Shown here piece after piece: positions 1 to 64,000 of a DNA stretch of 64,000 nt. Every line of letters starts with the position of its first letter. The first letter of the stretch is position 1. The notes beneath the pieces were generated by a model. The model ran no database searches. It was not told the DNA's origin and saw only the letters and a list, made by a program, of their open reading frames with translations. Source of the DNA: Thiocapsa marina 5811 (GTDB taxonomy: Bacteria; Pseudomonadota; Gammaproteobacteria; Chromatiales; Chromatiaceae); contig NZ_AFWV01000009.1 in the NCBI RefSeq assembly GCF_000223985.1, positions 186,001 through 250,000 on the forward strand, given 5' to 3'. Both the position numbers and the translations under genes were made by a program.

Positions 1-185
1 CCGCATTTCACTCTTGACGCAGTTTGGTCGCCAGCTGTCGCTCTCACTTGATCCAGATCAGTCTCGCCCGCTTCGCCGGGAGAACCCGGCGGCACGGTAA
101 GCAATCCGCCTTTACTCCTTCGTGGATGCCGTATATAAATGCGAACGGTTGTCATTTGCTTTCGCATCGAGATGGAGCATCCGCT

Positions 186-1394
186 ATGTATCGCATCAAA
201 CACCCCGCCGACCCTAGCCTCGTTCTTGCCGCGCTGACCTCCGGTCTACTTGTCGCATCGGCAGCCCCGAGCTGGGCCTACGACGTCACCGACAACTTCT
301 CGATCGGCGCGGTGTTGGGCGCGGCGGGTCAGTGCCAGGAGGGGCTCGGCGGATTGGTCGACGAGGCCGGGCAGTCGCTGGAGGGAGACACCTGCCGCGG
401 CGGCATGCCGTTTCAGCTCGAGATGAGCTTTCGCCCGAGCGAGCGCGACGAGCTCTACGCCCTGCTCGGCTTCGCCGTGGACAACGGCCTGAACGCCGTC
501 TCGCCCTTCGTGCTCGCGCCCTGGGCGGTCGATCTCGAGGACGATCTGCAGGACATCAACGGGCGCGGCCGCGACTATCTGCTGCAGGCTTGGTACAAGC
601 ACACCTTCACGCTGGGCGAGGACGCCACCCTCGGCGCCACCTTCGGCATCATCGACTCCACCGGCTATCTCGACGAGAACGCCTACGCCAACGACGAGTT
701 CACCCAGTTCATGAACGAGGCGTTCGTGAACTCCGGCGGCTTCAATCTGCCCTCCTACGACGCCGGCGCGGCGCTCGAGCTAGCACTGGGGGACTGGGAG
801 ATCACCGCCGCGGCATTGAACATCGGCGAGAACGACGACGGCAACAACTACAATTTCTGGGGCGCACAGCTCGGCTATCGTCTCGATACCGCACTCGGCG
901 AAGGCAACTATCGCGCCGTGATCACCGGCACCTCCTCGGCCTTCTTCAAGCCGGGCGCGCCCCTCGGCGAGGAGCCGGAAGGGACCGAGGACGGGTCGCC
1001 GCTCGCCGCCGAGGACACCCCGGAGAAGACCGATCTGATGGGCTACGGGCTGTCCTTCGACCAGGCCCTCGGCGATCGTCTCGGTGCCTTCCTGCGCATG
1101 AGCTGGACCGATCATGAGGACATTCTCGACTACCGCGGGCTTTACACCGGCGGCCTGAACATCGGCGGCGGTCTCTGGGGCCGCGAAGCCGACAACGTCG
1201 GCATCGCCTACGGCTACCTCGACGGCGCCAACACCGGGATCGCCAACACCAACGTGGCCGAAATCTACTACCGTTTCGCCGCCAACGACTTCCTCGCTCT
1301 CACCGCCGACGTTCAGTATATGGCCGACGCCTACGACAGCGGCGAGGACATCGAGGGCTGGATCTTCGGACTGCGCCTGGTGGCGGGGCTTTGA
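186..1394 (+). CDS. OprB-like outer membrane porin
   Basis: Outer membrane beta-barrel protein of 402 residues, resembling carbohydrate-selective OprB-type porins. The start at 186 is chosen because GGAG lies 8 nt upstream and the product then opens with a Sec signal peptide (Lys/His-containing N-terminus, hydrophobic stretch, cleavage after SWA). The mature part shows alternating beta strands, the block NDEFTQFMNEAF typical of OprB relatives, and ends in a hydrophobic strand closing with Leu. A longer reading frame exists to position 24 but has no signal peptide at its start. It stands alone and is followed by two copies of the dispersed inverted-repeat element. Substrate is unknown; sugar, organic acid or general solute uptake are all possible. 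Confidence 0.75.
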   Translation: MYRIKHPADPSLVLAALTSGLLVASAAPSWAYDVTDNFSIGAVLGAAGQCQEGLGGLVDEAGQSLEGDTCRGGMPFQLEMSFRPSERDELYALLGFAVDNGLNAVSPFVLAPWAVDLEDDLQDINGRGRDYLLQAWYKHTFTLGEDATLGATFGIIDSTGYLDENAYANDEFTQFMNEAFVNSGGFNLPSYDAGAALELALGDWEITAAALNIGENDDGNNYNFWGAQLGYRLDTALGEGNYRAVITGTSSAFFKPGAPLGEEPEGTEDGSPLAAEDTPEKTDLMGYGLSFDQALGDRLGAFLRMSWTDHEDILDYRGLYTGGLNIGGGLWGREADNVGIAYGYLDGANTGIANTNVAEIYYRFAANDFLALTADVQYMADAYDSGEDIEGWIFGLRLVAGL

Positions 1395-1404
1395 TGAAAC
1401 CGTG

Positions 1405-1493
1405 ATGAAACCGCGTCCGGTGACGTCATGTCCTCTTGCCGGGTTATTCCACCTTGCGGACATCAACGAGCGCCGGAGTCGACGCGGTTTCAT
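1405..1493. repeat. Dispersed TRAAYCGCGTC inverted-repeat element, copy 1
   Basis: 89 bp element with perfect 13 bp terminal inverted repeats ATGAAACCGCGTC / GACGCGGTTTCAT. It starts 10 nt after the porin stop codon, and the sequence TGATGAAACCG is repeated just before it. Confidence 0.7.
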
Positions 1494-1589
1494 GAGTCTA
1501 AGGGCAATTGACGATTCAGCGCCCTGCTGGGGTTCGCAAGCTCACCCCAGCCGACATGTTGCGGTTGCTCTTAAATCGGCCCCTATCTC

Positions 1590-1674
1590 CTGAACCGCGT
1601 CGCGCCAAGGTCGTTCCTGCGCTCCGAGGCCCGGAGCACCTCGGAGCACGCGTCTCACGGGGAACGCGGTTCAG
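1590..1674. repeat. Dispersed TRAAYCGCGTC inverted-repeat element, copy 2
   Basis: 85 bp with perfect 11 bp ends CTGAACCGCGT / ACGCGGTTCAG. It forms a pair with copy 1, 96 bp apart. The 356 bp between the porin and selO hold these two elements and no gene I can support. Confidence 0.65.
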
Positions 1675-1750
1675 TAGCGGTTCAGTTGCGAATCGCCTGG
1701 ATGGCCGCATGCCTACGGTATCGACCCACAGCCGACAGCAGACCACTCGC

Positions 1751-3238
1751 ATGCCCCAGCAGTCTATTCGCTTCGCGTTCGACAACAGCTACCGACGTCT
1801 TCCCGATCATTTTCACGCCCGCATCCATCCAACGCCCGTCACGACACCCGGCTTGATCAAGCTGAACGCAGCATTGTTTGAAGAGCTCGGCCTGGATCCG
1901 GCGGCTGCGGATCCGGACGTGGCGACCCCGCTCTTCGCCGGTAATCTCCTGCCGAACGGCGGTGATCCGATCGCGATGGCCTATGCCGGCCATCAGTTCG
2001 GCAACTTCGTCCCGCAGCTCGGAGACGGCCGGGCGATCCTGCTCGGCGAGGTGCTCGACCGGGCCGGGCAACGTCGCGACATCCAGCTGAAGGGATCCGG
2101 ACAAACGCCCTTCTCCCGCAGCGGCGACGGACGCGCGGCGCTCGGGCCCGTTCTACGCGAGTACATCCTCGCCGAAGCCATGCACGCACTCGGGATCCCG
2201 ACGACCCGTGCGCTCGCCGCCGTCACGACCGGCGAGCCTGTCTATCGCGAGACCATCCTGCCCGGCGCCATCCTGACGCGCGTTGCGAGCAGCCATATCC
2301 GCGTCGGAACCTTCCAGTATTTCGCCTCGCGCGGCGACACCGAGGCCGTGCGACATCTCGCCGATCACGTCATTGCCCGCCATTACCCGCAAGCTAGCGG
2401 GGCCGACTCGCCCTATCTCGCGCTGATCGAAGGCGTCCTGGAGCGACAAGCCGCCCTCATCGCAGCCTGGATGCACGTCGGTTTCATCCACGGCGTCATG
2501 AACACCGACAACATGGCGATCTCGGGAGAGACCATCGACTACGGGCCGTGTGCCTTCATGGACGCCTATGATCCGGCCACCGTCTTCAGCTCGATCGACC
2601 GCGGTGGCCGTTACGCCTACGGCAATCAACCGGGGATCGCCCAGTGGAACCTCGCCCGCTTCGCCGAGACCCTGCTGCCCTTGATCGACGACGCATCCGA
2701 CGCCGCAATCCAACAGGCCACCGACCTGATCCGCGGCTTCTTCGGCCGCTACGAGGAGCACTGGACCGCCGGCATGCGACGCAAACTCGGCCTCGCCACC
2801 GCCGAGCCCGAGGATGTCGACCTCATCCACGGGCTCTTGGACGCCATGAAGGCGTCGGGCGCCGACTTTACGCTGACCTTCCGTCGCCTCTGCGACGCGG
2901 CCGCGGATCCCGCGGCGGACAGCGGCGTACGCGATCTGTTCCTCGACCGGCAGGCCTACGATGCCTGGGCCGCGCAGTGGCGCGCACGTCTCGAACGAGA
3001 CCCGCAAACCCCCGCCGAGCGTGCCGAGCACATGCGCGACACCAATCCGGCGGTCATCCCGCGCAATCATCGCGTCGAGCAGGCGCTGAATGCGGCCGTC
3101 GAACAGAGCGACTTCGGACCATTCGAAGCCATCCTGCGCGTCCTCGAACGCCCCTACGAGGATCGCCCCGAGCTTGCCGGCTACACCGAGCCGCCGCAGG
3201 AGGAGGAGCGTGTTTTGAAGACCTTCTGCGGGACCTGA
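1751..3238 (+). CDS. selO: SelO/YdiU protein adenylyltransferase
   Basis: SelO family pseudokinase of 495 residues that transfers AMP to Ser, Thr or Tyr of target proteins; in bacteria it is linked to redox homeostasis. Visible family blocks include [36 protein letters not shown] with the nucleotide-contacting Lys, and HGVMNTDNM followed by DYGPCAFMD. The start at 1751 (MPQQSIRF) gives the usual family length; an open frame extends upstream to 1508 but that part has no family character and overlaps a repeat. No strong ribosome binding site is seen, so ATG at 1709 remains possible. The C-terminus ends KTFCGT, a Cys where animal homologues carry selenocysteine. Confidence 0.92.
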
Positions 3239-3449
3239 GTCGACACCGCCTGCGAAGGCCGATCATCCTGTGCCGGCCAGGCCGCAGTGTCCTTGGAGAG
3301 GTCTGATCCGACTTGGCCGGCCGCTGAATCCTCTCCATCGTCGGCCCTGGCGGAAAACCCGGAGGAGTTGGCGCGCCAGCCCGGAAGCAGGGCTTCCATT
3401 AAGGAAGTCATGCTTCATGATCACGATGCATTGTTTTTATTCGAGTTAT
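3239..3449. other. Intergenic region after selO
   Basis: Together with the regulatory region that follows, 363 bp separate selO from the next gene. Short dyads are present near 3390-3420 but none is a convincing terminator. No gene is supported here. Confidence 0.4.
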
Positions 3450-3471
3450 GTCGGCTTTCACCAAAACCGAC
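3450..3471. promoter_or_regulatory. Candidate activator-binding inverted repeat
   Basis: Imperfect 9 bp inverted repeat, GTCGGCTTT then CACC then AAAACCGAC, 56 bp upstream of the -24 element at 3528. Position and symmetry fit an upstream activator site for the sigma-54 regulator encoded two genes downstream. This is inference only. Confidence 0.3.
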
Positions 3472-3506
3472 GACGAAACAAAATCCAACCGCTACACTAA
3501 GCCATT

Positions 3507-3519
3507 GATGATTATCATC
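3507..3519. promoter_or_regulatory. Perfect 13 bp palindrome before the sigma-54 promoter
   Basis: GATGAT-T-ATCATC lies 8 bp upstream of the -24/-12 promoter. It could be an operator for a second regulator. A Fur-like half-site resemblance exists but is too weak to name. Confidence 0.3.
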
Positions 3520-3527
3520 GCCCGCCC

Positions 3528-3542
3528 TGGCACAAGCATTGC
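3528..3542 (+). promoter_or_regulatory. Sigma-54 (-24/-12) promoter
   Basis: TGGCACAAGCATTGC matches the consensus TGGCAC-N5-TTGC with GG (3529-3530) and GC (3541-3542) at the required 12 bp register. The downstream start codon is 59 nt beyond it. It would make the enzyme at 3602 dependent on RpoN and an enhancer-binding activator, and one is encoded at 4638. Confidence 0.75.
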
Positions 3543-3601
3543 GGAGCTCAGGTTGCCGTTCTCGGCCAACCGGAACACCAAATGAGGGTAGGAGAAACGC
3601 G

Positions 3602-4255
3602 ATGAGCTATCTGAAAGACGAGATCAACGCACGTGTCGATGCCTATGATCATTGGGCGACGCGTCGCCGCTTCGGACCCGACGGCCCCAACAATCGGCGG
3701 CTCTGGGTCTTGGCTTGCATGGACGAACGCCTGCCGGTCGATGAAGCACTCGGGATTCGGGTCGACAGCCCGGTGGGCGGCGGCGATGCTCATTGCTTCC
3801 GCAACGCCGGCGGGATCGTCACGGACGACGCGATCCGATCGGCGATGCTCACCTGCAACTTCTTCGGAACACAGGAGATCGTGATCGTCCAACACACCCA
3901 GTGCGGGATGCTGTCGGCAAACGCCAAGGACCTGGAAGCGGCCCTCCGGGCCAAAGGCGTCGACATCGACGCGCTGGCTCTGGATCCGACCTTGCCCGAG
4001 TTGAAGCTCGAGCCGGGCGGCTTCGCGAAATGGATCGGGATGATGGACGATGTGGACGTCACCTGCATGAAGACAGTGGAGACCTTCCGAAATCACCCCC
4101 TGATCCCGAAGGACGTGGTCGTCAGCGGCTGGGTCTGGGAGGTAGAGACCCGGCGCTTGCGCCCGCCCGTGCTCGATGACGAAAAGCGCGCCCGTACGGA
4201 TGTCACCTCCGCGCAGTTCGGCGTCACGACGCCGCAGCCCAACCGCTGGCGTTGA
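3602..4255 (+). CDS. Carbon disulfide hydrolase-like beta-carbonic-anhydrase-fold enzyme
   Basis: Zinc enzyme of 217 residues with a beta-carbonic anhydrase fold. Metal ligands are visible as Cys39 (CMDER, with the Asp41/Arg43 dyad), His98 and Cys101 (HTQCG). Blocks NNRRLWVLACMDER, RNAGGIVTDDAIRSA, NFFGT, NHPLIPKDV and EVETRRLRPP correspond, as I recall it, to the CS2 hydrolase of the archaeon Acidianus, more closely than to ordinary carbonic anhydrases. If so, it converts CS2, perhaps via COS, to CO2 and H2S, which suits a sulfur-oxidising phototroph. Relative to that enzyme there is an insert of about six residues (around residues 54-60) between CMDER and DAH. AGGAG precedes the start at 3602 by 7 nt. 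A sigma-54 promoter lies upstream and a hairpin (4262-4282) follows. Plain carbonic anhydrase or COS hydrolase activity are the alternatives. Confidence 0.85.
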   Translation: MSYLKDEINARVDAYDHWATRRRFGPDGPNNRRLWVLACMDERLPVDEALGIRVDSPVGGGDAHCFRNAGGIVTDDAIRSAMLTCNFFGTQEIVIVQHTQCGMLSANAKDLEAALRAKGVDIDALALDPTLPELKLEPGGFAKWIGMMDDVDVTCMKTVETFRNHPLIPKDVVVSGWVWEVETRRLRPPVLDDEKRARTDVTSAQFGVTTPQPNRWR

Positions 4256-4261
4256 TCGAAA

Positions 4262-4282
4262 CGGCGCCCGACTCGGGCGCCG
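4262..4282 (+). terminator. GC-rich hairpin after the CS2 hydrolase-like gene
   Basis: CGGCGCCCG-ACT-CGGGCGCCG is a 9 bp perfect stem with a 3 nt loop, 6 nt after the stop codon. No T run follows, so it may be a processing or partial terminator element rather than an intrinsic terminator. Confidence 0.4.
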
Positions 4283-4344
4283 CCTTGCCCCGCTCCACGA
4301 CACTTGCTCGACGACGGGCGTTGACATCAATAGAGAGTGCTCCG

Positions 4345-4587
4345 ATGCCGATCTACGACTACCAGTGCACCTGCTGCCAAACCTCCTTCGAGAGCTCCCG
4401 AGCCATGAGCGCCGAACCGCCACCCTGCCCCGCCTGCGGGGCCAAAACGGCTCGGGTCTTTCTCTCCGCACCCGCGGTACACGGCCGAATGGCCCGGGGT
4501 CGGGATCAGGCCGTTCGCTCGCTGCAGCCTGCCGACACGTCGCGGGGTCACCAGCATGGTCCCGGATGCGGGTGCGGGCACTCATAA
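4345..4587 (+). CDS. FmdB-family zinc ribbon protein
   Basis: Small 80-residue protein with the FmdB/CxxC_CxxC zinc ribbon: MPIYDYQCTCC at the start and CPACG at about residues 31-35. The C-terminus is His/Cys rich (HQHGPGCGCGHS) and might bind a second metal. FmdB proteins were named for a regulator of formamide/acetamide use, but the molecular role is mostly unknown. It sits between the sigma-54-driven enzyme and the sigma-54 activator, which suggests a role in the same response. The start is the conserved MPIYDY; an open frame upstream has no family features. Confidence 0.8.
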   Translation: MPIYDYQCTCCQTSFESSRAMSAEPPPCPACGAKTARVFLSAPAVHGRMARGRDQAVRSLQPADTSRGHQHGPGCGCGHS

Positions 4588-4637
4588 GGGCGCATTCTTC
4601 TTGCGCGCCGAACGATTGACCTCATCGATTATCGAAC

Positions 4638-6206
4638 ATGCCTGAAGCGACTGGATCACCGTCACGCGCGGTCGCCTTTCTCCAATCCTTTGTGTCCGAG
4701 ATCGCCAAGGCGATGGATCGGGCCGAGTGCCCCAGCTGTGCCGCTCACCTCGAGCAGATCGAGCAGATCGGCCTGACGGCCGGCGTTTGTCTGGAGGAGA
4801 AGGCTCGCGAGGTCCTCGGCTCACCCCGGCCGATGGACCGGGACCATTACGCGGACCTGATCGTCGAGATCAAGAACCAGATCGGCGGGCGATTTTCCCG
4901 TGCCTCCGGCGAGGCCGGCACGGTCAGAGTCGTCAATAGCCGATGCCCATTCGGCGAGCAGGTCAAGCATGCACCCTCGCTCTGCCGGATGACGTCGAGC
5001 GTCTTCGGCGGAATCGCCGCGCGCCACTTCGGCTATGCGAAGGTGGAGCTTCGACAGACGATCGCGGGCGGGGATGGCTCCTGCGACGTCTGCATCTATC
5101 TGGATCCGCAGCTTGCCGCGCGAAACGAGGGGACCGAATACCGGGCGGACGGAGAGCGCCTGACCTCGGGAAACCTCACCACGTTCATGACACCCAAGGT
5201 TCACCGGCGACTGCGCGAGAACTGGTGCCCGCCGCCGGTCGGTGCCGGCAGCCCCGACGCAGCCCTGCAACCGATCGTCGCGGAGTCCGCGGCGATGCGC
5301 GATGCACTGCGGGCGGTCCGGATCGTAGCGCCCACGGACGTGACCGTCATGATCACCGGCGAGACCGGCTGCGGCAAAGAGCTCGTTGCACGCGCACTGC
5401 ACGGGCTCAGTGCGCGTCGCGACAAGCCGATGGTCACGGTCAACTGCGGGGCCATCCCGGAGAACCTGGTCGAAACGGCGCTGTTCGGGCATGAGAAAGG
5501 CGCCTTCACGGGCGCTTACGAGGTCCATCACGGCTACTTCGAGCGCGCCGAGAAAGGGACGCTCTTCCTCGACGAGATCGACTCGCTCCCGCTTTCGGCG
5601 CAGGCCAAGTTGTTGCGTGTCATCCAGGAAGGCGAGTACGAACGCGTCGGCGGCAAGCGCTCCCTGCGCTCGGATGTCAGGATCATCGCCGCATCCAACC
5701 GAGAGATCGTCGCGATGGTCGACGCCGGACATTTTCGCCGCGACCTCTTCTATCGACTCAACGTCGTGCCGATCGCGATCCCGCCGTTGCGCGAGCGAAC
5801 CGAGGACATCGACGCCCTGATCACGCACATCCTCCGCAAGCTCGCCCAACGCTATGCCACTTCCGAAAAGACATTGGTGCAAGCCGCGCGCCTCAAAGCC
5901 TTGGCCTACGCCTGGCCGGGAAACATTCGAGAGATGGAGAACGTACTCGAACGCGCCTTCATCTTTGCCGCGGATGCCCGGATTACCGACATCGACGTTC
6001 CGGTGACCGCGCCGACCGAATCCGTCCCCGCATGGCGCACGCGCAAACAGCAGGCAGCCAAGCAGGCAGAGGTCGACACGCTGACCCGTGCACTGAGGGT
6101 CAGTCACGGCAATGTCGATCAAATCGCGACCCAGATGGGGATCACGCCGCGAGCGGTCCGCATGAAGCTCAAGGCGCAAGGACTCAGGGCTGCGGACTAC
6201 AGGTAG
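4638..6206 (+). CDS. Sigma-54-dependent activator with Cys-rich sensor domain
   Basis: Enhancer-binding protein of 522 residues. Residues about 1-200 form a sensor with CPSC (31-34), Cys103 (CPFGE), Cys116 and Cys149, a pattern that resembles the V4R/methanogen-output-domain type of small-ligand or redox-sensing fold. Residues about 210-440 are the AAA+ domain: Walker A GETGCGKE, GAFTGA loop at 288-293, Walker B GTLFLDEID. The C-terminus has a Fis-type helix-turn-helix (HGNVDQIATQMGITPRAVR). GAFTGA is intact, so it should remodel sigma-54 polymerase. There is no response-regulator receiver domain, so the signal probably binds directly to the Cys-rich domain. Its likely target is the sigma-54 promoter at 3528; the ligand may be CS2, COS or another sulfur compound (inference). 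Confidence 0.88.
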   Translation: MPEATGSPSRAVAFLQSFVSEIAKAMDRAECPSCAAHLEQIEQIGLTAGVCLEEKAREVLGSPRPMDRDHYADLIVEIKNQIGGRFSRASGEAGTVRVVNSRCPFGEQVKHAPSLCRMTSSVFGGIAARHFGYAKVELRQTIAGGDGSCDVCIYLDPQLAARNEGTEYRADGERLTSGNLTTFMTPKVHRRLRENWCPPPVGAGSPDAALQPIVAESAAMRDALRAVRIVAPTDVTVMITGETGCGKELVARALHGLSARRDKPMVTVNCGAIPENLVETALFGHEKGAFTGAYEVHHGYFERAEKGTLFLDEIDSLPLSAQAKLLRVIQEGEYERVGGKRSLRSDVRIIAASNREIVAMVDAGHFRRDLFYRLNVVPIAIPPLRERTEDIDALITHILRKLAQRYATSEKTLVQAARLKALAYAWPGNIREMENVLERAFIFAADARITDIDVPVTAPTESVPAWRTRKQQAAKQAEVDTLTRALRVSHGNVDQIATQMGITPRAVRMKLKAQGLRAADYR

Positions 6207-6232
6207 GGTCTCGACGGCTGCGCCGTCGGTCA

Positions 6233-6895
6233 TCAAAGACGCCCCGCTTCCAGAAAGCTGAAATAGGCCGTACGGTTGAAGATGATGTGATCGAGCAACC
6301 CGATTCCAAGCAGGGCACCCGCGGCCTTGAGCTGCCGGGTCACCTCGAGATCTGCCGGCGACGGCTCCAGACTCCCGGCAGGATGGTTGTGGGCGACGAT
6401 CACGGCCGAGGCCCGGTCGGTCAAGGCGTCGGCGAAGACCTCGCGCGGATGAACGTGCGTGCGGTCGACCAGACCGATGGACACGACCCGGATGTTGATG
6501 ATCTCGTTCGCCCCGTTGACGCTGGCACAGAGGAAATGCTCTTGCCTGCGGTCGGCATAGTGGCGCACATGCGGCAACAAGTCGGCCGGCGTCTCGATCC
6601 TTGCCCCGTCGGGCTTAATGCGGCGACGCGCAAACTCCAAGGCCGCCATCACCAAGGTCGCCTTCGCGTCGCCGATGCCGTCGAGGCTACGCAGGTCGTC
6701 CGCCTCCACCTCGAGCCCCTTCTCGTCGATGACCCTGGCCAGTTTGCCTGCAAGCGCCATCACATCCGTGCCCGGTGTGCCCTTGCCGAGCAGCACGGCC
6801 AAGAGCTCCTGATCGCTCAGCGCACCCGCGCCCTTTCGGAGCAGTTTCTCGCGCGGCCGGTCAGCCGCCGGGATGTCGCAAATTCGCTTGCCCAT
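6233..6895 (-). CDS. radC: RadC/JAB-domain protein
   Basis: Full-length 220-residue RadC family protein: an N-terminal helix-hairpin-helix part (SLDGIGDAKA) and a C-terminal JAMM/MPN metalloprotease-like domain with HVHPREVF and the AHNHPAG...PSPAD motif. The old assignment to DNA repair is doubtful for the family; many members sit on mobile islands. It lies 4 nt beyond the hsdR stop on the same strand, so it could be co-transcribed with R-M system 1, and converges on the sigma-54 activator gene. Confidence 0.9.
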   Translation of the reverse strand: MGKRICDIPAADRPREKLLRKGAGALSDQELLAVLLGKGTPGTDVMALAGKLARVIDEKGLEVEADDLRSLDGIGDAKATLVMAALEFARRRIKPDGARIETPADLLPHVRHYADRRQEHFLCASVNGANEIINIRVVSIGLVDRTHVHPREVFADALTDRASAVIVAHNHPAGSLEPSPADLEVTRQLKAAGALLGIGLLDHIIFNRTAYFSFLEAGRL

Positions 6896-6899
6896 CCCG

Positions 6900-9836
6900 T
6901 CAGGCTGCGACAGCGAGATGGGTCTGGATGACCGTGATAGCCATGATGTCGAAGATACCGCCGGTGTCGGTGTATTTGAGATCGGCCAGCTCCTCGTAAC
7001 GCGCCAGATCGCTGTAGATGCCCTGAATCTCGCCGTTCACTTGTCCGCGATAGGCGCCTTCGAGGTAGAGCCGGTCCTCTCGATGCGCCTGCACGGTCCC
7101 GCGGATGGTCGGATCAGCGACCTTTTGCTCGGTGACCTGTTTGATGTAGAGCGCTTCTTCGTCGCTGATGGCAAACCTGGTCCGAATCTCCTCGATCATG
7201 TCTTGGACGGAGATCTTCCGCGGCGGCGGCCCCGCCCCCCGTTTGGCACCGCCGGGGCGGAGCTTCACCTCGCCGCCTGCGTGTCGCACCTCACCCTGAT
7301 ACTCGACGGCGGCCTTGATGACCTCGGTTCGACGGATCTGCTTCATCAGCTCCGAAACGCTGCCGGGCTTGATGAGCTGGGGACCGACATAGGCCGTGAA
7401 GGCCACAAATTCGCGGATCTCCTGCGGATAGGTGACGAAGCAGGTCAAGAAGTGGAACGCCTTGACCAGTCTGACCAAGAGATAGACGTAGCCCTTGCGG
7501 TCGTCGCCTGACGGAAAGTGGGCCTGGAACCGCACGCGCAGGGCACTCACGAGGAATTGCACCTGAGCATCCGTAGCACTCGCGACCCTGTCGACGAAGT
7601 CGCGGGCGTCGGCCTGCGTGAATGGGCCCGCGCTCAGGATCTCGGCATGTAAGCGGATGCACAGCTCGGGGTCCGGCTCGTCGGGCTCGAACGGCGTGCC
7701 CTTGCGATACCGGGCAAAGGCATTGAGGATGGCGGCCGCGTTGTTGGTGAAATCCACCACGACCACATCCTGCTTGCCCTCGTGGCAGCGATTCAGGCGC
7801 GAGACCGTCTGCACCGCGTTGCGGTCCGCGACGGATTTATCGAGGAACATCCCGGCCAGCAGCGGTTGATCGAAACCCGTCTGGAACTTGCTGGCCACCA
7901 CCATCAAACGGTAATCGTCGCCCTCGAAGCGGTCCTCGATCAGCTCGCCGTCCGCGAGCCCGTTGACCGCATGCTCGCTGATCGCCTCGTTTGTCTCAGG
8001 GTGAAAGAAATCCGAGAAGGCATAGAGCACCTTGTAGTCGGCACCGCGCTCCTTGAGCTTCTCCCGAAGGATGTTGAAATAGCGCAATCCAGCCACGCGC
8101 GAGGTGGCGACGATCATCGCCTTGGCCCGCCCTCCGATCAGCGGTTTCACGGTCTCCTCGAAGATCCGGAGCATCACCTCCGCCTTGTACTGGATCAGCC
8201 CGTCGTCTTGGAACGCGACGTTCTGCAACGCCTTGGCGATGACACCTTTCGGATACAGCGGCTCCCGATTCGGCGCCGGGACGATCGGGCAATGCAGGTT
8301 GTAGAGCGTCTTGTACGAGATGATGCTCGCGGCTACGTCGACGATGTAGCCCTCGGCGATGGCTTCGGCCTCGGTGTAGCTGTCGAAGGGATCGCCGAAA
8401 AGGGTCACCGTGGCCGGGGACGGCGTGGCGGTAAAGGCGACGAAAAGCTGGTTGCGGTCGTGCTCGCGGATGATCCGGGCGATGGTCTCCTCCGCGTCCT
8501 TGTCGTCGCCCTCGGCGTCCTCCACATCCGGATCTGCCGACGCGCGAAACGGCACGCGGATGGCCACCCCCATCCGTCCCTCTTGCGAACGATGGGCCTC
8601 GTCGATCAGAAAGGCCACCCGCAGACCCTCGAGGTCCGGATTATTCTCGATCTGCTCCAGCACCCAGACGAACTTCTGCTGGGTAGTGACGATGATCGAC
8701 TTACGCTCCTTCAGGAAGCACGGCAGATGGTCCGCCTTGCGTGCCAGACCCACCAGGCCCTTGAGGTGCGTGAAGTTCTCGAGATCGTCCCGGATATTGG
8801 TATCGAGCGATTTGCGGTCCGTCAGGATGAAGACGATGTCCACCAGCTTCTCGCCGGTGCCCGGCTTGAAGAGGCTGTGAAGCCGGTCCGCAAGCCAACA
8901 GATGGAGAGCGTCTTGCCGCTCCCGGCCGAATGGTCGATCAGATACTTCCGACCGATGTCGCCCGACGCCGCAAAGTGTGCCGCGGCATCGTCCGCGACC
9001 TTCCGCACCATGCGGCTCTGGTGATAACGCGGCAGGATGGTGAAGGCCGGACGTTCCGGCTTGTCGTCCTCGGCCTCGCGGTACGGCACCCGAACCAGGA
9101 AGAAGGACAGCATTTCGAGCAACTGGTCCTGCGAGAGCACCTCGCGGTACAGAAACTCGATCGGGTACTCGCCGTCGGTCTGCGGCCGATTAATCAACCC
9201 GCTGTTGTGCCAACGGAAGTTCTCGGCGCGGCGCGGGTCGCTCGCGGCCATCACATCGCTCGTGTCCGCGGCGAGATAGAGAAACGGATGTTGGAAGATC
9301 TTGTGGGCGTGGTCTCGCGCGGCAAACTGCGCGACGGCGTCGTGAACGCTCTGGTTTTTCTCGTGCTTCAGCTCCAGCACGACGATCGGCAGACCATTCA
9401 GGAAGAGGACGATATCGATCTCTTGGTTGGTCTTGCCGAAATAGAAGTGCGGCCGGAAGCTGATGCGGTTCTCCGCGTGCTTCGTCGCCGCAGCGCTCTC
9501 GCTCGAACGGGGTTTCGGATAGTAGAGGCGCAACTCCAGACCGCGCACCTTCAGCCCGTGGCGCAGGATCATCCAGAGCGGTGTGTGCTCGAGCGCCTTG
9601 CGCAGCGCGCGAAAGACCTCGTCGCGTGCGTCGGTGCCGTAGTCATCGACGAGCTTGCGGAGCTGATCGGACTGGGTGGCCGCGAGGAAGCTCCAGAGTT
9701 CCTCTTCAGCGATGGCGTTCTCGGTGTCCGTGATGTCGGACTGTTCGAGCACGCCATAGCCGTGCACACGCACCAGGAAGGCCGCGATGTGCTGCTGAAA
9801 GCTCAGCTCCGGGATGTGCCGTCGACCTTTTGCCAT
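6900..9836 (-). CDS. hsdR: Type I restriction endonuclease, R subunit (system 1)
   Basis: HsdR of 978 residues, the motor and nuclease subunit. The N-terminal PD-(D/E)xK nuclease core is visible as EIDIVLF followed by VVLELKHE. The helicase part shows Walker A AGSGKT, DEAH box LIDEAHRSQ and motif III FTATP. The C-terminus carries the helical HsdS/M-contact region. The start MAKGRRHIPELSFQQH (9836) fits HsdR family members; the frame stays open to 10016 but without family features. It depends on HsdS (10053) and on an HsdM whose gene here is truncated, so restriction activity is doubtful unless another M subunit substitutes. Confidence 0.92.
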   Translation of the reverse strand: MAKGRRHIPELSFQQHIAAFLVRVHGYGVLEQSDITDTENAIAEEELWSFLAATQSDQLRKLVDDYGTDARDEVFRALRKALEHTPLWMILRHGLKVRGLELRLYYPKPRSSESAAATKHAENRISFRPHFYFGKTNQEIDIVLFLNGLPIVVLELKHEKNQSVHDAVAQFAARDHAHKIFQHPFLYLAADTSDVMAASDPRRAENFRWHNSGLINRPQTDGEYPIEFLYREVLSQDQLLEMLSFFLVRVPYREAEDDKPERPAFTILPRYHQSRMVRKVADDAAAHFAASGDIGRKYLIDHSAGSGKTLSICWLADRLHSLFKPGTGEKLVDIVFILTDRKSLDTNIRDDLENFTHLKGLVGLARKADHLPCFLKERKSIIVTTQQKFVWVLEQIENNPDLEGLRVAFLIDEAHRSQEGRMGVAIRVPFRASADPDVEDAEGDDKDAEETIARIIREHDRNQLFVAFTATPSPATVTLFGDPFDSYTEAEAIAEGYIVDVAASIISYKTLYNLHCPIVPAPNREPLYPKGVIAKALQNVAFQDDGLIQYKAEVMLRIFEETVKPLIGGRAKAMIVATSRVAGLRYFNILREKLKERGADYKVLYAFSDFFHPETNEAISEHAVNGLADGELIEDRFEGDDYRLMVVASKFQTGFDQPLLAGMFLDKSVADRNAVQTVSRLNRCHEGKQDVVVVDFTNNAAAILNAFARYRKGTPFEPDEPDPELCIRLHAEILSAGPFTQADARDFVDRVASATDAQVQFLVSALRVRFQAHFPSGDDRKGYVYLLVRLVKAFHFLTCFVTYPQEIREFVAFTAYVGPQLIKPGSVSELMKQIRRTEVIKAAVEYQGEVRHAGGEVKLRPGGAKRGAGPPPRKISVQDMIEEIRTRFAISDEEALYIKQVTEQKVADPTIRGTVQAHREDRLYLEGAYRGQVNGEIQGIYSDLARYEELADLKYTDTGGIFDIMAITVIQTHLAVAA

Positions 9837-10052
9837 GTCGGATCTCGATTCCCTGATCGTCGTTCCGGCCCTAATCGATGCACACGGATGGACGACGTGT
9901 GCCTTGAATCCTGTCTGGTTCCAAAGTCTCTCACGGAGACACGGAGTGCACCAAGAGCATGTCTCTGTTTCTCCGCGTGCTGCGTGAGGCTTTCCGCGCC
10001 GGAACCAAGGCGCCAACCTAAACCGAGAGGTGACAAGCGAATTGTGCTTCGA
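9837..10052. other. hsdR-hsdS intergenic region
   Basis: 216 bp gap in the otherwise tight operon. Around 9928-9990 it contains partly palindromic CACGGAGACACGGAG and CTCCGCG-type sequence, a kind of dispersed intergenic repeat. No gene is supported. Confidence 0.35.
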
Positions 10053-11354
10053 TCAGGCGTGCGCTGCGACTCGCTCCACATCCGCCGCCGTGATCCGCCG
10101 CTGTCCGGTCACGCATTCATGAATCAGGGATTTTCGGTACGCAGTAAGCGTGCCGATCTGGCGCTCAATGATGGCGATTGTTTCCTTCACGTTTCCTAAT
10201 TTTGTGTCGAGATAGTCACAGATCGCGCGCTGTTCATCAAATGGTGGTAACGGAATCAGCATCCGAGAATAACGGGTCGAGTTCAGATTGGACTGCTGGA
10301 CCGATGGAATTGCCAGTTTCCTTGCAAATGAGAGAAACCCTTCACTGTTAGCCACGTAGTTCAGAAACTCGGGCATAATTCGGTGATTGACCCGTAAGCG
10401 AACCAAATATGACGCAAACGTGACTCCGTCGTCCTCTTTGCCACGAAACAGGGCAGCCTTTCCGACCTGGTCTGGGCTGTTCGTTCGGTTGTAAAGCAAA
10501 TCGTTGTGGGCAAGCAGCAAGTCCTCGGTAACCTCCTGGACAAACTCCATCTTCGAAAAGACGATCTCGCCGGCTTGAATATTCCCCATCTTGAGGACCG
10601 CGTGCCTTCCCTCAGGCTCGGTCCGAACCGAGATTCCGTAATCTAAACGCGAGACAAGCCGTTTAATTCGAGTGACCGACCACCGATCAGGCAGCGACCC
10701 GATCCAGTCCTGATCAATCTTGGTATGCCGCGCATGCGCACTCAACCCTTGTGTGACAGCCTTTTCGATAATACTTGCTCTGAGAAGATCCAGCCTGGCG
10801 ATCTGCCGCCGCTTGGTGGCCGCCGCCGCGTCGATTGCTGCGCAGCTCGCGTCCAGGTAATCGGCGATGCGCTCCTGCTCCGACAGCGGAGGCATCGGAA
10901 CCTCAAGCGCATTAAAATCCCTGTCGTCGACTGCTGGATAACCGACACCCTTTGCTGTAGCTTCGAAATATTGTCGAGCCGAATCTGAAACTAAGGTGTA
11001 ATAGGCAAACCTCGACTTGAAATGCCAGTCTTTCGGCTGAACGACATTGAACCCGGTAGAACAAACGAGTTGTTCCATACCGCCATCGATCAAGACAATT
11101 GATTGCAGGTTCGGTCGGACCGATGAAACCAGTATATCGCCTCGCTGCACTAGCCTACGAGCTCGCGAAGGCGCAACCGCATAACGCAATCGCGGGATTG
11201 CCGTGGCATCGATCACGCCGCGAAAATCGACATTCGAGATCTCTAGATAGTCAAATTCGAAGTCCGGATCTGTACTCGCCGCCAATGATCTACCATTGAT
11301 AGTGGCCACGTCCTTCAGCCGATCACTCTTCCAGTAATTAGGCATCCATGTCAT
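10053..11354 (-). CDS. hsdS: Type I restriction specificity subunit (system 1)
   Basis: HsdS of 433 residues, giving DNA sequence specificity. It has two target-recognition domains, each followed by the conserved coiled-coil helix: SEQERIADYLDA in the middle and DEQRAICDYLDTKL near the C-terminus. ATG at 11354 has AAGG 9 nt upstream; a GTG start at 11372 would add six residues. It is visibly more AT-rich than the flanking hsdR and hsdM, as is common for exchanged specificity genes. The gene is separated by 88 nt from the YhcG-type gene and by 216 nt from hsdR. Confidence 0.9.
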   Translation of the reverse strand: MTWMPNYWKSDRLKDVATINGRSLAASTDPDFEFDYLEISNVDFRGVIDATAIPRLRYAVAPSRARRLVQRGDILVSSVRPNLQSIVLIDGGMEQLVCSTGFNVVQPKDWHFKSRFAYYTLVSDSARQYFEATAKGVGYPAVDDRDFNALEVPMPPLSEQERIADYLDASCAAIDAAAATKRRQIARLDLLRASIIEKAVTQGLSAHARHTKIDQDWIGSLPDRWSVTRIKRLVSRLDYGISVRTEPEGRHAVLKMGNIQAGEIVFSKMEFVQEVTEDLLLAHNDLLYNRTNSPDQVGKAALFRGKEDDGVTFASYLVRLRVNHRIMPEFLNYVANSEGFLSFARKLAIPSVQQSNLNSTRYSRMLIPLPPFDEQRAICDYLDTKLGNVKETIAIIERQIGTLTAYRKSLIHECVTGQRRITAADVERVAAHA

Positions 11355-11442
11355 TTCAACGAACCTTCGCACATCTTCGTCAGGCCAACCTTAAGAAATT
11401 GAAAAAAGATCATTTTTTGAGCATGAACTTGGATTGGTAAAT

Positions 11443-12603
11443 CTACAGTTCAGCCGGAAGCGCAGCCCTGACCACCGCAGCAAGCTGCTCCGCACTCGGC
11501 AACCGCCCCTTCAGCTCACCGGGCAGCCTGGAATGCAGCTCATAAGTCGCCACTCCGATCGGGTTTGCCTTGCTGCGCAGGGCGTATTCCACCTCCACAT
11601 CGTCTTTCTCGGCGCAGAGGATGATCCCGATCGAGGGGTTGTCCTCGGGTGGGCGTTCGGTGTCGTTGAGCAGGTTGAGATAGAAATCCATCTTGCCCGC
11701 ATGCTCGGGCTCGAACGGACCGACCTTCAGCTCGAAGGCGACCAGCGCGCGCAGGAAACGATGGTAGAAGAGCAGATCGATGAAATACTCCTTCTCGCCG
11801 AGAACGAGTCGGTATTGGCGACCCACGAAACAGAAGCCGTAGCCCAGCTCCAAGAGGAAATCACGCAGTCGTTGGATCAGCCGATCCTCGAGCTCGCGCT
11901 CCTGGACCGCTTGACGCAGGCCGAGAAATTCCAGGTTGTAGGCGCTTTTGAGCATCTCCTCCGCCTGCTCCGAAAGATGCTCGGGCAGGGCGAGATCGAA
12001 GTTGTGGGTCTTTTTCTCCACCCTGGCCCGCTCGTAAGCTCCGGCCTTGATCTGATTGAGCAAGACATTGCGCGACCAGCCGAGTCGGGCGGTAGCCCGA
12101 AGGTAGTACAGACGGGCGGCCGGGTCGTCGGTCTTCTTAATCAAGAGAAGGTGATGTCCCCAAGGTACCCTGGACAGAAGTGCAAGGTCCGGGGTGGACG
12201 CTGTTTTGGTTTCTGGGACAGCGTGTCCCAGAATCGCGGCTCCCGACCCGTCAATGGCGCCAAGGGTACTTCCCGGGACAGCCCGTCCCGGAACCTCCGC
12301 ATCCGCATAGGTGAGATAAAACTGCCGCATCCGCCACACATTGTCCGCGGAGAAGCTTCGGGTGGCGGGAAACGACCGGCGCAGCTCCGCGGCCACCATC
12401 TCGACCACCGAATCACCCCACCCGTGCGCCCGCTGACGCTCTGTGATGGCGCGACCGATCTCCCAATACAGAAGGATAGCAGCGCGGTTGACGGCAGTTG
12501 CCGCAGAGACCCGAGCCGAGACGATCAGGACTTTGAGGTCCTCGACCAGCCGAGAATACTCCGGGGCAGAGGCTACGGCGGGATCCGATTCGGGCGTCTT
12601 CAC
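11443..12603 (-). CDS. YhcG-family (DUF1016) PD-(D/E)xK nuclease-domain protein
   Basis: 386-residue protein of the YhcG/DUF1016 family. The N-terminal part (RAAILLYWEIGRAI...GWG...SFSADNVWRMRQFY) is the helical YhcG_N region; the C-terminal part has a PD-(D/E)xK nuclease core with EYFIDLLFYH followed by VAFELKVG. Its start overlaps the hsdM stop by 4 nt (ATGA), so the two are translationally coupled, which ties this nuclease to the R-M system. The middle (residues about 100-135) looks like an in-frame insertion encoded by two GGGAC-type hairpins at 12211-12293 (AVPG...AVPE repeats). Exact activity is unknown; family members have been linked to recombination-promoting or defence functions. 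Confidence 0.85.
   Translation of the reverse strand: MKTPESDPAVASAPEYSRLVEDLKVLIVSARVSAATAVNRAAILLYWEIGRAITERQRAHGWGDSVVEMVAAELRRSFPATRSFSADNVWRMRQFYLTYADAEVPGRAVPGSTLGAIDGSGAAILGHAVPETKTASTPDLALLSRVPWGHHLLLIKKTDDPAARLYYLRATARLGWSRNVLLNQIKAGAYERARVEKKTHNFDLALPEHLSEQAEEMLKSAYNLEFLGLRQAVQERELEDRLIQRLRDFLLELGYGFCFVGRQYRLVLGEKEYFIDLLFYHRFLRALVAFELKVGPFEPEHAGKMDFYLNLLNDTERPPEDNPSIGIILCAEKDDVEVEYALRSKANPIGVATYELHSRLPGELKGRLPSAEQLAAVVRAALPAEL
12211..12293. repeat. Two GGGACA hairpins inside a coding region
   Basis: TTCTGGGACA-GCG-TGTCCCAGAA (12211-12233) is a perfect 10 bp stem. A second, imperfect one with TTCCCGGGAC and GTCCCGGAA lies at 12270-12293. Both stay in frame with the YhcG-family gene. 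Confidence 0.6.
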
Positions 12604-13904
12604 TGCGCCAACCCCTCCAATAGCGTCTCCGCCTCCTTCTCCAGGCGCCAGAATTCGGCGAGCAGCTCATTCGCCGGCTTGGGCGGCTGGTAGCGGTAGA
12701 AGTACTTGTTCGGCAGGATCTCGTAGCCGAGCTGCGGGCTGTCCTGCCAGCGGATGATCGGCTTGGCGATCTCGCGGTCCAGAAACGCCTCGATGTCCTC
12801 GCCGAAGGGGATGTATTCGTCGTCCTTCACATAGTGCCGGTGGGTCCAGTCGACGGCCAGCACCTGTGGCTTGTCCTGCATGAGCGCCTTGAACTGGCGA
12901 GCCGCGTTGTCCTTCGGACCAAGGGTGAACGTCCGCGTCGTCTCGGTCTCGCCGATCTTCAGCCGCACGCGAAAGGTCAGCTCGCTGTCGTAAAACTCCT
13001 GCTCCTTCTTGAGGTTCACCGCCGTGAACGCCTTCTCGTAGGGCTCGGTGACGGTGGCGGGCCGGTCGTTTTCGTCCAACTGCCAGAAGACGACGCTGAC
13101 CTTGTGGTAGGCGAAGTCTTCGCGCCGGAAGCACTTGACCTGCTCGTCGACGAAGCCCTCCGCCCAGCCTTCGCGGTAGCGCTCTTGGATCCAGGCACGG
13201 TGACCATCGCTGATGCGGTTGCGCTTGTTGCCGAAGGATCTGGGCTCCTTCTGGTACTGCTGGCGGGCGTCGATCAGCATCACGCGGCCGCGGTGGGAGG
13301 CCGGCTTGTCGTTGCGCAAAAGCCAGATATAGGTGTAGATGCCGGTGTTGTAGAAGAGCTGATCGGGCAGCATCAGGATGGCGTCGAGCCAGTCGTTCTC
13401 CAGGATCCAGCGTCGGATCTCGCTCTCGCCCGAGCCGCAATCGCCGTTGGAGAGCGGCGAGCCGTTGAAGATGATGGCGATGCGGCTTGCGCCCTTCTCC
13501 GGCTGCTTCATCTTGGCCAGCATGGTTTGCAGGAACAGCAGCGCGCCGTCGTTCACGCGCGGCATGCCGGCTCGATAGCGCGACTTGACCAGCTTGCGCG
13601 CCTCGGTCTCATAGCCGTCCTTGCCGCCCCAGGTCACGCCGAAGGGCGGGTTGGAGAGCATGAAGTCGAAACGGTATCCCGCTTCCGGAAGCTGATCGCC
13701 CGGCTCGCGGCTGTGGGGGTCGTGCGGGATCAGCGAGTTGCCGAGATAGACCTTGGCTTGCCGGTCGTTCTTGATCAGCAAGTCGGCCTGACAGATGGCG
13801 TAGTTGGACGAAGCCGCTTCGCGGAGAAGGCCCATGCCGGCCTCGTCGGCTTTAAACTGCAACCTCACGCCCTCGCTTGCGAGGGGTCGTCTGTTCACGA
13901 TCAT
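12600..13904 (-). pseudogene. hsdM: Type I DNA methyltransferase hsdM, 5'-truncated (system 1)
   Basis: C-terminal about 420 residues of an N6-adenine methyltransferase. Motif IV is present as FMLSNPPFG, followed by the typical ILMLPDQLFYNTGIYTYIW. The N-terminal HsdM helical domain and the SAM-binding motif I that should precede motif IV are absent. Recognisable sequence begins at VRLQFKADEAG, directly next to the hairpin that ends the IS91-class element; the first dozen codons are element-derived. The remainder of hsdM is not found on the other side of the element. Without motif I it should not bind S-adenosylmethionine, so methylation by system 1 is probably lost. Confidence 0.85.
13870..13885. 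repeat. Terminal hairpin of the IS91-class element (left)
   Basis: CCCTCGC-TT-GCGAGGG, a perfect 7 bp stem at the hsdM junction. IS91-like rolling-circle elements carry such subterminal hairpins instead of classical inverted repeats. Confidence 0.5.
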
Positions 13905-13918
13905 GAGGTTACACCACC

Positions 13919-14826
13919 ATGTCCAACTCCTGCGAAGAGCGCTTCAAACATCACTACGAGGCCCATCTCAAGCACCTTCGACTCAAGGGGCTGCAGCCCA
14001 AGACCATCGAAGCCTACGCCCGCGCCGTGCGCCGCATCGGCGCCTATTTTGACGGCTGCATCGAGGATCTGTCCGAGCAGCAGTTACTCGACTACTTTTC
14101 CGATCGGCTCCAAACCAACTCCTGGAGTGCCGTCAAACTCGACCTCTACGGGTTGAAGTTCTACTACGCCCATGTGCTGCGCAAGCCTTGGGTGAACGTG
14201 GACCTGATCAAACCACCCAAGGGTCAGCGCTTGCCCGATATCGTGACGGTCGAGGAGGCCCGGCGTCTGATTCAAACAACGCAGACACTCAGCTATCGCG
14301 TCTTCTTCTTCACCCTCTACAGCCTCGGTCTGCGACTGGGCGAGGGGCTGCGTCTGAGCGTGGCCGATATCGACGCGGCGCGTCGGCGCGTGCACATCCG
14401 TGATGCTAAGGGCAACAAGGATCGCTTGGTCCCACTGCCCGATACAACGCTCGAGCTGCTGCGCCGCTTTTGGCGGTTGCATCGCAACCCGGTGCTGCTG
14501 TTTCCCAATCGCCACGGCGGACTCAAGGCGGCGGCCTCGGCCTGCACCCCGCTGGATCGCGGCGGCGTGCAGGTGGCCCTGCGCAAGGTCGTCGCGGCGT
14601 GCGGGATTAAAAAAAGATCACGCCCCATAGTCTGCGTCACAGCTATGCCACACATCTGATCGAGGCCGGTGTCGATCTGCTGGAGGTGCAGAAGATCCTC
14701 GGTCATCACTCCATCCTCACCACCGCCCGCTATACCCACCTGACCCGTCAGACCGGCGGCAACGCCGAGCAGGCCATCAACACCTTGATGAGCGGCTTCT
14801 CCATCCACTGGAGGGGCGTGAAATGA
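13919..14826 (+). CDS. Tyrosine recombinase/integrase with -1 frame interruption at A7G
   Basis: XerC/D-like tyrosine recombinase of about 302 residues if read across a -1 shift. The first frame (13919-14659) carries the SAM-like N-terminal domain, catalytic Arg ([11 protein letters not shown]) and Lys (GNKDR). The second frame, from about 14614 to the stop at 14824-14826, carries the [10 protein letters not shown] motif, GHH and nucleophile Tyr (TARYTHL). The switch lies at seven A's plus G (14609-14616). Frame-zero codons there are ATT AAA AAA AGA, so the classic tandem-slip phase is not met exactly; transcriptional slippage or a one-base loss from an A8 run are equally possible. The stop overlaps the transposase ATG (ATGA), indicating coupled expression. 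Confidence 0.8.
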
Positions 14827-15932
14827 TCCTGCTCTCCGCCATCATCGCCACCTTCGAGGCGGACTACCTCGCCCGGTATGGTGAGACGATCCTGCCCAGT
14901 CAGCTCAATGCCCTTCACGCCCTGAAGCGCTGCCGCACCTCGGCCAGCCCCTTGATGCGGGCGCAGTGCAGCGCGTGCGATCACACCGAACTCGTCCCGC
15001 ACTCCTGCGGTCATCGTGCCTGTCCGCACTGTCAGCACCACGAGAGCCAGCGCTGGCTCGAGCGTCAGCTTGCCAAGCAGGTACCGGCGACCTATTTCCT
15101 GCTCACCTTCACCGTGCCCGAGGCACTGCGCCCGCTGGCGTGGTCCAACCAGCAGAGGCTCTACGATCACCTCATCCGCGCGAGTTGGGAGACGGTGCGC
15201 ACCTTCGCGCGCAATGACACGCAGTTGCAGGGTGAGGCCGGGGCGATTGCAGTGCTCCATACCCATTCGCGGCGACTGGATTTCCATCCCCACGTTCATC
15301 TGGTGGTGCCCGCGGCGGCCCTTGATCCGGACAAGAAACGCTGGCGCACCAAGTCGGGCAAGCGCGGCTATCTGTTCAATCACAAGGCCCTGGCCAAGGT
15401 CTTCCGCGCCAAGCTGCTCGCGGCCATCGCCGCCGAGGGACTGACCCTCCCGCCCGGCCTGACGAGCACCTGGGTCGTCGATTGCAAGAACGTCGGCCGT
15501 GGCGAGAAGGCGCTGGTCTATCTGGGGCGTTACCTCTATCGCGGCGTCATCCAGGAGAAGGACATCGTCGCCTGCGAGAACGGCCAGGTAACCTTTCGCT
15601 ACCGCCATGCCAAGCGCAAGCGCTTCGAATACCGCACCCTGCCGGGGGCGCGCTTCCTCGCCTTGGTGCTCCAGCATGTCTTGCTAAAAGGGTTTCGCCG
15701 GGCCCGCAACTTCGGCTTTCTGCATCCCAACAGCAAGCGCGCCATTGCACTGCTGCAGTGGCTCTTCGGACTCGATCCGAAGCGCCTGATCGCTCAACTC
15801 AGGCCACGGCCCCAGCTGAAATGCCCGTGCTGCGGCGCCGCGATGCGCATCGTGCAGACACGCCTTCCGCCGCACTCGCCACAACCGACCCTGCCGCCAA
15901 CCCTCGAGGCGCCCGAGGCACTGGCGATGTAA
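14823..15932 (+). CDS. tnpA: IS91-family HUH transposase
   Basis: 369-residue rolling-circle transposase. The N-terminal zinc-binding domain shows QCSAC, HRACPHC and flanking Cys/His residues; the metal-binding HUH motif is HPHVHLVV; the catalytic tyrosines lie in [10 protein letters not shown] second CPCC pair sits near the C-terminus. These elements nick and transfer one strand and often mobilise or delete adjacent DNA in one-ended events, consistent with the two truncated genes on either side. Its start overlaps the recombinase stop by 4 nt. Confidence 0.92.
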
Positions 15933-16108
15933 CCGCCGGCGACACGGCGAGCCCCGGACTTCGGCTTCCACGGGGCGAGGGTGGCGCTCGCCTCCAATTC
16001 AGGCACAATGCACACCTTGAGCGCCTTGGGGCGCCATGTTCACCGCGATGGCGAGCTTGGCAGCCGGGGTTGCGCAGCTCCTCGCTCGTCTCCAGGCTCA
16101 ACGACCCA

Positions 16109-16990
16109 TCAGCCTCGAAAAGCTATTTTCTCTCTCCCCTCCGCACCGCCGTGATCACGGGCTCGTCCAACAAACGGTTCAGATCGTCGCTCGCTTCGCT
16201 CGGACGATCTAACCTTATTCGTTATATCGAAAGCTCCATAGAACATCGATATTCCGGAAGGGCTCATCCTGTTCGGATATTTGGCGCGGTCTAGTGGGGG
16301 AGAGCCAAGACGCTTCGATGTCGTAAGCGATTCTTTGGGGTCTACAATATGGACGCGATATAGTTTTGAGGTCGTGTTGATTGCATCGATTAGGCCAATA
16401 TCCTCGACCATGTGTGCAAGTGCGTCGAGGATTTTGACCGGATGCATTTCATCATGTTGAAACTCATCATAGCTCTTAGGCGTAGCGCTCAAGAAGACGT
16501 ATCTCGCTTCGTGCATTACGAATTTCGAGAAGCCTTTCCACCCATAATAGAGCGTTTGATCTCTTCTTAGTGCAAAAGGATCGCGCTCACACCATTCGTC
16601 ATCGTTTAGTGCCGAGTTTATCTGTTCCTGTAAATCCCCGTTCAGCGCATATAGGCCAACGTTCCCCAATAGCTCCCATGAGTCTATTACCGCACCTTGC
16701 CATCCTCCTTCTCTTGTTTCATAAGGTAGTCCCTCGTCGGCCGGTTGCCCCCATTCTGTCCTAATGCAGGACATTGCGTGATCCAGCAATTCTTCCAGTG
16801 TGCAAGTACCTTCGCCGACTGTCCCACAATACGTGCACGGGGTTGTACCGCCGCTGTTTCTAATGAAATCCCGTAACGCTTCTTCGTCAAAGCAATCGGG
16901 GCACACCACAATGTTCTCATCAACTGCGAAGCCTCGTTCCATGGCTTCTTCCCACATTCGCTTGGCTTGTCCCATGGTGACCTTGTGCAT
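16109..16990 (-). pseudogene. RES-domain toxin-like protein, 3'-truncated
   Basis: The N-terminal about 200 residues match the HEPN/RES-associated N-terminal domain, with a zinc-knuckle-like CPDC...CTYC. Residues about 209-255 begin a RES domain (YRVHIVDPKE, NRMSPSGISMFYGAFD). Homology ends at about 16217-16226; the last roughly 38 codons (SERSERRSEPF...) are read from the IS91-class element end. RES toxins degrade NAD+, and the catalytic fold needs residues downstream of this point, so the protein is almost surely inactive. AT-rich composition differs from the neighbours. No separate antitoxin is seen. Confidence 0.75.
16181..16210. repeat. Terminal hairpin of the IS91-class element (right)
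   Basis: AGATCGTC (16181-16188) and GACGATCT (16203-16210) form a perfect 8 bp stem. The truncated RES coding sequence begins within about 10-20 bp. Confidence 0.45.
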
Positions 16991-17022
16991 CTAAAAGTGG
17001 ATTAGACAGAGTGTCGGTCAGG

Positions 17023-17063
17023 TGAGATAGACGGAATCTGTCTATCTCAGTCGGGACAGATTC
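17023..17063. repeat. Overlapping, mutually exclusive hairpins upstream of the RES gene
   Basis: TGAGATAGAC (17023-17032) pairs with GTCTATCTCA (17040-17049). GAATCTGTC (17034-17042) can instead pair with GACAGATTC (17055-17063). The arms overlap, so only one hairpin can form at a time. They lie 33 bp upstream of the RES start on the minus strand. Confidence 0.5.
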
Positions 17064-17400
17064 TGCCTAGCCGGTGTCTCATTTTTCCGGGCGTCGTCTC
17101 GTCACCTGCACAATGACCATACACGATGTCCGGCATCGAGACGCTAGCAGATCATGGGCGTGGCGACAACTCAGACCCGGTCGGTCGATCCCGGTGGCGG
17201 TGTGCCCAAGGGCTGGGTCGAGTGAGGGGACAGATCTTACGCCGTGGCCCTTGCTCCAGATAGCGGCTCCCGCCCGCTCTCCCTTGGGGAATGAGGCGAT
17301 CATCCGTTCATCGGCCTGCGCCAACTGAACGTTCGGGCTGCTCCAGCGCTTCGAGTGCAAGCTGCGCCTGGATGCCGTCGGGATGCTCCAGCAGGCATCG

Positions 17401-17447
17401 GGGTCACGTCTTGAAATCACGCATTGCGTGATTTCAAGACGTGTCCC
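17401..17447. repeat. 47 bp near-perfect palindrome
   Basis: Two 23 nt arms around a single central base (17424), with one mismatch at the fourth position of each arm. The core arm is CACGTCTTGAAATCACGCA. It resembles the palindromic repeats that accompany REP-associated (Y1/IS200-like) transposases, but no transposase gene is adjacent. Confidence 0.7.
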
Positions 17448-17566
17448 TATGTTCCCCCGCATCAGCTGACCGACCCGTTGGCGGGTCACCCCTGCGATCT
17501 TCCTTCCTTTGCTCGTGCTCGGTCCTATGACTGCTTTGGGGTTTGGTCGACATCAACGGGGAGCGG

Positions 17567-18964
17567 CTAGGCGGCGACTCTCGCGTTGGCAGTCTTACCG
17601 CGCCCTCTGCGGGTGTTCTTGGTTTGCTCGGCGCGCGCGGCGCAGATGCGCTCCAGGAGGACCGAAGCCGGCTCGTCGCTCGGGTCCTGAGAGACGAGCT
17701 CGCCACGGAAGGCTTTGGCGAGGTTGGCTTGGTCGAGATGGTTAAGCAACGATACCGCTCTCGTGTATTCCGAAGTTGTGGATTCGACATATGCCAGTTT
17801 CGTCTCGATCCTCTCTACGACCTCCGGCATCTCTAACTCCGAGGGCATTGGCACCGGAAGCGCCTTCAGAGTTCGGCCGTTAATCTTCGGCATATTTCCT
17901 GCCGTTCCGGTCGCATGATTTTTGAAATAGCTTCTAGCATCAGGAGAATTTAAGAATCGCCAGAGGTATTGGCGCAGTACGTCATCTTTCACCCGCAGGC
18001 GCATCATCAAGTCCGGATAAATGTATGTTTTCGGAGGACCACGAAAAATTGCCGTTGCTCCGACATATTCTAATGAATTGGCACGTTGAACCAGAATGTC
18101 CCCATCCTGAAGCCAATATTGCGAGTCTTCCGGAATGACATCGGATAGGCGCTTTATTGCTCTTTCAGACAGATCAAGAAATCCTCGCGTTGTTGCTGTT
18201 AGCTTGAGGGACAATGTTCCTGAAGGGTTATCACCTGCTCGCGGCGAATACCCGTTGGTAGGTCCGTCGGCGATAAGGCTATGCAGTGGTTTGGTTTCCC
18301 ATGCCGAGAGATTATTTTTCTCTCTAAATGACCTCGTCAAATCACCTCGAAAAGCCGCCTCCAAAATCGCCTTCTTGTAACTCTCGATCAGGCGCGGGAT
18401 ATGAGACAGTTCCTCGCGGGCGCGGCGGGTGCGCTCGAATAGACTGTCCAGCTTGGAAACGATGCGGCGTTGTTCTGCACGAGGAGGAAGGGGAAAAGGT
18501 ATTTTAGATATTGTTTTGGAGGACAAGTGCTTTACGGTTATGGAATGTGTGTGCTCGTTAATCAGGCGTAGATAACCGGGAAGCGCATAGGAAACAAACT
18601 TCTTCTCTAAAAAATCTTCCTGCGGGGTTAATTTGCAAACACGCTGATTGAGCAGACCGCGCTCGGACGGCCACAACCGACAATTAAAATCTCCGTCCAT
18701 TCCGATAACCATATCGGACGGCTCGACCCAATAGCCTTCTGGTATTTCTCCACTGTAGAATGTCGCGCACATCCCGGACGTTACATCCCGTATGCGAATT
18801 ACGGGCGCACCACCACTTCCATTGAAGTATTGGGATTGAAAGGGAAAGCCATTCAAGATGTTGCAGACATCACCCAATGGGATACGTTGCCACCAGTCGG
18901 CTGTGTTATGTAGGGGATCATTGGAACGAGCGACTAGGTCTGCAACATCATGGCTGAAACTCAT
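17567..18964 (-). CDS. hsdS: Type I restriction specificity subunit (system 2)
   Basis: HsdS of 465 residues with two target-recognition domains. The conserved repeats are PLPPRAEQRRIVSKLDSLF in the centre and MPEVVERIETKLAYVE near the end, each followed by coiled-coil helices, then AKAFRGELV. It starts by a 4 nt overlap (ATGA) with hsdM, implying coupled translation and fixed stoichiometry. It is markedly more AT-rich in its recognition domains than hsdM. It differs clearly from HsdS of system 1, so the two systems recognise different sites. Confidence 0.92.
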   Translation of the reverse strand: MSFSHDVADLVARSNDPLHNTADWWQRIPLGDVCNILNGFPFQSQYFNGSGGAPVIRIRDVTSGMCATFYSGEIPEGYWVEPSDMVIGMDGDFNCRLWPSERGLLNQRVCKLTPQEDFLEKKFVSYALPGYLRLINEHTHSITVKHLSSKTISKIPFPLPPRAEQRRIVSKLDSLFERTRRAREELSHIPRLIESYKKAILEAAFRGDLTRSFREKNNLSAWETKPLHSLIADGPTNGYSPRAGDNPSGTLSLKLTATTRGFLDLSERAIKRLSDVIPEDSQYWLQDGDILVQRANSLEYVGATAIFRGPPKTYIYPDLMMRLRVKDDVLRQYLWRFLNSPDARSYFKNHATGTAGNMPKINGRTLKALPVPMPSELEMPEVVERIETKLAYVESTTSEYTRAVSLLNHLDQANLAKAFRGELVSQDPSDEPASVLLERICAARAEQTKNTRRGRGKTANARVAA

Positions 18965-20436
18965 GCCGCCTCCTCGGACACTGCGGCGGCAGTTTCGATC
19001 TCCTCCGTCAACCCCTCAATCTCCTCAAGCGCCGCGCGCAAATGCACAATGATTGCGGCAGCGATGTCGTCTGGATCGCTCAACCGCTCCTCGATGTCCT
19101 CGCTCTCGTCGCGCAACCAGGCGATATCGAGATTGTCGTTCCGCTCCTTGATCTGCTCGCGCGTGAAGCAGCGGAACCGCCCGGTCTCGCCCTGATCGGT
19201 CCGCCCCGCCTTGCCGTAAGGATCATCGCCGAACGCGGCCTCGAACTCCGCGAAGTCGGCCACGGTGAGCGGTCGTGTCTTCCCGAACGCGGGCATGTTG
19301 GCCCGCAGTTCATAGACCCAGACGGCTTGGGTATTGGCCTTGTCGTTCTTCCCCCGCGTGAAGAAGAGCACATTGGTCTTCACGCCCTGCGCGTAGAAGA
19401 TGCCGGTCGGCAGCCGCAGGACGGTATGCAGGTCGCATAGCTCCATGAGCCAGGTCCGCAAGCGTCGCCCGGTGTTGTCCTCGAACAGCACGTTGTCGGG
19501 CACGACGACGGCGGCGCGTCCGCCGGGTTTCAGTGCGCGGACGATGTGCTCGACAAAGGCGAGTTGCTTGTTCGAGGTGTCGTTCGTGATCGAGAAGTCG
19601 GAGCGGTTCGGCCTGCCCCCGCCCTTCTTGGTGCCGAAGGGCGGATTGGTCATGATGAGATCGGCCTTGCCGAGGGCCTCGCCGTCCGGCGAGAGGGTGT
19701 CGGCGCAGACGATGCTGCTCTCGATGCCGTGCAGCATCAGGTTCATCAGACAAAGTCGATGTGCGTCCGGAACCAGCTCGGCGCCTCGGTAGGCGAGATG
19801 GCGCTGAAAGAACGCCTGGTTTTCGGTCAGCTCGAACAGATCGTCGGTGCGCACCTTGATGTCGTGGTCGGCGGCGACGATGAAGCCCGCCGTCCCTGCC
19901 GCCGGGTCCTGGATCACCTCGCCGGGCTTCGGCTTGGTCAGGCGAACGATGCAGTCGATCAGCGGGCGCGGCGTGAAATACTGGCCTGCACCGGATTTCT
20001 TCTCGGCCGCGTTTTTCTCCAGCAGGCCCTCGTAGAGGTTGCCGAGGCCCTCCTCGCGCGCCGAGAACCAGTCCAGCTTGTCGATGGCCATGGTCAGGGA
20101 TTTGAGGTTCGCGGGCTTGCGCAGCTTGGTGCCCGCGTCGGCGAAGATCGCGAGAATGGTGGGATCCTGCGTCTTCTTCGTGTCGCCCAGATCCAGCAGG
20201 AGGCGACGGTAGTATTCGAGCTGGTCGAGACCCTCCCGCGTCGACAATGACTCCCAGCCGTACCCGTTCGGGATACGGTCCTCATGTCCGGTCTCCTGCA
20301 TCATCTTGAGGAAGAGCAGGAAGGTCAGCTCCGTGACGTACTCGTTGTAGGTCACGCCGTCGTCGCGCAGGATGTGGCAGAGGTTCCAAAGCTTGGCGAC
20401 GATGTCGCGGGTTCGATTGTCGGTCATCGGGTTCAT
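18961..20436 (-). CDS. hsdM: Type I DNA methyltransferase (system 2)
   Basis: HsdM of 491 residues, intact. It has the N-terminal helical domain (IVAKLWNLCHILRDDGVTY), SAM motif I DPAAGTAGFI and catalytic motif IV TNPPFGTKKG. The start MNPMTDNRT (20436) is preferred; ATG at 20427 is an alternative, neither having a strong ribosome site. An extension up to 20529 is open but runs through a 14 bp tandem repeat. It is the only complete type I methyltransferase in the window and could protect the host from system 2. Confidence 0.92.
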   Translation of the reverse strand: MNPMTDNRTRDIVAKLWNLCHILRDDGVTYNEYVTELTFLLFLKMMQETGHEDRIPNGYGWESLSTREGLDQLEYYRRLLLDLGDTKKTQDPTILAIFADAGTKLRKPANLKSLTMAIDKLDWFSAREEGLGNLYEGLLEKNAAEKKSGAGQYFTPRPLIDCIVRLTKPKPGEVIQDPAAGTAGFIVAADHDIKVRTDDLFELTENQAFFQRHLAYRGAELVPDAHRLCLMNLMLHGIESSIVCADTLSPDGEALGKADLIMTNPPFGTKKGGGRPNRSDFSITNDTSNKQLAFVEHIVRALKPGGRAAVVVPDNVLFEDNTGRRLRTWLMELCDLHTVLRLPTGIFYAQGVKTNVLFFTRGKNDKANTQAVWVYELRANMPAFGKTRPLTVADFAEFEAAFGDDPYGKAGRTDQGETGRFRCFTREQIKERNDNLDIAWLRDESEDIEERLSDPDDIAAAIIVHLRAALEEIEGLTEEIETAAAVSEEAA

Positions 20437-20463
20437 TGAAGCGGTTGCGGTGGAATTCCCTGG

Positions 20464-20491
20464 TCCGGGGTTCGGGGTCCGGGGTTCGGGG
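20464..20491. repeat. 14 bp perfect tandem duplication
   Basis: TCCGGGGTTCGGGG twice in a row, in the short gap between the uma2 gene and hsdM. Confidence 0.8.
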
Positions 20492-20512
20492 CTAAATGCA
20501 CGGTTCGTGAGG

Positions 20513-21091
20513 TTATCTCGAGAGCTCAACCTTGTCGTAGACCTCGGCCAGTAACAGCTCCGCGTCGACGACGCGCAGGGGGATGGATTCCGACGGGTCT
20601 TGATAGCTGCTTAGGCTCCAGGTCCCGTCCGGCTGGCGCAGGAACAGCTCGGCCTGGATTCGGTATTGCGACAACAACAGGTAGGCCTGCAGGCTTGGCA
20701 GGTTGCGGTAGTGCCGGAACTTGTCGCCGCGATCATAGGCCTCGGAGGAGTCGGACAGGACCTCGATGATCAGGGTCGGATTGGTGACGACATCGCGCCG
20801 GTCGTCGTAGAACTGGCGCTCGCCGCAGATGACCATTACGTCCGGGTAGGTGGCGACGTCATCCGAGACGATGCGAACCTTCATGTCGCTTGGGTAAACC
20901 CGGCAGGGTTTGTCTTTAAGCTGGTTGCGCAGCTCGGCGCCGACATTGAGCACGATCAGGTTGTGCTCTTCGGTGCCGCCGGCCATCCCGAAGACCTCAC
21001 CGCCGACGTACTCACTGCGTTGGTCCGCGGCGACGCGCTCCATGGCGAGCCAGTCCTCGAACGAGAGACGCGGTTGAGGTGCAACAGACAT
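20513..21091 (-). CDS. Uma2-family (DUF820) putative endonuclease
   Basis: 192-residue Uma2 protein with the PD-(D/E)xK-like core: RSEYVGGEVF, DVMVIC and PTLIIEVLSDSSEAYDRGDKF. The start at 21091 is favoured by GGAGG 5 nt upstream; codons further upstream (TTG 21103, ATG 21094) lack proper spacing. It lies inside the hsdR-hsdM-hsdS operon on the same strand. Uma2 proteins are common in filamentous and phototrophic bacteria; their DNA substrate is unknown. It may be an operon passenger or an auxiliary nuclease. Confidence 0.85.
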   Translation of the reverse strand: MSVAPQPRLSFEDWLAMERVAADQRSEYVGGEVFGMAGGTEEHNLIVLNVGAELRNQLKDKPCRVYPSDMKVRIVSDDVATYPDVMVICGERQFYDDRRDVVTNPTLIIEVLSDSSEAYDRGDKFRHYRNLPSLQAYLLLSQYRIQAELFLRQPDGTWSLSSYQDPSESIPLRVVDAELLLAEVYDKVELSR

Positions 21092-21276
21092 CATGGCCTC
21101 CAATGGGTGCGGCGGATGGTTCCGCGTCGATTATAGCGACGCCGGGGGCGGGCTGAAGTCGGCGTACCCGGAGGCGCGGCGCCTCGGGTGCGGCGCGACA
21201 TGCGCTCGGTCACGGTAAAGAGCCGTCATCCAGAATCAGGTTGCTGGCTTTGCGTCTGCGCCCGCGATGCGGTTGC

Positions 21277-24200
21277 TCATCCCGCCTCTTCCCAGAGCGC
21301 CTCGTTCAGCTCGCCCAGAACGGCTTCGAGCTGACCATCAAACACCTTGTTCAGACGACTGAAACCGCCATGCGCCTGGAAGGGCTCACGGTCGAGCGCC
21401 GAGCGGTCCACCACGATCTCGCGCTCGATCTGCTCGGCGATGCGCTTGAGCCATTTGCGCTGCGGATCGCTCCAGGGGTGTTTGGCGAGGATCCGCTGCG
21501 TGGCGGCGCGGACCCGTTCCTCGAAGGGAATCAGCGCGTCGCCGAGGGCGGCCTGACGGACGAACCCGATGATCGAGGCGGCGATCTCTTCGTTCCGGGC
21601 ATCCTGCCACGCCCGGCGCAGGTTGGCATCGGAATAACCCAACTTGTCGAGCGCAAGGCGCAACTCGCGAAGCTGGGCGCGGGTCAGCTCGCGCGGGCGC
21701 TGCACCACGACGGTCAGGGCGGCGATCTTGTTGACGTTGTTGCGGACGTAGCTGGTGAAGCCGTCGAGAAAATCCTCGGGCTTGTCGGCGGACCCGTAGC
21801 CGCGCACGACCTCGGCAATCCGATCATCGTGAGACGAGATCGGGATTCGGCGCGGCGCATACGCCTCCGGTTCCCAGTCGAGGATACGGCCAAGACCGGG
21901 CCTTGACGTGATCCAGACGACGCTCGTATCGAGCGGCTGCTCCGCCAGGCGCTTCAGTGTCGCCTCGGGCGTTTCACCTGCACTCGCCTCGTACTGCTCG
22001 CGGGCCTCGCCGGAGAGCTTGCCGAGACGCCGCCGCAGCTTGACCAGGATTTGGTCGCGGATCTCTTCGCGGTGCGCGTCCGTCTCGACCTCGGCGAACT
22101 CCTCGAACAGCTGTTCCAGGCTGATCGCGGGGTTGACCACGACCGGGCGCATGTCGGTCAGGTTTTGGAGATGCGGATAGAGATCGACGGCATCGAAGAT
22201 GCGGAAGGTCTCCTTGCCGATCTCGTCGCAACGCCGGGTCGCCCGGCCCAGCATCTGCTCGTAGAGGATGCGGCTGTTGACGCGGCGCAGAAAGACGAGG
22301 TTCGTGATCTTGGGAACATCGATCCCGGTGGTCAGCAGATCGACGGTGACGGCGATCTTCGGCAGGTCGTCGTTGCGATAGGAGCGGATCAGGCCGCTGA
22401 CCTGATCGACGCTGCCGGTGATCTTGCGGATGGCGGCGTCCTCGATCTCGCCGTAGCGCGCCTTGAACGCCTTTTTGAGCTGGTCGACGACGATGTCGGC
22501 ATGGGCGTCGGTTGCGGCAAAGACCAGGGTCTTGCCCGGCAGATCAGGATCGATGTGCTTGGTCAGCTCCTCGGCCACGACCTTGTTGAAGTTGATCGTT
22601 ACGACCTGCTTGTTGAAGGCTTCGACCTCGAAGTCGATCTGGTCCGGGACATGGGAAAGGTCGATCTGGCCGGTCTTGGTGTCGAGCAGCTCGATCTGCT
22701 CGCCCCTGCCGAAATGAATCCCGGCCTGCGAGAGGGCGGTGGTGATCTGGATCGGCGGCTCGTGGTCGATCAGGTAGCCGTCGACGACCGCCTCGCGGTA
22801 GGAGTAGGTATAAACCGGATCGCCGAAGATCTGCACCGTATGCAACGCGGGCGTCGCGGTCAGGCCGATCTTGACCGCGTCGAAGTGCTCCAGGACCCGG
22901 CGGTATTTGGAGATGTAGTCCGCCTCGCTGCGGAAGCTGAGCTCGCCGTCGGAGAGCTCGCGGTCGAGGAGATAGCCCCGGTGGCACTCGTCGATGACGA
23001 TCAGATCGTACTGGTCGATGGGCGGTACATCGGCCGGATCGGCGTTGTAGAGCACCCGGCGCACGAGGCCCTGAATGGTGCAGATGTGGACCTTGGTTTC
23101 CGGCTCGGGACGGGCGGCGTCCAGCCCTTTGAGATCGAAGATGTCGGCGAAGGTCTTGGTCCCGACCACCTTGGTGGACGAGAACTCCCCGCCGGTCTGC
23201 TGCCCCAGTGCGCTGCGGTCCACCACGACGCAGACGCGGCGAAAGCGCTTCGCGTTGAGGAGGCGAAAGAGCAAGGCGATGGCGAGCTTGGTCTTGCCGG
23301 TTCCGGTCGCCATGGCGACCAGCAGGGACCGCAAGCCGTCGGCAATGCTCCGCTCGACCGCCTCGATGGCCTGCTGCTGATAGGGCCGCAGGGGGAAGCC
23401 GAACACCATCGGCTGGATCTTGAGGGCCTCTTGGGCGGCCTCGATGTCGATCTCCAGCCGGGCCTTGAGCCCGTCCGGCGTCGGCCAGTCGTTCAAGGCG
23501 CGGCGGTGATGGGTGGCCTTGCGGGTATCGCGAAACCAGATGCCGCTCTCGGTCTCGATCTGCTTGAGATAGGGCCGTCCATTGGTCGCGAAGACGAAGG
23601 GGACTCGGTAGGCGTCCCATGGCCCCCCGCTCGCCTCCGCCTCGCCGTCCTCGAGGATGATGTCGCGCGCGTAGCGCTCGGACTGATCGACGGCGGCGGA
23701 GACGTTCTTGCGTTCGCGCTTCGCCTCCACCGTGCCGAGACAGGGTAAGCCATAGAAGAGTGCATAGTCGGCCGGACCGCTCGCGGTCGGCCATTCGGCA
23801 ATCGCCATCGCCCTGCCCTTGGCCGGGCGTGCGCCCTGGCTGTAGCGCAGGACCTTGGTATCGGCTTCCCAGCCTCGGATGCGCAGTTGCTCGTCGATGA
23901 TGGCACGCGTCGCGGCCTCGTCGAGATCGATCCCTTTGGCGGCTTGCTCGGCCTGTTGCTGCTGACGGGCCTTCTGCTGCGGCGTGGCTTGGGCGGCGGC
24001 CGTCTGTAGGATAAGCAGGTCGGCCAAAGCGGCGTTCTTCTGGTCCTCCGCGTCCTGCGCAATCGCGGCCCACAGCTCTCGCTCCTCGTCGATCCGGCGG
24101 GCGCGGGCCTCGGTGGTTTCATAAGCGACCCTCGCCGCCTCGACCGCTTCCCGTACCTTCTCGGCCTCGTCGAGCAGTTGAGCCCGTTGGGCGCGCAGCT

Positions 24201-24669
24201 GCTCCAGCTCCTCCACGAGGGATTCCGAAGCGGCCTGCGGTGCGGTCGGCGGCACGAAAGGGCCGGGCTTGAAGCCGGTGTCCTTTCCGAAGGTCCGGTG
24301 AAACCAGATCGCCAGTTGCCGGGCGATCTTGAGCGTGTTCAGGGCATCCCGATGGTCGCCGTCGCCATGGTGCGTCGCGCGGTTGCCGAGAATTCGGACC
24401 TGGTGAAACAGGTCGAGGACCTCGGGAGGAACCGCACGCTCGAATTTGAGACGACGCAACAGGTCCGATTGCAGCTCGTCCGGGGTGACGAGAAGACCGC
24501 TCCGAGCGGCCACTTGGCGGGCCAGCTCCTCGCCGAGCTGGCGGAGCTTGATCAGGCAGGTCGAGGGATCATCGGCGAAATAGCGCTCCGCCAGGGCGCC
24601 GAGGCGATCAAGCTGCTGCTCATAGGCCCGCAGACATCCGAAGTTCCGGGATACCGCTTCGGTTGGCAT
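21277..24669 (-). CDS. hsdR: Type I restriction endonuclease, R subunit (EcoEI-like, system 2)
   Basis: 1130-residue R subunit. The N-terminal about 130 residues are DUF4145-like, followed by a coiled coil (about 155-250), the endonuclease fold (YALFYGLPCLGTVEAKRE), then the helicase with ATGTGKT, DECHRGY and LTATP, and a C-terminal EcoEI_R-type domain. ATG at 24669 is chosen because AGGAG lies 7 nt upstream and because a diverged copy of this same start survives at 25641-25653. It heads the operon hsdR-uma2-hsdM-hsdS. All expected motor motifs are intact, so system 2 is predicted to be functional. Confidence 0.92.
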   Translation of the reverse strand: MPTEAVSRNFGCLRAYEQQLDRLGALAERYFADDPSTCLIKLRQLGEELARQVAARSGLLVTPDELQSDLLRRLKFERAVPPEVLDLFHQVRILGNRATHHGDGDHRDALNTLKIARQLAIWFHRTFGKDTGFKPGPFVPPTAPQAASESLVEELEQLRAQRAQLLDEAEKVREAVEAARVAYETTEARARRIDEERELWAAIAQDAEDQKNAALADLLILQTAAAQATPQQKARQQQQAEQAAKGIDLDEAATRAIIDEQLRIRGWEADTKVLRYSQGARPAKGRAMAIAEWPTASGPADYALFYGLPCLGTVEAKRERKNVSAAVDQSERYARDIILEDGEAEASGGPWDAYRVPFVFATNGRPYLKQIETESGIWFRDTRKATHHRRALNDWPTPDGLKARLEIDIEAAQEALKIQPMVFGFPLRPYQQQAIEAVERSIADGLRSLLVAMATGTGKTKLAIALLFRLLNAKRFRRVCVVVDRSALGQQTGGEFSSTKVVGTKTFADIFDLKGLDAARPEPETKVHICTIQGLVRRVLYNADPADVPPIDQYDLIVIDECHRGYLLDRELSDGELSFRSEADYISKYRRVLEHFDAVKIGLTATPALHTVQIFGDPVYTYSYREAVVDGYLIDHEPPIQITTALSQAGIHFGRGEQIELLDTKTGQIDLSHVPDQIDFEVEAFNKQVVTINFNKVVAEELTKHIDPDLPGKTLVFAATDAHADIVVDQLKKAFKARYGEIEDAAIRKITGSVDQVSGLIRSYRNDDLPKIAVTVDLLTTGIDVPKITNLVFLRRVNSRILYEQMLGRATRRCDEIGKETFRIFDAVDLYPHLQNLTDMRPVVVNPAISLEQLFEEFAEVETDAHREEIRDQILVKLRRRLGKLSGEAREQYEASAGETPEATLKRLAEQPLDTSVVWITSRPGLGRILDWEPEAYAPRRIPISSHDDRIAEVVRGYGSADKPEDFLDGFTSYVRNNVNKIAALTVVVQRPRELTRAQLRELRLALDKLGYSDANLRRAWQDARNEEIAASIIGFVRQAALGDALIPFEERVRAATQRILAKHPWSDPQRKWLKRIAEQIEREIVVDRSALDREPFQAHGGFSRLNKVFDGQLEAVLGELNEALWEEAG

Positions 24670-24726
24670 CAAGACACTCCTGTCGCGAAGCTCATCCGCT
24701 TGCCGCTGCCGACGCGCCGCAACGCG
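24631..24726. repeat. 96 bp direct repeat, copy A
   Basis: Aligns without gaps to 25611-25706 at 80 of 96 positions (counted by eye). It spans the first codons of hsdR system 2 and a degenerate copy of the 3' end of the exonuclease gene. Confidence 0.75.
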
Positions 24727-24913
24727 ATACAGAGGGCATCGGTATCAGAGAGCAGATACCCAGCTTGAGCCGCGGGGTCGAGCCCTCTGCATTGCCGCGG
24801 TCATGATCGCAATCGCGATCGACGAGCATCTGGCGGCTGGACGGAGCGCCGGTCCTCGGCAACATCATGATGCCGCGCCCGATCGGCTGCGCTGCCGACG
24901 CCCCGTTTTGCCT

Positions 24914-25180
24914 TTAGCGACTTGTTGGCGAATTCTCGTTCCCGCGCAAACGCTCATGCACCCATCTTGATATCAGGTCCGCTTCAGAGAGGTGCTCGCG
25001 CCTTGCTCTTCTTCGGAGAGCGGAGATGTCTTCGGATGCCAGACGAATGGAAACTTCCTCTGCGCGCTGGAATACCGGTTCGCTGATTTCGACGAGCTCA
25101 TCTTCGAAATCCGTGAGATCGTGGACCTGCCAAAAGGCCGCGAGCTCCGAGATTGAGTCGGTTGTCGGTAGGTGTTTCAT
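24914..25180 (-). CDS. CopG/BrnA-like antitoxin
   Basis: 88-residue antitoxin candidate beginning MKHLPTTDSISELAAFW, with the block DLTDFEDELVEISEPVF that typifies CopG-type antitoxins paired with BrnT-like toxins, then a ribbon-helix-helix-like tail (VSIRLASEDISALRRRA). It starts within the toxin stop (ATGA overlap), so the toxin is translated first, the BrnT-BrnA order. It probably neutralises the toxin and represses the operon. Confidence 0.8.
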   Translation of the reverse strand: MKHLPTTDSISELAAFWQVHDLTDFEDELVEISEPVFQRAEEVSIRLASEDISALRRRARREHLSEADLISRWVHERLRGNENSPTSR

Positions 25181-25458
25181 TTTCTTTTCCACTGCTGATA
25201 TCGTGCCCGTTCGCGATCGGTCATCGGGCGAGCCGTAACGGGATATCCCTTGCCGTCGGGAAACTGGATGACAATGCAAAGCAGATGCTTGTGACTAAGT
25301 GTTTCTCCGAGAACATGATAGACCGGGTTGGCGCCCTCTGACCTTGCTCGGAGCAGCAACGACCGCGCAAAACACACTTCTTCGAATTCATCAGGGCTTA
25401 CGCCATGCCGAGAGATATGATCGATTCTGTCCTCGGGCCAGAGAATTTCTGTGATCAT
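25177..25458 (-). CDS. BrnT-like ribonuclease toxin
   Basis: 93-residue protein. The start MITEILWPEDRIDHISRHGV, the middle block VYHVLGET and the end ARPMTDRERARYQQW match the BrnT fold of RelE-like RNA-cleaving toxins, with basic and aromatic residues at the C-terminus. Coupled to the CopG-like antitoxin. The pair sits between the two copies of the 96 bp direct repeat, suggesting it arrived as a cassette. Confidence 0.8.
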   Translation of the reverse strand: MITEILWPEDRIDHISRHGVSPDEFEEVCFARSLLLRARSEGANPVYHVLGETLSHKHLLCIVIQFPDGKGYPVTARPMTDRERARYQQWKRK

Positions 25459-25488
25459 CTGGGCGAAGGTGTTCTAGATGAGGAACGC

Positions 25489-25599
25489 GGGGTCAAGGAA
25501 CCTGGGCGCAGGTCTCAAATGTACCACACAGCCGGGCCTGCTCATGGAGCAAAGCCATAAGTGCGGGAGCAAGGGACATCGGGCTCAAGTCTTGACCCC
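25489..25599. repeat. Possible MITE-like segment with GGGGTCAAG ends
   Basis: GGGGTCAAG (25489-25497) and CTTGACCCC (25591-25599) are perfect 9 bp inverted repeats bounding 111 bp. The segment abuts direct-repeat copy B. Only one copy is seen in the window, so this is tentative. The 213 bp between the toxin gene and the exonuclease contain no gene. Confidence 0.35.
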
Positions 25600-25610
25600 A
25601 AGTCCCGCCT

Positions 25611-25706
25611 CAGAAATCCGAAGTTTCCTGATAACCTCACGGTTGGCATCAGAACACACCTGTCGCGAAACTCATCCGCTTACCGCTGCCGACCCGCCGT
25701 AACGCG
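25611..25706. repeat. 96 bp direct repeat, copy B
   Basis: Partner of 24631-24726. Read on the minus strand it contains the intact 3' end of the exonuclease gene, then an ATG followed by codons for MPTVRLSGNFGFLR, a diverged copy of the hsdR start, after which homology is lost. Confidence 0.75.
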
Positions 25707-26298
25707 CGATGCAGCTTTCAAGCTGTGTCTTCGCCGTCCGCTGAATCCGCCCGAGCAGGTCGTGCTTAACCTCCGTGAGCCCAAACCGCGCCATCAAGGC
25801 CCGCTCCAGATACAGCGTCAGATGCGCCGCCATCTCGGCATCGGCCTGCGCTCGATGATAGCGGCCGGTGACCGGTAGCCCGGCGTACTCGACCAGGGTG
25901 CCGAGCTTGTGATTGGGTGCTTGGGGTAGGACACGACGGGAGACCAACATCGAGCAGGCGAAGGCTTGCGGCGTCCTGCGCCCGATGCGCGCCAGCTCGG
26001 CATCCCAGAATTTGCGGTCGAACGAGGCGTTGTGGGCGACCAGGGGATAGTCGCCGACGAAGTCCGCAACCTCCGCCATGACTCGGCTAGCCGGCGGTGC
26101 CTCGCGCACCATGGCGTTGCTGATCCCGGTGAGGTGCTCGATAAAGGACGGGATGCGCACACCGGCATTCATCAGGCTCTGGTACTGATCGACGATGCGC
26201 CCGTCGCGGATCAAGACGGCCGCGATCTCGGTCGCGCGATCGCCCATGTCCGGCGAGAGACCGGTGGTCTCGAAGTCGATCACGACAACCGGATCCAT
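25672..26298 (-). CDS. DnaQ-like 3'-5' exonuclease
   Basis: 208-residue DEDDh exonuclease, related to the DNA polymerase III epsilon family. Exo I is DFETTGL (Asp and Glu metal ligands), Exo II HNASFDRKFW, Exo III HRAQADAEM with the catalytic His and the last Asp. It is stand-alone, without a polymerase domain. Its 3' end is duplicated in degenerate form at about 24680-24726, next to hsdR of system 2. Confidence 0.9.
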   Translation of the reverse strand: MDPVVVIDFETTGLSPDMGDRATEIAAVLIRDGRIVDQYQSLMNAGVRIPSFIEHLTGISNAMVREAPPASRVMAEVADFVGDYPLVAHNASFDRKFWDAELARIGRRTPQAFACSMLVSRRVLPQAPNHKLGTLVEYAGLPVTGRYHRAQADAEMAAHLTLYLERALMARFGLTEVKHDLLGRIQRTAKTQLESCIARYGGSAAVSG

Positions 26299-26337
26299 GC
26301 CTCTTCGTCTCCGCGTTGCCGCTGAAGCCCTTGCCGG

Positions 26338-26766
26338 TCAAAGTGTCTCATCGGTCGGCACCTGTACAGGCGGCGCACAGCCGAGCCGGCGCGCCCGGCG
26401 TGCAAAGCGCCGATCATCGAAGGTGTAGAGGGCCTCGCAGTGCTGGCTGGCCGTCAGGTGCAGGGCGTCGGCGAAGTCCATACCGTCGGCGGCAAGCGAC
26501 AGCGCGGCGGCGACGCGCTCGGACTCCTCGGTATTGACGTGACCAAGGCCGAGCAGGTGCTCGAAGACGCAACCGACCTGCGCGGATTCGAAACGGTAGA
26601 AGGCCCGCAGCACCCATTCCAGCTCCAGCGCCACGGTCAGGGGCACGAACAGGCTGGGGCTCTCCGTCATGATCGCTCGGGCGATGGGACGCTGCCTGTC
26701 GGCCTCCGGGTCGTTTGGATCGTCGACGTAAAAACGCGCGAGGATGTTGGTATCAACGGCGATCAT
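26338..26766 (-). CDS. vapC: VapC-like PIN-domain toxin
   Basis: 142-residue PIN ribonuclease: first acidic residue in IAVDTNILARF, then LELEWVL, DFADALHL and TFDDRRF, which supply the four conserved acidic positions. It overlaps the antitoxin gene by 14 nt and is translated after it. VapC toxins cleave specific tRNAs or rRNA. The start at MIAVDTN is the conserved family start; a longer open frame is antitoxin-region shadow. Confidence 0.9.
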   Translation of the reverse strand: MIAVDTNILARFYVDDPNDPEADRQRPIARAIMTESPSLFVPLTVALELEWVLRAFYRFESAQVGCVFEHLLGLGHVNTEESERVAAALSLAADGMDFADALHLTASQHCEALYTFDDRRFARRARRLGCAPPVQVPTDETL

Positions 26767-27013
26767 CGGCCTCGGCCCGCATCGCCTCGGCCGCGTCGAA
26801 GTCCGCCAGGCGGCGCTCGCCCGGCAGTGCGCAGCGGAGCATGCCGTAGCCGTCCTCGGCACGAGACGGCGGTATCGACTTCAGCGGGCGTACCCGGATG
26901 CCGTCGCCTTCAAGCTCGAAGTCGAGCTTGCTGCCTGGCACCAGACCGAGCCGCCGGCGGATGGCGGCGGGGATGACCACCTGACCCTTGTCGGAAACGG
27001 TGACGGTCGGCAT
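26753..27013 (-). CDS. vapB: AbrB/MazE-type antitoxin (VapB)
   Basis: 86-residue protein with a swapped-hairpin AbrB/SpoVT DNA-binding domain: TVTVSDKGQVVIPAAIRRRLGL, followed by a tail that would wrap the toxin. It precedes and overlaps vapC, the standard antitoxin-first order. Likely autoregulates the pair. Confidence 0.88.
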   Translation of the reverse strand: MPTVTVSDKGQVVIPAAIRRRLGLVPGSKLDFELEGDGIRVRPLKSIPPSRAEDGYGMLRCALPGERRLADFDAAEAMRAEADDRR

Positions 27014-27168
27014 GAGAACCTCGATTTCTTACCTCGTAAGATGCGGCCTAAATTAGCATGCCCATCCGCGGGCTACAACGTCATGAGGATCACGGTGGAC
27101 TTCGCCGAACCGGTGTTCTAGCCGGCACCGAAGGGCGAGCACAGCTCGTCGGCGGTCATGGTCGGGCC

Positions 27169-27711
27169 TCAGCCCTGCAGATTCGGCGGATCCAGATCCT
27201 CGGGCAGCCGGGTCGGGCTCATGCGCTCGCGCTCGACCCACCTGGTGACCAGCTCGACGTGCTCGTTCTCCTCCGCCGCCATCTCGGCAGCGAGCGCTCG
27301 AACCCGCGGCTGCGGTGAATCGGTCGCGACGAAGGCGTAGAAGTCGCGGCCGCGGATCTCGTTGAAGAGCGCCAGCTCGAAGGCTTGGAGCGGGGTCATC
27401 TGGTAGCTGACGTCGATGTCGTCGCAATCGACCTCGGGGCTGCCGGGGCAGGCCCATTTGAAGTCCCAGGGGGCGATCTCGGGGAGCCGGAGACCCTCGG
27501 CGCGGGCGGTCACCTCCGAGGCGTGGGCCGCGCTCATGTCGGCGAGGAGTCGGAAGACGGCGGCGACCGTGTGATTGTGGTGCAGGGTCATGGTCTCGGC
27601 GAGCTGACGGTAACGCTCGGCCGATTCGTGCTCGAGCTCGAGGGCGTGCACCAGAAACTCGGCGACGGACTCGATGCGTTGGGTCGATGGCGGGCTCGCA
27701 GGGGTGCTCAT
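27169..27711 (-). CDS. Ferritin-like/rubrerythrin-type di-iron protein
   Basis: 180-residue four-helix protein with ferritin-like iron ligands: ELEHESAERY in helix 1, HASE in helix 2, FNEIRGRDFY in helix 3 and AEENEHVEL in helix 4. GGGAG is 8 nt before the ATG at 27711, which overlaps the upstream korB stop by 4 nt, so it belongs to the korA-korB operon. It may store iron or remove peroxide/oxygen for the oxygen-sensitive oxidoreductase or nitrogenase (inference). No rubredoxin domain is present. Confidence 0.8.
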   Translation of the reverse strand: MSTPASPPSTQRIESVAEFLVHALELEHESAERYRQLAETMTLHHNHTVAAVFRLLADMSAAHASEVTARAEGLRLPEIAPWDFKWACPGSPEVDCDDIDVSYQMTPLQAFELALFNEIRGRDFYAFVATDSPQPRVRALAAEMAAEENEHVELVTRWVERERMSPTRLPEDLDPPNLQG

Positions 27712-28544
27712 AGCACAAACTCCCGTTCCAGATCCGCGGGCGTCGCGGTCGGCTGGTTTTGCGGCTGCCAGACCGGGAGCCGCCGGACATAGAACAGGCC
27801 GAGCGCCATGCCGTCGTCGGCCTGGATGAAGCGGGCGGCCTCGACCGGATCGTCGGTGGGTGCCGTATCGGCCGGATGGACCAGGTGCTTCCACTCCTTC
27901 TGCTCCGGGCGGAAGGTCTGGCAGGGACTCAAGACCTGTAGAAAGGCGAATCCGGGATGCTCGATCGCCTCCACCAGCAGCTTGGTCAAACCGTTGGGGT
28001 CACCGGCAAAACCGCGCGCGATGAAGCTCGCGCCGGCCGCGAGCGCAATCGCCGTGGGCAGAAAGGGCCGCATGCCGGTGCCGTGCGGCGTGAGCTTGCT
28101 CTTGGCCCAATCGGGCTGGGTGGTCGGCGAGGCCTGGCCCTTGGTCATGCCGTAGACCTCGTTGTCCATGACGATGTAGGTCAGGTCCATGTTGCGCCGG
28201 CAGGCGTGCAGGAAATGGTTTCCTCCGATTGAAAAGCCGTCGCCGTCGCCCCCGGCCACGATCACGGTCAGATCCGGCCGGGCGGCCTTGAGGCCGGAGG
28301 CGAGCGGCAGGGCGCGGCCGTGGATGCCGTGGAAACCGTAGGCGTCGACATAGGCCGGCAATCGGGAAGAGCAGCCGATGCCGGAGATCATGGCGACGCG
28401 CTCCTTGGCGAGCTTCAGATGCGCCAGCGCCTTGGTGACGGCGGAGAGCACCGCGAAGTGTCCGCAGCCGGGGCACCAGACGGGCGCAACCTCGGACTTG
28501 TAGTCTTTGGCTCGGAGGGTCGGGGTGATGACGGCGACATCCAT
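27708..28544 (-). CDS. korB: 2-oxoacid:ferredoxin oxidoreductase, beta subunit
   Basis: 278-residue TPP-binding subunit. The cysteine-bearing WCPGCGHFAVL and the TPP/Mg motif GGDGDGFSIGGNHF with NEVYGMTKGQ are visible. Together with the alpha/gamma subunit at 28546 it would oxidatively decarboxylate a 2-oxoacid (2-oxoglutarate is the best guess from family resemblance) and reduce ferredoxin, or run in reverse. GGAG lies 7 nt ahead of ATG 28544, directly after the korA stop. The divergent nifV operon suggests a supply of low-potential electrons for nitrogenase as one possible role. Confidence 0.88.
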   Translation of the reverse strand: MDVAVITPTLRAKDYKSEVAPVWCPGCGHFAVLSAVTKALAHLKLAKERVAMISGIGCSSRLPAYVDAYGFHGIHGRALPLASGLKAARPDLTVIVAGGDGDGFSIGGNHFLHACRRNMDLTYIVMDNEVYGMTKGQASPTTQPDWAKSKLTPHGTGMRPFLPTAIALAAGASFIARGFAGDPNGLTKLLVEAIEHPGFAFLQVLSPCQTFRPEQKEWKHLVHPADTAPTDDPVEAARFIQADDGMALGLFYVRRLPVWQPQNQPTATPADLEREFVL

Positions 28545-28545
28545 C

Positions 28546-30306
28546 TCAGGTCTCCTCGCGCTCGGCACTCTCGGTCAGCGCACGCATGATCTCGCCGGGG
28601 CGCAACGGCAAGGGGCCGGGCCGCGCATAGGATCGTGCGTGTGCCGGTAGCGCCTGTTGTGAATGGAGGTAGGCAAAGCATTGCGCGGTCTGGTTCTGCT
28701 CGACCACCAAGATCGACCCGGCCGAGCCGATAGCCTCGAGCAGGGCCTCGCGCTGCAGGGGTGCGAGCAGGCGCAGGGCGATCGCCCGTGTCGGCGTGCC
28801 CGAGTCGCGCAGACGTTCCGCGGCCTCGAAGACCGGGCCTGCAGCGGAGCCCCACGTCAGAAGCACATGGTCGCCCTCCCCTCGGATCTCGGCCCAACCC
28901 GGCCCGTAGTCGAACCCCGTCAGCTTACGCAGGCGTTTGTCGAGCTGCTCGGCATGGTCGATGGCACGGCTCGAGGGCGCACCGCCCGGACCGTGCTCCA
29001 GACCCTCGCCCGTATACATCCCGCCCGCCAGACCGGGCAAGGCCATCGGCGAGACCCCGTCGGGCGTCGGCCGATAGCGACGATGATCGGGGTCGGCGTC
29101 GCGCGCGATCAGGCGTTGCAGGTGCGGCGTCTCCCCTGCCCCGAACGCTCGGTCGCCGGGCGGGTCGACGATCGCCCGCGACTGCCCCAGGATCTGATCC
29201 GACAGCACGATCGCGACTGTCTGCAGGTGCTCGGCCAAACCGACCGCCCATGCAACCGTGTCGATGCAATCGCGAATCCCCAAGGCCGCCAGGACCAGAT
29301 GCGGGGCGTCGCCGTGCAGACCGTAGAGTGCGATGTTCAGATCGGACTGCTCGGACTTGGTCGGGATGCCCGTCGATGGCCCGCCGCGCTGGACGTTGAC
29401 GACCACGACCGGGGTCTCGCTCGCCACGGCCAGACCCAGGCCTTCGACCATCAAACTGAGGCCGGGGCCGGAGGTCGCCGTCAGCGAGGGCACGCCGCCG
29501 AACGAGCTACCGATGATCATGTTGATCGAGGCCAGCTCGTCCTCGGCTTGGAGCAAAGAGCCGCCGAGGAGCTCCAGCCGGGGTGCGAGCCATTCCAGGA
29601 CCTCGCTCGCCGGGGTGATGGGATAGGCGGCGACGAACCGCACCCCGCCGCGAACGCCACCCAATCCGGCGGCCTCGTTGCCGCTGATGTTCCAGCGCGC
29701 GACAGCCGGGGCGAGCGCCGACGAGGGCACGCTCGAGCTTTGCGCATCGGCCGCGGCATAGCCGGAACGGATGCACTCGAGCGAGTGCGCCAACACCCGC
29801 CCGCCCTTGCCGCCGAGTGTCGCCCGAGCACCGGCTTCGAGCGCATCCGGCGGCAGCCCGAGCATGGCGCCGACCATGCCGAGCGCGACCATATTCACTC
29901 GGCCCTCGGTCTGGCCATCGGCAAGCGCCTTCCAGGGGAGGCTGCGCACCTGCGCGCCCGAGCGGACAAGGATCTCGGGGATCGGCCCGGCCTGCGCATC
30001 CGTCAGGATGAGACTGTTGCGATCGAGCGGAAGCTCGTCTGCAAACCGGGCGACGTTCTCCCAGTCCAGGCCCACGAGCAGGTCGAAGCGATCGCCCATG
30101 CACTCGATCGGCCGCGGCCCGAAGCGCAGCATGGCCGCGGACTCGCCGCCGCGAATCTGCGGACCGGCCGAGCGGCCGAGCAAGCCGTAATAGCCGGCGC
30201 GCCCGACGGCGGCGAGCAGAATGAGCCCTGCCGTGACCGCCCCGCTGCCGCCTGAGCCCGTGATGGCGAGGGCGGCACCCCCGTCGAGGGTCGATCGTTC
30301 GGTCAT
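28546..30306 (-). CDS. korA: 2-oxoacid:ferredoxin oxidoreductase, fused gamma-alpha subunit
   Basis: 586-residue subunit. The N-terminal gamma domain (about 10-190) has GSGGSGAVTAG and SAGPQIRGGES; the alpha domain follows with AAYPITPASEVLEWLA, ATSGPGLSLM and VVNVQRGGPSTGIPTKSEQ, the substrate and TPP-contacting loops. The start at 30306 is chosen because GGAG is 5 nt upstream; ATG 30321 is an alternative. Gamma-alpha fusion is normal for the two-subunit KorAB type. A weak sigma-54-like sequence lies at 30347-30361. Confidence 0.88.
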   Translation of the reverse strand: MTERSTLDGGAALAITGSGGSGAVTAGLILLAAVGRAGYYGLLGRSAGPQIRGGESAAMLRFGPRPIECMGDRFDLLVGLDWENVARFADELPLDRNSLILTDAQAGPIPEILVRSGAQVRSLPWKALADGQTEGRVNMVALGMVGAMLGLPPDALEAGARATLGGKGGRVLAHSLECIRSGYAAADAQSSSVPSSALAPAVARWNISGNEAAGLGGVRGGVRFVAAYPITPASEVLEWLAPRLELLGGSLLQAEDELASINMIIGSSFGGVPSLTATSGPGLSLMVEGLGLAVASETPVVVVNVQRGGPSTGIPTKSEQSDLNIALYGLHGDAPHLVLAALGIRDCIDTVAWAVGLAEHLQTVAIVLSDQILGQSRAIVDPPGDRAFGAGETPHLQRLIARDADPDHRRYRPTPDGVSPMALPGLAGGMYTGEGLEHGPGGAPSSRAIDHAEQLDKRLRKLTGFDYGPGWAEIRGEGDHVLLTWGSAAGPVFEAAERLRDSGTPTRAIALRLLAPLQREALLEAIGSAGSILVVEQNQTAQCFAYLHSQQALPAHARSYARPGPLPLRPGEIMRALTESAEREET

Positions 30307-30346
30307 CTGCACTCCGCTCATTGAAATCGCACCGACTATTGGAACC

Positions 30347-30361
30347 GCAAAGGCGCGACCG
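30347..30361 (-). promoter_or_regulatory. Weak sigma-54-like promoter for korAB
   Basis: On the minus strand CGGTCGCGCCTTTGC keeps GG and GC in the -24/-12 register, but the -24 box is poor. It is 41 nt before the korA start. Confidence 0.3.
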
Positions 30362-30483
30362 GCGCAAAGGTTTTCGAGCACCGTTGTCTGTGCGACACCC
30401 CCGCCTTGACCAGGCCTGTCGGAAACCCTCCAACTTCGCGATCCATTGCGCGCAAGCGTTTGATCTTAGATTTAAAAGATAAA

Positions 30484-30499
30484 TGGCCTGCTGTTTGCT
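30484..30499 (+). promoter_or_regulatory. Sigma-54 promoter of the nifV operon
   Basis: TGGCCTGCTGTTTGCT has GG and GC in exact -24/-12 spacing and a T-rich -12 region. It lies 33 nt before nifV. nif genes of proteobacteria are RpoN/NifA-dependent, so this fits. No TGT-N10-ACA NifA site was found between the divergent genes. Confidence 0.65.
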
Positions 30500-30531
30500 T
30501 AAACAACGACAACATCTTCGAGGAGCCGGGC

Positions 30532-31680
30532 ATGGAACCGCAACAGGTCACGATCAACGACACCACTTTACGCGACGGCGAGCAATCGGCCGGCGTCGCC
30601 TTCTCGATCGAGGAAAAAATCGCGATCGCGCGCGGTCTCGACGCGCTCGGCGTGCCTGAGCTCGAGGTCGGCATCCCGGCGATGGGAGAGGAGGAGCGCG
30701 AGTCGATCCGCGCCGTCGCCGCACTCGGTCTCCCGGCACGTCTGATGGTCTGGACCCGAATGCGCCCCGCCGACATCGCGCAATGCCGCGACCTGGGCGT
30801 CGACATGGTGGATCTGTCCATCCCGATCTCCGACCAGCAGATCACCCGCAAGCTCGGACGCGATCGCGAGTGGGTCATCGCGCAGATTCGACACCAGGTC
30901 GGAGTCGCTCTGGACATGGGGCTCGAGGTCTGTGTCGGTGCCGAGGATGCCTCGCGGGCCGATCCGGAGCTTCTCTGGCTCGCCGCGGAGGCCGCCCAAG
31001 CCGCCGGCGCCCGACGCTTTCGCTTTGCCGACACGGTCGGTCTGATGGATCCCTTCACGGTCCACGAGCGCATGCGCGACCTGCGCGCCATCGTGGATAT
31101 CGAGATCGAGATGCACGCCCACGACGATCTCGGCCTGGCGACCGCCAACAGCCTGGCGGCGGTCCGCGGTGGCGCGACGCACGTCAATACCACCGTCCAC
31201 GGACTCGGCGAGCGGGCCGGAAATGCCGCCCTGGAAGAGGTGGTGATGGGGCTCAAGCACATCCACGGCATCGACAGCGGGATCGATCTGCACTCCTTCG
31301 CGGAACTCTCCGCTCTGGTCGCACGGGCCTCCGGAAAGCCGGTCGCCTGGCACAAGAGCCTCGTCGGCGACGGCGCCTTCACGCACGAATCCGGCATCCA
31401 TGTCGACGGTCTGCTGAAGGATCCGCTGAACTATCAGGGCATCGACCCCGCCGAGGTCGGGCGCAGGCATCACCTGGTGCTCGGGAAACACTCCGGGCGA
31501 CACGCGATTCGCCAAGCCTACGCCGATCTGCTGTGCTGCGATCTGGATCTCGATCAAGCCGATCGGCTCCTGCCTCTGGTCCGGCGCTTCGCGACCCAGA
31601 GCAAGCGACCGCCCGAGGCACCGGAGCTGATGGGCTTCCTCGCCGAGATCGGCAATCCCCTGGCGGTTCGGGTCCAATAG
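30532..31680 (+). CDS. nifV: Homocitrate synthase NifV
   Basis: 382-residue enzyme condensing acetyl-CoA and 2-oxoglutarate to homocitrate, the organic ligand of the nitrogenase FeMo cofactor. It shows NDTTLRDGEQSAGVAF at the start, the metal-binding HAHDDLGLATANSLA, and LGERAGNAALEEV, with the Lys/Glu/His chemistry of the DRE-TIM family. Length and lack of a C-terminal regulatory LeuA domain fit NifV rather than isopropylmalate synthase. GGAG precedes ATG 30532 by 8 nt; a sigma-54 promoter lies at 30484. It leads an operon with a TPR-like gene, nifW, nifZ and nifM. Confidence 0.95.
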   Translation: MEPQQVTINDTTLRDGEQSAGVAFSIEEKIAIARGLDALGVPELEVGIPAMGEEERESIRAVAALGLPARLMVWTRMRPADIAQCRDLGVDMVDLSIPISDQQITRKLGRDREWVIAQIRHQVGVALDMGLEVCVGAEDASRADPELLWLAAEAAQAAGARRFRFADTVGLMDPFTVHERMRDLRAIVDIEIEMHAHDDLGLATANSLAAVRGGATHVNTTVHGLGERAGNAALEEVVMGLKHIHGIDSGIDLHSFAELSALVARASGKPVAWHKSLVGDGAFTHESGIHVDGLLKDPLNYQGIDPAEVGRRHHLVLGKHSGRHAIRQAYADLLCCDLDLDQADRLLPLVRRFATQSKRPPEAPELMGFLAEIGNPLAVRVQ

Positions 31681-31701
31681 GCCCGGGAGGAGACGCGCAC
31701 G

Positions 31702-32244
31702 ATGGATTTCTTGGATTTCGACGGCGAGCCCATGTACTTCGACGAGCCCGTCTCGCCGGAGGTCGAGCGGCTCCTCGAGGAGGCGGCGGAAGGCTACGGC
31801 GAAGACACCGCCGAAGATCGCCTGCTGCTGGCCTATTTTCTCCAACCCGAGCACCTGACGGTCTTGGTCGCGCTCTATCGCTATTTCTATTACCGACACA
31901 GGTATCGCGAGGCCCTGATGACGGCCGACCGAGCGATCGCGCTCACCGCGGCAAGGCTTGAGCTGCCGACCGACTGGCGAGACCTGCGCGAGTCCGATCT
32001 CGGGCAGTCCGTGCTCGTCTCCATGAGCCTGACGCGGTTCCTGCTGTTGGCGCTGAAGGGCTCGGGATACCTCCTGTTTCGCCTCGGCGATGCAGCGGGA
32101 GCACTGAAACGCTTCGAGAAGATCGCCGAGGTCGACACCAGCGATCGGCTCGGCATCGGCGAGCTGCATGCGATGGCACGTTCCGCGGTGACCCGATCCG
32201 CGCTCGAGGGCGCGGGCGGCAATGTGCGGTACTTCAAGGGCTAA
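31702..32244 (+). CDS. TPR-like nif-operon protein of unknown function
   Basis: 180-residue acidic, helical protein. Helices around residues 50-75 (HLTVLVALYRYFYYRHRYREAL) and 112-142 (SGYLLFRLGDAAGALKRF) read as two tetratricopeptide-like repeats. No catalytic motif is seen. A GGGAGGAG ribosome site precedes the start, 21 nt after nifV, so it belongs to the nif operon. It may be an adaptor for nitrogenase assembly; I do not recognise a named family. Its TAA stop lies in the terminal repeat of a dispersed element. Confidence 0.8.
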   Translation: MDFLDFDGEPMYFDEPVSPEVERLLEEAAEGYGEDTAEDRLLLAYFLQPEHLTVLVALYRYFYYRHRYREALMTADRAIALTAARLELPTDWRDLRESDLGQSVLVSMSLTRFLLLALKGSGYLLFRLGDAAGALKRFEKIAEVDTSDRLGIGELHAMARSAVTRSALEGAGGNVRYFKG

Positions 32245-32326
32245 AGCGCGTCCTGTGCGACGGGAGGTGCCGAGCGTACTGCGACGCTCGGTGCAGCTCG
32301 GTCGGTTCCTGCCTGATGCGGTTTAG
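32241..32326. repeat. Dispersed TRAAYCGCGTC element, copy 3 (degenerate)
   Basis: 86 bp with imperfect ends CTAAAGCGCGTC / GATGCGGTTTAG (2 mismatches). The left end supplies the stop codon of the preceding gene. It is followed by ATTGAAATGATTCTTC, similar to linkers beside other copies. Confidence 0.5.
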
Positions 32327-32442
32327 ACATTGAAATGATTCTTCAGCGACTTGGACTGCGGCTCGTCTCCACATGACCGCAGCGTGAAGGGTCGACTCAG
32401 GCATAAACCCGGCCACGTCGCTGGCCGGATGGGTGCCGGATG

Positions 32443-32522
32443 GGTAGGGTGGACAAGCGCAGCGCAGTCCACCAGCGCCGGCGCAGGGTTCGGTGGACTG
32501 CGCTGCGCTTGTCCACCCTACC
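32443..32522. repeat. GTAGGGTGGACAAG hairpin element, copy 1
   Basis: Perfect 31 bp inverted repeat (32443-32473 and 32492-32522) with an 18 nt loop; the arm begins GGTAGGGTGGACAAGCGC. A partial extra arm end follows to about 32541. It separates the TPR gene from nifW inside the nif operon, where it may act as a partial terminator or stabilise mRNA. Confidence 0.75.
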
Positions 32523-32605
32523 GGGCTTGTCCACCCTACCGGCCGATCCTGTGAAAAAGACCCGTAACCAATGTTTCCACCGTGGCTTTAATGAAGGAGA
32601 CGACC

Positions 32606-32950
32606 ATGACCGACGATGAATTCGACCTCGACCTCGAGGATCTCTCCAGCGCCGAAGACTTTCTGACCTATTTCGAGATCGATTTCGACCCGAGCGTCGT
32701 CCATGTCAACCGCCTGCATATCCTTCAGCGGTTCCACGACTATCTGGAGCAGGTCGAGGAGATGCCCGATTCGGGGATTGCCCGTCGCGCACTCTATGCG
32801 GATCTGCTGAAGTCGGCCTATCGCGACTTCGTGGTCTCGGATGCCGCGACCGAGAAAGTCTTCCGCGTCTTTCGAATGAACGAGCCCAAGAGCGTGCGGG
32901 TCGCGCTCAGCGACCTGACGGAGCGGATGCCCGATGCGGCCCGGCTTTGA
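32606..32950 (+). CDS. nifW: Nitrogenase-stabilizing/protective protein NifW
   Basis: 114-residue acidic protein: a DDEFDLDLEDLSSAEDFLTYFEIDF N-terminus (two short stretches), then VNRLHILQRFHDYL and a conserved helical core, ending RMPDAARL. NifW binds the MoFe protein and helps protect or mature it under oxygen stress. AAGGAG is 8 nt before ATG 32606. Its end overlaps nifZ by 17 nt. The size and the W-Z-M order are standard. Confidence 0.92.
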   Translation: MTDDEFDLDLEDLSSAEDFLTYFEIDFDPSVVHVNRLHILQRFHDYLEQVEEMPDSGIARRALYADLLKSAYRDFVVSDAATEKVFRVFRMNEPKSVRVALSDLTERMPDAARL

Positions 32951-33425
32951 GTATGGCGACGAGGTGCGCGTCGTGCGCAACGTGCGCAACGACGGCACCT
33001 TTCCGGGACGCCCGACCGGAACCCTATTGATCCGACGCGGCAGCACCGGCTTCGTCCGCGACATCGGAACCTTTCTCCAAGATCAGATCATCTATTCGGT
33101 GCATTTTCTGGAACATGACCTGGTCGTGGGTTGCCGCGAGGAGGAGCTGCAAGCCGCCGCGGCACCCTGGACGCCAAGCCGCTTCGAGGCACGCGAGAAG
33201 GTCGCCAGCCGGGTGCCACTGGGCATTCAAGGCAAGGTCTTGGTGGATGCCGGAGAGATCGGCGAGGTGATACGCGTGCTGCGCGATCATCCGGCCGGGG
33301 TCGCCTACGAGGTCCACTTCGCGGACAGACCGACGCTTCAGGTCCCCGAATCCGCCTTGATCGAGACCGCTCCCGTCGAGGGCGGTACCGCCGACAGACC
33401 GGGGCCGGAGGTCAAAGCACCGTGA
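32934..33425 (+). CDS. nifZ: NifZ
   Basis: 163-residue protein with two NifZ-type beta units: FEYGDEVRVVRNVRNDGTFPG near the start and the second block VASRVPLGIQGKVLVDAG. NifZ assists formation of the second P-cluster of the MoFe protein. The start overlaps nifW and the stop overlaps the nifM GTG start (GTGA), so W, Z and M are translationally coupled. The C-terminal tail of about 25 residues is low in conservation. Confidence 0.9.
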   Translation: MRPGFEYGDEVRVVRNVRNDGTFPGRPTGTLLIRRGSTGFVRDIGTFLQDQIIYSVHFLEHDLVVGCREEELQAAAAPWTPSRFEAREKVASRVPLGIQGKVLVDAGEIGEVIRVLRDHPAGVAYEVHFADRPTLQVPESALIETAPVEGGTADRPGPEVKAP

Positions 33426-34294
33426 CCACGACATCGCTTCGAAAGACACCGATTGAGTCGATGGACGGCGAATATCGCTACCACCTGCTGCGCGCGGCGA
33501 TCGAGCGTTTTCAATGCGATCTGGCCGGCTTGGATGCGCAGCGCATGGCCGAGGTCGAAAGCCAGGCACGCCGGACCTTCGATCTGGAAAGCCTGGTGCT
33601 CTCCTCGTGCGAGGCGCTGGATGCGGTCGTGCCGGAGCAGCGGCTCGAGGACGCACTGCAGGAACTGCGCGGCCGTTATCCCGACACGGACGCCTTCGAG
33701 GAGGACATGGCGCGCAATGGACTGGACGAGGACGCCATGCGCCGCGCGCTGCAACGCGAGTTGACCTTCGACGCCGTCATGCAGCGGGTCGGCACCTATG
33801 CCGAACCCATTACCGAGGTCGATGAGCGGCTCTTCTACGAGCTGCATCGCGAGCGCTTCCAAACACCGGAGCGCCGCGCCGCACGTCACATCCTCATCAC
33901 CGTCAACGACGATTATCCGGAGAACACACGCGACGCGTCGCGCGCGCGGATCGAAAGGATCGCGGCGAACCTGAAGGGCCATATCGAGCGCTTCGGCGAG
34001 CTTGCCCGAAGGCATTCCGAGTGCCCTACGGCAACAGAGGACGGGAACCTCGGACTCGTGAGGCCGGGACAGCTCTTCCCGCAGTTGGACAAGGGGCTGT
34101 TTGGATTACAGGCCGGGGAGATGAGCGGACCCTTGGAATCCGACCTCGGCTTTCATCTACTGCTCTGCGAGCGTATCGAGCCGGAACGATCGGTGGACTT
34201 CGAGCAGGCCCGGGCAAAGATTCGATCGGCACTCGAGCAGCGTCGCCGGCGCGAGGCCCAAAAGGATTGGATTGCGTCTCTGCGGCGGAGCTAG
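33422..34294 (+). CDS. nifM: NifM peptidyl-prolyl isomerase
   Basis: 290-residue protein, the length of known NifM. The C-terminal half is a parvulin-type PPIase: ARHILITVND, FGELARRHSECPTA, GNLGLV.PGQLFPQLDKGLF and DLGFHLLLCERI. The N-terminal half is the helical NifM domain. NifM is needed for mature NifH. The GTG start overlaps the nifZ stop; an ATG at 33461 is the alternative. Last gene of the nif operon. Confidence 0.9.
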   Translation: MTTTSLRKTPIESMDGEYRYHLLRAAIERFQCDLAGLDAQRMAEVESQARRTFDLESLVLSSCEALDAVVPEQRLEDALQELRGRYPDTDAFEEDMARNGLDEDAMRRALQRELTFDAVMQRVGTYAEPITEVDERLFYELHRERFQTPERRAARHILITVNDDYPENTRDASRARIERIAANLKGHIERFGELARRHSECPTATEDGNLGLVRPGQLFPQLDKGLFGLQAGEMSGPLESDLGFHLLLCERIEPERSVDFEQARAKIRSALEQRRRREAQKDWIASLRRS

Positions 34295-34343
34295 CGCGCC
34301 TGCGTTTCGATCGCCCCGCCCCCCTTACATCGCCGATCGGAGC

Positions 34344-34426
34344 GGTGTAGCGTCGACAAGCGCAGCGCAGTCCGCCGACGTCGGCGCGGGGATTTGGTGG
34401 ACTGCGCCGTGCTTGTCCACCCGACC
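34344..34426. repeat. GTAGGGTGGACAAG hairpin element, copy 2
   Basis: Diverged 83 bp copy: left arm GGTGTAGCGTCGACAAGCGC, right arm ending GCTTGTCCACCCGACC. It lies between nifM and the convergent hemerythrin-like gene. Confidence 0.65.
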
Positions 34427-34474
34427 CCTCGCGACCAAACGCATCACATCCGTTCCGCGGTATCGCCTGCCCCG

Positions 34475-34921
34475 CTAGGCCACCTGCTTGTCCGCACCCT
34501 CGAGCTTACGGATCAGCGGATAGAGATGCTCCGTCTCGCGCTGAATACGGTCCATCACCAGCGCAAACATCTGCTCGGTATCCTGCAAGAATGATGGATG
34601 ATCGTCGATGGTCAAGGAGCGACGTTTCTGCGAGCACCATTGCTTCACATAGGCATTGAAGATGCGTTTGATCTCGGTCGAGCCGGAGAGAAAACGATTC
34701 GCGGTATTCTTGACCTTTTGATCCGGATTGGAAATGAGCTGACTGCAGATCTCCCGATCGACGAGCTCCATGTGCTCCTTGACGCGATTGGTCAGATCGA
34801 AGAAGACGTCGCAGGTGACATCCGTATCGCACATGGAACGGTCTCGAACCAAATAGAGAAAGACATTCGAGAGCTCCGTAATCTTGTGGTTCTGCGCGTG
34901 TAATTCGGCGAATGCGACCAT
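34475..34921 (-). CDS. Hemerythrin-like HHE-domain protein
   Basis: 148-residue all-helical protein with candidate di-iron ligands LHAQNHKITEL, EHMELVDREI, DDHPSF and RETEHLYPLI, spaced as in hemerythrin-like domains, though the classic HxxxE/HxxxD spacing is not perfect. GGAGGAG precedes the start. It faces the nif operon from the other side. It may bind oxygen or nitric oxide near the oxygen-sensitive nitrogenase system, or act in signalling; function is inferred from fold only. Confidence 0.65.
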   Translation of the reverse strand: MVAFAELHAQNHKITELSNVFLYLVRDRSMCDTDVTCDVFFDLTNRVKEHMELVDREICSQLISNPDQKVKNTANRFLSGSTEIKRIFNAYVKQWCSQKRRSLTIDDHPSFLQDTEQMFALVMDRIQRETEHLYPLIRKLEGADKQVA

Positions 34922-35184
34922 GGTAAAGCTCCTCCGGTCGATAGGTAATTAGGTCATTAGGTAATAAGCTTGGTGGCTCGAGGCGATTCGGCCGGGAGGC
35001 CGGATTTTCTGTGGTGACCCAAGGCACAGGCTGCGGTCGATGTCGCAGCTCCAGTAAACCTTAGCGCTTTTGGTAGTTTACGCGAAAGCACGATTCAAGA
35101 GTAGCCTGCGCAGGATCAAAAATTTTTGGCAACGCCTCGACTGCCGGACTCGAATCCTCGACATAAATGGGGTTATTGGGGCCA

Positions 35185-36765
35185 TCAATCCGCGACGACC
35201 GGAAAGGTGACAGCGACCGCGCATGCGAATGCAATCGCATTCGCAACGGCAGCAACCGCCGGGTGGCGGGTGCGTCGGTACACCCAGCCACTGAGCAGGC
35301 CGTAGATCAAGAACAGCACCAGTATCGCCGGCACGATGATGACCAAAAAGAACAACGCGTTCAGATTCAGCGCCACCGCAGCGAGCAAGGAGAACAAAAA
35401 GAGGAGCTTGGTCAACCAATATCCGCCCCGTGCCGCACCCGCTCCACGGGTCGCCCACTCGTCTGCAAGACAATAGACGAGCGTGCCGGCGAAGATCGCG
35501 AGCACAAGGTGCATGCGTTCCAGCCCCGGCAGCAGTGCGGTGACGAACCGATCCGTCGGCACGGCAAAGGCCAGTGTCGCGTAGACCGAGACGGCGAGGA
35601 TCGCGACCGTCATCGCCGATCTGCTCACCGCGCCTTGCCGAGCGGATCCCGCGGGGCGCATGACCCACACGCCGAGTGCAGTCAGAAGGCCGTAGACGGC
35701 GAAGTGCAGCGCCAGATAGTCGCCCAGCATGATCGAGAGGAAGTCGCTCGGAAGGCGCCAGAGGACAAGCGGTGTCAGAACAGCCGGTGCAATGGCGACC
35801 GGCAGCAACCGCCTCCAGCTCAGACCAGCGCCGCGCGGATGATCGGACACCTGCGGCAGCAGTCGGGACAAGGGCCAAGCGAGACAGAGGATGCCGAGAA
35901 AGAGGAGCGCGAGCCCGGCGCCGCGACGATCGACGTAGCCACTTCCGGTGCGGGCGAAGGTCGCGTCGAGCCAGGTCAGCGACTCGGCCAGGGCACCCTC
36001 GGCATAGAGCACACCGATGTGCTCCACACCGGGCGCGAGCGCCAAACGCCGTGCACTGCCGTCGTTCGGGTCGCCGTAGGTCTGTCCGGCCTCGACCTCG
36101 CCACCCGTCGCCTCGGCGATGGCCGTACGTCCTTGCCCGTGAAGCATCTCCGGCTCCAAAGCACCATAGAGCAGGAGCAGGTTCCGAAGCGGTGCCGTGT
36201 CCGTGTCCGGAGAGAGATAGGGCGAGACGAGCACGGAGGCCGCGACCGGCACCTGCGCGGACTCGGCGAAGCGCACCAGGACGTCGCCCGCCATCGAGTG
36301 TCCGAGCAAGGCGAGTCGGCCATCCGCTCCGGCCTGGCGCAAGCCCAGCGATACCGCCGGCACGAGCGCATCCGTCAGGACGCCTAAACGAGCCGCCTGA
36401 TCCTCCAGATCGGCGACGAAGGGTGTGGAATTTCGCCCGTGCCCGGGAAAATCGAAGGTAACGGCAAGATAGCCGTTGCGTGCCAAGGTGATCGCATACG
36501 CCTGCATCATCTGACGAGATCCCGCGAACCCGTGCGCGATCACCACGACCGGTGCAGGCGCATCGCCGGCGGGGCGATAGAGCGTCATGGGCACCCCGGC
36601 CTCGCGCACCTGCACGATCGACAGCCCTCGGGTGGCCGATTCAAGCTTCAGGAGTCCGGCCGCCAGCAGGCAGACCGCAATCACGGCAACGATGACAGGA
36701 GCGATGACCGCTCGGACGCCGCCGGCGAGCTGCTGCCGAACCGGGATTGTGTCTGAAGGATGCAT
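35185..36765 (-). CDS. Alpha/beta hydrolase fused to a polytopic membrane domain
   Basis: 526-residue protein. A membrane helix at residues about 20-42, then a serine-hydrolase domain (about 50-275) with HGFAGSR (oxyanion region), FDFPGHGRN and nucleophile elbow LGHSMAG. The C-terminal half has about six membrane segments (for example LALLFLGILCLAWPL, LALHFAVYGLLTALGVWVM, LFFLVIIVPAILVLFLIY). The enzyme part is predicted to lie outside the cytoplasm, tethered to the membrane. Substrate is unknown; esterase or lipase chemistry is likely. It is monocistronic, and no family name is certain. Confidence 0.75.
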   Translation of the reverse strand: MHPSDTIPVRQQLAGGVRAVIAPVIVAVIAVCLLAAGLLKLESATRGLSIVQVREAGVPMTLYRPAGDAPAPVVVIAHGFAGSRQMMQAYAITLARNGYLAVTFDFPGHGRNSTPFVADLEDQAARLGVLTDALVPAVSLGLRQAGADGRLALLGHSMAGDVLVRFAESAQVPVAASVLVSPYLSPDTDTAPLRNLLLLYGALEPEMLHGQGRTAIAEATGGEVEAGQTYGDPNDGSARRLALAPGVEHIGVLYAEGALAESLTWLDATFARTGSGYVDRRGAGLALLFLGILCLAWPLSRLLPQVSDHPRGAGLSWRRLLPVAIAPAVLTPLVLWRLPSDFLSIMLGDYLALHFAVYGLLTALGVWVMRPAGSARQGAVSRSAMTVAILAVSVYATLAFAVPTDRFVTALLPGLERMHLVLAIFAGTLVYCLADEWATRGAGAARGGYWLTKLLFLFSLLAAVALNLNALFFLVIIVPAILVLFLIYGLLSGWVYRRTRHPAVAAVANAIAFACAVAVTFPVVAD

Positions 36766-37100
36766 AAGATCTCGACCTGAGCAACGACCGGGGCCTTCCC
36801 ACGCGGGGCGAGTCGGCCGACGCCGGGGGGTAAGGTGGTGGACTGCCGCGTCCGAAGTCTCGCCTTGGTGAAATGCAGCGAAGCCATCGGCTTTTCAACG
36901 CGGCGCGGACAAGCTCCGCTGGTTGTGTCTCTTCCCGGGGCGGTAGAATCGAGAATCGACTTTAGGGCGGCCGTTCGGACCCGGTCCGAGACGCGAGCGG
37001 GACAGTCCCGCGCAGATCCAGTCCTCCCTGACGCTTCGAATCCTGAACACACCGTCGCAGAATTTTGCGTTGCCGTATCACAGCTTTGCGGAGATCCACC
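36766..37100. other. Intergenic region, nothing recognised
   Basis: 335 bp between divergent genes. It should hold promoters for both but none is convincing by eye, and no gene is supported. Confidence 0.4.
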
Positions 37101-37328
37101 ATGCTGGACAAACAACTGCTCGACATCCTCGTCTGCCCCGTCACCAAAGGTCCGCTGATCTTCGACAAGGCCCGCGGAGAGCTGATCTCGATCTCGGCGC
37201 AGCTCGCCTACCCGATTCGCGACGATATCCCGGTGATGTTGGAGGACGAGGCACGGCCGCTCTCCGCCGAGGAGCTCGAGGTCTACCGTGAGCGCCGCTC
37301 CGGCTCGGCCAAGGCCAGCCATCCGTGA
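37101..37328 (+). CDS. Trm112-family zinc-ribbon-like protein
   Basis: 75-residue Trm112/UPF0434 protein: [19 protein letters not shown], then [16 protein letters not shown]. Bacterial members are often next to kdsB or methyltransferases and are thought to be small activating partners of methyltransferases. Only the first Cys of the ancestral zinc site remains. GGAG precedes ATG 37101 by 9 nt. It is followed closely by two Slp lipoprotein genes, an uncommon neighbourhood. Confidence 0.88.
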
Positions 37329-37410
37329 CACCGCAGGCACGTCCGGCCCCGCAGGCGCTCCCGACCCGGTCTCGGGTCGGACGGGCGTCCGCGTTTCGGC
37401 CTGCGTCCTG

Positions 37411-37962
37411 ATGGCCCGAGCCCCCACACCAAGGATGGCCGTCGTCGCCCTGCTCTTGCTCGGGGGATGCGCCACCAGCCAGGTGCCCGAGGAGATCCGC
37501 GACCCGGCGCTGCCCTCGCCCGCCGTGACCGATGTCCAGCAACGGCCCGAGGGCTTCATCGGACGACGCGTGCGTTGGGGCGGGACCATCCTGGATGTGC
37601 ACAACGCCCGGGACACCACCCGTATCGAGATCCTCGCAAGACCTCTGAACGGGAGCGGCGAGCCCGACGATGCCGCCGACGGATTGGGGCGCTTCATCGT
37701 CGAGCTGCCCGGCTTCAAGGATCCCGCCGAGTATCCGCAACGACGTCGCTTCACCGTGGTCGGCCCCCTGGTTCGGATGGAAACCCGCGATGTCGGCGAA
37801 TACCGCTATCCTTATCCGGTCGTCACGGGCGAGACCTGGTATCTCTGGCCGAACCCGCCGCCCGTCGCCACCCCGTGGCCATACGACTACCCCTGGTATC
37901 GTCCTTGGTACGGGCCCTCTTTCGGGCCCTGGTACGGACCTTGGTACGGACCCTGGTATTGA
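37411..37962 (+). CDS. Slp-family outer membrane lipoprotein with PWYGP repeats
   Basis: 183-residue lipoprotein. The signal peptide ends in the lipobox LLGGC. The Slp core follows (VRWGGTILDVHN, GRFIVELPGF, RRFTVVGPLV). The C-terminus is a Pro/Trp/Tyr/Gly repeat, PWYGP in several tandem copies encoded by a 12 bp DNA repeat. Slp proteins are starvation- or acid-induced outer membrane lipoproteins of unclear function. ATG 37411 is chosen to place a compact signal peptide; ATG 37435 is also possible. Twelve nt before the next slp-like gene. Confidence 0.8.
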   Translation: MARAPTPRMAVVALLLLGGCATSQVPEEIRDPALPSPAVTDVQQRPEGFIGRRVRWGGTILDVHNARDTTRIEILARPLNGSGEPDDAADGLGRFIVELPGFKDPAEYPQRRRFTVVGPLVRMETRDVGEYRYPYPVVTGETWYLWPNPPPVATPWPYDYPWYRPWYGPSFGPWYGPWYGPWY

Positions 37963-37974
37963 GGTGACGCACAG

Positions 37975-38607
37975 ATGAGCGCAGACCCGCGATCAAACCC
38001 GGCTCGCCCGAGGGTGCCCCGGCCACGGAAACACTTCACCGGACTCGGCAGCGTCCGGGGACGGACCGGATGGGGCCTCGCGGTCCTGCTCGTCGTGCTC
38101 GCAGTCCTCGACGGCTGCGCGAGTCAACAAGGCTGCGTCACACCGGTCGGCGCCTCGGGTCTGACACCCGAGAGCGTCGCCTCGCTCGGTCAAGGCGAGG
38201 GCGCCGTCGTCACCTGGGGAGGCGTGATCGCCGATACCCGCAACCTCCCAGAAGTGACCGAGATCGAGACGATCGGCTACCGGCTCGATCGCTGCGGGAA
38301 GCCGACGGCGAGCGGACAACCCATCGGTCGGTTCATCGCCCGCCAGGCGGGTTTTTTGGAGCCATCGGACTATCGCGCGGGCCGCCGCATCTCGGTCACC
38401 GGCCGCATCGCGGGCGTGCGCGACGGTCAGGTCGGCGAGGCCAGCTATCGCTTTCCGATCCTGGAGAACGCCGTGGTGCGCCTTTGGCCCGACGAGGCCG
38501 CGGACGATCAACGCGGATGGACGCCGCGACTGACGCCTTATCTCGGCATCGGATTCGGAAGCGGGGGCTTCGGGGGGATCGGCGGCGGCATCGGCCTTGG
38601 CTTCTGA
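37975..38607 (+). CDS. Slp-family outer membrane lipoprotein, second copy
   Basis: 210-residue paralogue of the preceding gene. A long N-terminal basic stretch, hydrophobic helix and lipobox VLDGC, then the same core (VVTWGGVIADTRN, GRFIARQAGF, RRISVTGRI) and a Gly-rich tail (GFGSGGFGGIGGGIG). Both genes probably arose by tandem duplication and share an operon. The stop codon TGA is part of the terminal repeat of a dispersed element. Confidence 0.8.
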   Translation: MSADPRSNPARPRVPRPRKHFTGLGSVRGRTGWGLAVLLVVLAVLDGCASQQGCVTPVGASGLTPESVASLGQGEGAVVTWGGVIADTRNLPEVTEIETIGYRLDRCGKPTASGQPIGRFIARQAGFLEPSDYRAGRRISVTGRIAGVRDGQVGEASYRFPILENAVVRLWPDEAADDQRGWTPRLTPYLGIGFGSGGFGGIGGGIGLGF

Positions 38608-38693
38608 ATCGCGTCCCGAGGGGTTAATAGCGGCTCGTCATGTGGCGGCGGTCGTCGCATGCCCGTGAGATCCTCGCTGGACGCGATTCAGAA
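38602..38693. repeat. Dispersed TRAAYCGCGTC element, copy 4
   Basis: 92 bp with perfect 15 bp ends TTCTGAATCGCGTCC / GGACGCGATTCAGAA. The left end contains the stop codon of the Slp gene. Paired with copy 5 across a 28 bp AT-rich linker. Confidence 0.8.
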
Positions 38694-38721
38694 AAATTGA
38701 ACAAAAAATGACTTTAAATTC

Positions 38722-38809
38722 TTGAACCGCGTCGACTCCGACGTTTGCGAGAGCCCGACACCTCCGCCGACCTGTGCTGAAATTGCATGTCGCACCGGAC
38801 GCGGTTCAA
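38722..38809. repeat. Dispersed TRAAYCGCGTC element, copy 5
   Basis: 88 bp with perfect 12 bp ends TTGAACCGCGTC / GACGCGGTTCAA. The right end, read on the minus strand, supplies the TGA stop of rapA. Confidence 0.8.
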
Positions 38810-41583
38810 CCGGTCACCACGAGCCGTAGCGCATCCAATCTCAGGTGGGTCTTCGCCAACGCCTGAGCGAGCTGTTCGCGTCGGTCCTCAAGGGCGGCGA
38901 TCTCCTGCGGACGCACATTCGGGTTGACCCGCGCCAAGGCGCGCAGACGGTCCAGCTCCTCGCCCAACAGGGTCTGCATCCGCGCGGTCGCATCCCGACG
39001 CAGGTCGACCACGGCCGCTCGGGCCAAGCGCTCGCCGAACTCGATCATCGACACCAGGCGTTCGCCCCGCGACTCGAGCAGTGTGCGGGCGAGCTTATGG
39101 TTGTGGTTGAGACAATGGCCCTGCAGGTCATCGTGCGGGATCGTCTCGGCCAGATTCGCACCGGACTCGTCGATCAGCAGCCGCAGCAGGGTCGGCGGCA
39201 GGAAGCGGCCCGCCTCCAAGTAGGACGGGGCCTGGCACTCGGCGACATAGAGTGCCTCGAGCAGCAGGCTCGCGCGTTTGAAACGTGCGTCGCGGACGAT
39301 CGTCAGGGCCGAGGTTCCGAGGTCGGAGGCGCTCAGAAGCTCCATCGCCGCAAGGACCATCGGGTGCTCGCGGGTCATGAATTCCCAGTGCTCGTGCGAC
39401 AGCGCGGTGGCCCTGTCGAATGTGAGGGTGACGCCCTCCTCGGGCAGCTCGGGGAAGGTCTCCTGGAGCATGTGCGCCCCCGGGCGCACCACCCATGAAT
39501 GGCCCGGCGCGGACTCGTGCTCGACACCGAATCCGTCCCAGAACCGCTTGAGATAGTCGGCCAAGTCACCGTCGGCGTCGACCCGCTCGATGGCCTCGAC
39601 CAAGGCGGCGGAGCGCTCGGGACGGTGCGAGTGCAGCTCGAGGAGACGGTCGCGCCCGGCGGCCAGCTCGCCGTTGATACGCGCGCTCAGCACGCGTGCC
39701 TCCGCGACCAGGGCGTCGGCGCCTTGCGGATGCGCGAGCGCCGCCGTTAAGTCCTCGCGCAGCCGCGCGTAGACGGCCGGCGCCGCGGGACAGATGGCCG
39801 AGAAGGCATGCAGGCCCTCGGCATACCACCGAAACAGGACCTCGCCCGGACCGCCCGCGAGATAGGGGACATGGATCTGCACCCGCCGGGTCTGCCCGAT
39901 CCGATCGAGCCGCCCGATACGCTGCTCGAGCAGGTCCGGATCCAGCGGCAGGTCGAACAGCACCAGATGATGGGCGAACTGGAAGTTGCGTCCCTCGCTG
40001 CCGATCTCCGAGCAGAGCAGGATCTGTGTCCCGTCCTCTGCGGACGCGAAATAGGCCGCCGCCCGGTCGCGCTCGCGGATGTCCATCTCCTCGTGGAAGA
40101 CGGCCGCGTGGATGCCGGCACGACGCAGCAGCACATCCCGCAGATCCAGGACCGTGTCGGCGGCGGTACAGATGAGCAGCAGCTTCTCGGGCCGGAGCCG
40201 TCGCAGCAGCTCGACGAGCCAGTCGACGCGCGGGTCGATCTCAGACCATGCGGGCCCGTGCGCACGCTCGGGTGCAAGCCGCTCGGCCGTGTCGCTCCCC
40301 GCCCGGTAGGCGTCGGGCTCCGGCAAGGGATACGGCAGCAGATCGCGCCCCGGAAAGCCGGGAATGGACGCACGCGTGTTGCGAAACATCACCCGCCCGG
40401 TGCCGTGACGATCGAGCAGCCGCTGGAGGATGGTCTCCGCATCAAGCCCGTCCAGATCGCCCAAGCGCGCGGCGATGAGGGTCCGATCGGCATCGCCGAG
40501 CGCCCGCCCGTCGAGCAGGTGCGCGGCGGCTGCCGCGACGGGCGCATAGTCCGCCTCCTCGGCGAGAAAAGACGCGTAGTCGCGAAAGCGCTGCGGATCG
40601 AGCAGCCGCAACCTGCCGAAGTGACCCGCACGGCCCAGCTGCTCGGGTGTGGCCGTCAGCAGCAGCACGCCCGGGGTGCGCTCGGCCAGGTCGGCAACCA
40701 GGCGATACTCGGGACTGGCGGCGGTCTGCGACCAATCCAGGTGGTGTGCCTCGTCGACCACCAGCAGGTCCCATTGACCCTCGACGAGCGCCCGTCTCGC
40801 CGCCGCCGAGCGGATGATCCAGTCGAGGCTGCAAAGCACCTGCTGATCGGCGAGAAAGGGGTTGGGATCGGAGATGGACGCGAAGCGCGCGTGATCGAAG
40901 AGCGCGAAGCGCAGGTTGAAGCGGCGCCGCATCTCCACGAGCCATTGGTGGAGCAGCGGCTCGGGCGTGATCACCAGCACCCGCTGCGCACGCCCGGTCA
41001 GGAGCATGCGATGCAGGATCAGCCCGGCCTCGATGGTCTTGCCCAGCCCGACCTCGTCGGCCAAGAGCACGCGCGGGGCGTCGCGTCGCGCCACCTCGGC
41101 GGCGATCTCGAGCTGATGCGGGATCAGCCCGACCCGCGCACCGACCAGACCCCGCACCGGCGAGCCGGCCTCGCGCATCCCCTGCAACCAGGTCCGCCAG
41201 CGCAGATCGAACCAATGATCCGGGTCGAGCCGCCCGGACATCAGACGCTGATGCGGGCGATTGAATCTGAGCCGGTCGTCGATCTGGGACTCGGAAAGCG
41301 CGACGACCGCCCCTTGGACGTCCTCGCAGCGATAGATGAAGAGGCCCGCGTCGTTCGCGACCGAGAGGATCGTCAGATCCCGGCCGTCACGATCCCGCAC
41401 ATGCTCGCCCGCCGTCAGCTCCAGACGTACCAAAGGGGCCTCCGGGAGTGCATAAATGCGCTCCTGGCCGGTCGCCCGATAGGCAATCTCGACGCGGCGC
41501 CCGTCGACGGCCACCACCAGCCCGAGCCCGAGCTCGCCTTGGGTCTCGCTGATCCAACGTTGGCCGGGGACAAATCGTTGCAT
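38806..41583 (-). CDS. rapA: RNA polymerase-associated helicase RapA
   Basis: 925-residue SWI2/SNF2 ATPase that recycles stalled RNA polymerase. N-terminal Tudor-like domains (FVPGQRWISETQGELGLG), then motor lobe 1 with LADEVGLGKTIEAGLIL and DEAHHLDW, lobe 2 with CSEIGSEGRNFQF and QRIGRLDRIGQ, then the spacer and C-terminal domains. Length is close to the E. coli protein (968). Monocistronic. Its stop is within a dispersed repeat. Confidence 0.94.
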   Translation of the reverse strand: MQRFVPGQRWISETQGELGLGLVVAVDGRRVEIAYRATGQERIYALPEAPLVRLELTAGEHVRDRDGRDLTILSVANDAGLFIYRCEDVQGAVVALSESQIDDRLRFNRPHQRLMSGRLDPDHWFDLRWRTWLQGMREAGSPVRGLVGARVGLIPHQLEIAAEVARRDAPRVLLADEVGLGKTIEAGLILHRMLLTGRAQRVLVITPEPLLHQWLVEMRRRFNLRFALFDHARFASISDPNPFLADQQVLCSLDWIIRSAAARRALVEGQWDLLVVDEAHHLDWSQTAASPEYRLVADLAERTPGVLLLTATPEQLGRAGHFGRLRLLDPQRFRDYASFLAEEADYAPVAAAAAHLLDGRALGDADRTLIAARLGDLDGLDAETILQRLLDRHGTGRVMFRNTRASIPGFPGRDLLPYPLPEPDAYRAGSDTAERLAPERAHGPAWSEIDPRVDWLVELLRRLRPEKLLLICTAADTVLDLRDVLLRRAGIHAAVFHEEMDIRERDRAAAYFASAEDGTQILLCSEIGSEGRNFQFAHHLVLFDLPLDPDLLEQRIGRLDRIGQTRRVQIHVPYLAGGPGEVLFRWYAEGLHAFSAICPAAPAVYARLREDLTAALAHPQGADALVAEARVLSARINGELAAGRDRLLELHSHRPERSAALVEAIERVDADGDLADYLKRFWDGFGVEHESAPGHSWVVRPGAHMLQETFPELPEEGVTLTFDRATALSHEHWEFMTREHPMVLAAMELLSASDLGTSALTIVRDARFKRASLLLEALYVAECQAPSYLEAGRFLPPTLLRLLIDESGANLAETIPHDDLQGHCLNHNHKLARTLLESRGERLVSMIEFGERLARAAVVDLRRDATARMQTLLGEELDRLRALARVNPNVRPQEIAALEDRREQLAQALAKTHLRLDALRLVVTG

Positions 41584-41642
41584 AGTCTTCCGATCGGCTT
41601 AAACCGCGTTCTTCTCTGCGGCCGCGCATGGCCGAATCGACG

Positions 41643-41734
41643 ATCTAAACCGCGTCGACGCCAAACGTACCGGATGGATGCCGACATAGCCGACCACTCA
41701 AGGAGGCGCAGACCGCGCCGGACGCGGTTTAGAT
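41643..41734. repeat. Dispersed TRAAYCGCGTC element, copy 6
   Basis: 92 bp with perfect 14 bp ends ATCTAAACCGCGTC / GACGCGGTTTAGAT. The right end gives the TAA stop of the minus-strand gene ending at 41729. A solitary half end TTAAACCGCGTT lies at 41599-41610. Confidence 0.8.
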
Positions 41735-42094
41735 GCGCCGACGATAGTCGAGGATCACCGACACCCCGTGCCGCTTGACCTCGGGCAATGCCCGCACGAT
41801 CGCCCGACGCAAGGTCTTGGGCACCCGCTCGCACAGACGCGCCACCGTATAGGACGGCAGACCGCCGGCAAGACGCACCGCCTCGGAACGCGGGATATCC
41901 TCCAGGAGACGAACCTGGGAAGGCTCGCGCAAGCGCAGAAACCGCAGACGCGCCGCGTCGAACTCGCCGCGACCGCAAGCACGACGCACCGTCACGACGT
42001 CCTGATCCGAAGACTCATCGGAGCGCGCGTCGGATCGCACGGGGTGGACGGCGAACTGCTGAGGACGATTCAAGGTGTTATTCATCAACTCCAT
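41729..42094 (-). CDS. Hypothetical protein
   Basis: 121-residue protein not recognised. The start MELMNNTLNRPQQF is supported by GAGGAG 9 nt upstream. The C-terminal 70 residues are basic and helical (RLRFLRLREPSQVRLLEDI, RLCERVPKTLRRAIVRALPE) and end VILDYRRRI; they could bind nucleic acid or a protein partner. The stop is inside a dispersed element. The frame continues upstream to 42490 but that part looks non-coding. Confidence 0.5.
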   Translation of the reverse strand: MELMNNTLNRPQQFAVHPVRSDARSDESSDQDVVTVRRACGRGEFDAARLRFLRLREPSQVRLLEDIPRSEAVRLAGGLPSYTVARLCERVPKTLRRAIVRALPEVKRHGVSVILDYRRRI

Positions 42095-42903
42095 CACCGG
42101 CTTCTCCTCGACGCCGAAAGGCGCACTCAGAGGACCATTGAGCCCGAAACATCGCCGCCGACGCACGAGAGCTTCGACGGACATAGCGGGGACAACCAAA
42201 ACCGGCAACCGCCGGCACCCAGTCGGATGCTGGAACCTCGAACAGAGCAGAGCGAGAAGGTCGCAAGCCGCAACGGCCCGCGAGACCCAAAGACCGCTCG
42301 CGGCAAGCTGCCGGATTCGATCCCGACCCTCCGTCTCGGGACGGGGATCGAGTGGCTTTGGATCCGATGGATGCTCTTCCAACCGTGCCGGCGAGGTCGC
42401 CGCACGTCCGGTCGAGCCAAGTGACGGGTCAGATGACCGTTTTGGAGGGCTCGTCCGAAAGACGCTGGTGCGACGCGCGCGCCGGGTCATGACCGACCTT
42501 CACGCCTGTCTGCTGTCGACTCCAACTGTCCATAAAAAAACAAGCCTCTGTGGCCGAACACGTGCTCTCGAGACCATAGCAAAACAGGCCCGTCGGAGAG
42601 CGGCGCGTATTATGCGATTCTTCCGGGCGGGTGGCAAGACCTTCGAGGCACGCAGGGGCACGGACAGGCGGACTTCTCGCAAGACCGACGGCACGCCCTG
42701 CCACTCCCGGCCGTAGGCTGTGTCGAGCCGCGCGAGGCGTGCTCCAGGGGGCGTAGCGGCCGTCACCCGGCGGGTGATCCCTCGGACGACCACGATCTTC
42801 AAGGCAATCAAAGCCTTGCATGAAGCACGAAGCGGTCAACTACCGGACCCAGGATCATCAGTACAACCCGTATGGAATTTCCCGGTCCTTGTGGAGACGC
42901 GGT
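42095..42903. other. Long intergenic region, no gene supported
   Basis: 809 bp. Several open frames exist on both strands but none shows a ribosome site, family features or plausible composition. A half copy of the dispersed repeat (GACGCGGTTTAATC, 42896-42909) marks the right edge at the alr stop. It could hold an unrecognised RNA or decayed gene. Confidence 0.4.
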
Positions 42904-43986
42904 TTAATCATCCTCGTAGATCAAGGGGACGCGTCGGTTGATGTTGGTGAAGAGTTGATAGGCGATCGTGCCGCTTGCCTCGGCGACCGCGTTGGCCGAG
43001 ATCTGCCCACCCCAGAGCTCGACCGGCGCGCCGATCGCGGCATCCTCGATCCCCGTCAGATCAAGGGTCACGAGATCCATGGACACACGGCCGACGATCC
43101 GGGTGATGCGGCCCCGGACCGCGACCGGCGTCCCGTCCGGTGCGTGACGCGGATAGCCGTCCGCGTAACCGACCGCGGCGACCCCGACACGGGTCGGGCG
43201 CTCGCAGACGAAGCGTCCGCCGTAGCCGACCGGCTCGCCGGGGTCGAGATCCCGCACCGAGATCAGCGCGGACTCCAACGTCATCGCCGGCCGGAGCGAT
43301 GCGGTCGACCCATGCGCCCCCTCGAACGGCGAGGCGCCGTAGAGCATGATCCCGGGACGGGTCCAGTCGCCGTGCGCGCGTGGCCAGGCGAGCACGGCCG
43401 CCGAGTTCGAAAGGCTGCGGGGCGCGCACAGCGCTGCGGTCGCCTCCGCGAAGACGCGCATCTGCTGCGCGGTGTAGTCATGATCCGGCTCGTCGGCGCG
43501 GGCGAAGTGCGACATCAGGACCACGCTTCGCACATGCCGACACTCCGCGAGCTGCGCATAGGCCGCGGCAAAGTCCCCCGGCGCGAACCCCATCCGATGC
43601 ATCCCGGAATCCATCTTCAGCCAGCAGTCGAGCGGACGCTCGGGCCGGGCGCCGAGAAGCCACTCAAGTTGCAGACGACTGTGGATCACCGGCGTCAGAC
43701 CCGCCCGATCCAGGATCCTCATCTCGTCGGGCGAGAACACCCCGTCCAAGAGCAGGATGGGCGCGCGGATGCTGGACTCGCGCAGTTCCAGCCCCTCCTC
43801 GAGATAGGCGACCGCGAAACCGTCGGCTTCATCGGCGAGGGCACGCGCGACCGCCACCGCGCCATGCCCGTAGGCATTGGCCTTGACGACCGCGAGCGCC
43901 CGGGCATCCGGCGCCAGGGCCTTGGCTTGACGGTAGTTATGTCGCACCGCATCCAGACGAATGCGGGCACGGATCGGACGGGGCAT
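42904..43986 (-). CDS. alr: Alanine racemase
   Basis: 360-residue PLP enzyme making D-alanine for peptidoglycan. The PLP Lys is in VVKANAYGHG; the second catalytic base Tyr is in the C-terminal domain near GYADGYPR; HFARADEPD and RPGIMLYG are family blocks. The start MPRPIRARI is conventional. The TAA stop lies in a solitary half of the dispersed repeat. It is transcribed away from recD2. Confidence 0.94.
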   Translation of the reverse strand: MPRPIRARIRLDAVRHNYRQAKALAPDARALAVVKANAYGHGAVAVARALADEADGFAVAYLEEGLELRESSIRAPILLLDGVFSPDEMRILDRAGLTPVIHSRLQLEWLLGARPERPLDCWLKMDSGMHRMGFAPGDFAAAYAQLAECRHVRSVVLMSHFARADEPDHDYTAQQMRVFAEATAALCAPRSLSNSAAVLAWPRAHGDWTRPGIMLYGASPFEGAHGSTASLRPAMTLESALISVRDLDPGEPVGYGGRFVCERPTRVGVAAVGYADGYPRHAPDGTPVAVRGRITRIVGRVSMDLVTLDLTGIEDAAIGAPVELWGGQISANAVAEASGTIAYQLFTNINRRVPLIYEDD

Positions 43987-44218
43987 GGCGGGCTCGGCGT
44001 GGGTTGGTGGCGTAGCTCGGGTCGTCGCGGCAAGCCTGCCGGAGCGGGCTCAGGCTCTGAGTCTATCGCACCCGAGCTGCTCGGATCAGCAAGCTGCGTG
44101 CGATTCGCACCCGACGGGATCGTCGAGCGCGATCTGACCGGCAACGTCATCGTGCGCCGCAGCGATTGCGTCGCCGATCCCGGCCCTGGCCAGCTTTCGC
44201 CGGGTCTACAATCCGACG

Positions 44219-46393
<2,175 letters not shown>

Positions 46394-46554
46394 GACGGCG
46401 AATCGGGGCGGCGGACCCCGGGATCCTCTCGGGCGATCGCGCAATCGTGCGCGCCGATCGGCTCGCGGTCCAGCGAGGGTTTCGGAGCATGACTGCAGGA
46501 TTAAGGCCGGGCTGGAGCCGGTCCGCACATGTTCCGGTACACCGGAAACGAACA

Positions 46555-46572
46555 AGGCCACCGAAGTGGCCT
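46555..46572 (-). terminator. tRNA-Lys terminator with UUCG tetraloop
   Basis: On the minus strand AGGCCAC-TTCG-GTGGCCT is a 7 bp stem with the extra-stable C(UUCG)G loop, followed by the T-rich TTGTTCGTTT. It lies 15 nt after the tRNA 3' end. Confidence 0.65.
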
Positions 46573-46587
46573 ATCCCGTCGTTTTTA

Positions 46588-46663
46588 TGGTGCGCCCTGC
46601 AGGGCTCGAACCTGCGACCACCTGATTAAAAGTCAGATGCTCTACCAACTGAGCTAAGGGCGC
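46588..46663 (-). tRNA. tRNA-Lys (anticodon TTT)
   Basis: 76 nt including an encoded CCA. The acceptor 5' GCGCCCT pairs with AGGGCGC; D-arm AGCTCAGTTGGTAGAGC; anticodon loop CTTTTAA gives UUU, read as Lys; T-arm GCAGGTTCGAGCCCTGC. All four stems pair fully. Confidence 0.95.
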
Positions 46664-46764
46664 GAAAGCCAGACAGTATAATGCCCCGCGCGGTCTTTTT
46701 GAAGGGTTACGACGCGCACCCGTCGAAACAAGTGTCGTCGCGGCCGTGCGCCTGACGGAATCGC

Positions 46765-47628
46765 TCAGCGCAACTCTTGGCCGATCCGGTCCAAACGACT
46801 TTTCGCGAGGCGCGCTTCGGTGCTGTTGGGATAACGGCTGACGACCTGCTCGAGCGACGCGCGCGCCTGATCGAACGCCTTCTGCTCGTATTGGATGTAG
46901 CCGATTTTGAGCAAGGCGCCGGGGACCTTGGGACTCTCGGGGCTCAGTTGGACCAAGCGATCGAGCTCGGCCAAGGCGGCGGGGTAATTGCGCTGGACAT
47001 AGTAGGTCTCGCCGAGCCAGTAGCGCGCGTTGTCGGTGAACTGGCCCTGCGGATAGCGCCTGAGCAGGTCGTTGAAGGCGGCTTGGGCCTCCTCGTAGTT
47101 GCGCTCTTTGAGCAGCTCGAAGGCGGCGGCATAGGCATCGCGCTCGCTGCCGCCGGTCGTCTCGGGCGATGGCAAGGACGGAATACCCGCGGCGCCGGGC
47201 GACGCGGGAATGGGTGCACCGATCGAAGGCGGCGGCGCGGGCGTACCGGCGGGAGCATCGAGACCGCTCCCGCGCAGGTCGCCGGCGCCGGCCCCTAAAC
47301 CGCCGTTCAAATCACCCGGCGCGGCGGGACCCAAGGGATCACTGCGATCGGCGCCGAGCCGAGAATCGATATCCAGGAATTGATCGCGTTGCTGGCGTTG
47401 CAGCTTTTGGATCTCGAACTGCTGCATCTCCACCAGACCGCGCAGCTCCTGCATCTCCATCTGTAGCTGCTGCATCTGGAGCAGCAGCTCCGAGCCGGCC
47501 TGATTTTCGAGAATTCGCTCCATTCGGGCAATCCGCGCCTCGAGGGCGGGGTTTGCAAAGGTCGTCGCCGGCATGGCCGCGGCGACAAGGGCCGCGGCCA
47601 GAATCGGGACAATCGCTCGGATACCCAT
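46765..47628 (-). CDS. cpoB: Cell division coordinator CpoB (YbgF)
   Basis: 287-residue periplasmic protein of the Tol-Pal system, coordinating outer membrane constriction with septal wall synthesis. A signal peptide (ATTFA cleavage), an N-terminal trimerising coiled coil rich in Gln/Met/Leu (about 25-85), a Pro/Gly linker, and C-terminal TPRs (AYAAAFELLKERNYEEAQAA, NARYWLGETYYVQRNYPAAL). AGGAG is 8 nt before ATG 47628; last gene of the tol-pal cluster. Confidence 0.93.
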   Translation of the reverse strand: MGIRAIVPILAAALVAAAMPATTFANPALEARIARMERILENQAGSELLLQMQQLQMEMQELRGLVEMQQFEIQKLQRQQRDQFLDIDSRLGADRSDPLGPAAPGDLNGGLGAGAGDLRGSGLDAPAGTPAPPPSIGAPIPASPGAAGIPSLPSPETTGGSERDAYAAAFELLKERNYEEAQAAFNDLLRRYPQGQFTDNARYWLGETYYVQRNYPAALAELDRLVQLSPESPKVPGALLKIGYIQYEQKAFDQARASLEQVVSRYPNSTEARLAKSRLDRIGQELR

Positions 47629-47741
47629 AAATGCACTCCTAAACCCTGCTCCGTTGACAATCGAGCGCTCCGCGCGCTCGAAAGTCGACCGAAGACCGCA
47701 AGCGCCGAGAAAAGCGCGATTGAATGACATTTTCAGACGAC

Positions 47742-47828
47742 TTGAATCGCGTCGACACCGACGCCTGCAAACAGACGCAAACCCTGACCCGACGGAAGGG
47801 CTTTCACTGAGAATCAGACGCGATTCAA
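47742..47828. repeat. Dispersed TRAAYCGCGTC element, copy 7
   Basis: 87 bp with perfect 12 bp ends TTGAATCGCGTC / GACGCGATTCAA. The right end supplies the TGA stop of pal. The left flank ATTGAATGACATTTTC resembles the linkers beside other copies. Confidence 0.8.
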
Positions 47829-48364
47829 TACTGGATCACGACACGCCGATTCAACCGCCACGCCTGCTCGCTATGGCCGGGATTGGCGGGGCGTTCTTCA
47901 CCGTAGCTGAGCGTGGACAATTGGTTCGGCGGCACACCGTCGGCGATCATGAGACGCCGCACCGACTCGGCGCGTTGATCGCCCAGGGCGAGGTTGTACT
48001 CGCGTGTTCCGCGCTCGTCCGTATTTCCTTCGAGGGTCGCCTTGACCCCGGTATTGGTGCCCAGGTAGCGCGCGTGGGTGCGCAGCACCGGGAGATATTC
48101 GGGCTTGATCTCGGCGGTGTCGTAGTCGAAATAGATGGTCCGCTGGTACAGAGGATTGCTCGGATCCTCCCAGGGGCCGGCATACACCGGGCGAGGCGGC
48201 TCAAGCGGGACGGTCGTGGTCGGGGCCGCGGGCTGCGGCTGCGGCGCGACCGGCTCGGGCGGCTGTTTCGGCGCGCTGGTGCAGCCGGCCGCGAAAACGC
48301 CGGCGAGCACGCCGGCGAGGAGGATGGGCGTCGACGCCCGGAGGCCCTTGCGGCTCGTTGTCAT
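47825..48364 (-). CDS. pal: Peptidoglycan-associated lipoprotein Pal
   Basis: 179-residue outer membrane lipoprotein. The lipobox is AAGC after a signal helix, then a Pro-rich linker and an OmpA-like peptidoglycan-binding domain (TIYFDYDTAEI, GNTDERGTREYNLALGDQRA, NRRVVIQY). AAGGAG is 6 nt before ATG 48364. The frame remains open upstream through a dispersed hairpin element but that part is not protein-like. The stop codon lies in a dispersed repeat. Confidence 0.95.
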   Translation of the reverse strand: MTTSRKGLRASTPILLAGVLAGVFAAGCTSAPKQPPEPVAPQPQPAAPTTTVPLEPPRPVYAGPWEDPSNPLYQRTIYFDYDTAEIKPEYLPVLRTHARYLGTNTGVKATLEGNTDERGTREYNLALGDQRAESVRRLMIADGVPPNQLSTLSYGEERPANPGHSEQAWRLNRRVVIQY

Positions 48365-48457
48365 GACAGACTCCTTCACCCCGGCCTCGGGGATTGGACG
48401 TTGGATGGTTCGGGGCGAGCCTTGCTCATGAGCTCGGCCAGGTCGCTGATCGGTAAC

Positions 48458-48594
48458 GGTAGGGTGGACGAGCGGAAGCGAGGTCCACCGAGCGCTGTGC
48501 CGGGGTCTGGTGGACTGCGCTGCGCTTGTCCACCCTACGGCGCTTGTCCACCCTACGGTGCTTGTCCAGCCTATGGTGCTTGTCCAGCGTGCGG
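48458..48594. repeat. GTAGGGTGGACAAG hairpin element, copy 3, with 4x 18 bp tandem repeat
   Basis: Left arm 48458-48489 and right arm 48509-48540. The 18 nt end of the right arm (CGCTTGTCCACCCTACGG, 48523-48540) is followed by three more copies at 48541, 48559 and 48577, the last two diverged. It occupies the tolB-pal gap. Confidence 0.75.
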
Positions 48595-48631
48595 GGCGCC
48601 GGATGAGCAAGTCCATCGTGGCGCGCCGAGG

Positions 48632-49954
48632 TCATTCGATGTAGGGAGACCAGGCAGGCTCGCGGACCTCGCCGGAATCCTGCGACAGGCGCTGGTTGCC
48701 GCCGCCGTCGATCGAAGCTGCGGCCAGGACGCCGCGACCGCCGTGGATGGTCGCGTAAATTACCATGCTGGCGTTCGGCGCGAAACTCGGTGACTCGTCC
48801 AGGCTGCCGTTGCTGAGCAGGCGCATGAAGCCGCGATCCAGATCGATCACCCCGATGCGGAACATGCCGTTGACCCGTGTGACCAGGACAATGGAGCGCC
48901 CGTCAGGCGCATAGGAGGCGCGCGCATTGTAGTCGCCCTCGGAGCTGATCCGTTGGGCCGGACCGCCGCCCGAGCCCATGCGATAGATCTGCGGGCTACC
49001 GCCGCGATCGGAGGTAAAGATGATCTGTTGACCGTCCGGCGACCAGGAGGGCTCGGTGTCGATAGCGAAATGGTCGGTCAGACGCACCAGCTCGCGGCTG
49101 GTGAGATCCAGGACATAGATGTCGGGATTGCCGTCCTTGGAGAGCGTCATCGCGAGCTTGCGCCCGTCGGGCGAGAAGGCCGGCGATCCGTTGATGCCGG
49201 GATGGCTCGCGACCAGCTCGCGACGCCCGCTGGCCAGCTCCTGGACGTAGATGGCGGCACGCTTGTTCTCGAACGACACGTAGGCGATGCGGCGTCCGTC
49301 GGGAGACCAGGCCGGCGACATGATGGGCTCGCCCGAGGAGACGATGGTCTGTGGGTTGTAGCCGTCGGCGTCCGCGACGCGCAGGGTCACGGTCTGGCCC
49401 TCGCCTTGACCGGTAGCGGTCACATAGGCGATGCGGGTGGCCGCCACGCCGCGCTGGCCGGTGAGCTTCTGGTAGATGATGTCGGAGATGCGGTGCGCGG
49501 TATTGCGCATGCCGGCCTTGGTGGAGACGATGGTGCTGCTGGCGAGTTGATCGCCGCGAAAGACGTCGTAGAGGATGAAGCTGACCCGGTAACCATTGCC
49601 GTCGGCCTCGACGCGACCGATGACCAGGTTGTTCATCCCGAGCAGGCTCCAGTCGCGCAGATCCACGTCCTCGTGACGAGCCGGCATGTCGAGCATGTCG
49701 CGTGTCGGCATCGGGCGAAAGCGGCCGGTGCGCGCCAGATCCGCGCTGATGACGGCGGCGATGTCGACCGGCGGGATCAACCCGTCGCTGACACCGAAGG
49801 GGACGACGGCGATCGGCTGGGCTGCCTCGACACCGCCGGTGACCTCGATGTTCAGGCGCGCCTGTGCCGGACCGGCCCCGAATCCGAGTCCGAATCCGAA
49901 AAGGACGACGGCAAAGGTCAGGAGGATCGAGGTGCGGCGCTGATGTCGGGGCAT
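48632..49954 (-). CDS. tolB: Tol-Pal translocation protein TolB
   Basis: 440-residue periplasmic protein. The signal peptide ends AQA; an N-terminal alpha/beta domain (IAVVPFGVSDGLIPPVDIAAVI) is followed by a six-blade beta-propeller with repeated SPDGRxIAY-type motifs (WSPDGRRIAYVS, FSPDGRKLAMT, WSPDGQQIIFTS). It binds Pal and TolA. Followed by a 267 bp gap with a repeat element before pal. Confidence 0.95.
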   Translation of the reverse strand: MPRHQRRTSILLTFAVVLFGFGLGFGAGPAQARLNIEVTGGVEAAQPIAVVPFGVSDGLIPPVDIAAVISADLARTGRFRPMPTRDMLDMPARHEDVDLRDWSLLGMNNLVIGRVEADGNGYRVSFILYDVFRGDQLASSTIVSTKAGMRNTAHRISDIIYQKLTGQRGVAATRIAYVTATGQGEGQTVTLRVADADGYNPQTIVSSGEPIMSPAWSPDGRRIAYVSFENKRAAIYVQELASGRRELVASHPGINGSPAFSPDGRKLAMTLSKDGNPDIYVLDLTSRELVRLTDHFAIDTEPSWSPDGQQIIFTSDRGGSPQIYRMGSGGGPAQRISSEGDYNARASYAPDGRSIVLVTRVNGMFRIGVIDLDRGFMRLLSNGSLDESPSFAPNASMVIYATIHGGRGVLAAASIDGGGNQRLSQDSGEVREPAWSPYIE

Positions 49955-49969
49955 AGGTGTCTGTCCTGG

Positions 49970-51316
49970 CTAGGGCCTGAAGGTGAAATTGAACTCGCGA
50001 AAGCGCTCGAACACGGGGCCGGACGGCACCGGCAGAGGCGATGCCTGATTCACCGCCGCAACGACCGATTGATCGAAGGCGGTGTTGCCGCTGCTCTGAA
50101 CCACGCGAACGCTGTTCGGCACCACATCGCCGCCCGGAATGAGCCGCACCGAGACCACGGTAGAGAGGTCACGGCCGGTCGCCGGCGGCCGCACCCAGAA
50201 TTGACGCACCCGATCGCGAATCACGGGGACATAGCGATCGGCCTCGCGCGCGAGCTGTTCCGACGCCAATGAAGACAGCAGGTCGCTCTCGCGGGTCCGC
50301 TGCGCCTCTTCTGCGGCAAGTCTGCGCTGTGCCTCCTCCGCGGCCATCCGCCTGGCCTCCTGCTCGATGCTCTCCTGAGCAAGCTCCTCGACGAGTCTCC
50401 GCTCCTCGATCTCGGCCATCAGGCGCGCCTCCTCTTCGAGCCGACGCTGCCGCTCTAGGACGGCCTCGGCATCGGCTTGGCGCTGCGCCTCCGCACGACG
50501 CTCGATCTCGGCACGGCGCTCGGCCTCGACCCTCGCGCGGCGTTCGTCTTCGGCGCGCGCCGCCTCGGATCGACGTTGCGCCTCGGCCCGTGCCGCGGCC
50601 TCCGCGGCAAGACGCTTCTCTTCGGCGAGACGTTCCGCCTCGGCCTTGGCTGCTGCGGCCTCGGCGGCCAAGCGCTCGGCCTCGGCGCGTCGTGCGGCCT
50701 CTGCACGCCGCTCGGCTTCCGCGCGCCGTTCGGCCTCGGCCCTCGCAGCGGCCTCTGCGGCCTCTCGTTCGGCCTGCGCGCGGCGCTGTGCCTCGGCCAT
50801 GCGGTCGATCTCCAGCTGACGGCGCGCCTCGGCCTCGGCTGCAGCCGCTTCGGCCTCCGCTGCCAGGCGCTCGGCTTCGGCGGCGGCGCGAGCGGCCTCG
50901 GCAAGACGCTGCGCCTCCTCGCGCTCGGCGTCGGCTTGGCGCTCGGCCTCGGCTGCTTCGGCTTCAAGCCGCTCGGTTTCGAGCCGGGCGGCCTCGGCCG
51001 CGCTCAGGTCTTCAAGCGGCACAGCATCCGGCGGCTCCTGCGCGTCCGGAATCATCTCCGTGCCGACCTCGGGACTGACCTCCGGGCTGATCTCGGGGCC
51101 GGCCGGACGCCGCGCCTGATCGGCCTGAAACTCAGCGACCATCGCCTCGAGCGCGGCGTCGCCGACGATGGTCGCCTGGACGACCCGCGGCTTGCTGCCC
51201 GCCTCCGTGATGGGTCGGTCGATCTTCACGCCCACGAAAAAGAGCAGGGCGAAAAAGACATGCAGACCCAACGACCAGTAGAAGGCCCTCGGGTTATGCC
51301 TCAGGATCTGCCACAT
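49970..51316 (-). CDS. tolA: TolA
   Basis: 448-residue inner membrane protein linking TolQR to the outer membrane. An N-terminal membrane helix (WSLGLHVFFALLFFVGVKI), a very long Ala/Glu/Arg-rich coiled helix (about 100-345) with repeated AEAERRAEA units, and a C-terminal TonB-like domain (VVSVRLIPGGDVV, NTAFDQSVVAAV). 15 nt before tolB. Confidence 0.94.
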   Translation of the reverse strand: MWQILRHNPRAFYWSLGLHVFFALLFFVGVKIDRPITEAGSKPRVVQATIVGDAALEAMVAEFQADQARRPAGPEISPEVSPEVGTEMIPDAQEPPDAVPLEDLSAAEAARLETERLEAEAAEAERQADAEREEAQRLAEAARAAAEAERLAAEAEAAAAEAEARRQLEIDRMAEAQRRAQAEREAAEAAARAEAERRAEAERRAEAARRAEAERLAAEAAAAKAEAERLAEEKRLAAEAAARAEAQRRSEAARAEDERRARVEAERRAEIERRAEAQRQADAEAVLERQRRLEEEARLMAEIEERRLVEELAQESIEQEARRMAAEEAQRRLAAEEAQRTRESDLLSSLASEQLAREADRYVPVIRDRVRQFWVRPPATGRDLSTVVSVRLIPGGDVVPNSVRVVQSSGNTAFDQSVVAAVNQASPLPVPSGPVFERFREFNFTFRP

Positions 51317-51337
51317 GTCGGGGCTCGTGCCGCAGCG

Positions 51338-51781
51338 CTAGGGCTCGCGGCGCTCCGGAGGCACCGTCACCAGACCGACCTCCGGCGCACCCGCCGCTTG
51401 AGCGACGACCATGGCACGCACGACACGCCCGTAGTCGACCCGATGGTCCGCGCGCACCAGGATCGGTGTTTCGGGCGTGTATTCGAGCACGACACGGATG
51501 CGGTCGAACAGGATCTGCTCGCTCGCCGGGGCGTTCTTCTCGTCTCCGATATCGATGTAATAGTCGCCGAACTCATCGACCGTGATGATCAGCGACTCGG
51601 TCGTCGGGCTCGGGATACCGCCCGCCTTCTCCTGCGGCAACGCCACCTTCACACCCTGCGTAATCAGGGGCGCCGTCACCATGAAGATGACGAGCAACAC
51701 CAGCATCACGTCGATGTAGGGTACGACATTGATCTCGGCCATCGGCCGGCGGCGCTGTCTGGAGCGGGTGCGCTTGAGCAT
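51338..51781 (-). CDS. tolR: TolR
   Basis: 147-residue ExbD/TolR protein. One membrane helix (YIDVMLVLLVIFMVTAPLI) with the proton-relay Asp, and a periplasmic domain. With TolQ it forms the proton-driven motor energising TolA. Confidence 0.94.
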   Translation of the reverse strand: MLKRTRSRQRRRPMAEINVVPYIDVMLVLLVIFMVTAPLITQGVKVALPQEKAGGIPSPTTESLIITVDEFGDYYIDIGDEKNAPASEQILFDRIRVVLEYTPETPILVRADHRVDYGRVVRAMVVAQAAGAPEVGLVTVPPERREP

Positions 51782-51801
51782 CTGTCGGACTCCTCGAACG
51801 C

Positions 51802-52476
51802 TCAGTTGCGGCCTTGGCGTTGCAGGAGGGTCGAGAACTCTTCCATGAACTCCTCGTAGCGGCTGTTGAGACGCTCGACCTGATGGGCGTACCTGTTGTA
51901 GGCGATGACGGCGGGGATGGCCGCGAAGAGACCGATCGCGGTGGCGACCAACGCCTCCGAGATACCCGGCGCGACCAGCGCGAGGGTCGCCTGCTCGACG
52001 TTCCCCAGCGCATGGAACGCATGCATGATGCCCCAGACGGTGCCGAAGAGACCGATGTAGGGGCTGGTGGAGCCAACCGTCGCCAGAAAGGTCAGGCTGG
52101 TCTCCAAACGGTCCATCTCGCGGCTGAGGGCGACGCGCATGGAACGCTCGGTCCCCTGCAGCACGGCCATCAAGTCATTGCCCTCGATCTTGCGCAGCCG
52201 CACGTATTCCTTGAAGCCGGCGCGGAAGATGGACGGCAGACCATGCTCGCCCTTGCGGTTCTCGCTCAGATCCTTGTAGAGCGCGCTGAGATCGCCGCCG
52301 GACCAAAAGCGCTCCTCGAAGGCATTGGCATTCCTGCGCGCGGCCGAGAGCACACGGCCGCGATCCAGGATCATGGTCCAAGAGGTCACGGAGGCGATCA
52401 CGAGCACCAGCAGAACCAACTGAACCACCAGGCTGGCCTGGAGGATAAGGTTGAACAACGATAGATCGGACGTCAT
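51802..52476 (-). CDS. tolQ: TolQ
   Basis: 224-residue ExbB/TolQ motor protein with three membrane helices: one near the N-terminus (VVQLVLLVLVIASVTSW), and two after the cytoplasmic loop (STSPYIGLFGTVWGIMHAF and ALVATAIGLFAAIPAVIAY). Its start overlaps the ybgC stop by 4 nt. Confidence 0.94.
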   Translation of the reverse strand: MTSDLSLFNLILQASLVVQLVLLVLVIASVTSWTMILDRGRVLSAARRNANAFEERFWSGGDLSALYKDLSENRKGEHGLPSIFRAGFKEYVRLRKIEGNDLMAVLQGTERSMRVALSREMDRLETSLTFLATVGSTSPYIGLFGTVWGIMHAFHALGNVEQATLALVAPGISEALVATAIGLFAAIPAVIAYNRYAHQVERLNSRYEEFMEEFSTLLQRQGRN

Positions 52477-52931
52477 GACGATGGCTCCGCTGGACCGCTC
52501 GCGAAAGGCAACAACTCGGACAAGAGATCGCCGGGCAGGCGCGCCGGGCGCAGGGTGTCGGCATGCAGGCAGGCGATCTTCACGGCGCCTCGGCAGCAGC
52601 AGGAAGCGTCGCTGTCGCGCATCACCTGCTGGTCGAACTCCAGACTCGCACCGCCCGCCCGCACCAGCCTGGAGGTCACGCTCAAACAGTCATCGAGACG
52701 CGCGGGCGCCAGATAGTCGATGTTCACCCGTCGCACGGCGAAGAGGATCCCGCAACGCGCGCGCAAGGCATCCTGCTCGTAGCCGACTGCGCGCAGCCAC
52801 TCCGTGCGCGCCCGTTCCATGAACTTCAAATAATTGGCGTAGAAGACCACGCCACCCGCGTCGGTATCTTCGTAATAGACCCGCACCGGCCAGGTAAAGG
52901 TCAACAATCGGGGATCGCTCGATGTCGGCAC
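52473..52931 (-). CDS. ybgC: Acyl-CoA thioesterase YbgC
   Basis: 152-residue hotdog-fold thioesterase. The catalytic Asp motif YYEDTDAGGVVFYANYLKF is intact. It heads the tol-pal cluster as in most gammaproteobacteria and is thought to act on acyl-CoA or acyl-ACP in phospholipid metabolism. A short Cys-rich patch (SCCCRG) is unusual. Confidence 0.92.
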   Translation of the reverse strand: MPTSSDPRLLTFTWPVRVYYEDTDAGGVVFYANYLKFMERARTEWLRAVGYEQDALRARCGILFAVRRVNIDYLAPARLDDCLSVTSRLVRAGGASLEFDQQVMRDSDASCCCRGAVKIACLHADTLRPARLPGDLLSELLPFASGPAEPSS

Positions 52932-53291
52932 TGCACGGACCGCATGTTTGGGCTTGACTTAAACCGCGGGAGTGTACCGGAAAGCACCTGTTCGGGCACC
53001 TTGCGTCGAAGGGAGCGGCGACGGCGAGAGGTTGCAGAGAATCCAGGACGCCCGAAATCATTGTCGTTGTCGCTGTCGCTGTCGCTGTCGATCGATCGTC
53101 GATGACGACAACGAACGGTCGCGTCGACAGACCTGGCGTGGTGCGCGATTGGCTCAGGTCGACACCCCCGGTCTCGGTCGGTTGGTTGTGCCGCACGACG
53201 CTCGGCACAACCTCCCCGGATGTCGGACAATGCCTGTCTTCGCGACCCGACAGACGGCCGCCTGCGCTCAACCTGCGATAAGGACCTCGAT
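52932..53291. other. Intergenic region with TGTCGC microsatellite
   Basis: 360 bp. About five TGTCGC-type hexamers run from 53062 to 53091. It must contain the ybgC-tol promoter and that of the methyltransferase-like gene; neither is clear by eye. Confidence 0.5.
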
Positions 53292-53783
53292 ATGACCCGT
53301 TTCTCGTTCCTGAAGGGCCACCGCGGCGAATACCTCGTCGTGCTGCAATTCGTGCTCTTCTTCGCCTTTGTCTTCACCCCTGCGTGGAATCCGCTCGCAA
53401 CCCCTGCGCTGATGGATGCCCTGGCGCCGTTACGCTGGCCGGCGCTGATCGCCTTTTGGGCGGTCGCCCTCGTCCTCGGCGGGTTCGGCTCGGTCCATAT
53501 CCGCGAGTATCTGACACCGTTGCCCTATCCGGTGGATCACAGCCAGCTGGTGAAGCACGGCGTCTACGCCCGGGTTCGCCATCCGCTCTACAGCAGCCAG
53601 CTCTTCGCGGCGGCGGGCTGGGTGCTCTTCACGCTCAGCATCCCGCACCTTGCGATCCTGGTCATCGGCTTCGTCTTCTTCGACTACAAGGCCAGCAAGG
53701 AAGAAGGCTGGTTGACCGAACGTCATCCGGAGTATGCGGAGTATGCGAAGGAGGTGAAGAAGCTCGTGCCCTTCCTCTACTAA
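53292..53783 (+). CDS. Isoprenylcysteine methyltransferase-family (ICMT/PEMT-like) membrane protein
   Basis: 163-residue membrane protein with about four helices and the C-terminal SAM-binding signature of the ICMT/PEMT group: GVYARVRHPLYSSQLFAAAGW and a later EEGWLTERHPEYAEYAKEV. It probably methylates a lipid or membrane-associated substrate; which one is unknown. AAGGA precedes ATG 53292. The TAA stop is part of the repeat at 53780. Confidence 0.85.
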   Translation: MTRFSFLKGHRGEYLVVLQFVLFFAFVFTPAWNPLATPALMDALAPLRWPALIAFWAVALVLGGFGSVHIREYLTPLPYPVDHSQLVKHGVYARVRHPLYSSQLFAAAGWVLFTLSIPHLAILVIGFVFFDYKASKEEGWLTERHPEYAEYAKEVKKLVPFLY

Positions 53784-53866
53784 ACCGCGCCCGAGCTTTT
53801 CTGCACGATCGGCGGCCGGGGTCGGTCTCGGATGGCTTCAAGACCGTTTGAGTCGACGCGGTTTAG
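53780..53866. repeat. Dispersed TRAAYCGCGTC element, copy 8
   Basis: 87 bp with perfect 10 bp ends CTAAACCGCG / CGCGGTTTAG. The left end supplies the TAA stop of the ICMT-like gene. Paired with copy 9 over a 30 bp linker containing ATTGAAAGCATTTTTC. Confidence 0.8.
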
Positions 53867-53896
53867 GAGATTGAAAGCATTTTTCCCTTCTTCGTT

Positions 53897-53985
53897 CTCT
53901 AAACCGCGCCAGGTTTAAGTCGCTTGGTCGTCGTGAGGGTCGTCACCGGTAAAACCGCGTAGGTCACAAAAGGCGCGGTTTAGAG
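53897..53985. repeat. Dispersed TRAAYCGCGTC element, copy 9
   Basis: 89 bp with perfect 14 bp ends CTCTAAACCGCGCC / GGCGCGGTTTAGAG. The minus-strand gene reads through the right end in the other frame, so its last residues (SKPRLL) come from the element. Confidence 0.8.
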
Positions 53986-54854
53986 GCGGCGGAGAGCACA
54001 TAGTCCAGACCGCCGTAGACGCTCTCGGCGCTCATGCCGAGTGCGAGTCGGGCCGGGAGTCGGGTCGCGGGGTGGAGCCGGTCGAGCGTCTCCGGGTGTC
54101 TCGAGAGATAGTCGTGCAGGGGGGTGTAGACGCGATCGCGGATGGAGGCGACCTCGACATCCGCGAAGCCGCACGCTCGAAGCTTGTCCGCGTAGATCTC
54201 GCGCGTGTAGACGTTTTCGGCAGGTATCGCGAACTTGCTTGCGACCAGTCCCCAGGACCAGCGCTGTTTGAGCCGGGCACGCCAATCCTCGGCCAGCGGC
54301 ATCGGGATGATGTCGGCCGTGACCAATCGGCCCCCCGGACGCAAAACGCGAAGGGCCTCCTCGAAGAAGCGTTCGCGGGTCTCGAAGTGGAAGGCGCACT
54401 CGAGTGCGACAACCGTGTCGACTGAATTCGAAGGCAGCGGCATGTCCGTGGCCGAGCCTTCGCGCAGGTCGATGAGCTCTTCGAGACCGAGATCTTTCAC
54501 CCTTCCGCGCGCGACGGCCACCTGCGAGGCGGTGATGTTGAGGCCCTGGATGTGGTCGGGCGCGTAGGTCCGAAGCCAGTAGATGTCTTGATCGGCGAAA
54601 CCGAAGCCGACGTCCAGCACCCGGTCGCCGGGCCCCATCGCCGCGCGTTCCGCGACCAAGGCCGCCAGTGCCTGGCAGGCCTCGTCCAAGCTCTGCTCCG
54701 CGCTCCAGTAGCCCAGGTTGAGATAGAGCCCGTTTTCGGTGGCCACGTCGGTCGAGAGGAGATCGTAGACGCGGGTCACGTCCCATGACTTGAAGGGGTT
54801 ATAGAGCCAATCGAGATAGGCGAGATGCCGTCGAAACGGCCGTGCTGTCGACAT
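53964..54854 (-). CDS. Class I SAM-dependent methyltransferase
   Basis: 296-residue small-molecule methyltransferase. SAM motif I is VLDVGFGFADQD; later motifs are VVALECAFHFETRERFFEEA and RVLRPGGRLVTADI. It resembles the tocopherol/sterol/mycolic-type group acting on lipid-like substrates. The C-terminal residues are encoded by a dispersed repeat. It converges on the ICMT-like gene; a shared pathway is possible but unproven. Confidence 0.85.
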   Translation of the reverse strand: MSTARPFRRHLAYLDWLYNPFKSWDVTRVYDLLSTDVATENGLYLNLGYWSAEQSLDEACQALAALVAERAAMGPGDRVLDVGFGFADQDIYWLRTYAPDHIQGLNITASQVAVARGRVKDLGLEELIDLREGSATDMPLPSNSVDTVVALECAFHFETRERFFEEALRVLRPGGRLVTADIIPMPLAEDWRARLKQRWSWGLVASKFAIPAENVYTREIYADKLRACGFADVEVASIRDRVYTPLHDYLSRHPETLDRLHPATRLPARLALGMSAESVYGGLDYVLSAASKPRLL

Positions 54855-54975
54855 GAGGGATGACCTGCTGGTGGGTGAGGCTGCCGGGCGGCGGTGCTTG
54901 TGCGGATCGCGATCAAGGCGCGGGTTTGGGGCTCGGTAAGGCTGCCGCCGTTGCGCGTCCTATCGTCGGCACGAC

Positions 54976-57051
54976 CTACGAGGTTGGTTTCACGACGTCG
55001 GCGAGCGATTCGGTCGGCGGCTCGCAGCGGGTGCCGCTGCAGCGGTAGATGCGCGGGCGCTCGCCGGGCGCCATGGCGGCGAGCGTGCCGGGGAGATGGC
55101 TCTCGTCGGCGGGGATGCCCAGGACGAAGCGACGTGGTCGGTAGCCGCGTTGGGCCTCTCGGCGCCAGGCGTCGAGACGCTCGTCGCCGGCGCGGATCAC
55201 CAGGGTCTCGGGCGGGTCGAGCCACTCGTCGAGCGCGAAGAGGAGTGTGGCGTGGGCGTAGGGCATGCGGCGGATCGACTCGGCCGCGAGCTTCAGGGTC
55301 CGTTCGGCCGCCGCGAGATAGCGCGGCTCGCCGACGAGATGGCCGAGCCGCTCGAGCGCCAGCGCGGCGACGCCGTTGCCGGACGGGATGGCCTCGTCGC
55401 CGAGCGGTTTGGTGCGATGGATCAGGGTCTCGTGATCGCGCCCGGTGAACCAGAAGCCGCCGCCGATCGGATCCTCGAACTGATCCAGGAGGACCTCGGC
55501 CAGCGCGAGGGCGAAGTCCAGATCCGCCCGCGACCAGCGTGTCTGCAGGAGTTCCAGCAGCGCATCGAGTAGGTTGGCATAGTCGTCGAGATAGGCGTTC
55601 AGATGGGCGGTGCCGTCCTTGTAGGTCGCGAGCAGCCGACCCTCGCGCCAGAGTGTGCCGCGGATGAAGGCGAGCGCCTGCTCGGCGGACTCCAGATAAT
55701 CCGGTCGATCGAAGGTCCGCGCGGCACGCGCCAGACCTTTGATCATCAGGGCGTTCCAGGCGGTCAGGACCTTCTCGTCCCGACCGGGGCGAACGCGCCG
55801 CTCGCGTGCGACATAGAGGGTCGCGCGCGCGGCGGCGAGCAGGGCCTGCACCCGCGCCGGCTCGAGCCCGAGATCAACGGCGACGGCCTCGGGCGTGCGG
55901 TACCCGTGCAGGTGCCAGCGGCCTTCGCAGTTGGCCGGACGATCCAGACGGTAGACGGCGGCGAAGGGCGCGTACTCGGCCGGTGCGAGCAATGCCCGGA
56001 TCTCCTCGCGATCCCAGACGTAGAACTTGCCTTCCTCGCCCTCGCTGTCGGCGTCCAGACTCGACCAATAGCCGCCCTCCGGGGACTGCATCTCGCGCAG
56101 CACCCAGTCCGCGGTCATGACGGCGGCATCCCGAAACACCGGATCCTCGGTCACGGCGAAGGCGTCGCAGCAAAGTGCGAGGAGCGGACCGTTGTCGTAG
56201 AGCATCTTCTCGAAGTGCGGGATCATCCAAAGCGCGTCGACCGAGTAGCGATAGAAGCCACCGCCGAGTTGATCCGTGAGTCCGCCGCGGACCATCCGCT
56301 CTAGCGTCCAAACGGCCTTCGCGAGCGCAGAGCGGTCGGGGGCCCCGGTCTGCGGTGCGTCCGTCGCGTGCCGAAGCAGGAGATCGAGGTTGGTCGGATG
56401 CGGAAACTTGGGCGCATCTCCGAATCCGCCATGCTCGGGATCGAAGCTCGTGTCGAGCTGTTGCAAGGCCGCATCGATCGCCGAGCGCTCGGGCAGCGCG
56501 TCGGAGGCATGCGGCTCCAGCTCGGCAAGCGCAGCCATCAGGCTCTCGTTTTGCGACTCGATCGCCGTCTTTTGCTCACGGTAAGCACGCTCGACCCCTT
56601 GCATCAACTGCTTGAACGCAGGCAAGCCGTGACGCGGCTCGCGCGGGAAGTAGGTCCCGGCGAAGAAGGGTTTTTGATCGTCCGGCATCAGAAACACCGT
56701 GAGCGGCCAACCGCCGGGACGTTGCGCGAGCAGCTGGTGTGCGGTTTGGTAGATCTTATCGAGATCCGGGCGCTCCTCCCGGTCGACCTTGATGTTGACG
56801 AAGAGCCGGTTCATCAGCTCCGCGGTGCCGGGATCCTCGAACGATTCATGGGCCATCACATGACACCAGTGACACGCCGAGTAGCCGATCGAGAGCAGGA
56901 TGGGGCGATCCGTCTCGCGTGCCAGCGCAAGCGCCTCCTCGCACCAAGGCCACCAATCCACGGGGTTGTGCGCGTGCTGCCGCAGGTAAGGACTGGTGGT
57001 CTCCGCCAGACGGTTGACGGGACCGGTCGGGGACGAGGGGGCGTTCGACAT
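54976..57051 (-). CDS. DUF255 thioredoxin-domain protein (YyaL/SSP411-like)
   Basis: 691-residue protein. The N-terminal thioredoxin-like domain has the CHWCH motif in [19 protein letters not shown] plus [13 protein letters not shown]; the rest is an (alpha/alpha)6 barrel resembling N-acylglucosamine epimerases/glycosidases ([32 protein letters not shown]). Function is not established in the family. Upstream lies a heptamer repeat at 57094-57135. Confidence 0.9.
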
Positions 57052-57093
57052 GGAGGTTTCCCGGAAGCTTGGGGGGATGGTGGGGAGATGAGG

Positions 57094-57135
57094 GTGAAAG
57101 GTGAAAGGTGAAAGGTGAAAGGTGAAAGGTGAAGG
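57094..57135. repeat. GTGAAAG heptamer tandem repeat
   Basis: Five perfect GTGAAAG units followed by GTGAAGG, between divergent genes. Copy number may vary between strains. Confidence 0.85.
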
Positions 57136-57285
57136 GTCGAAGGGCGATGACTGGCGGCTGGCGGCTGTTCAGACAAGACGGGTTCTGCCGACTCCCCTTT
57201 CCATGCCCCGACCGACCTCGGCCGGTTCTGATAGTCTGTGACCGCGCAAGACGACGAGCGCCCAGACACCACAGGACACGCGATC

Positions 57286-58482
57286 ATGAAGACCCAACCC
57301 CTCATCCTGAGCAAAGACCAGGAACGCCGCCTCATCGCCGGGCACTGCTGGATCTACAGCAACGAGGTCAACACCAAGGTCACGCCGCTGAAGGATCTCC
57401 AACCGGGCCAGCCGGTCGCGATCCGCAGCGATCACGATCGCTGGATCGGTCATGGATACGCGAATCCGCATTCACTGATCTGCGCGCGCGTGGTCAGCCG
57501 CGATCCGACACAGCCGCTGAGCCCGACCCTTTGGCTGAAGCGCATCCACGACGCGCTCGCCCTGCGCGAGCGGCTCTACGCACGCCCCTTCTATCGACTC
57601 ATCTTCGGGGAAAGCGACGGGATGCCGGGCCTGGTCGTCGACCGCTACGGCGATCTGCTCGCCGTACAGATCACCACCGCGGGGATGGAACGGGTGCAAG
57701 GCGAGATCCTCGCCGCGCTCGAGCAGGTGCTGCGCCCCAAGGCAATCGTGCTGCGCAACGACACCTCGGTGCGCGAGATGGAAGGCTTGACACAGGGCGT
57801 CGAGGTGATCCTGGGCTCGCCCGAGGATCGCCTTACCCTGGTCGAAAACGACCTGGAGTTCCTCGTCTCGCCCCTGACCGGCCAAAAGACCGGCTGGTTC
57901 TTCGACCAGGCCGAGAACCGCACGCGTCTGGCGCGCTACGGCGTCGGGCGGCGCGTCCTGGATGTGTGCAGCTATATCGGCGCATGGGGTCTGCGCGCCG
58001 CGGCGCTGGGCGCCGAGCAGGTCGTCTGTGTCGACAGCTCGCTACCGGCGCTCGAGCGGGTCGCCGACAATGCGGCTCGCAATCGGCTGGCGGAGCGCGT
58101 CCAAGGCCGGCATGGCGATGCCTTCGATGTACTGCGTGCGCTGCGCGAGGAAGACGCCCGTTTCGACACGGTCCTGCTCGACCCGCCCGCCTTCATCAAG
58201 CGACGCAAGGACGAAAAGGACGGGATTGCGGCCTATCTGCGGCTCAATCGACTCGGGATGGAGCTGCTCGAGCCGGGCGGCCTGCTGGTGACCTCATCGT
58301 GCTCCTTCCACATGGGTCGCGATGTCTTCGTGCGGACCGTGCAGCAGGCGGCACGCCGCGCCGGGCGCACCCTGCAGTTGTTGGAAACCGGTCAGCAGGG
58401 ACCGGACCATCCGGTGCATCCCGCAATCCCCGAGACCGCCTATCTCAAGACGCTCTTCTTCCGCGTGCTTCCCGAGTTTTGA
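57286..58482 (+). CDS. rlmI: 23S rRNA m5C methyltransferase RlmI-like
   Basis: 398-residue enzyme: N-terminal PUA domain (KDQERRLIAGHCWIYSNEV), a middle EEHEE-type domain (GESDGMPGLVVDRYGD), then a Rossmann methyltransferase (VLDVCSYIGAWGLRAA, LLDPPAFIKRRKD, SSCSFHM with the catalytic Cys). RlmI methylates C1962 of 23S rRNA in E. coli. ATG 57286 starts at the PUA domain. Confidence 0.92.
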   Translation: MKTQPLILSKDQERRLIAGHCWIYSNEVNTKVTPLKDLQPGQPVAIRSDHDRWIGHGYANPHSLICARVVSRDPTQPLSPTLWLKRIHDALALRERLYARPFYRLIFGESDGMPGLVVDRYGDLLAVQITTAGMERVQGEILAALEQVLRPKAIVLRNDTSVREMEGLTQGVEVILGSPEDRLTLVENDLEFLVSPLTGQKTGWFFDQAENRTRLARYGVGRRVLDVCSYIGAWGLRAAALGAEQVVCVDSSLPALERVADNAARNRLAERVQGRHGDAFDVLRALREEDARFDTVLLDPPAFIKRRKDEKDGIAAYLRLNRLGMELLEPGGLLVTSSCSFHMGRDVFVRTVQQAARRAGRTLQLLETGQQGPDHPVHPAIPETAYLKTLFFRVLPEF

Positions 58483-58631
58483 TCGGCAATCTCGATGTCG
58501 TGAGGTCGTTTTTTCCGATCGAAAAATTGCGAAACAAGATGGCGTTTTGTCATGTGGTTACCTACACTTTCGCGTGTTGCTCATGAGCACGGCCAACGCC
58601 GTAACATCCTTACAGACACCGGATCAGACCC

Positions 58632-59234
58632 ATGTACACCGACGCGAAAAACACCGTGACCGCCATCGCCGAGCCCCCGACGCGCCGACCCGAGCGGGGT
58701 GCGCATCGGGTCCGATCCCTGCTGACGGTGCTCGCTGTGATAGGGGCTTTGGGACTCGCCGGCTGCGGCAGCACGTCGAAGATGGCGACGGTCGAGCCGA
58801 GTCACGCGGACAAGGTCGTCGTCAAGAAGTCACAACGCAAGCTGGAGCTGCACAACAACGGACGGGTGATCCGCGAGTACCGGATCGCGCTCGGCGGTGC
58901 ACCGGACGGACATAAGTTTCGCGAAGGCGACGAGCGCACCCCGATCGGCGACTACTTCCTCAACTGGCGCAATCCGAACAGCAACTTCTACAAGTCGATC
59001 CACATCTCCTACCCGAACGAGCGCGACAAGCTGGTCAGCCGTTCGCTCGGGTACTCCAGTCCGGGCGGGATGATCATGATTCACGGGCTCCCGAACTACG
59101 TCCGGTCCGAGGCACTGCGCCAACAGTACGCCAACCGCGATTGGACACAGGGCTGCATCGCCGTGCAGAACCACGAGATCGACGAGATCTGGTCGATGGT
59201 GCGCGACGGGACGCCGATCAAGATTCTGCCCTAA
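58632..59234 (+). CDS. L,D-transpeptidase (YkuD) lipoprotein
   Basis: 200-residue protein. A hydrophobic helix ends in the lipobox LAGC, then an YkuD domain: IREYRIALGGAPDGHK, TPIGDYFLNW, MIHGLPN and catalytic Cys in TQGCIAV. It may form 3-3 crosslinks in peptidoglycan or anchor proteins. The normal SHGC-type signature is TQGC here, as in the ErfK/YbiS-like YafK subgroup. The TAA stop is in a dispersed repeat. Confidence 0.9.
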   Translation: MYTDAKNTVTAIAEPPTRRPERGAHRVRSLLTVLAVIGALGLAGCGSTSKMATVEPSHADKVVVKKSQRKLELHNNGRVIREYRIALGGAPDGHKFREGDERTPIGDYFLNWRNPNSNFYKSIHISYPNERDKLVSRSLGYSSPGGMIMIHGLPNYVRSEALRQQYANRDWTQGCIAVQNHEIDEIWSMVRDGTPIKILP

Positions 59235-59317
59235 ACCGCGCGCGACGCGGTATGCGCTGTTTTTTGGATGGATCGGCCTCGGCAGGCTCGACGACCGTTG
59301 GCGCCGGCGCGGTTTAG
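59231..59317. repeat. Dispersed TRAAYCGCGTC element, copy 10
   Basis: 87 bp with perfect 11 bp ends CTAAACCGCGC / GCGCGGTTTAG. The left end gives the transpeptidase stop. Its interior is clearly homologous to copy 11 (shared CGCGGTATG, TTTTTGGATGG, CCGGCGCGG). Confidence 0.8.
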
Positions 59318-59370
59318 AGGAGGGGTTTCGCTTACGCTGTACCCACCCCGCTAAACATGGCCAGCCGCCC

Positions 59371-59640
59371 TCAAATCCGTCCCTGCGCCGTGTCCGGGAG
59401 GACGATATTCAGCTCGAGGACCTCGTGGCTGTCCTCCTGCTCGTATTTCACGGAGACGGCGTTCATGTCGACCTCCACATACTTGCGGATGACCTCGAGG
59501 ATCTCCTGCTGCAGCTTGGGGAGATAGGATGGACGGCCACGTTGCGTGCGATCGTGGGCCACCAGGATCTGCAGCCGCTCCTTGGCTACATTTGCGGAGC
59601 CCTTCGGTCGCGAGGAGCGGAAGTAGTCGAGTAAGCCCAT
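59371..59640 (-). CDS. minE: Cell division topological specificity factor MinE
   Basis: 89-residue MinE. The MinD-contacting region SANVAKERLQILVAHDR and the dimerisation domain (EILEVIRKYVEVD) are visible. It stimulates MinD ATPase and drives Min oscillation. Starts 3 nt after minD. Confidence 0.94.
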   Translation of the reverse strand: MGLLDYFRSSRPKGSANVAKERLQILVAHDRTQRGRPSYLPKLQQEILEVIRKYVEVDMNAVSVKYEQEDSHEVLELNIVLPDTAQGRI

Positions 59641-59643
59641 AGG

Positions 59644-60468
59644 TCAGCCTCTGAAAAAGCGCTTCAGGAAGCCCTTCTTCTCCACTTGGAGAAAACGGTG
59701 CGGCACCTCGTCGCCCAGATAGCGAGCGACCGTATCGGCATACGCCTTGCCGGCATCGCTCTCCCGATCGAGGACCACGGGTACGCCGGAGTTGGACGCG
59801 GTCAGGACGGATTTCGACTCCGGGATGACGCCGAGCAAGTTCAGCGACAAGATCTCCTGCACGTCCCCCACACTCAACATCTCGCCCTTCTCCACGCGTG
59901 CCGGATCGTAGCGGGTCAGCAGGAGAAACTCCCGGATGGGCTCGTCGTTGGACTCCGCCCGACGCGACTTGCTCGAGAGGATACCCAGCATGCGGTCGGA
60001 GTCCCGCACCGAGGAGACCTCGGGATTGGTGACCACGACGGCATCGTCGGCGTAATACATGGCCATGGTGGCACCGTGCTCGATGCCGGCCGGCGAGTCG
60101 CAGACGATGAAGTCGTATCCGTGGGCGAGCTCCTCGAGCACCCGACCGACGCCCTCCTTGGTGAGCGCATCCTTGTCGCGGGTCTGAGAGGCCGGCAGCA
60201 CATAGAGGTTGTCGCAACGCTTGTCGCGGATCAGGGCCTGGTTGAGGTTGGCCTCCTGATTGATGACGTTGACGAAATCGTACACGACACGGCGCTCGCA
60301 ACCCATGATGAGATCCAGGTTGCGCAGGCCTACATCGAAATCGATGACGACCGTACGATGACCGCGCTGGGCAAGGCCCATCGCCAACGCGGCGGACGTG
60401 GTCGTCTTGCCGACCCCGCCCTTGCCCGAGGTGATCACAATAATTCTCGCCAAAGTAGCCGCCTCCAA
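59644..60468 (-). CDS. minD: Septum site-determining ATPase MinD
   Basis: 274-residue ParA/MinD ATPase. Deviant Walker A GKGGVGKTTTSA, Walker B YDFIVCDSPAGIE, and a C-terminal amphipathic membrane helix (KKGFLKRFFRG). It recruits MinC to the poles. Confidence 0.95.
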   Translation of the reverse strand: MEAATLARIIVITSGKGGVGKTTTSAALAMGLAQRGHRTVVIDFDVGLRNLDLIMGCERRVVYDFVNVINQEANLNQALIRDKRCDNLYVLPASQTRDKDALTKEGVGRVLEELAHGYDFIVCDSPAGIEHGATMAMYYADDAVVVTNPEVSSVRDSDRMLGILSSKSRRAESNDEPIREFLLLTRYDPARVEKGEMLSVGDVQEILSLNLLGVIPESKSVLTASNSGVPVVLDRESDAGKAYADTVARYLGDEVPHRFLQVEKKGFLKRFFRG

Positions 60469-60502
60469 AATGGGATGGTCCGTCGCCCAACCCTGCGTCG
60501 GG

Positions 60503-61291
60503 TCAAAGTTTTTCGATTCTCAGAATCTTCTGGTCCAGAAAGATCTGGACGGGAACGCCGCGCAGCTCGCGCGGGATGTTCTCGCTTACCCGGTAATGCC
60601 CCGCGACGGACACCAGCTCCGCCTGAAGGTCTTGGCAAAAGATCCGCGCATCCGTGTTGCCCTTCATGCCGGCCAATGCCCGACCGCGCAACGGACCGTA
60701 AACATGGATGTTGCCGTCGGCCATCAGCTCGGCACCCGAGCTCACGGCGGCGATGATGGACAGATCCCCGCCGGCGGCGTAGACACGTTGCCCCGAGCGC
60801 ACCGGGCGCGTGACCAAGGTGAAGGCCGCACCCGCACCTGGCCGGGGCGGCGCCGCGGGGGCCTCCTGCACCGTCGGCGCAACCGCGGCGGGGACGACGG
60901 GCGCGGGCTCCTCGGGTGCGGCGACGCGCTCGGCGCGGGTTGACCGGGTCTCGTGCTCGCCGAGGATCGCCAGCTCCATCGCCTCCGCCGCCTCGTTCTG
61001 GGCCTTGTTGCCGCCGCGCACGCCGAAGGGGATCATGCCGTAGCCGCGCAGCAGGCCGACCAAGAGCGGAAACTCGACCTCGCCGCCGCCGTCGGGAAAG
61101 GCGCTCAGATCGATCACGACCGGCGTATTGCGAAAAAACTCGGGCGCCTGCTCCACCCGGGCACCCAGCTCGGCGGCGACCGCCTCGATGTCGGCCTCGA
61201 GCAGACGAAGGATCGGCAGCGTGAAGCCGGCCGCCTTGAGCTCGAAAACGGCGGGGCGATCCCCGACGGACGTGCGTTGATACCCTGCCAT
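60503..61291 (-). CDS. minC: Septum site-determining protein MinC
   Basis: 262-residue FtsZ inhibitor. N-terminal domain to about residue 105, a Pro/Ala linker of about 60 residues, and the C-terminal beta-helix (GQRVYAAGGDLSIIAAVSSG, DGNIHVYGPLRGRALAG). First gene of minCDE. Confidence 0.94.
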   Translation of the reverse strand: MAGYQRTSVGDRPAVFELKAAGFTLPILRLLEADIEAVAAELGARVEQAPEFFRNTPVVIDLSAFPDGGGEVEFPLLVGLLRGYGMIPFGVRGGNKAQNEAAEAMELAILGEHETRSTRAERVAAPEEPAPVVPAAVAPTVQEAPAAPPRPGAGAAFTLVTRPVRSGQRVYAAGGDLSIIAAVSSGAELMADGNIHVYGPLRGRALAGMKGNTDARIFCQDLQAELVSVAGHYRVSENIPRELRGVPVQIFLDQKILRIEKL

Positions 61292-61380
61292 GTTGCTGCT
61301 TTCGGGGCAAACGCCCGTCGATCTCCACTGGAATGAATCAAAAGGTCGTCGTTCGTCGACGCTATCCGGGTCCTAGCGCT

Positions 61381-61459
61381 GTAGGGTGGACAAGCGAAGC
61401 GCAGTCCACCAGCGCCGTCGCGGGTTTCGGCGGACTTCGCTTGCGCTCGTCTACTCGAC
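61381..61459. repeat. GTAGGGTGGACAAG hairpin element, copy 4
   Basis: Left arm 61381-61410 (GTAGGGTGGACAAGCGAAGC...) and a diverged right arm 61428-61459. Lies upstream of minC, between it and the HIT gene. Confidence 0.65.
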
Positions 61460-61498
61460 GGCACCGCTGCCGTGAACAACACCGCCCTGCAACATCGA

Positions 61499-61843
61499 TC
61501 AGCCCGGCGGCCACTGCATGGGACGCCCGCCCAGGATATGCAGGTGCAGGTGATACACCGTCTGCCCGGCCGCGGCGTTGCAGTTGATCAAGGTCCGGTA
61601 GCCGCTGTTCGCGATGCCTTCCTGCTCGGCGATCTTGGCCGCGGCCAGGAACAGCTTGCCGATCAGCTCGGCATCCTCGGGCTGCACGGCGTTCAAGGTC
61701 GGAATCGGCTTACGCGGGATCACCAGGATATGGGTCGGTGCTTGCGGGTGAAGATCTCGAAAGGCGACCAGGTCATCGTCTTCATAGACGATATCGGCCG
61801 CGACTTCACCGGCGGCGATCTTGCCGAAAATGGTATCAGACAT
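61499..61843 (-). CDS. HIT-family nucleotide hydrolase (HinT-like)
   Basis: 114-residue histidine triad protein. Family blocks are TIFGKIAAGEVAADIVYEDD, VIPRKPI and the catalytic triad HLHLHILGG. HinT-type enzymes hydrolyse purine phosphoramidates. Confidence 0.93.
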   Translation of the reverse strand: MSDTIFGKIAAGEVAADIVYEDDDLVAFRDLHPQAPTHILVIPRKPIPTLNAVQPEDAELIGKLFLAAAKIAEQEGIANSGYRTLINCNAAAGQTVYHLHLHILGGRPMQWPPG

Positions 61844-61860
61844 CGTTGCGATCCGCTCCG

Positions 61861-61947
61861 TTAAACCACGCCCAGCGCGGTATGTGATGTTTTTGGATGG
61901 GACCGGCCCCGGCAGATTTGAGGATTGTTGAAGCCGGCGCGGTTTAA
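61861..61947. repeat. Dispersed TRAAYCGCGTC element, copy 11
   Basis: 87 bp, ends TTAAACCACGCC / GGCGCGGTTTAA with one mismatch. It lies between the HIT gene and recR, 14 nt from the recR stop. Confidence 0.75.
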
Positions 61948-61960
61948 GAGACCAGTGGCG

Positions 61961-62557
61961 TCAGAGTCGGCGCCGACCATTGAAGGCGAGCGCCAGCGTT
62001 CCGCCGTCCAGATACTCGAGCTCTCCGCCCAGCGGGACACCGTGGGCGATGCGTGTCGCGCTGACCCCGTACCGATCGGCGGACTCGGCGATGAAGTGTG
62101 CCGTCGCACTCCCTTCGACGGTCGGGCTGATCGCCAGGATCACCTCGCGCACCTCCCCTGCCTGCAGACGCGCGTCGAGCTGGTCGAGGCCCAGCTCCTG
62201 CGGGCCGATCCCGTCGAGCGGCGAAAGCCGCCCGCCGAGCACGAAATAGAGTCCGCGAAAGTCCGTAGCCTGCTCGATCGCCAGGATCTCGGAGGGCTGC
62301 TCGACCACGCACAGAAGTCCGCCGTCGCGATGCGGGTTGGAGCAGAGTCCGCAGAGCTCTTGCTCGGTCAGGGTCCGGCAGCGGCGACAGCGCCGGATCA
62401 GGCTCATCGCATCGGCCATGATCCGCGCCAAACGCACCCCGCCCTCGCGATCGCGCTCGAGCAGGTGAAAGGCGATACGCTGTGCCGACTTGGGACCGAC
62501 GCCGGGCAGGCACCGCAAGGCATCGATCAATTGACCGAGAAGCGGGCGCTCCGACAC
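61961..62557 (-). CDS. recR: Recombination mediator RecR
   Basis: 198-residue protein: helix-hairpin-helix ([19 protein letters not shown]), a C4 zinc finger (CRRC...CGLC), Toprim domain ([15 protein letters not shown]) and C-terminal Walker-like segment. Works with RecFO at gaps. Downstream of ybaB in the usual dnaX-ybaB-recR order. Confidence 0.95.
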
Positions 62558-62572
62558 GGCGACCGACCGCGC

Positions 62573-62899
62573 CTAGAAGGGCAGCTTCATCCCGGGCGGT
62601 AAGGGCAACCCGGCGGTCAGCTCGGCCATGTTCTCCTTCGCCTTCTCGGCCACGCGCTGGCTTGCACCGTTCACGGCGGCGGTGATGAGATCCTCGAGCA
62701 TCTCCTTGTCGTCGCCCATCACGCCCGGGTCGATCTCCACCCGACTGACCTGGTAGCGGCCGTTCATGGTCACCTTGACCATGCCGCCGCCGGACTCGCC
62801 GACGACCTCTTCCAAGGCGAGCCGCTCTTGGGCCAGCTTCATGTCTTCCTGCATCTTCTGCGCTTGCTTGAGCAAGTTGCCGATTCCGCCTTTCATCAT
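62573..62899 (-). CDS. ybaB: YbaB/EbfC nucleoid-associated protein
   Basis: 108-residue DNA-binding protein: [20 protein letters not shown], then [20 protein letters not shown] and a Pro-rich end PPGMKLPF. Forms tweezer-like dimers on DNA. It is 15 nt before recR. Confidence 0.94.
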
Positions 62900-63099
62900 G
62901 CCTTGTCGCGGGAAACCCCGGCCGGATGGCCGAGGCGGGATAGCGCACGGCGCCGAACGCCGTCCATCTCCCGCATCCTCTCTTCTCGGTTGGCTATCTC
63001 TTCACAAAGATCCGTCGCAGTGCGACATCGGTTCGCCCGGCTCTCCGACCGGAGAGCCGGCATCGTATCCACGGCAGCCGGCCCCGGATCGGCCGGCCT

Positions 63100-64000
63100 T
63101 CAATCACTCGGCTCGATACTCCCGGCGATCCAGCTCGCGTCCAGCTCGTCCTGCATCGCGCGCGCCACCGGATCCTCCTCCATCGCGGAGACCGCGGCCT
63201 GACGACGCTCGCCGGTCTCGCGCTCGCGCCGCTGGGCGAGGGTCTCGCGCTGCGGCCGCGCCACCTGGATGTCGAGCTTCACCGCGGTACCCATGGTCTT
63301 TTCCAGGGCCGCATGCAGGCGCGATTCCGCACCCGGCGAGCGCAGATGCTCCGCGGCCGGGTCCAGGCCCAGCGAGAGCCGTCCGTCTGCCCAGCCTTTC
63401 AGATCACAATGATGGGCGATCTGGCTCGCGATGCCGCCCAACTCCAGACGATCGACAAGCGCGAGCCATTCCGCATGCGAGGTCAGCACGACCGCAGCCG
63501 CGGCGCCCGTGGTCTCCGTCGGCACGTGCGCCGCGGCCCTCGCGTGCCGCGCGGGTGCGGGCTCGGCGACGCGCGGCTCGGTGACCGGCCTCAACATCGA
63601 GACCGGCGAGGACGCCTGCGCGGACAACGGCGCGGACAACGCCGAGCCAACCGCGCCGCCTGCGGCCTCGGGCGGGTGCGTCGCATCGCCGGACGCGCTC
63701 TCCCGCAAGGTCGCGAGGCGCGCCGGCGCACGCGCCGGCTCATCGCGATGCGGGGCCGGTCGAAACGCCAAGGCGCGCAGCAGGACCATCTCGAAACCGG
63801 CGCGCGGATCGGGGGCCAGCGGCAGATCACCTTGCCCGGTCAAGGCCACCTGATAATAAAGCTGAAGATCCTCGGCCGGGAGACGCTCCGCCAGCGCCTT
63901 CAGACGCGCGGCATCCGGATCGTCCGGGGCCAACGTCTCGGGCACCTGCTGGAGCAACGCCAAGCGGTGCAGCAGCGCGATCAGCTCGCGCAGCAGCTCT
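63100..64000 (-). CDS. dnaX: DNA polymerase III gamma/tau subunit, C-terminal part
   Basis: Partial gene; the 5' end lies beyond the window. Visible are the end of domain III (ELLRELIALLHRLALLQQ, YYQVALTGQGDLPLAPD, FEMVLLRALAFRP), a Pro/Ala linker and the tau-specific C-terminal domain (WLALVDRLELGGIASQIAHH). The ATPase domain and any gamma frameshift site are outside. Order dnaX-ybaB-recR supports the call. Confidence 0.9.
   Translation of the reverse strand, partial: ELLRELIALLHRLALLQQVPETLAPDDPDAARLKALAERLPAEDLQLYYQVALTGQGDLPLAPDPRAGFEMVLLRALAFRPAPHRDEPARAPARLATLRESASGDATHPPEAAGGAVGSALSAPLSAQASSPVSMLRPVTEPRVAEPAPARHARAAAHVPTETTGAAAAVVLTSHAEWLALVDRLELGGIASQIAHHCDLKGWADGRLSLGLDPAAEHLRSPGAESRLHAALEKTMGTAVKLDIQVARPQRETLAQRRERETGERRQAAVSAMEEDPVARAMQDELDASWIAGSIEPSD

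Follow-up and report, generated by a model that had tools for sequence, protein, structure and literature searches.

A putative regulated CS2-hydrolase cassette was identified in the purple sulfur bacterium Thiocapsa marina 5811, which appears to make a CS2-splitting enzyme on demand under its own sensor-switch. The window analysed was a 64,000-nt stretch (GCF_000223985.1, contig NZ_AFWV01000009.1, positions 186,001-250,000 of the forward strand), in which the module under study lies at positions 3450-6206, with a predicted enhancer just left of that boundary (3383-3417). Judged by sequence, the gene content, the enzyme family, the promoter, the enhancer, and the conservation and co-occurrence of these elements are established below, and we consider it likely that the module forms an inducible, self-contained cassette for the hydrolysis of CS2 (and probably COS) with its own activator, enhancer and promoter. 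The features are as follows.

3383-3397, no strand assigned: predicted enhancer (UAS), dyad 1, GGAAGCAGGGCTTCC
3403-3417, no strand assigned: predicted enhancer (UAS), dyad 2, GGAAGTCATGCTTCA, 20 bp from dyad 1
3528-3542, + strand: -24/-12 (sigma-54) promoter element TGGCAC-N5-TTGC, a motif match scored across loci
3602-4255, + strand: CS2-hydrolase-type beta-carbonic anhydrase, 217 aa, ATG at 3602, stop at 4255; Zn residues C39, H98 and C101, FF motif 87-88, insertions 26-27 and 56-61
4262-4282, + strand: G+C-rich hairpin directly 3' of the enzyme stop codon, own z-score -0.6
4345-4587, + strand: FmdB-type zinc ribbon protein with a His/Cys-rich C-terminal tail, 80 aa, ATG at 4345
4638-6206, + strand: sigma-54 activator, 522 aa; MetOD1/V4R-like sensor at about 1-200, AAA+ domain with GAFTGA, Fis-type HTH at 476-512

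The flanking genes (SelO, RadC and type I restriction genes) provide no link to sulfur metabolism. In the stretches compared from two sister genomes (G071 and G123), SelO was kept, the module was absent and RadC was unmatched, so no exact empty site could be defined. Hairpins after the enzyme gene, surveyed in 75 intergenic regions, had a mean z-score of -1.5 with 21 below -2; since the hairpin at 4262-4282 reached only -0.6, it was rejected as a significant structure here. An Rfam search of positions 3200-6400 gave no match.

The enzyme and its relatives

The preliminary description, made from the letters alone, had recognised a CS2 hydrolase-like enzyme resembling that of Acidianus, including both Zn Cys/His contexts, and the sequence comparisons supported this. 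The best solved relative was the Acidianus CS2 hydrolase (3ten, E=1e-49), followed by 3las (E=9.7e-22), and the COS hydrolase 3vqj matched at E=4.1e-18. Identity to the Acidianus enzyme extended over 92 of 174 aligned residues (53%), and C39, H98, C101, D41, R43 and F87/F88 were all found at the expected positions in the alignment. The Phe-Phe motif was present in 106/106 homologues looked at. In the phylogenetic tree, one branch (99/94) set off 89 enzyme homologues and a second (100/99) set off the 27 other beta-carbonic anhydrase and COSase rows, 3ten lying between the two, in a tree whose bootstrap was not fully settled (0.970), in which 3ten is a long branch and 3vqj fills 37% of the columns. 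The enzyme was thus set apart from the COS hydrolase and from ordinary beta-carbonic anhydrases and grouped with the Acidianus CS2 hydrolase, supporting its assignment as a CS2-hydrolase-type beta-carbonic anhydrase, for which CS2 (or COS) would be the substrate in T. marina.

Compared with the Acidianus A1-3 enzyme (3TEN/3TEO), the Thiocapsa protein has two insertions (P26 D27 and S56-G61, SPVGGG), a longer C-terminus and bacterial sigma-54 control; two homologues (L131 and L132) have neither insertion. Bacterial CS2 hydrolases are reportedly the subject of Smeulders 2013, on Acidithiobacillus thiooxidans, whose host and habitat differ; its S1p enzyme is said to be an octamer with insertions PD and TPAGGG that prevent catenane formation. 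The Thiocapsa insertions lie at what we take to be the S1p insertion places, so the enzyme may be of the S1p type. The Thiobacillus thioparus THI115 COS hydrolase (3VQJ) belongs to the same clade D beta-carbonic anhydrase fold family and acts on C1-sulfur, as the Thiocapsa protein is predicted to do, but its similarity is weaker (E 4e-18) and it stands on the opposite side of the tree.

Promoter, enhancer and activator

The -24/-12 promoter proposed earlier at 3528-3542 was the one exact TGGCAC-N5-TTGC match when both strands of the 64 kb were scanned. Across 100 shuffles the mean was 0.11 matches and 11 shuffles carried at least one, so that by itself the promoter is no more than suggestive, and it is conservation that gives it weight: scores of at least 18 were obtained in 80 of 91 distinct regions upstream of enzyme homologues, whereas the reverse strand gave 3 of 91 and other windows from these loci 57 of 1510. 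Promoter and activator also occurred together, with 79 loci holding both, 8 neither, 1 the promoter alone and 3 the activator alone after follow-up; five loci had initially scored a promoter without an activator, four of which were truncated stretches. For L017, L046, L061, L062, L065 and L083 the contigs end nearby, so a missing activator there may be a contig-end effect. At L127, one of the loci scored as lacking the promoter, an ORF that resembles an IS256-type transposase sits between the promoter and dyads and the enzyme. Two genomes (G726 and G612) carried the enzyme with no activator or FmdB found within 11 kb.

The predicted enhancer, absent from the preliminary description, consists of two GAAG-N5-CTTC dyads. 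A search for strict tandem pairs in the 5.59-Mb genome returned a single one, at the module operon. The exact dyad was found in 47/80 upstream regions versus 0.33 per shuffled set, and looser tandem pairs in 48/91 loci (43/91 had none) versus 12/1232 controls; these counts, like the others across loci, are not independent because the loci are related. The spacing was exactly 20 bp in 44 of 50 pairs. Single weak dyads (8/10 positions) occurred in 577 of 1232 control windows, and therefore only pairs or exact sites carry meaning.

The activator matched Sigma54_activat (E=1.6e-68) with GAFTGA intact at residues 288-293, as had been described, while some homologous activators read GAFTDA or GAFTNA. 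An AAA+ domain with GAFTGA, a Fis-type HTH, a genomic rpoN and a -24/-12 element at the target together mark it as a bEBP. In the Cys-rich sensor, C103, C116 and C149 were invariant in 36 aligned homologues. Pfam assigned the sensor to MetOD1 rather than V4R, the match spanning positions 50-141 of 142; PMC5847659 describes MetOD1 as related to the V4R domain of PoxR/MopR. The top fold match of the full-length activator was DmpR, but with an rmsd of 19.9 Å. With the sensor alone, fold similarity was modest: PoxR was matched at a TM of 0.52 (5.6 Å, E 2e-3, 11% identity), and the four matches under E 0.001 were all TRAPP subunits; the fold fits a small-ligand sensor. The activator has the layout of the one-component phenol-type activators DmpR, PoxR, MopR and XylR (sensor, AAA+ and Fis HTH), whereas its sensor is MetOD1 with three invariant cysteines, not a phenol sensor by sequence, and the module has a new predicted enhancer.

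The genome holds one rpoN and one MetOD1 protein, the module activator, and no MetOD1 protein was found in two Thiocapsa-genus genomes that lack the enzyme. Taken with the promoter-activator co-occurrence and the enhancer pairs, this supports predicted sigma-54 control of the enzyme by the adjoining activator, the switch that the preliminary description had proposed.

Distribution and zinc partners

The three genes are linked: FmdB adjoined the enzyme in 83 of 88 locus rows and the activator was near it in 80 after follow-up (79 before), where the 88 rows include at least three places occurring twice. Within Chromatiaceae the module is rare, being found in 7 of 146 genomes, in one of them broken. 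It is not phototroph-specific: 35 of 125 Nitrosomonadaceae genomes carry it, an enrichment in ammonia oxidisers over 13 of 369 genomes in the class sample (p=3e-13, relatedness uncorrected, assignment by taxon names). Methanotroph enrichment was unsupported (12/201 against the same 13/369, Fisher p=0.20). A correlation with AMO/pMMO at the level of genomes was rejected: 11 of 39 genomes, drawn from 40 of 80 loci, had PF02461, yet no hit came from ammonia oxidisers identified by name, Nitrosospira briensis for one, amo genes being missing from their assemblies, which makes the test uninformative.

The FmdB-type zinc ribbon noted after the enzyme matched TIGR02605 above the family cut-off (E=2.1e-14), which places it in the TIGR02605/Zn_ribbon_8 family. 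Its C-x(1,2)-C tail occurs in 100 of 101 module FmdBs; the same pattern in 2 of 11 other FmdBs (12 tried, 11 read; two non-matching ones have CC with a later Cys) means that it is not a unique mark of the module. A ZIP transporter gene lies in the operon in methanotrophs, and all three mycobacterial enzymes (3/3) carry a YHS fusion.

Proposed circuit and its meaning

From this arrangement we infer the substrate in T. marina, the inducer, the role of FmdB and the physiological purpose. As a DmpR/XylR-type one-component activator, the protein would bind a small molecule in its V4R-like domain at a three-cysteine site, the ligand most likely being CS2, COS or a product of either. The ligand-bound activator would then work from the tandem enhancer on RNA polymerase-sigma54 at the -24/-12 promoter, opening it so that the zinc enzyme and FmdB are made. 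The enzyme would hydrolyse CS2 via COS to CO2 and H2S, with FmdB probably assisting in zinc supply or insertion. The H2S would pass into sulfur oxidation in Thiocapsa. For ammonia oxidisers, whose cassette often has sulfide-oxidising genes behind it, removal of an inhibitor is the more likely function. Since the module is rare in Chromatiaceae and commoner in Nitrosomonadaceae, two roles are plausible: feeding H2S to sulfur oxidation, the purpose first suggested, and getting rid of a toxic inhibitor.

That the enzyme is an ordinary CO2 carbonic anhydrase is highly improbable: Pfam gave Pro_CA as the sole match and plasmid records label homologues carbonic anhydrase, but tree placement and the best solved relative point to a CS2 hydrolase, the genome has two further Pro_CA genes, and CO2 hydration by the characterised CS2 hydrolases is reported to be negligible or none (PMC8209446). 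A closer competitor, though still rather doubtful, is that COS, for instance from thiocyanate breakdown or the atmosphere, is the natural substrate and inducer in an otherwise identical circuit. CS2 and COS hydrolases are both placed in clade D and both act on COS (PMC8209446 and PMC7308577), and Thiohalobacter thiocyanaticus is a carrier; against this, the enzyme groups with the Acidianus CS2 hydrolase and away from the T. thioparus enzyme, it and its homologues keep the Phe-Phe motif by which PMC6382920 characterises CS2 hydrolase, and COS-hydrolase-like proteins of two other Chromatiaceae genomes (L111 and L112) stand separately in the tree.

The cue could instead be sulfide, persulfide, zinc or the redox state, sensed through the three cysteines, in which case the cassette would belong to a general response to sulfide or metal. 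The invariant cysteines, the zinc-related partners (ZIP gene and YHS fusion) and the sulfide-oxidation genes in ammonia oxidisers speak for it. We regard it as unlikely, since the genome has a single strict tandem enhancer among strict sites searched, unlike a general regulon, and MetOD1 is, by PMC5847659, kin to V4R domains, which sense small organic ligands.

Such an enzyme is already known; no description of the regulated module was found in a literature search that did not reach into Smeulders 2013, nor did the papers searched name nitrifiers as CS2 consumers. Ammonia monooxygenase is reported to be inhibited by CS2, and the cassette in ammonia oxidisers is often an operon of enzyme-FmdB-(sulfur dioxygenase)-SQR-TauE. 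Returning to the CS2-hydrolase reading, we tentatively suggest that the cassette may be a mobile, self-regulated CS2-defence circuit in ammonia oxidisers and some methanotrophs, sensing CS2 and destroying it in time to keep the copper monooxygenase (AMO, perhaps pMMO) from being inactivated, with CO2 and exported oxidised sulfur as the products, while phototrophs and sulfur oxidisers would use the same switch to feed on CS2. If so, MetOD1 would be the first domain known to sense a C1-sulfur gas. The marker set (enzyme, FmdB, MetOD1 activator, tandem dyad and -24/-12 element) makes carriers findable in any genome and points to nitrifiers as candidate CS2 consumers; this bears on the question of who consumes CS2 and COS, both major trace gases of sulfur, in soil and water. 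The module further provides a sensor for a toxic industrial solvent that can be put to the test and, for the MetOD1 domain and one FmdB subfamily, a first functional context. The same cassette, with the same control signs in the DNA, is found in ammonia- and methane-oxidising bacteria, in which removal of CS2 could protect key enzymes.

Gene order of the cassette and relationships of its enzyme

The cassette lies in a genome of 5.59 Mb in 62 contigs, between SelO on one side and RadC and type I restriction genes on the other:
1556-3238, SelO, flank
3383-3417, predicted enhancer, two GAAG-N5-CTTC dyads
3528-3542, -24/-12 promoter element, TGGCAC-N5-TTGC
3602-4255, CS2-hydrolase-type enzyme
4345-4587, FmdB
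4638-6206, sigma-54 activator
6233-6895, RadC, flank
Just 3' of the cassette, two type I restriction gene sets (HsdR- and HsdS-like) occupy window 6900-24669.

Pfam assigns the 217-aa enzyme to Pro_CA only, and the same genome carries two further Pro_CA genes. Among solved structures, the Acidianus CS2 hydrolase (3ten) was the top match with E=1e-49 (174 aligned pairs, 92 identities), against E=9.7e-22 for the second-best match and E=4.1e-18 for the Thiobacillus thioparus COS hydrolase. In a tree of 117 rows, with the bootstrap not settled and a long Acidianus row, one branch (99/94) set 89 homologues apart and another (100/99) set apart 27 other beta-carbonic anhydrase rows including the COS hydrolase, with the Acidianus enzyme falling between the two groups. 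Both CMDER...HTxCGM and Phe-Phe were present in all 106 homologues examined; a single pattern captured the first motif in 101 of them, and the remaining five read HTGCGM. Insertions relative to Acidianus lie at residues 26-27 and 56-61, which we take to resemble those of A. thiooxidans S1p. The preliminary description of a CS2 hydrolase-like enzyme was thus borne out at the level of sequence comparison, by the top structure and by a tree position apart from COS hydrolase and other beta-carbonic anhydrases; the enzyme is of an already known kind. The closest named relatives are from a Thiocapsa MAG (99% identity) and T. roseopersicina DSM 217 (98%). More distant ones (46-48% identity), annotated as carbonic anhydrase, occur on haloarchaeal megaplasmids (L150 from Halopiger and two more). 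Two other Chromatiaceae genomes (loci L111 and L112) encode a protein grouping with the T. thioparus COS hydrolase, a candidate additional C1-sulfur route for this family.

Linkage was counted over 88 locus rows, in which at least three places are represented twice. FmdB lay directly 3' of the enzyme on the same strand in 83, and the activator was close to the enzyme in 79 (80 after follow-up), divergent in 29 and on the same strand in the remainder. Both partners accompanied the enzyme in all seven Chromatiaceae carriers, found among 146 genomes. Two same-genus genomes, G071 and G123, have neither enzyme nor activator. In another Thiocapsa-genus genome (G139, locus L141), a deletion matching window 3364-4030 has taken out the enhancer together with the promoter and the first two thirds of the enzyme (approximately residues 1-143), with FmdB and activator still present at 99% identity, which suggests a recent loss.

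A His/Cys-rich C-terminal tail characterized 100 of 101 module FmdBs versus 2 of 11 other FmdBs. A ZIP transporter gene sits between FmdB and activator in Methylomonas and Methylobacter, and all three mycobacterial enzymes (L081, L082, L151) carry a YHS metal-binding domain as a C-terminal fusion, with neither FmdB nor activator adjoining. FmdB may assist the enzyme with zinc. Beyond the enzyme stop codon (window 4262-4282) lies a G+C-rich hairpin that looks strong but is of weak significance, as are the similar hairpins after the enzyme in many homologues.

Promoter, predicted enhancer and activator

A hand-made -24/-12 score was applied to 91 distinct 320-bp upstream regions, with 1510 windows elsewhere within the same loci and the reverse strand of the 91 regions as controls. 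Scores of at least 18 were obtained in 80/91 regions versus 57/1510 control windows and 3/91 reverse strands, and scores of at least 20 in 69/91 versus 24/1510. This comparison upholds the predicted sigma-54 promoter, and the genome has a single rpoN. After follow-up, promoter and activator were both found at 79 loci and neither at 8, with the promoter only at L062 and the activator only at three (L063, the deleted G139, and L127, whose promoter is cut off from the enzyme by an insertion); five of the eight and L062 lie too near contig ends for proof of absence. Three of the eight are actinobacterial, from a group that is not known to have sigma-54. In one ammonia-oxidiser-family genome a transposase-like ORF (L178 9114-10361) is inserted between promoter and enzyme, with promoter and dyads intact beyond it.

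When the 180 bp 5' of the promoter were searched without bias for 4-base dyads with a spacer, GAAG-N5-CTTC ranked at the top (47/80 regions versus 0.33 per shuffled set). In the window this dyad occurs twice at a 20-bp interval, roughly 117 and 137 bp 5' of the promoter element. Pairs spaced 19-22 bp, each dyad matching at least 8/10 positions, occurred at 48/91 loci versus 12/1232 control windows, and the spacing was exactly 20 bp in 44 of 50 pairs; single weak dyads carry no weight because they are common in controls (577/1232). Whole-genome search with the strict tandem pattern returned one occurrence, at the cassette operon, so that the activator looks dedicated to this operon, as judged on strict-pattern sites alone.

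By Pfam, the activator contains MetOD1 (E=5e-13, residues 65-153), Sigma54_activat and HTH_8, and its C103, C116 and C149 are invariant among 36 homologues. MetOD1 was named in methanogen proteins and has been likened to H-NOX, V4R (PoxR, MopR) and ATC hydrolase, with a three-Cys cluster in common (PMC5847659). The full-length model (pLDDT 79.7) matched DmpR best (E=6e-29, 474 columns), at an rmsd of 19.9 A because domain placement differs. The sensor-only model (pLDDT 77.6) matched, in order, Bet3/TRAPPC3, PoxR (TM 0.52), MopR (0.51) and H-NOX; these matches, modest and naming no particular ligand, point to an established superfamily whose folds bind ligands. In some carriers (L054 15163-16647, G168, G177, G155) another MetOD1 sigma-54 activator is encoded at a distance from the enzyme.

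Distribution and possible role

The genome_contigs collection yielded 114 enzyme relatives, of which 80 were kept (74-99% identity). Record titles gave a family or genus for 54 of the 80, comprising 29 ammonia oxidisers, 8 methanotrophs, 3 actinobacteria and 14 others, mostly sulfur oxidisers. Among whole genomes, the enzyme was carried by 7/146 Chromatiaceae (one a fragment), 35/125 in the family of Nitrosospira briensis, 12/201 in that of Methylobacter luteus and 13/369 in a class-level sample that counts the genome studied here. Of 72,556 plasmid records, 5 had a relative; on the Methylobacter sp. YRD-M1 plasmid the cassette lies beside insertion sequences.

Neighbouring genes were assigned to families through representatives only. 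The sulfide:quinone-reductase-like cluster 12 was present at 17/88 loci, 13 times downstream on the same strand, and such a gene lay within the examined stretch in 12 of the 29 named ammonia oxidisers; its SQR_III-like representatives scored 166-186 bits, below the cut-off of 525. A Blh-type sulfur dioxygenase was nearby at seven loci, immediately 3' of FmdB in four, its representatives (387-400 bits) not reaching the cut-off of 625. TauE, whose representatives exceed the family cut-off, was downstream at 12/88 loci.

The core proposal of a regulated CS2 hydrolase module stands, and comparison across genomes makes it stronger than the single sequence allowed. As far as our searches reach, a regulated, zinc-associated, widespread cassette with a predicted enhancer is undescribed in the literature searched. 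For nitrifiers, whose ammonia monooxygenase CS2 reportedly inhibits, defence is an attractive role. Thiocapsa oxidises sulfide, and here the cassette may equally well serve electron-donor supply or defence.
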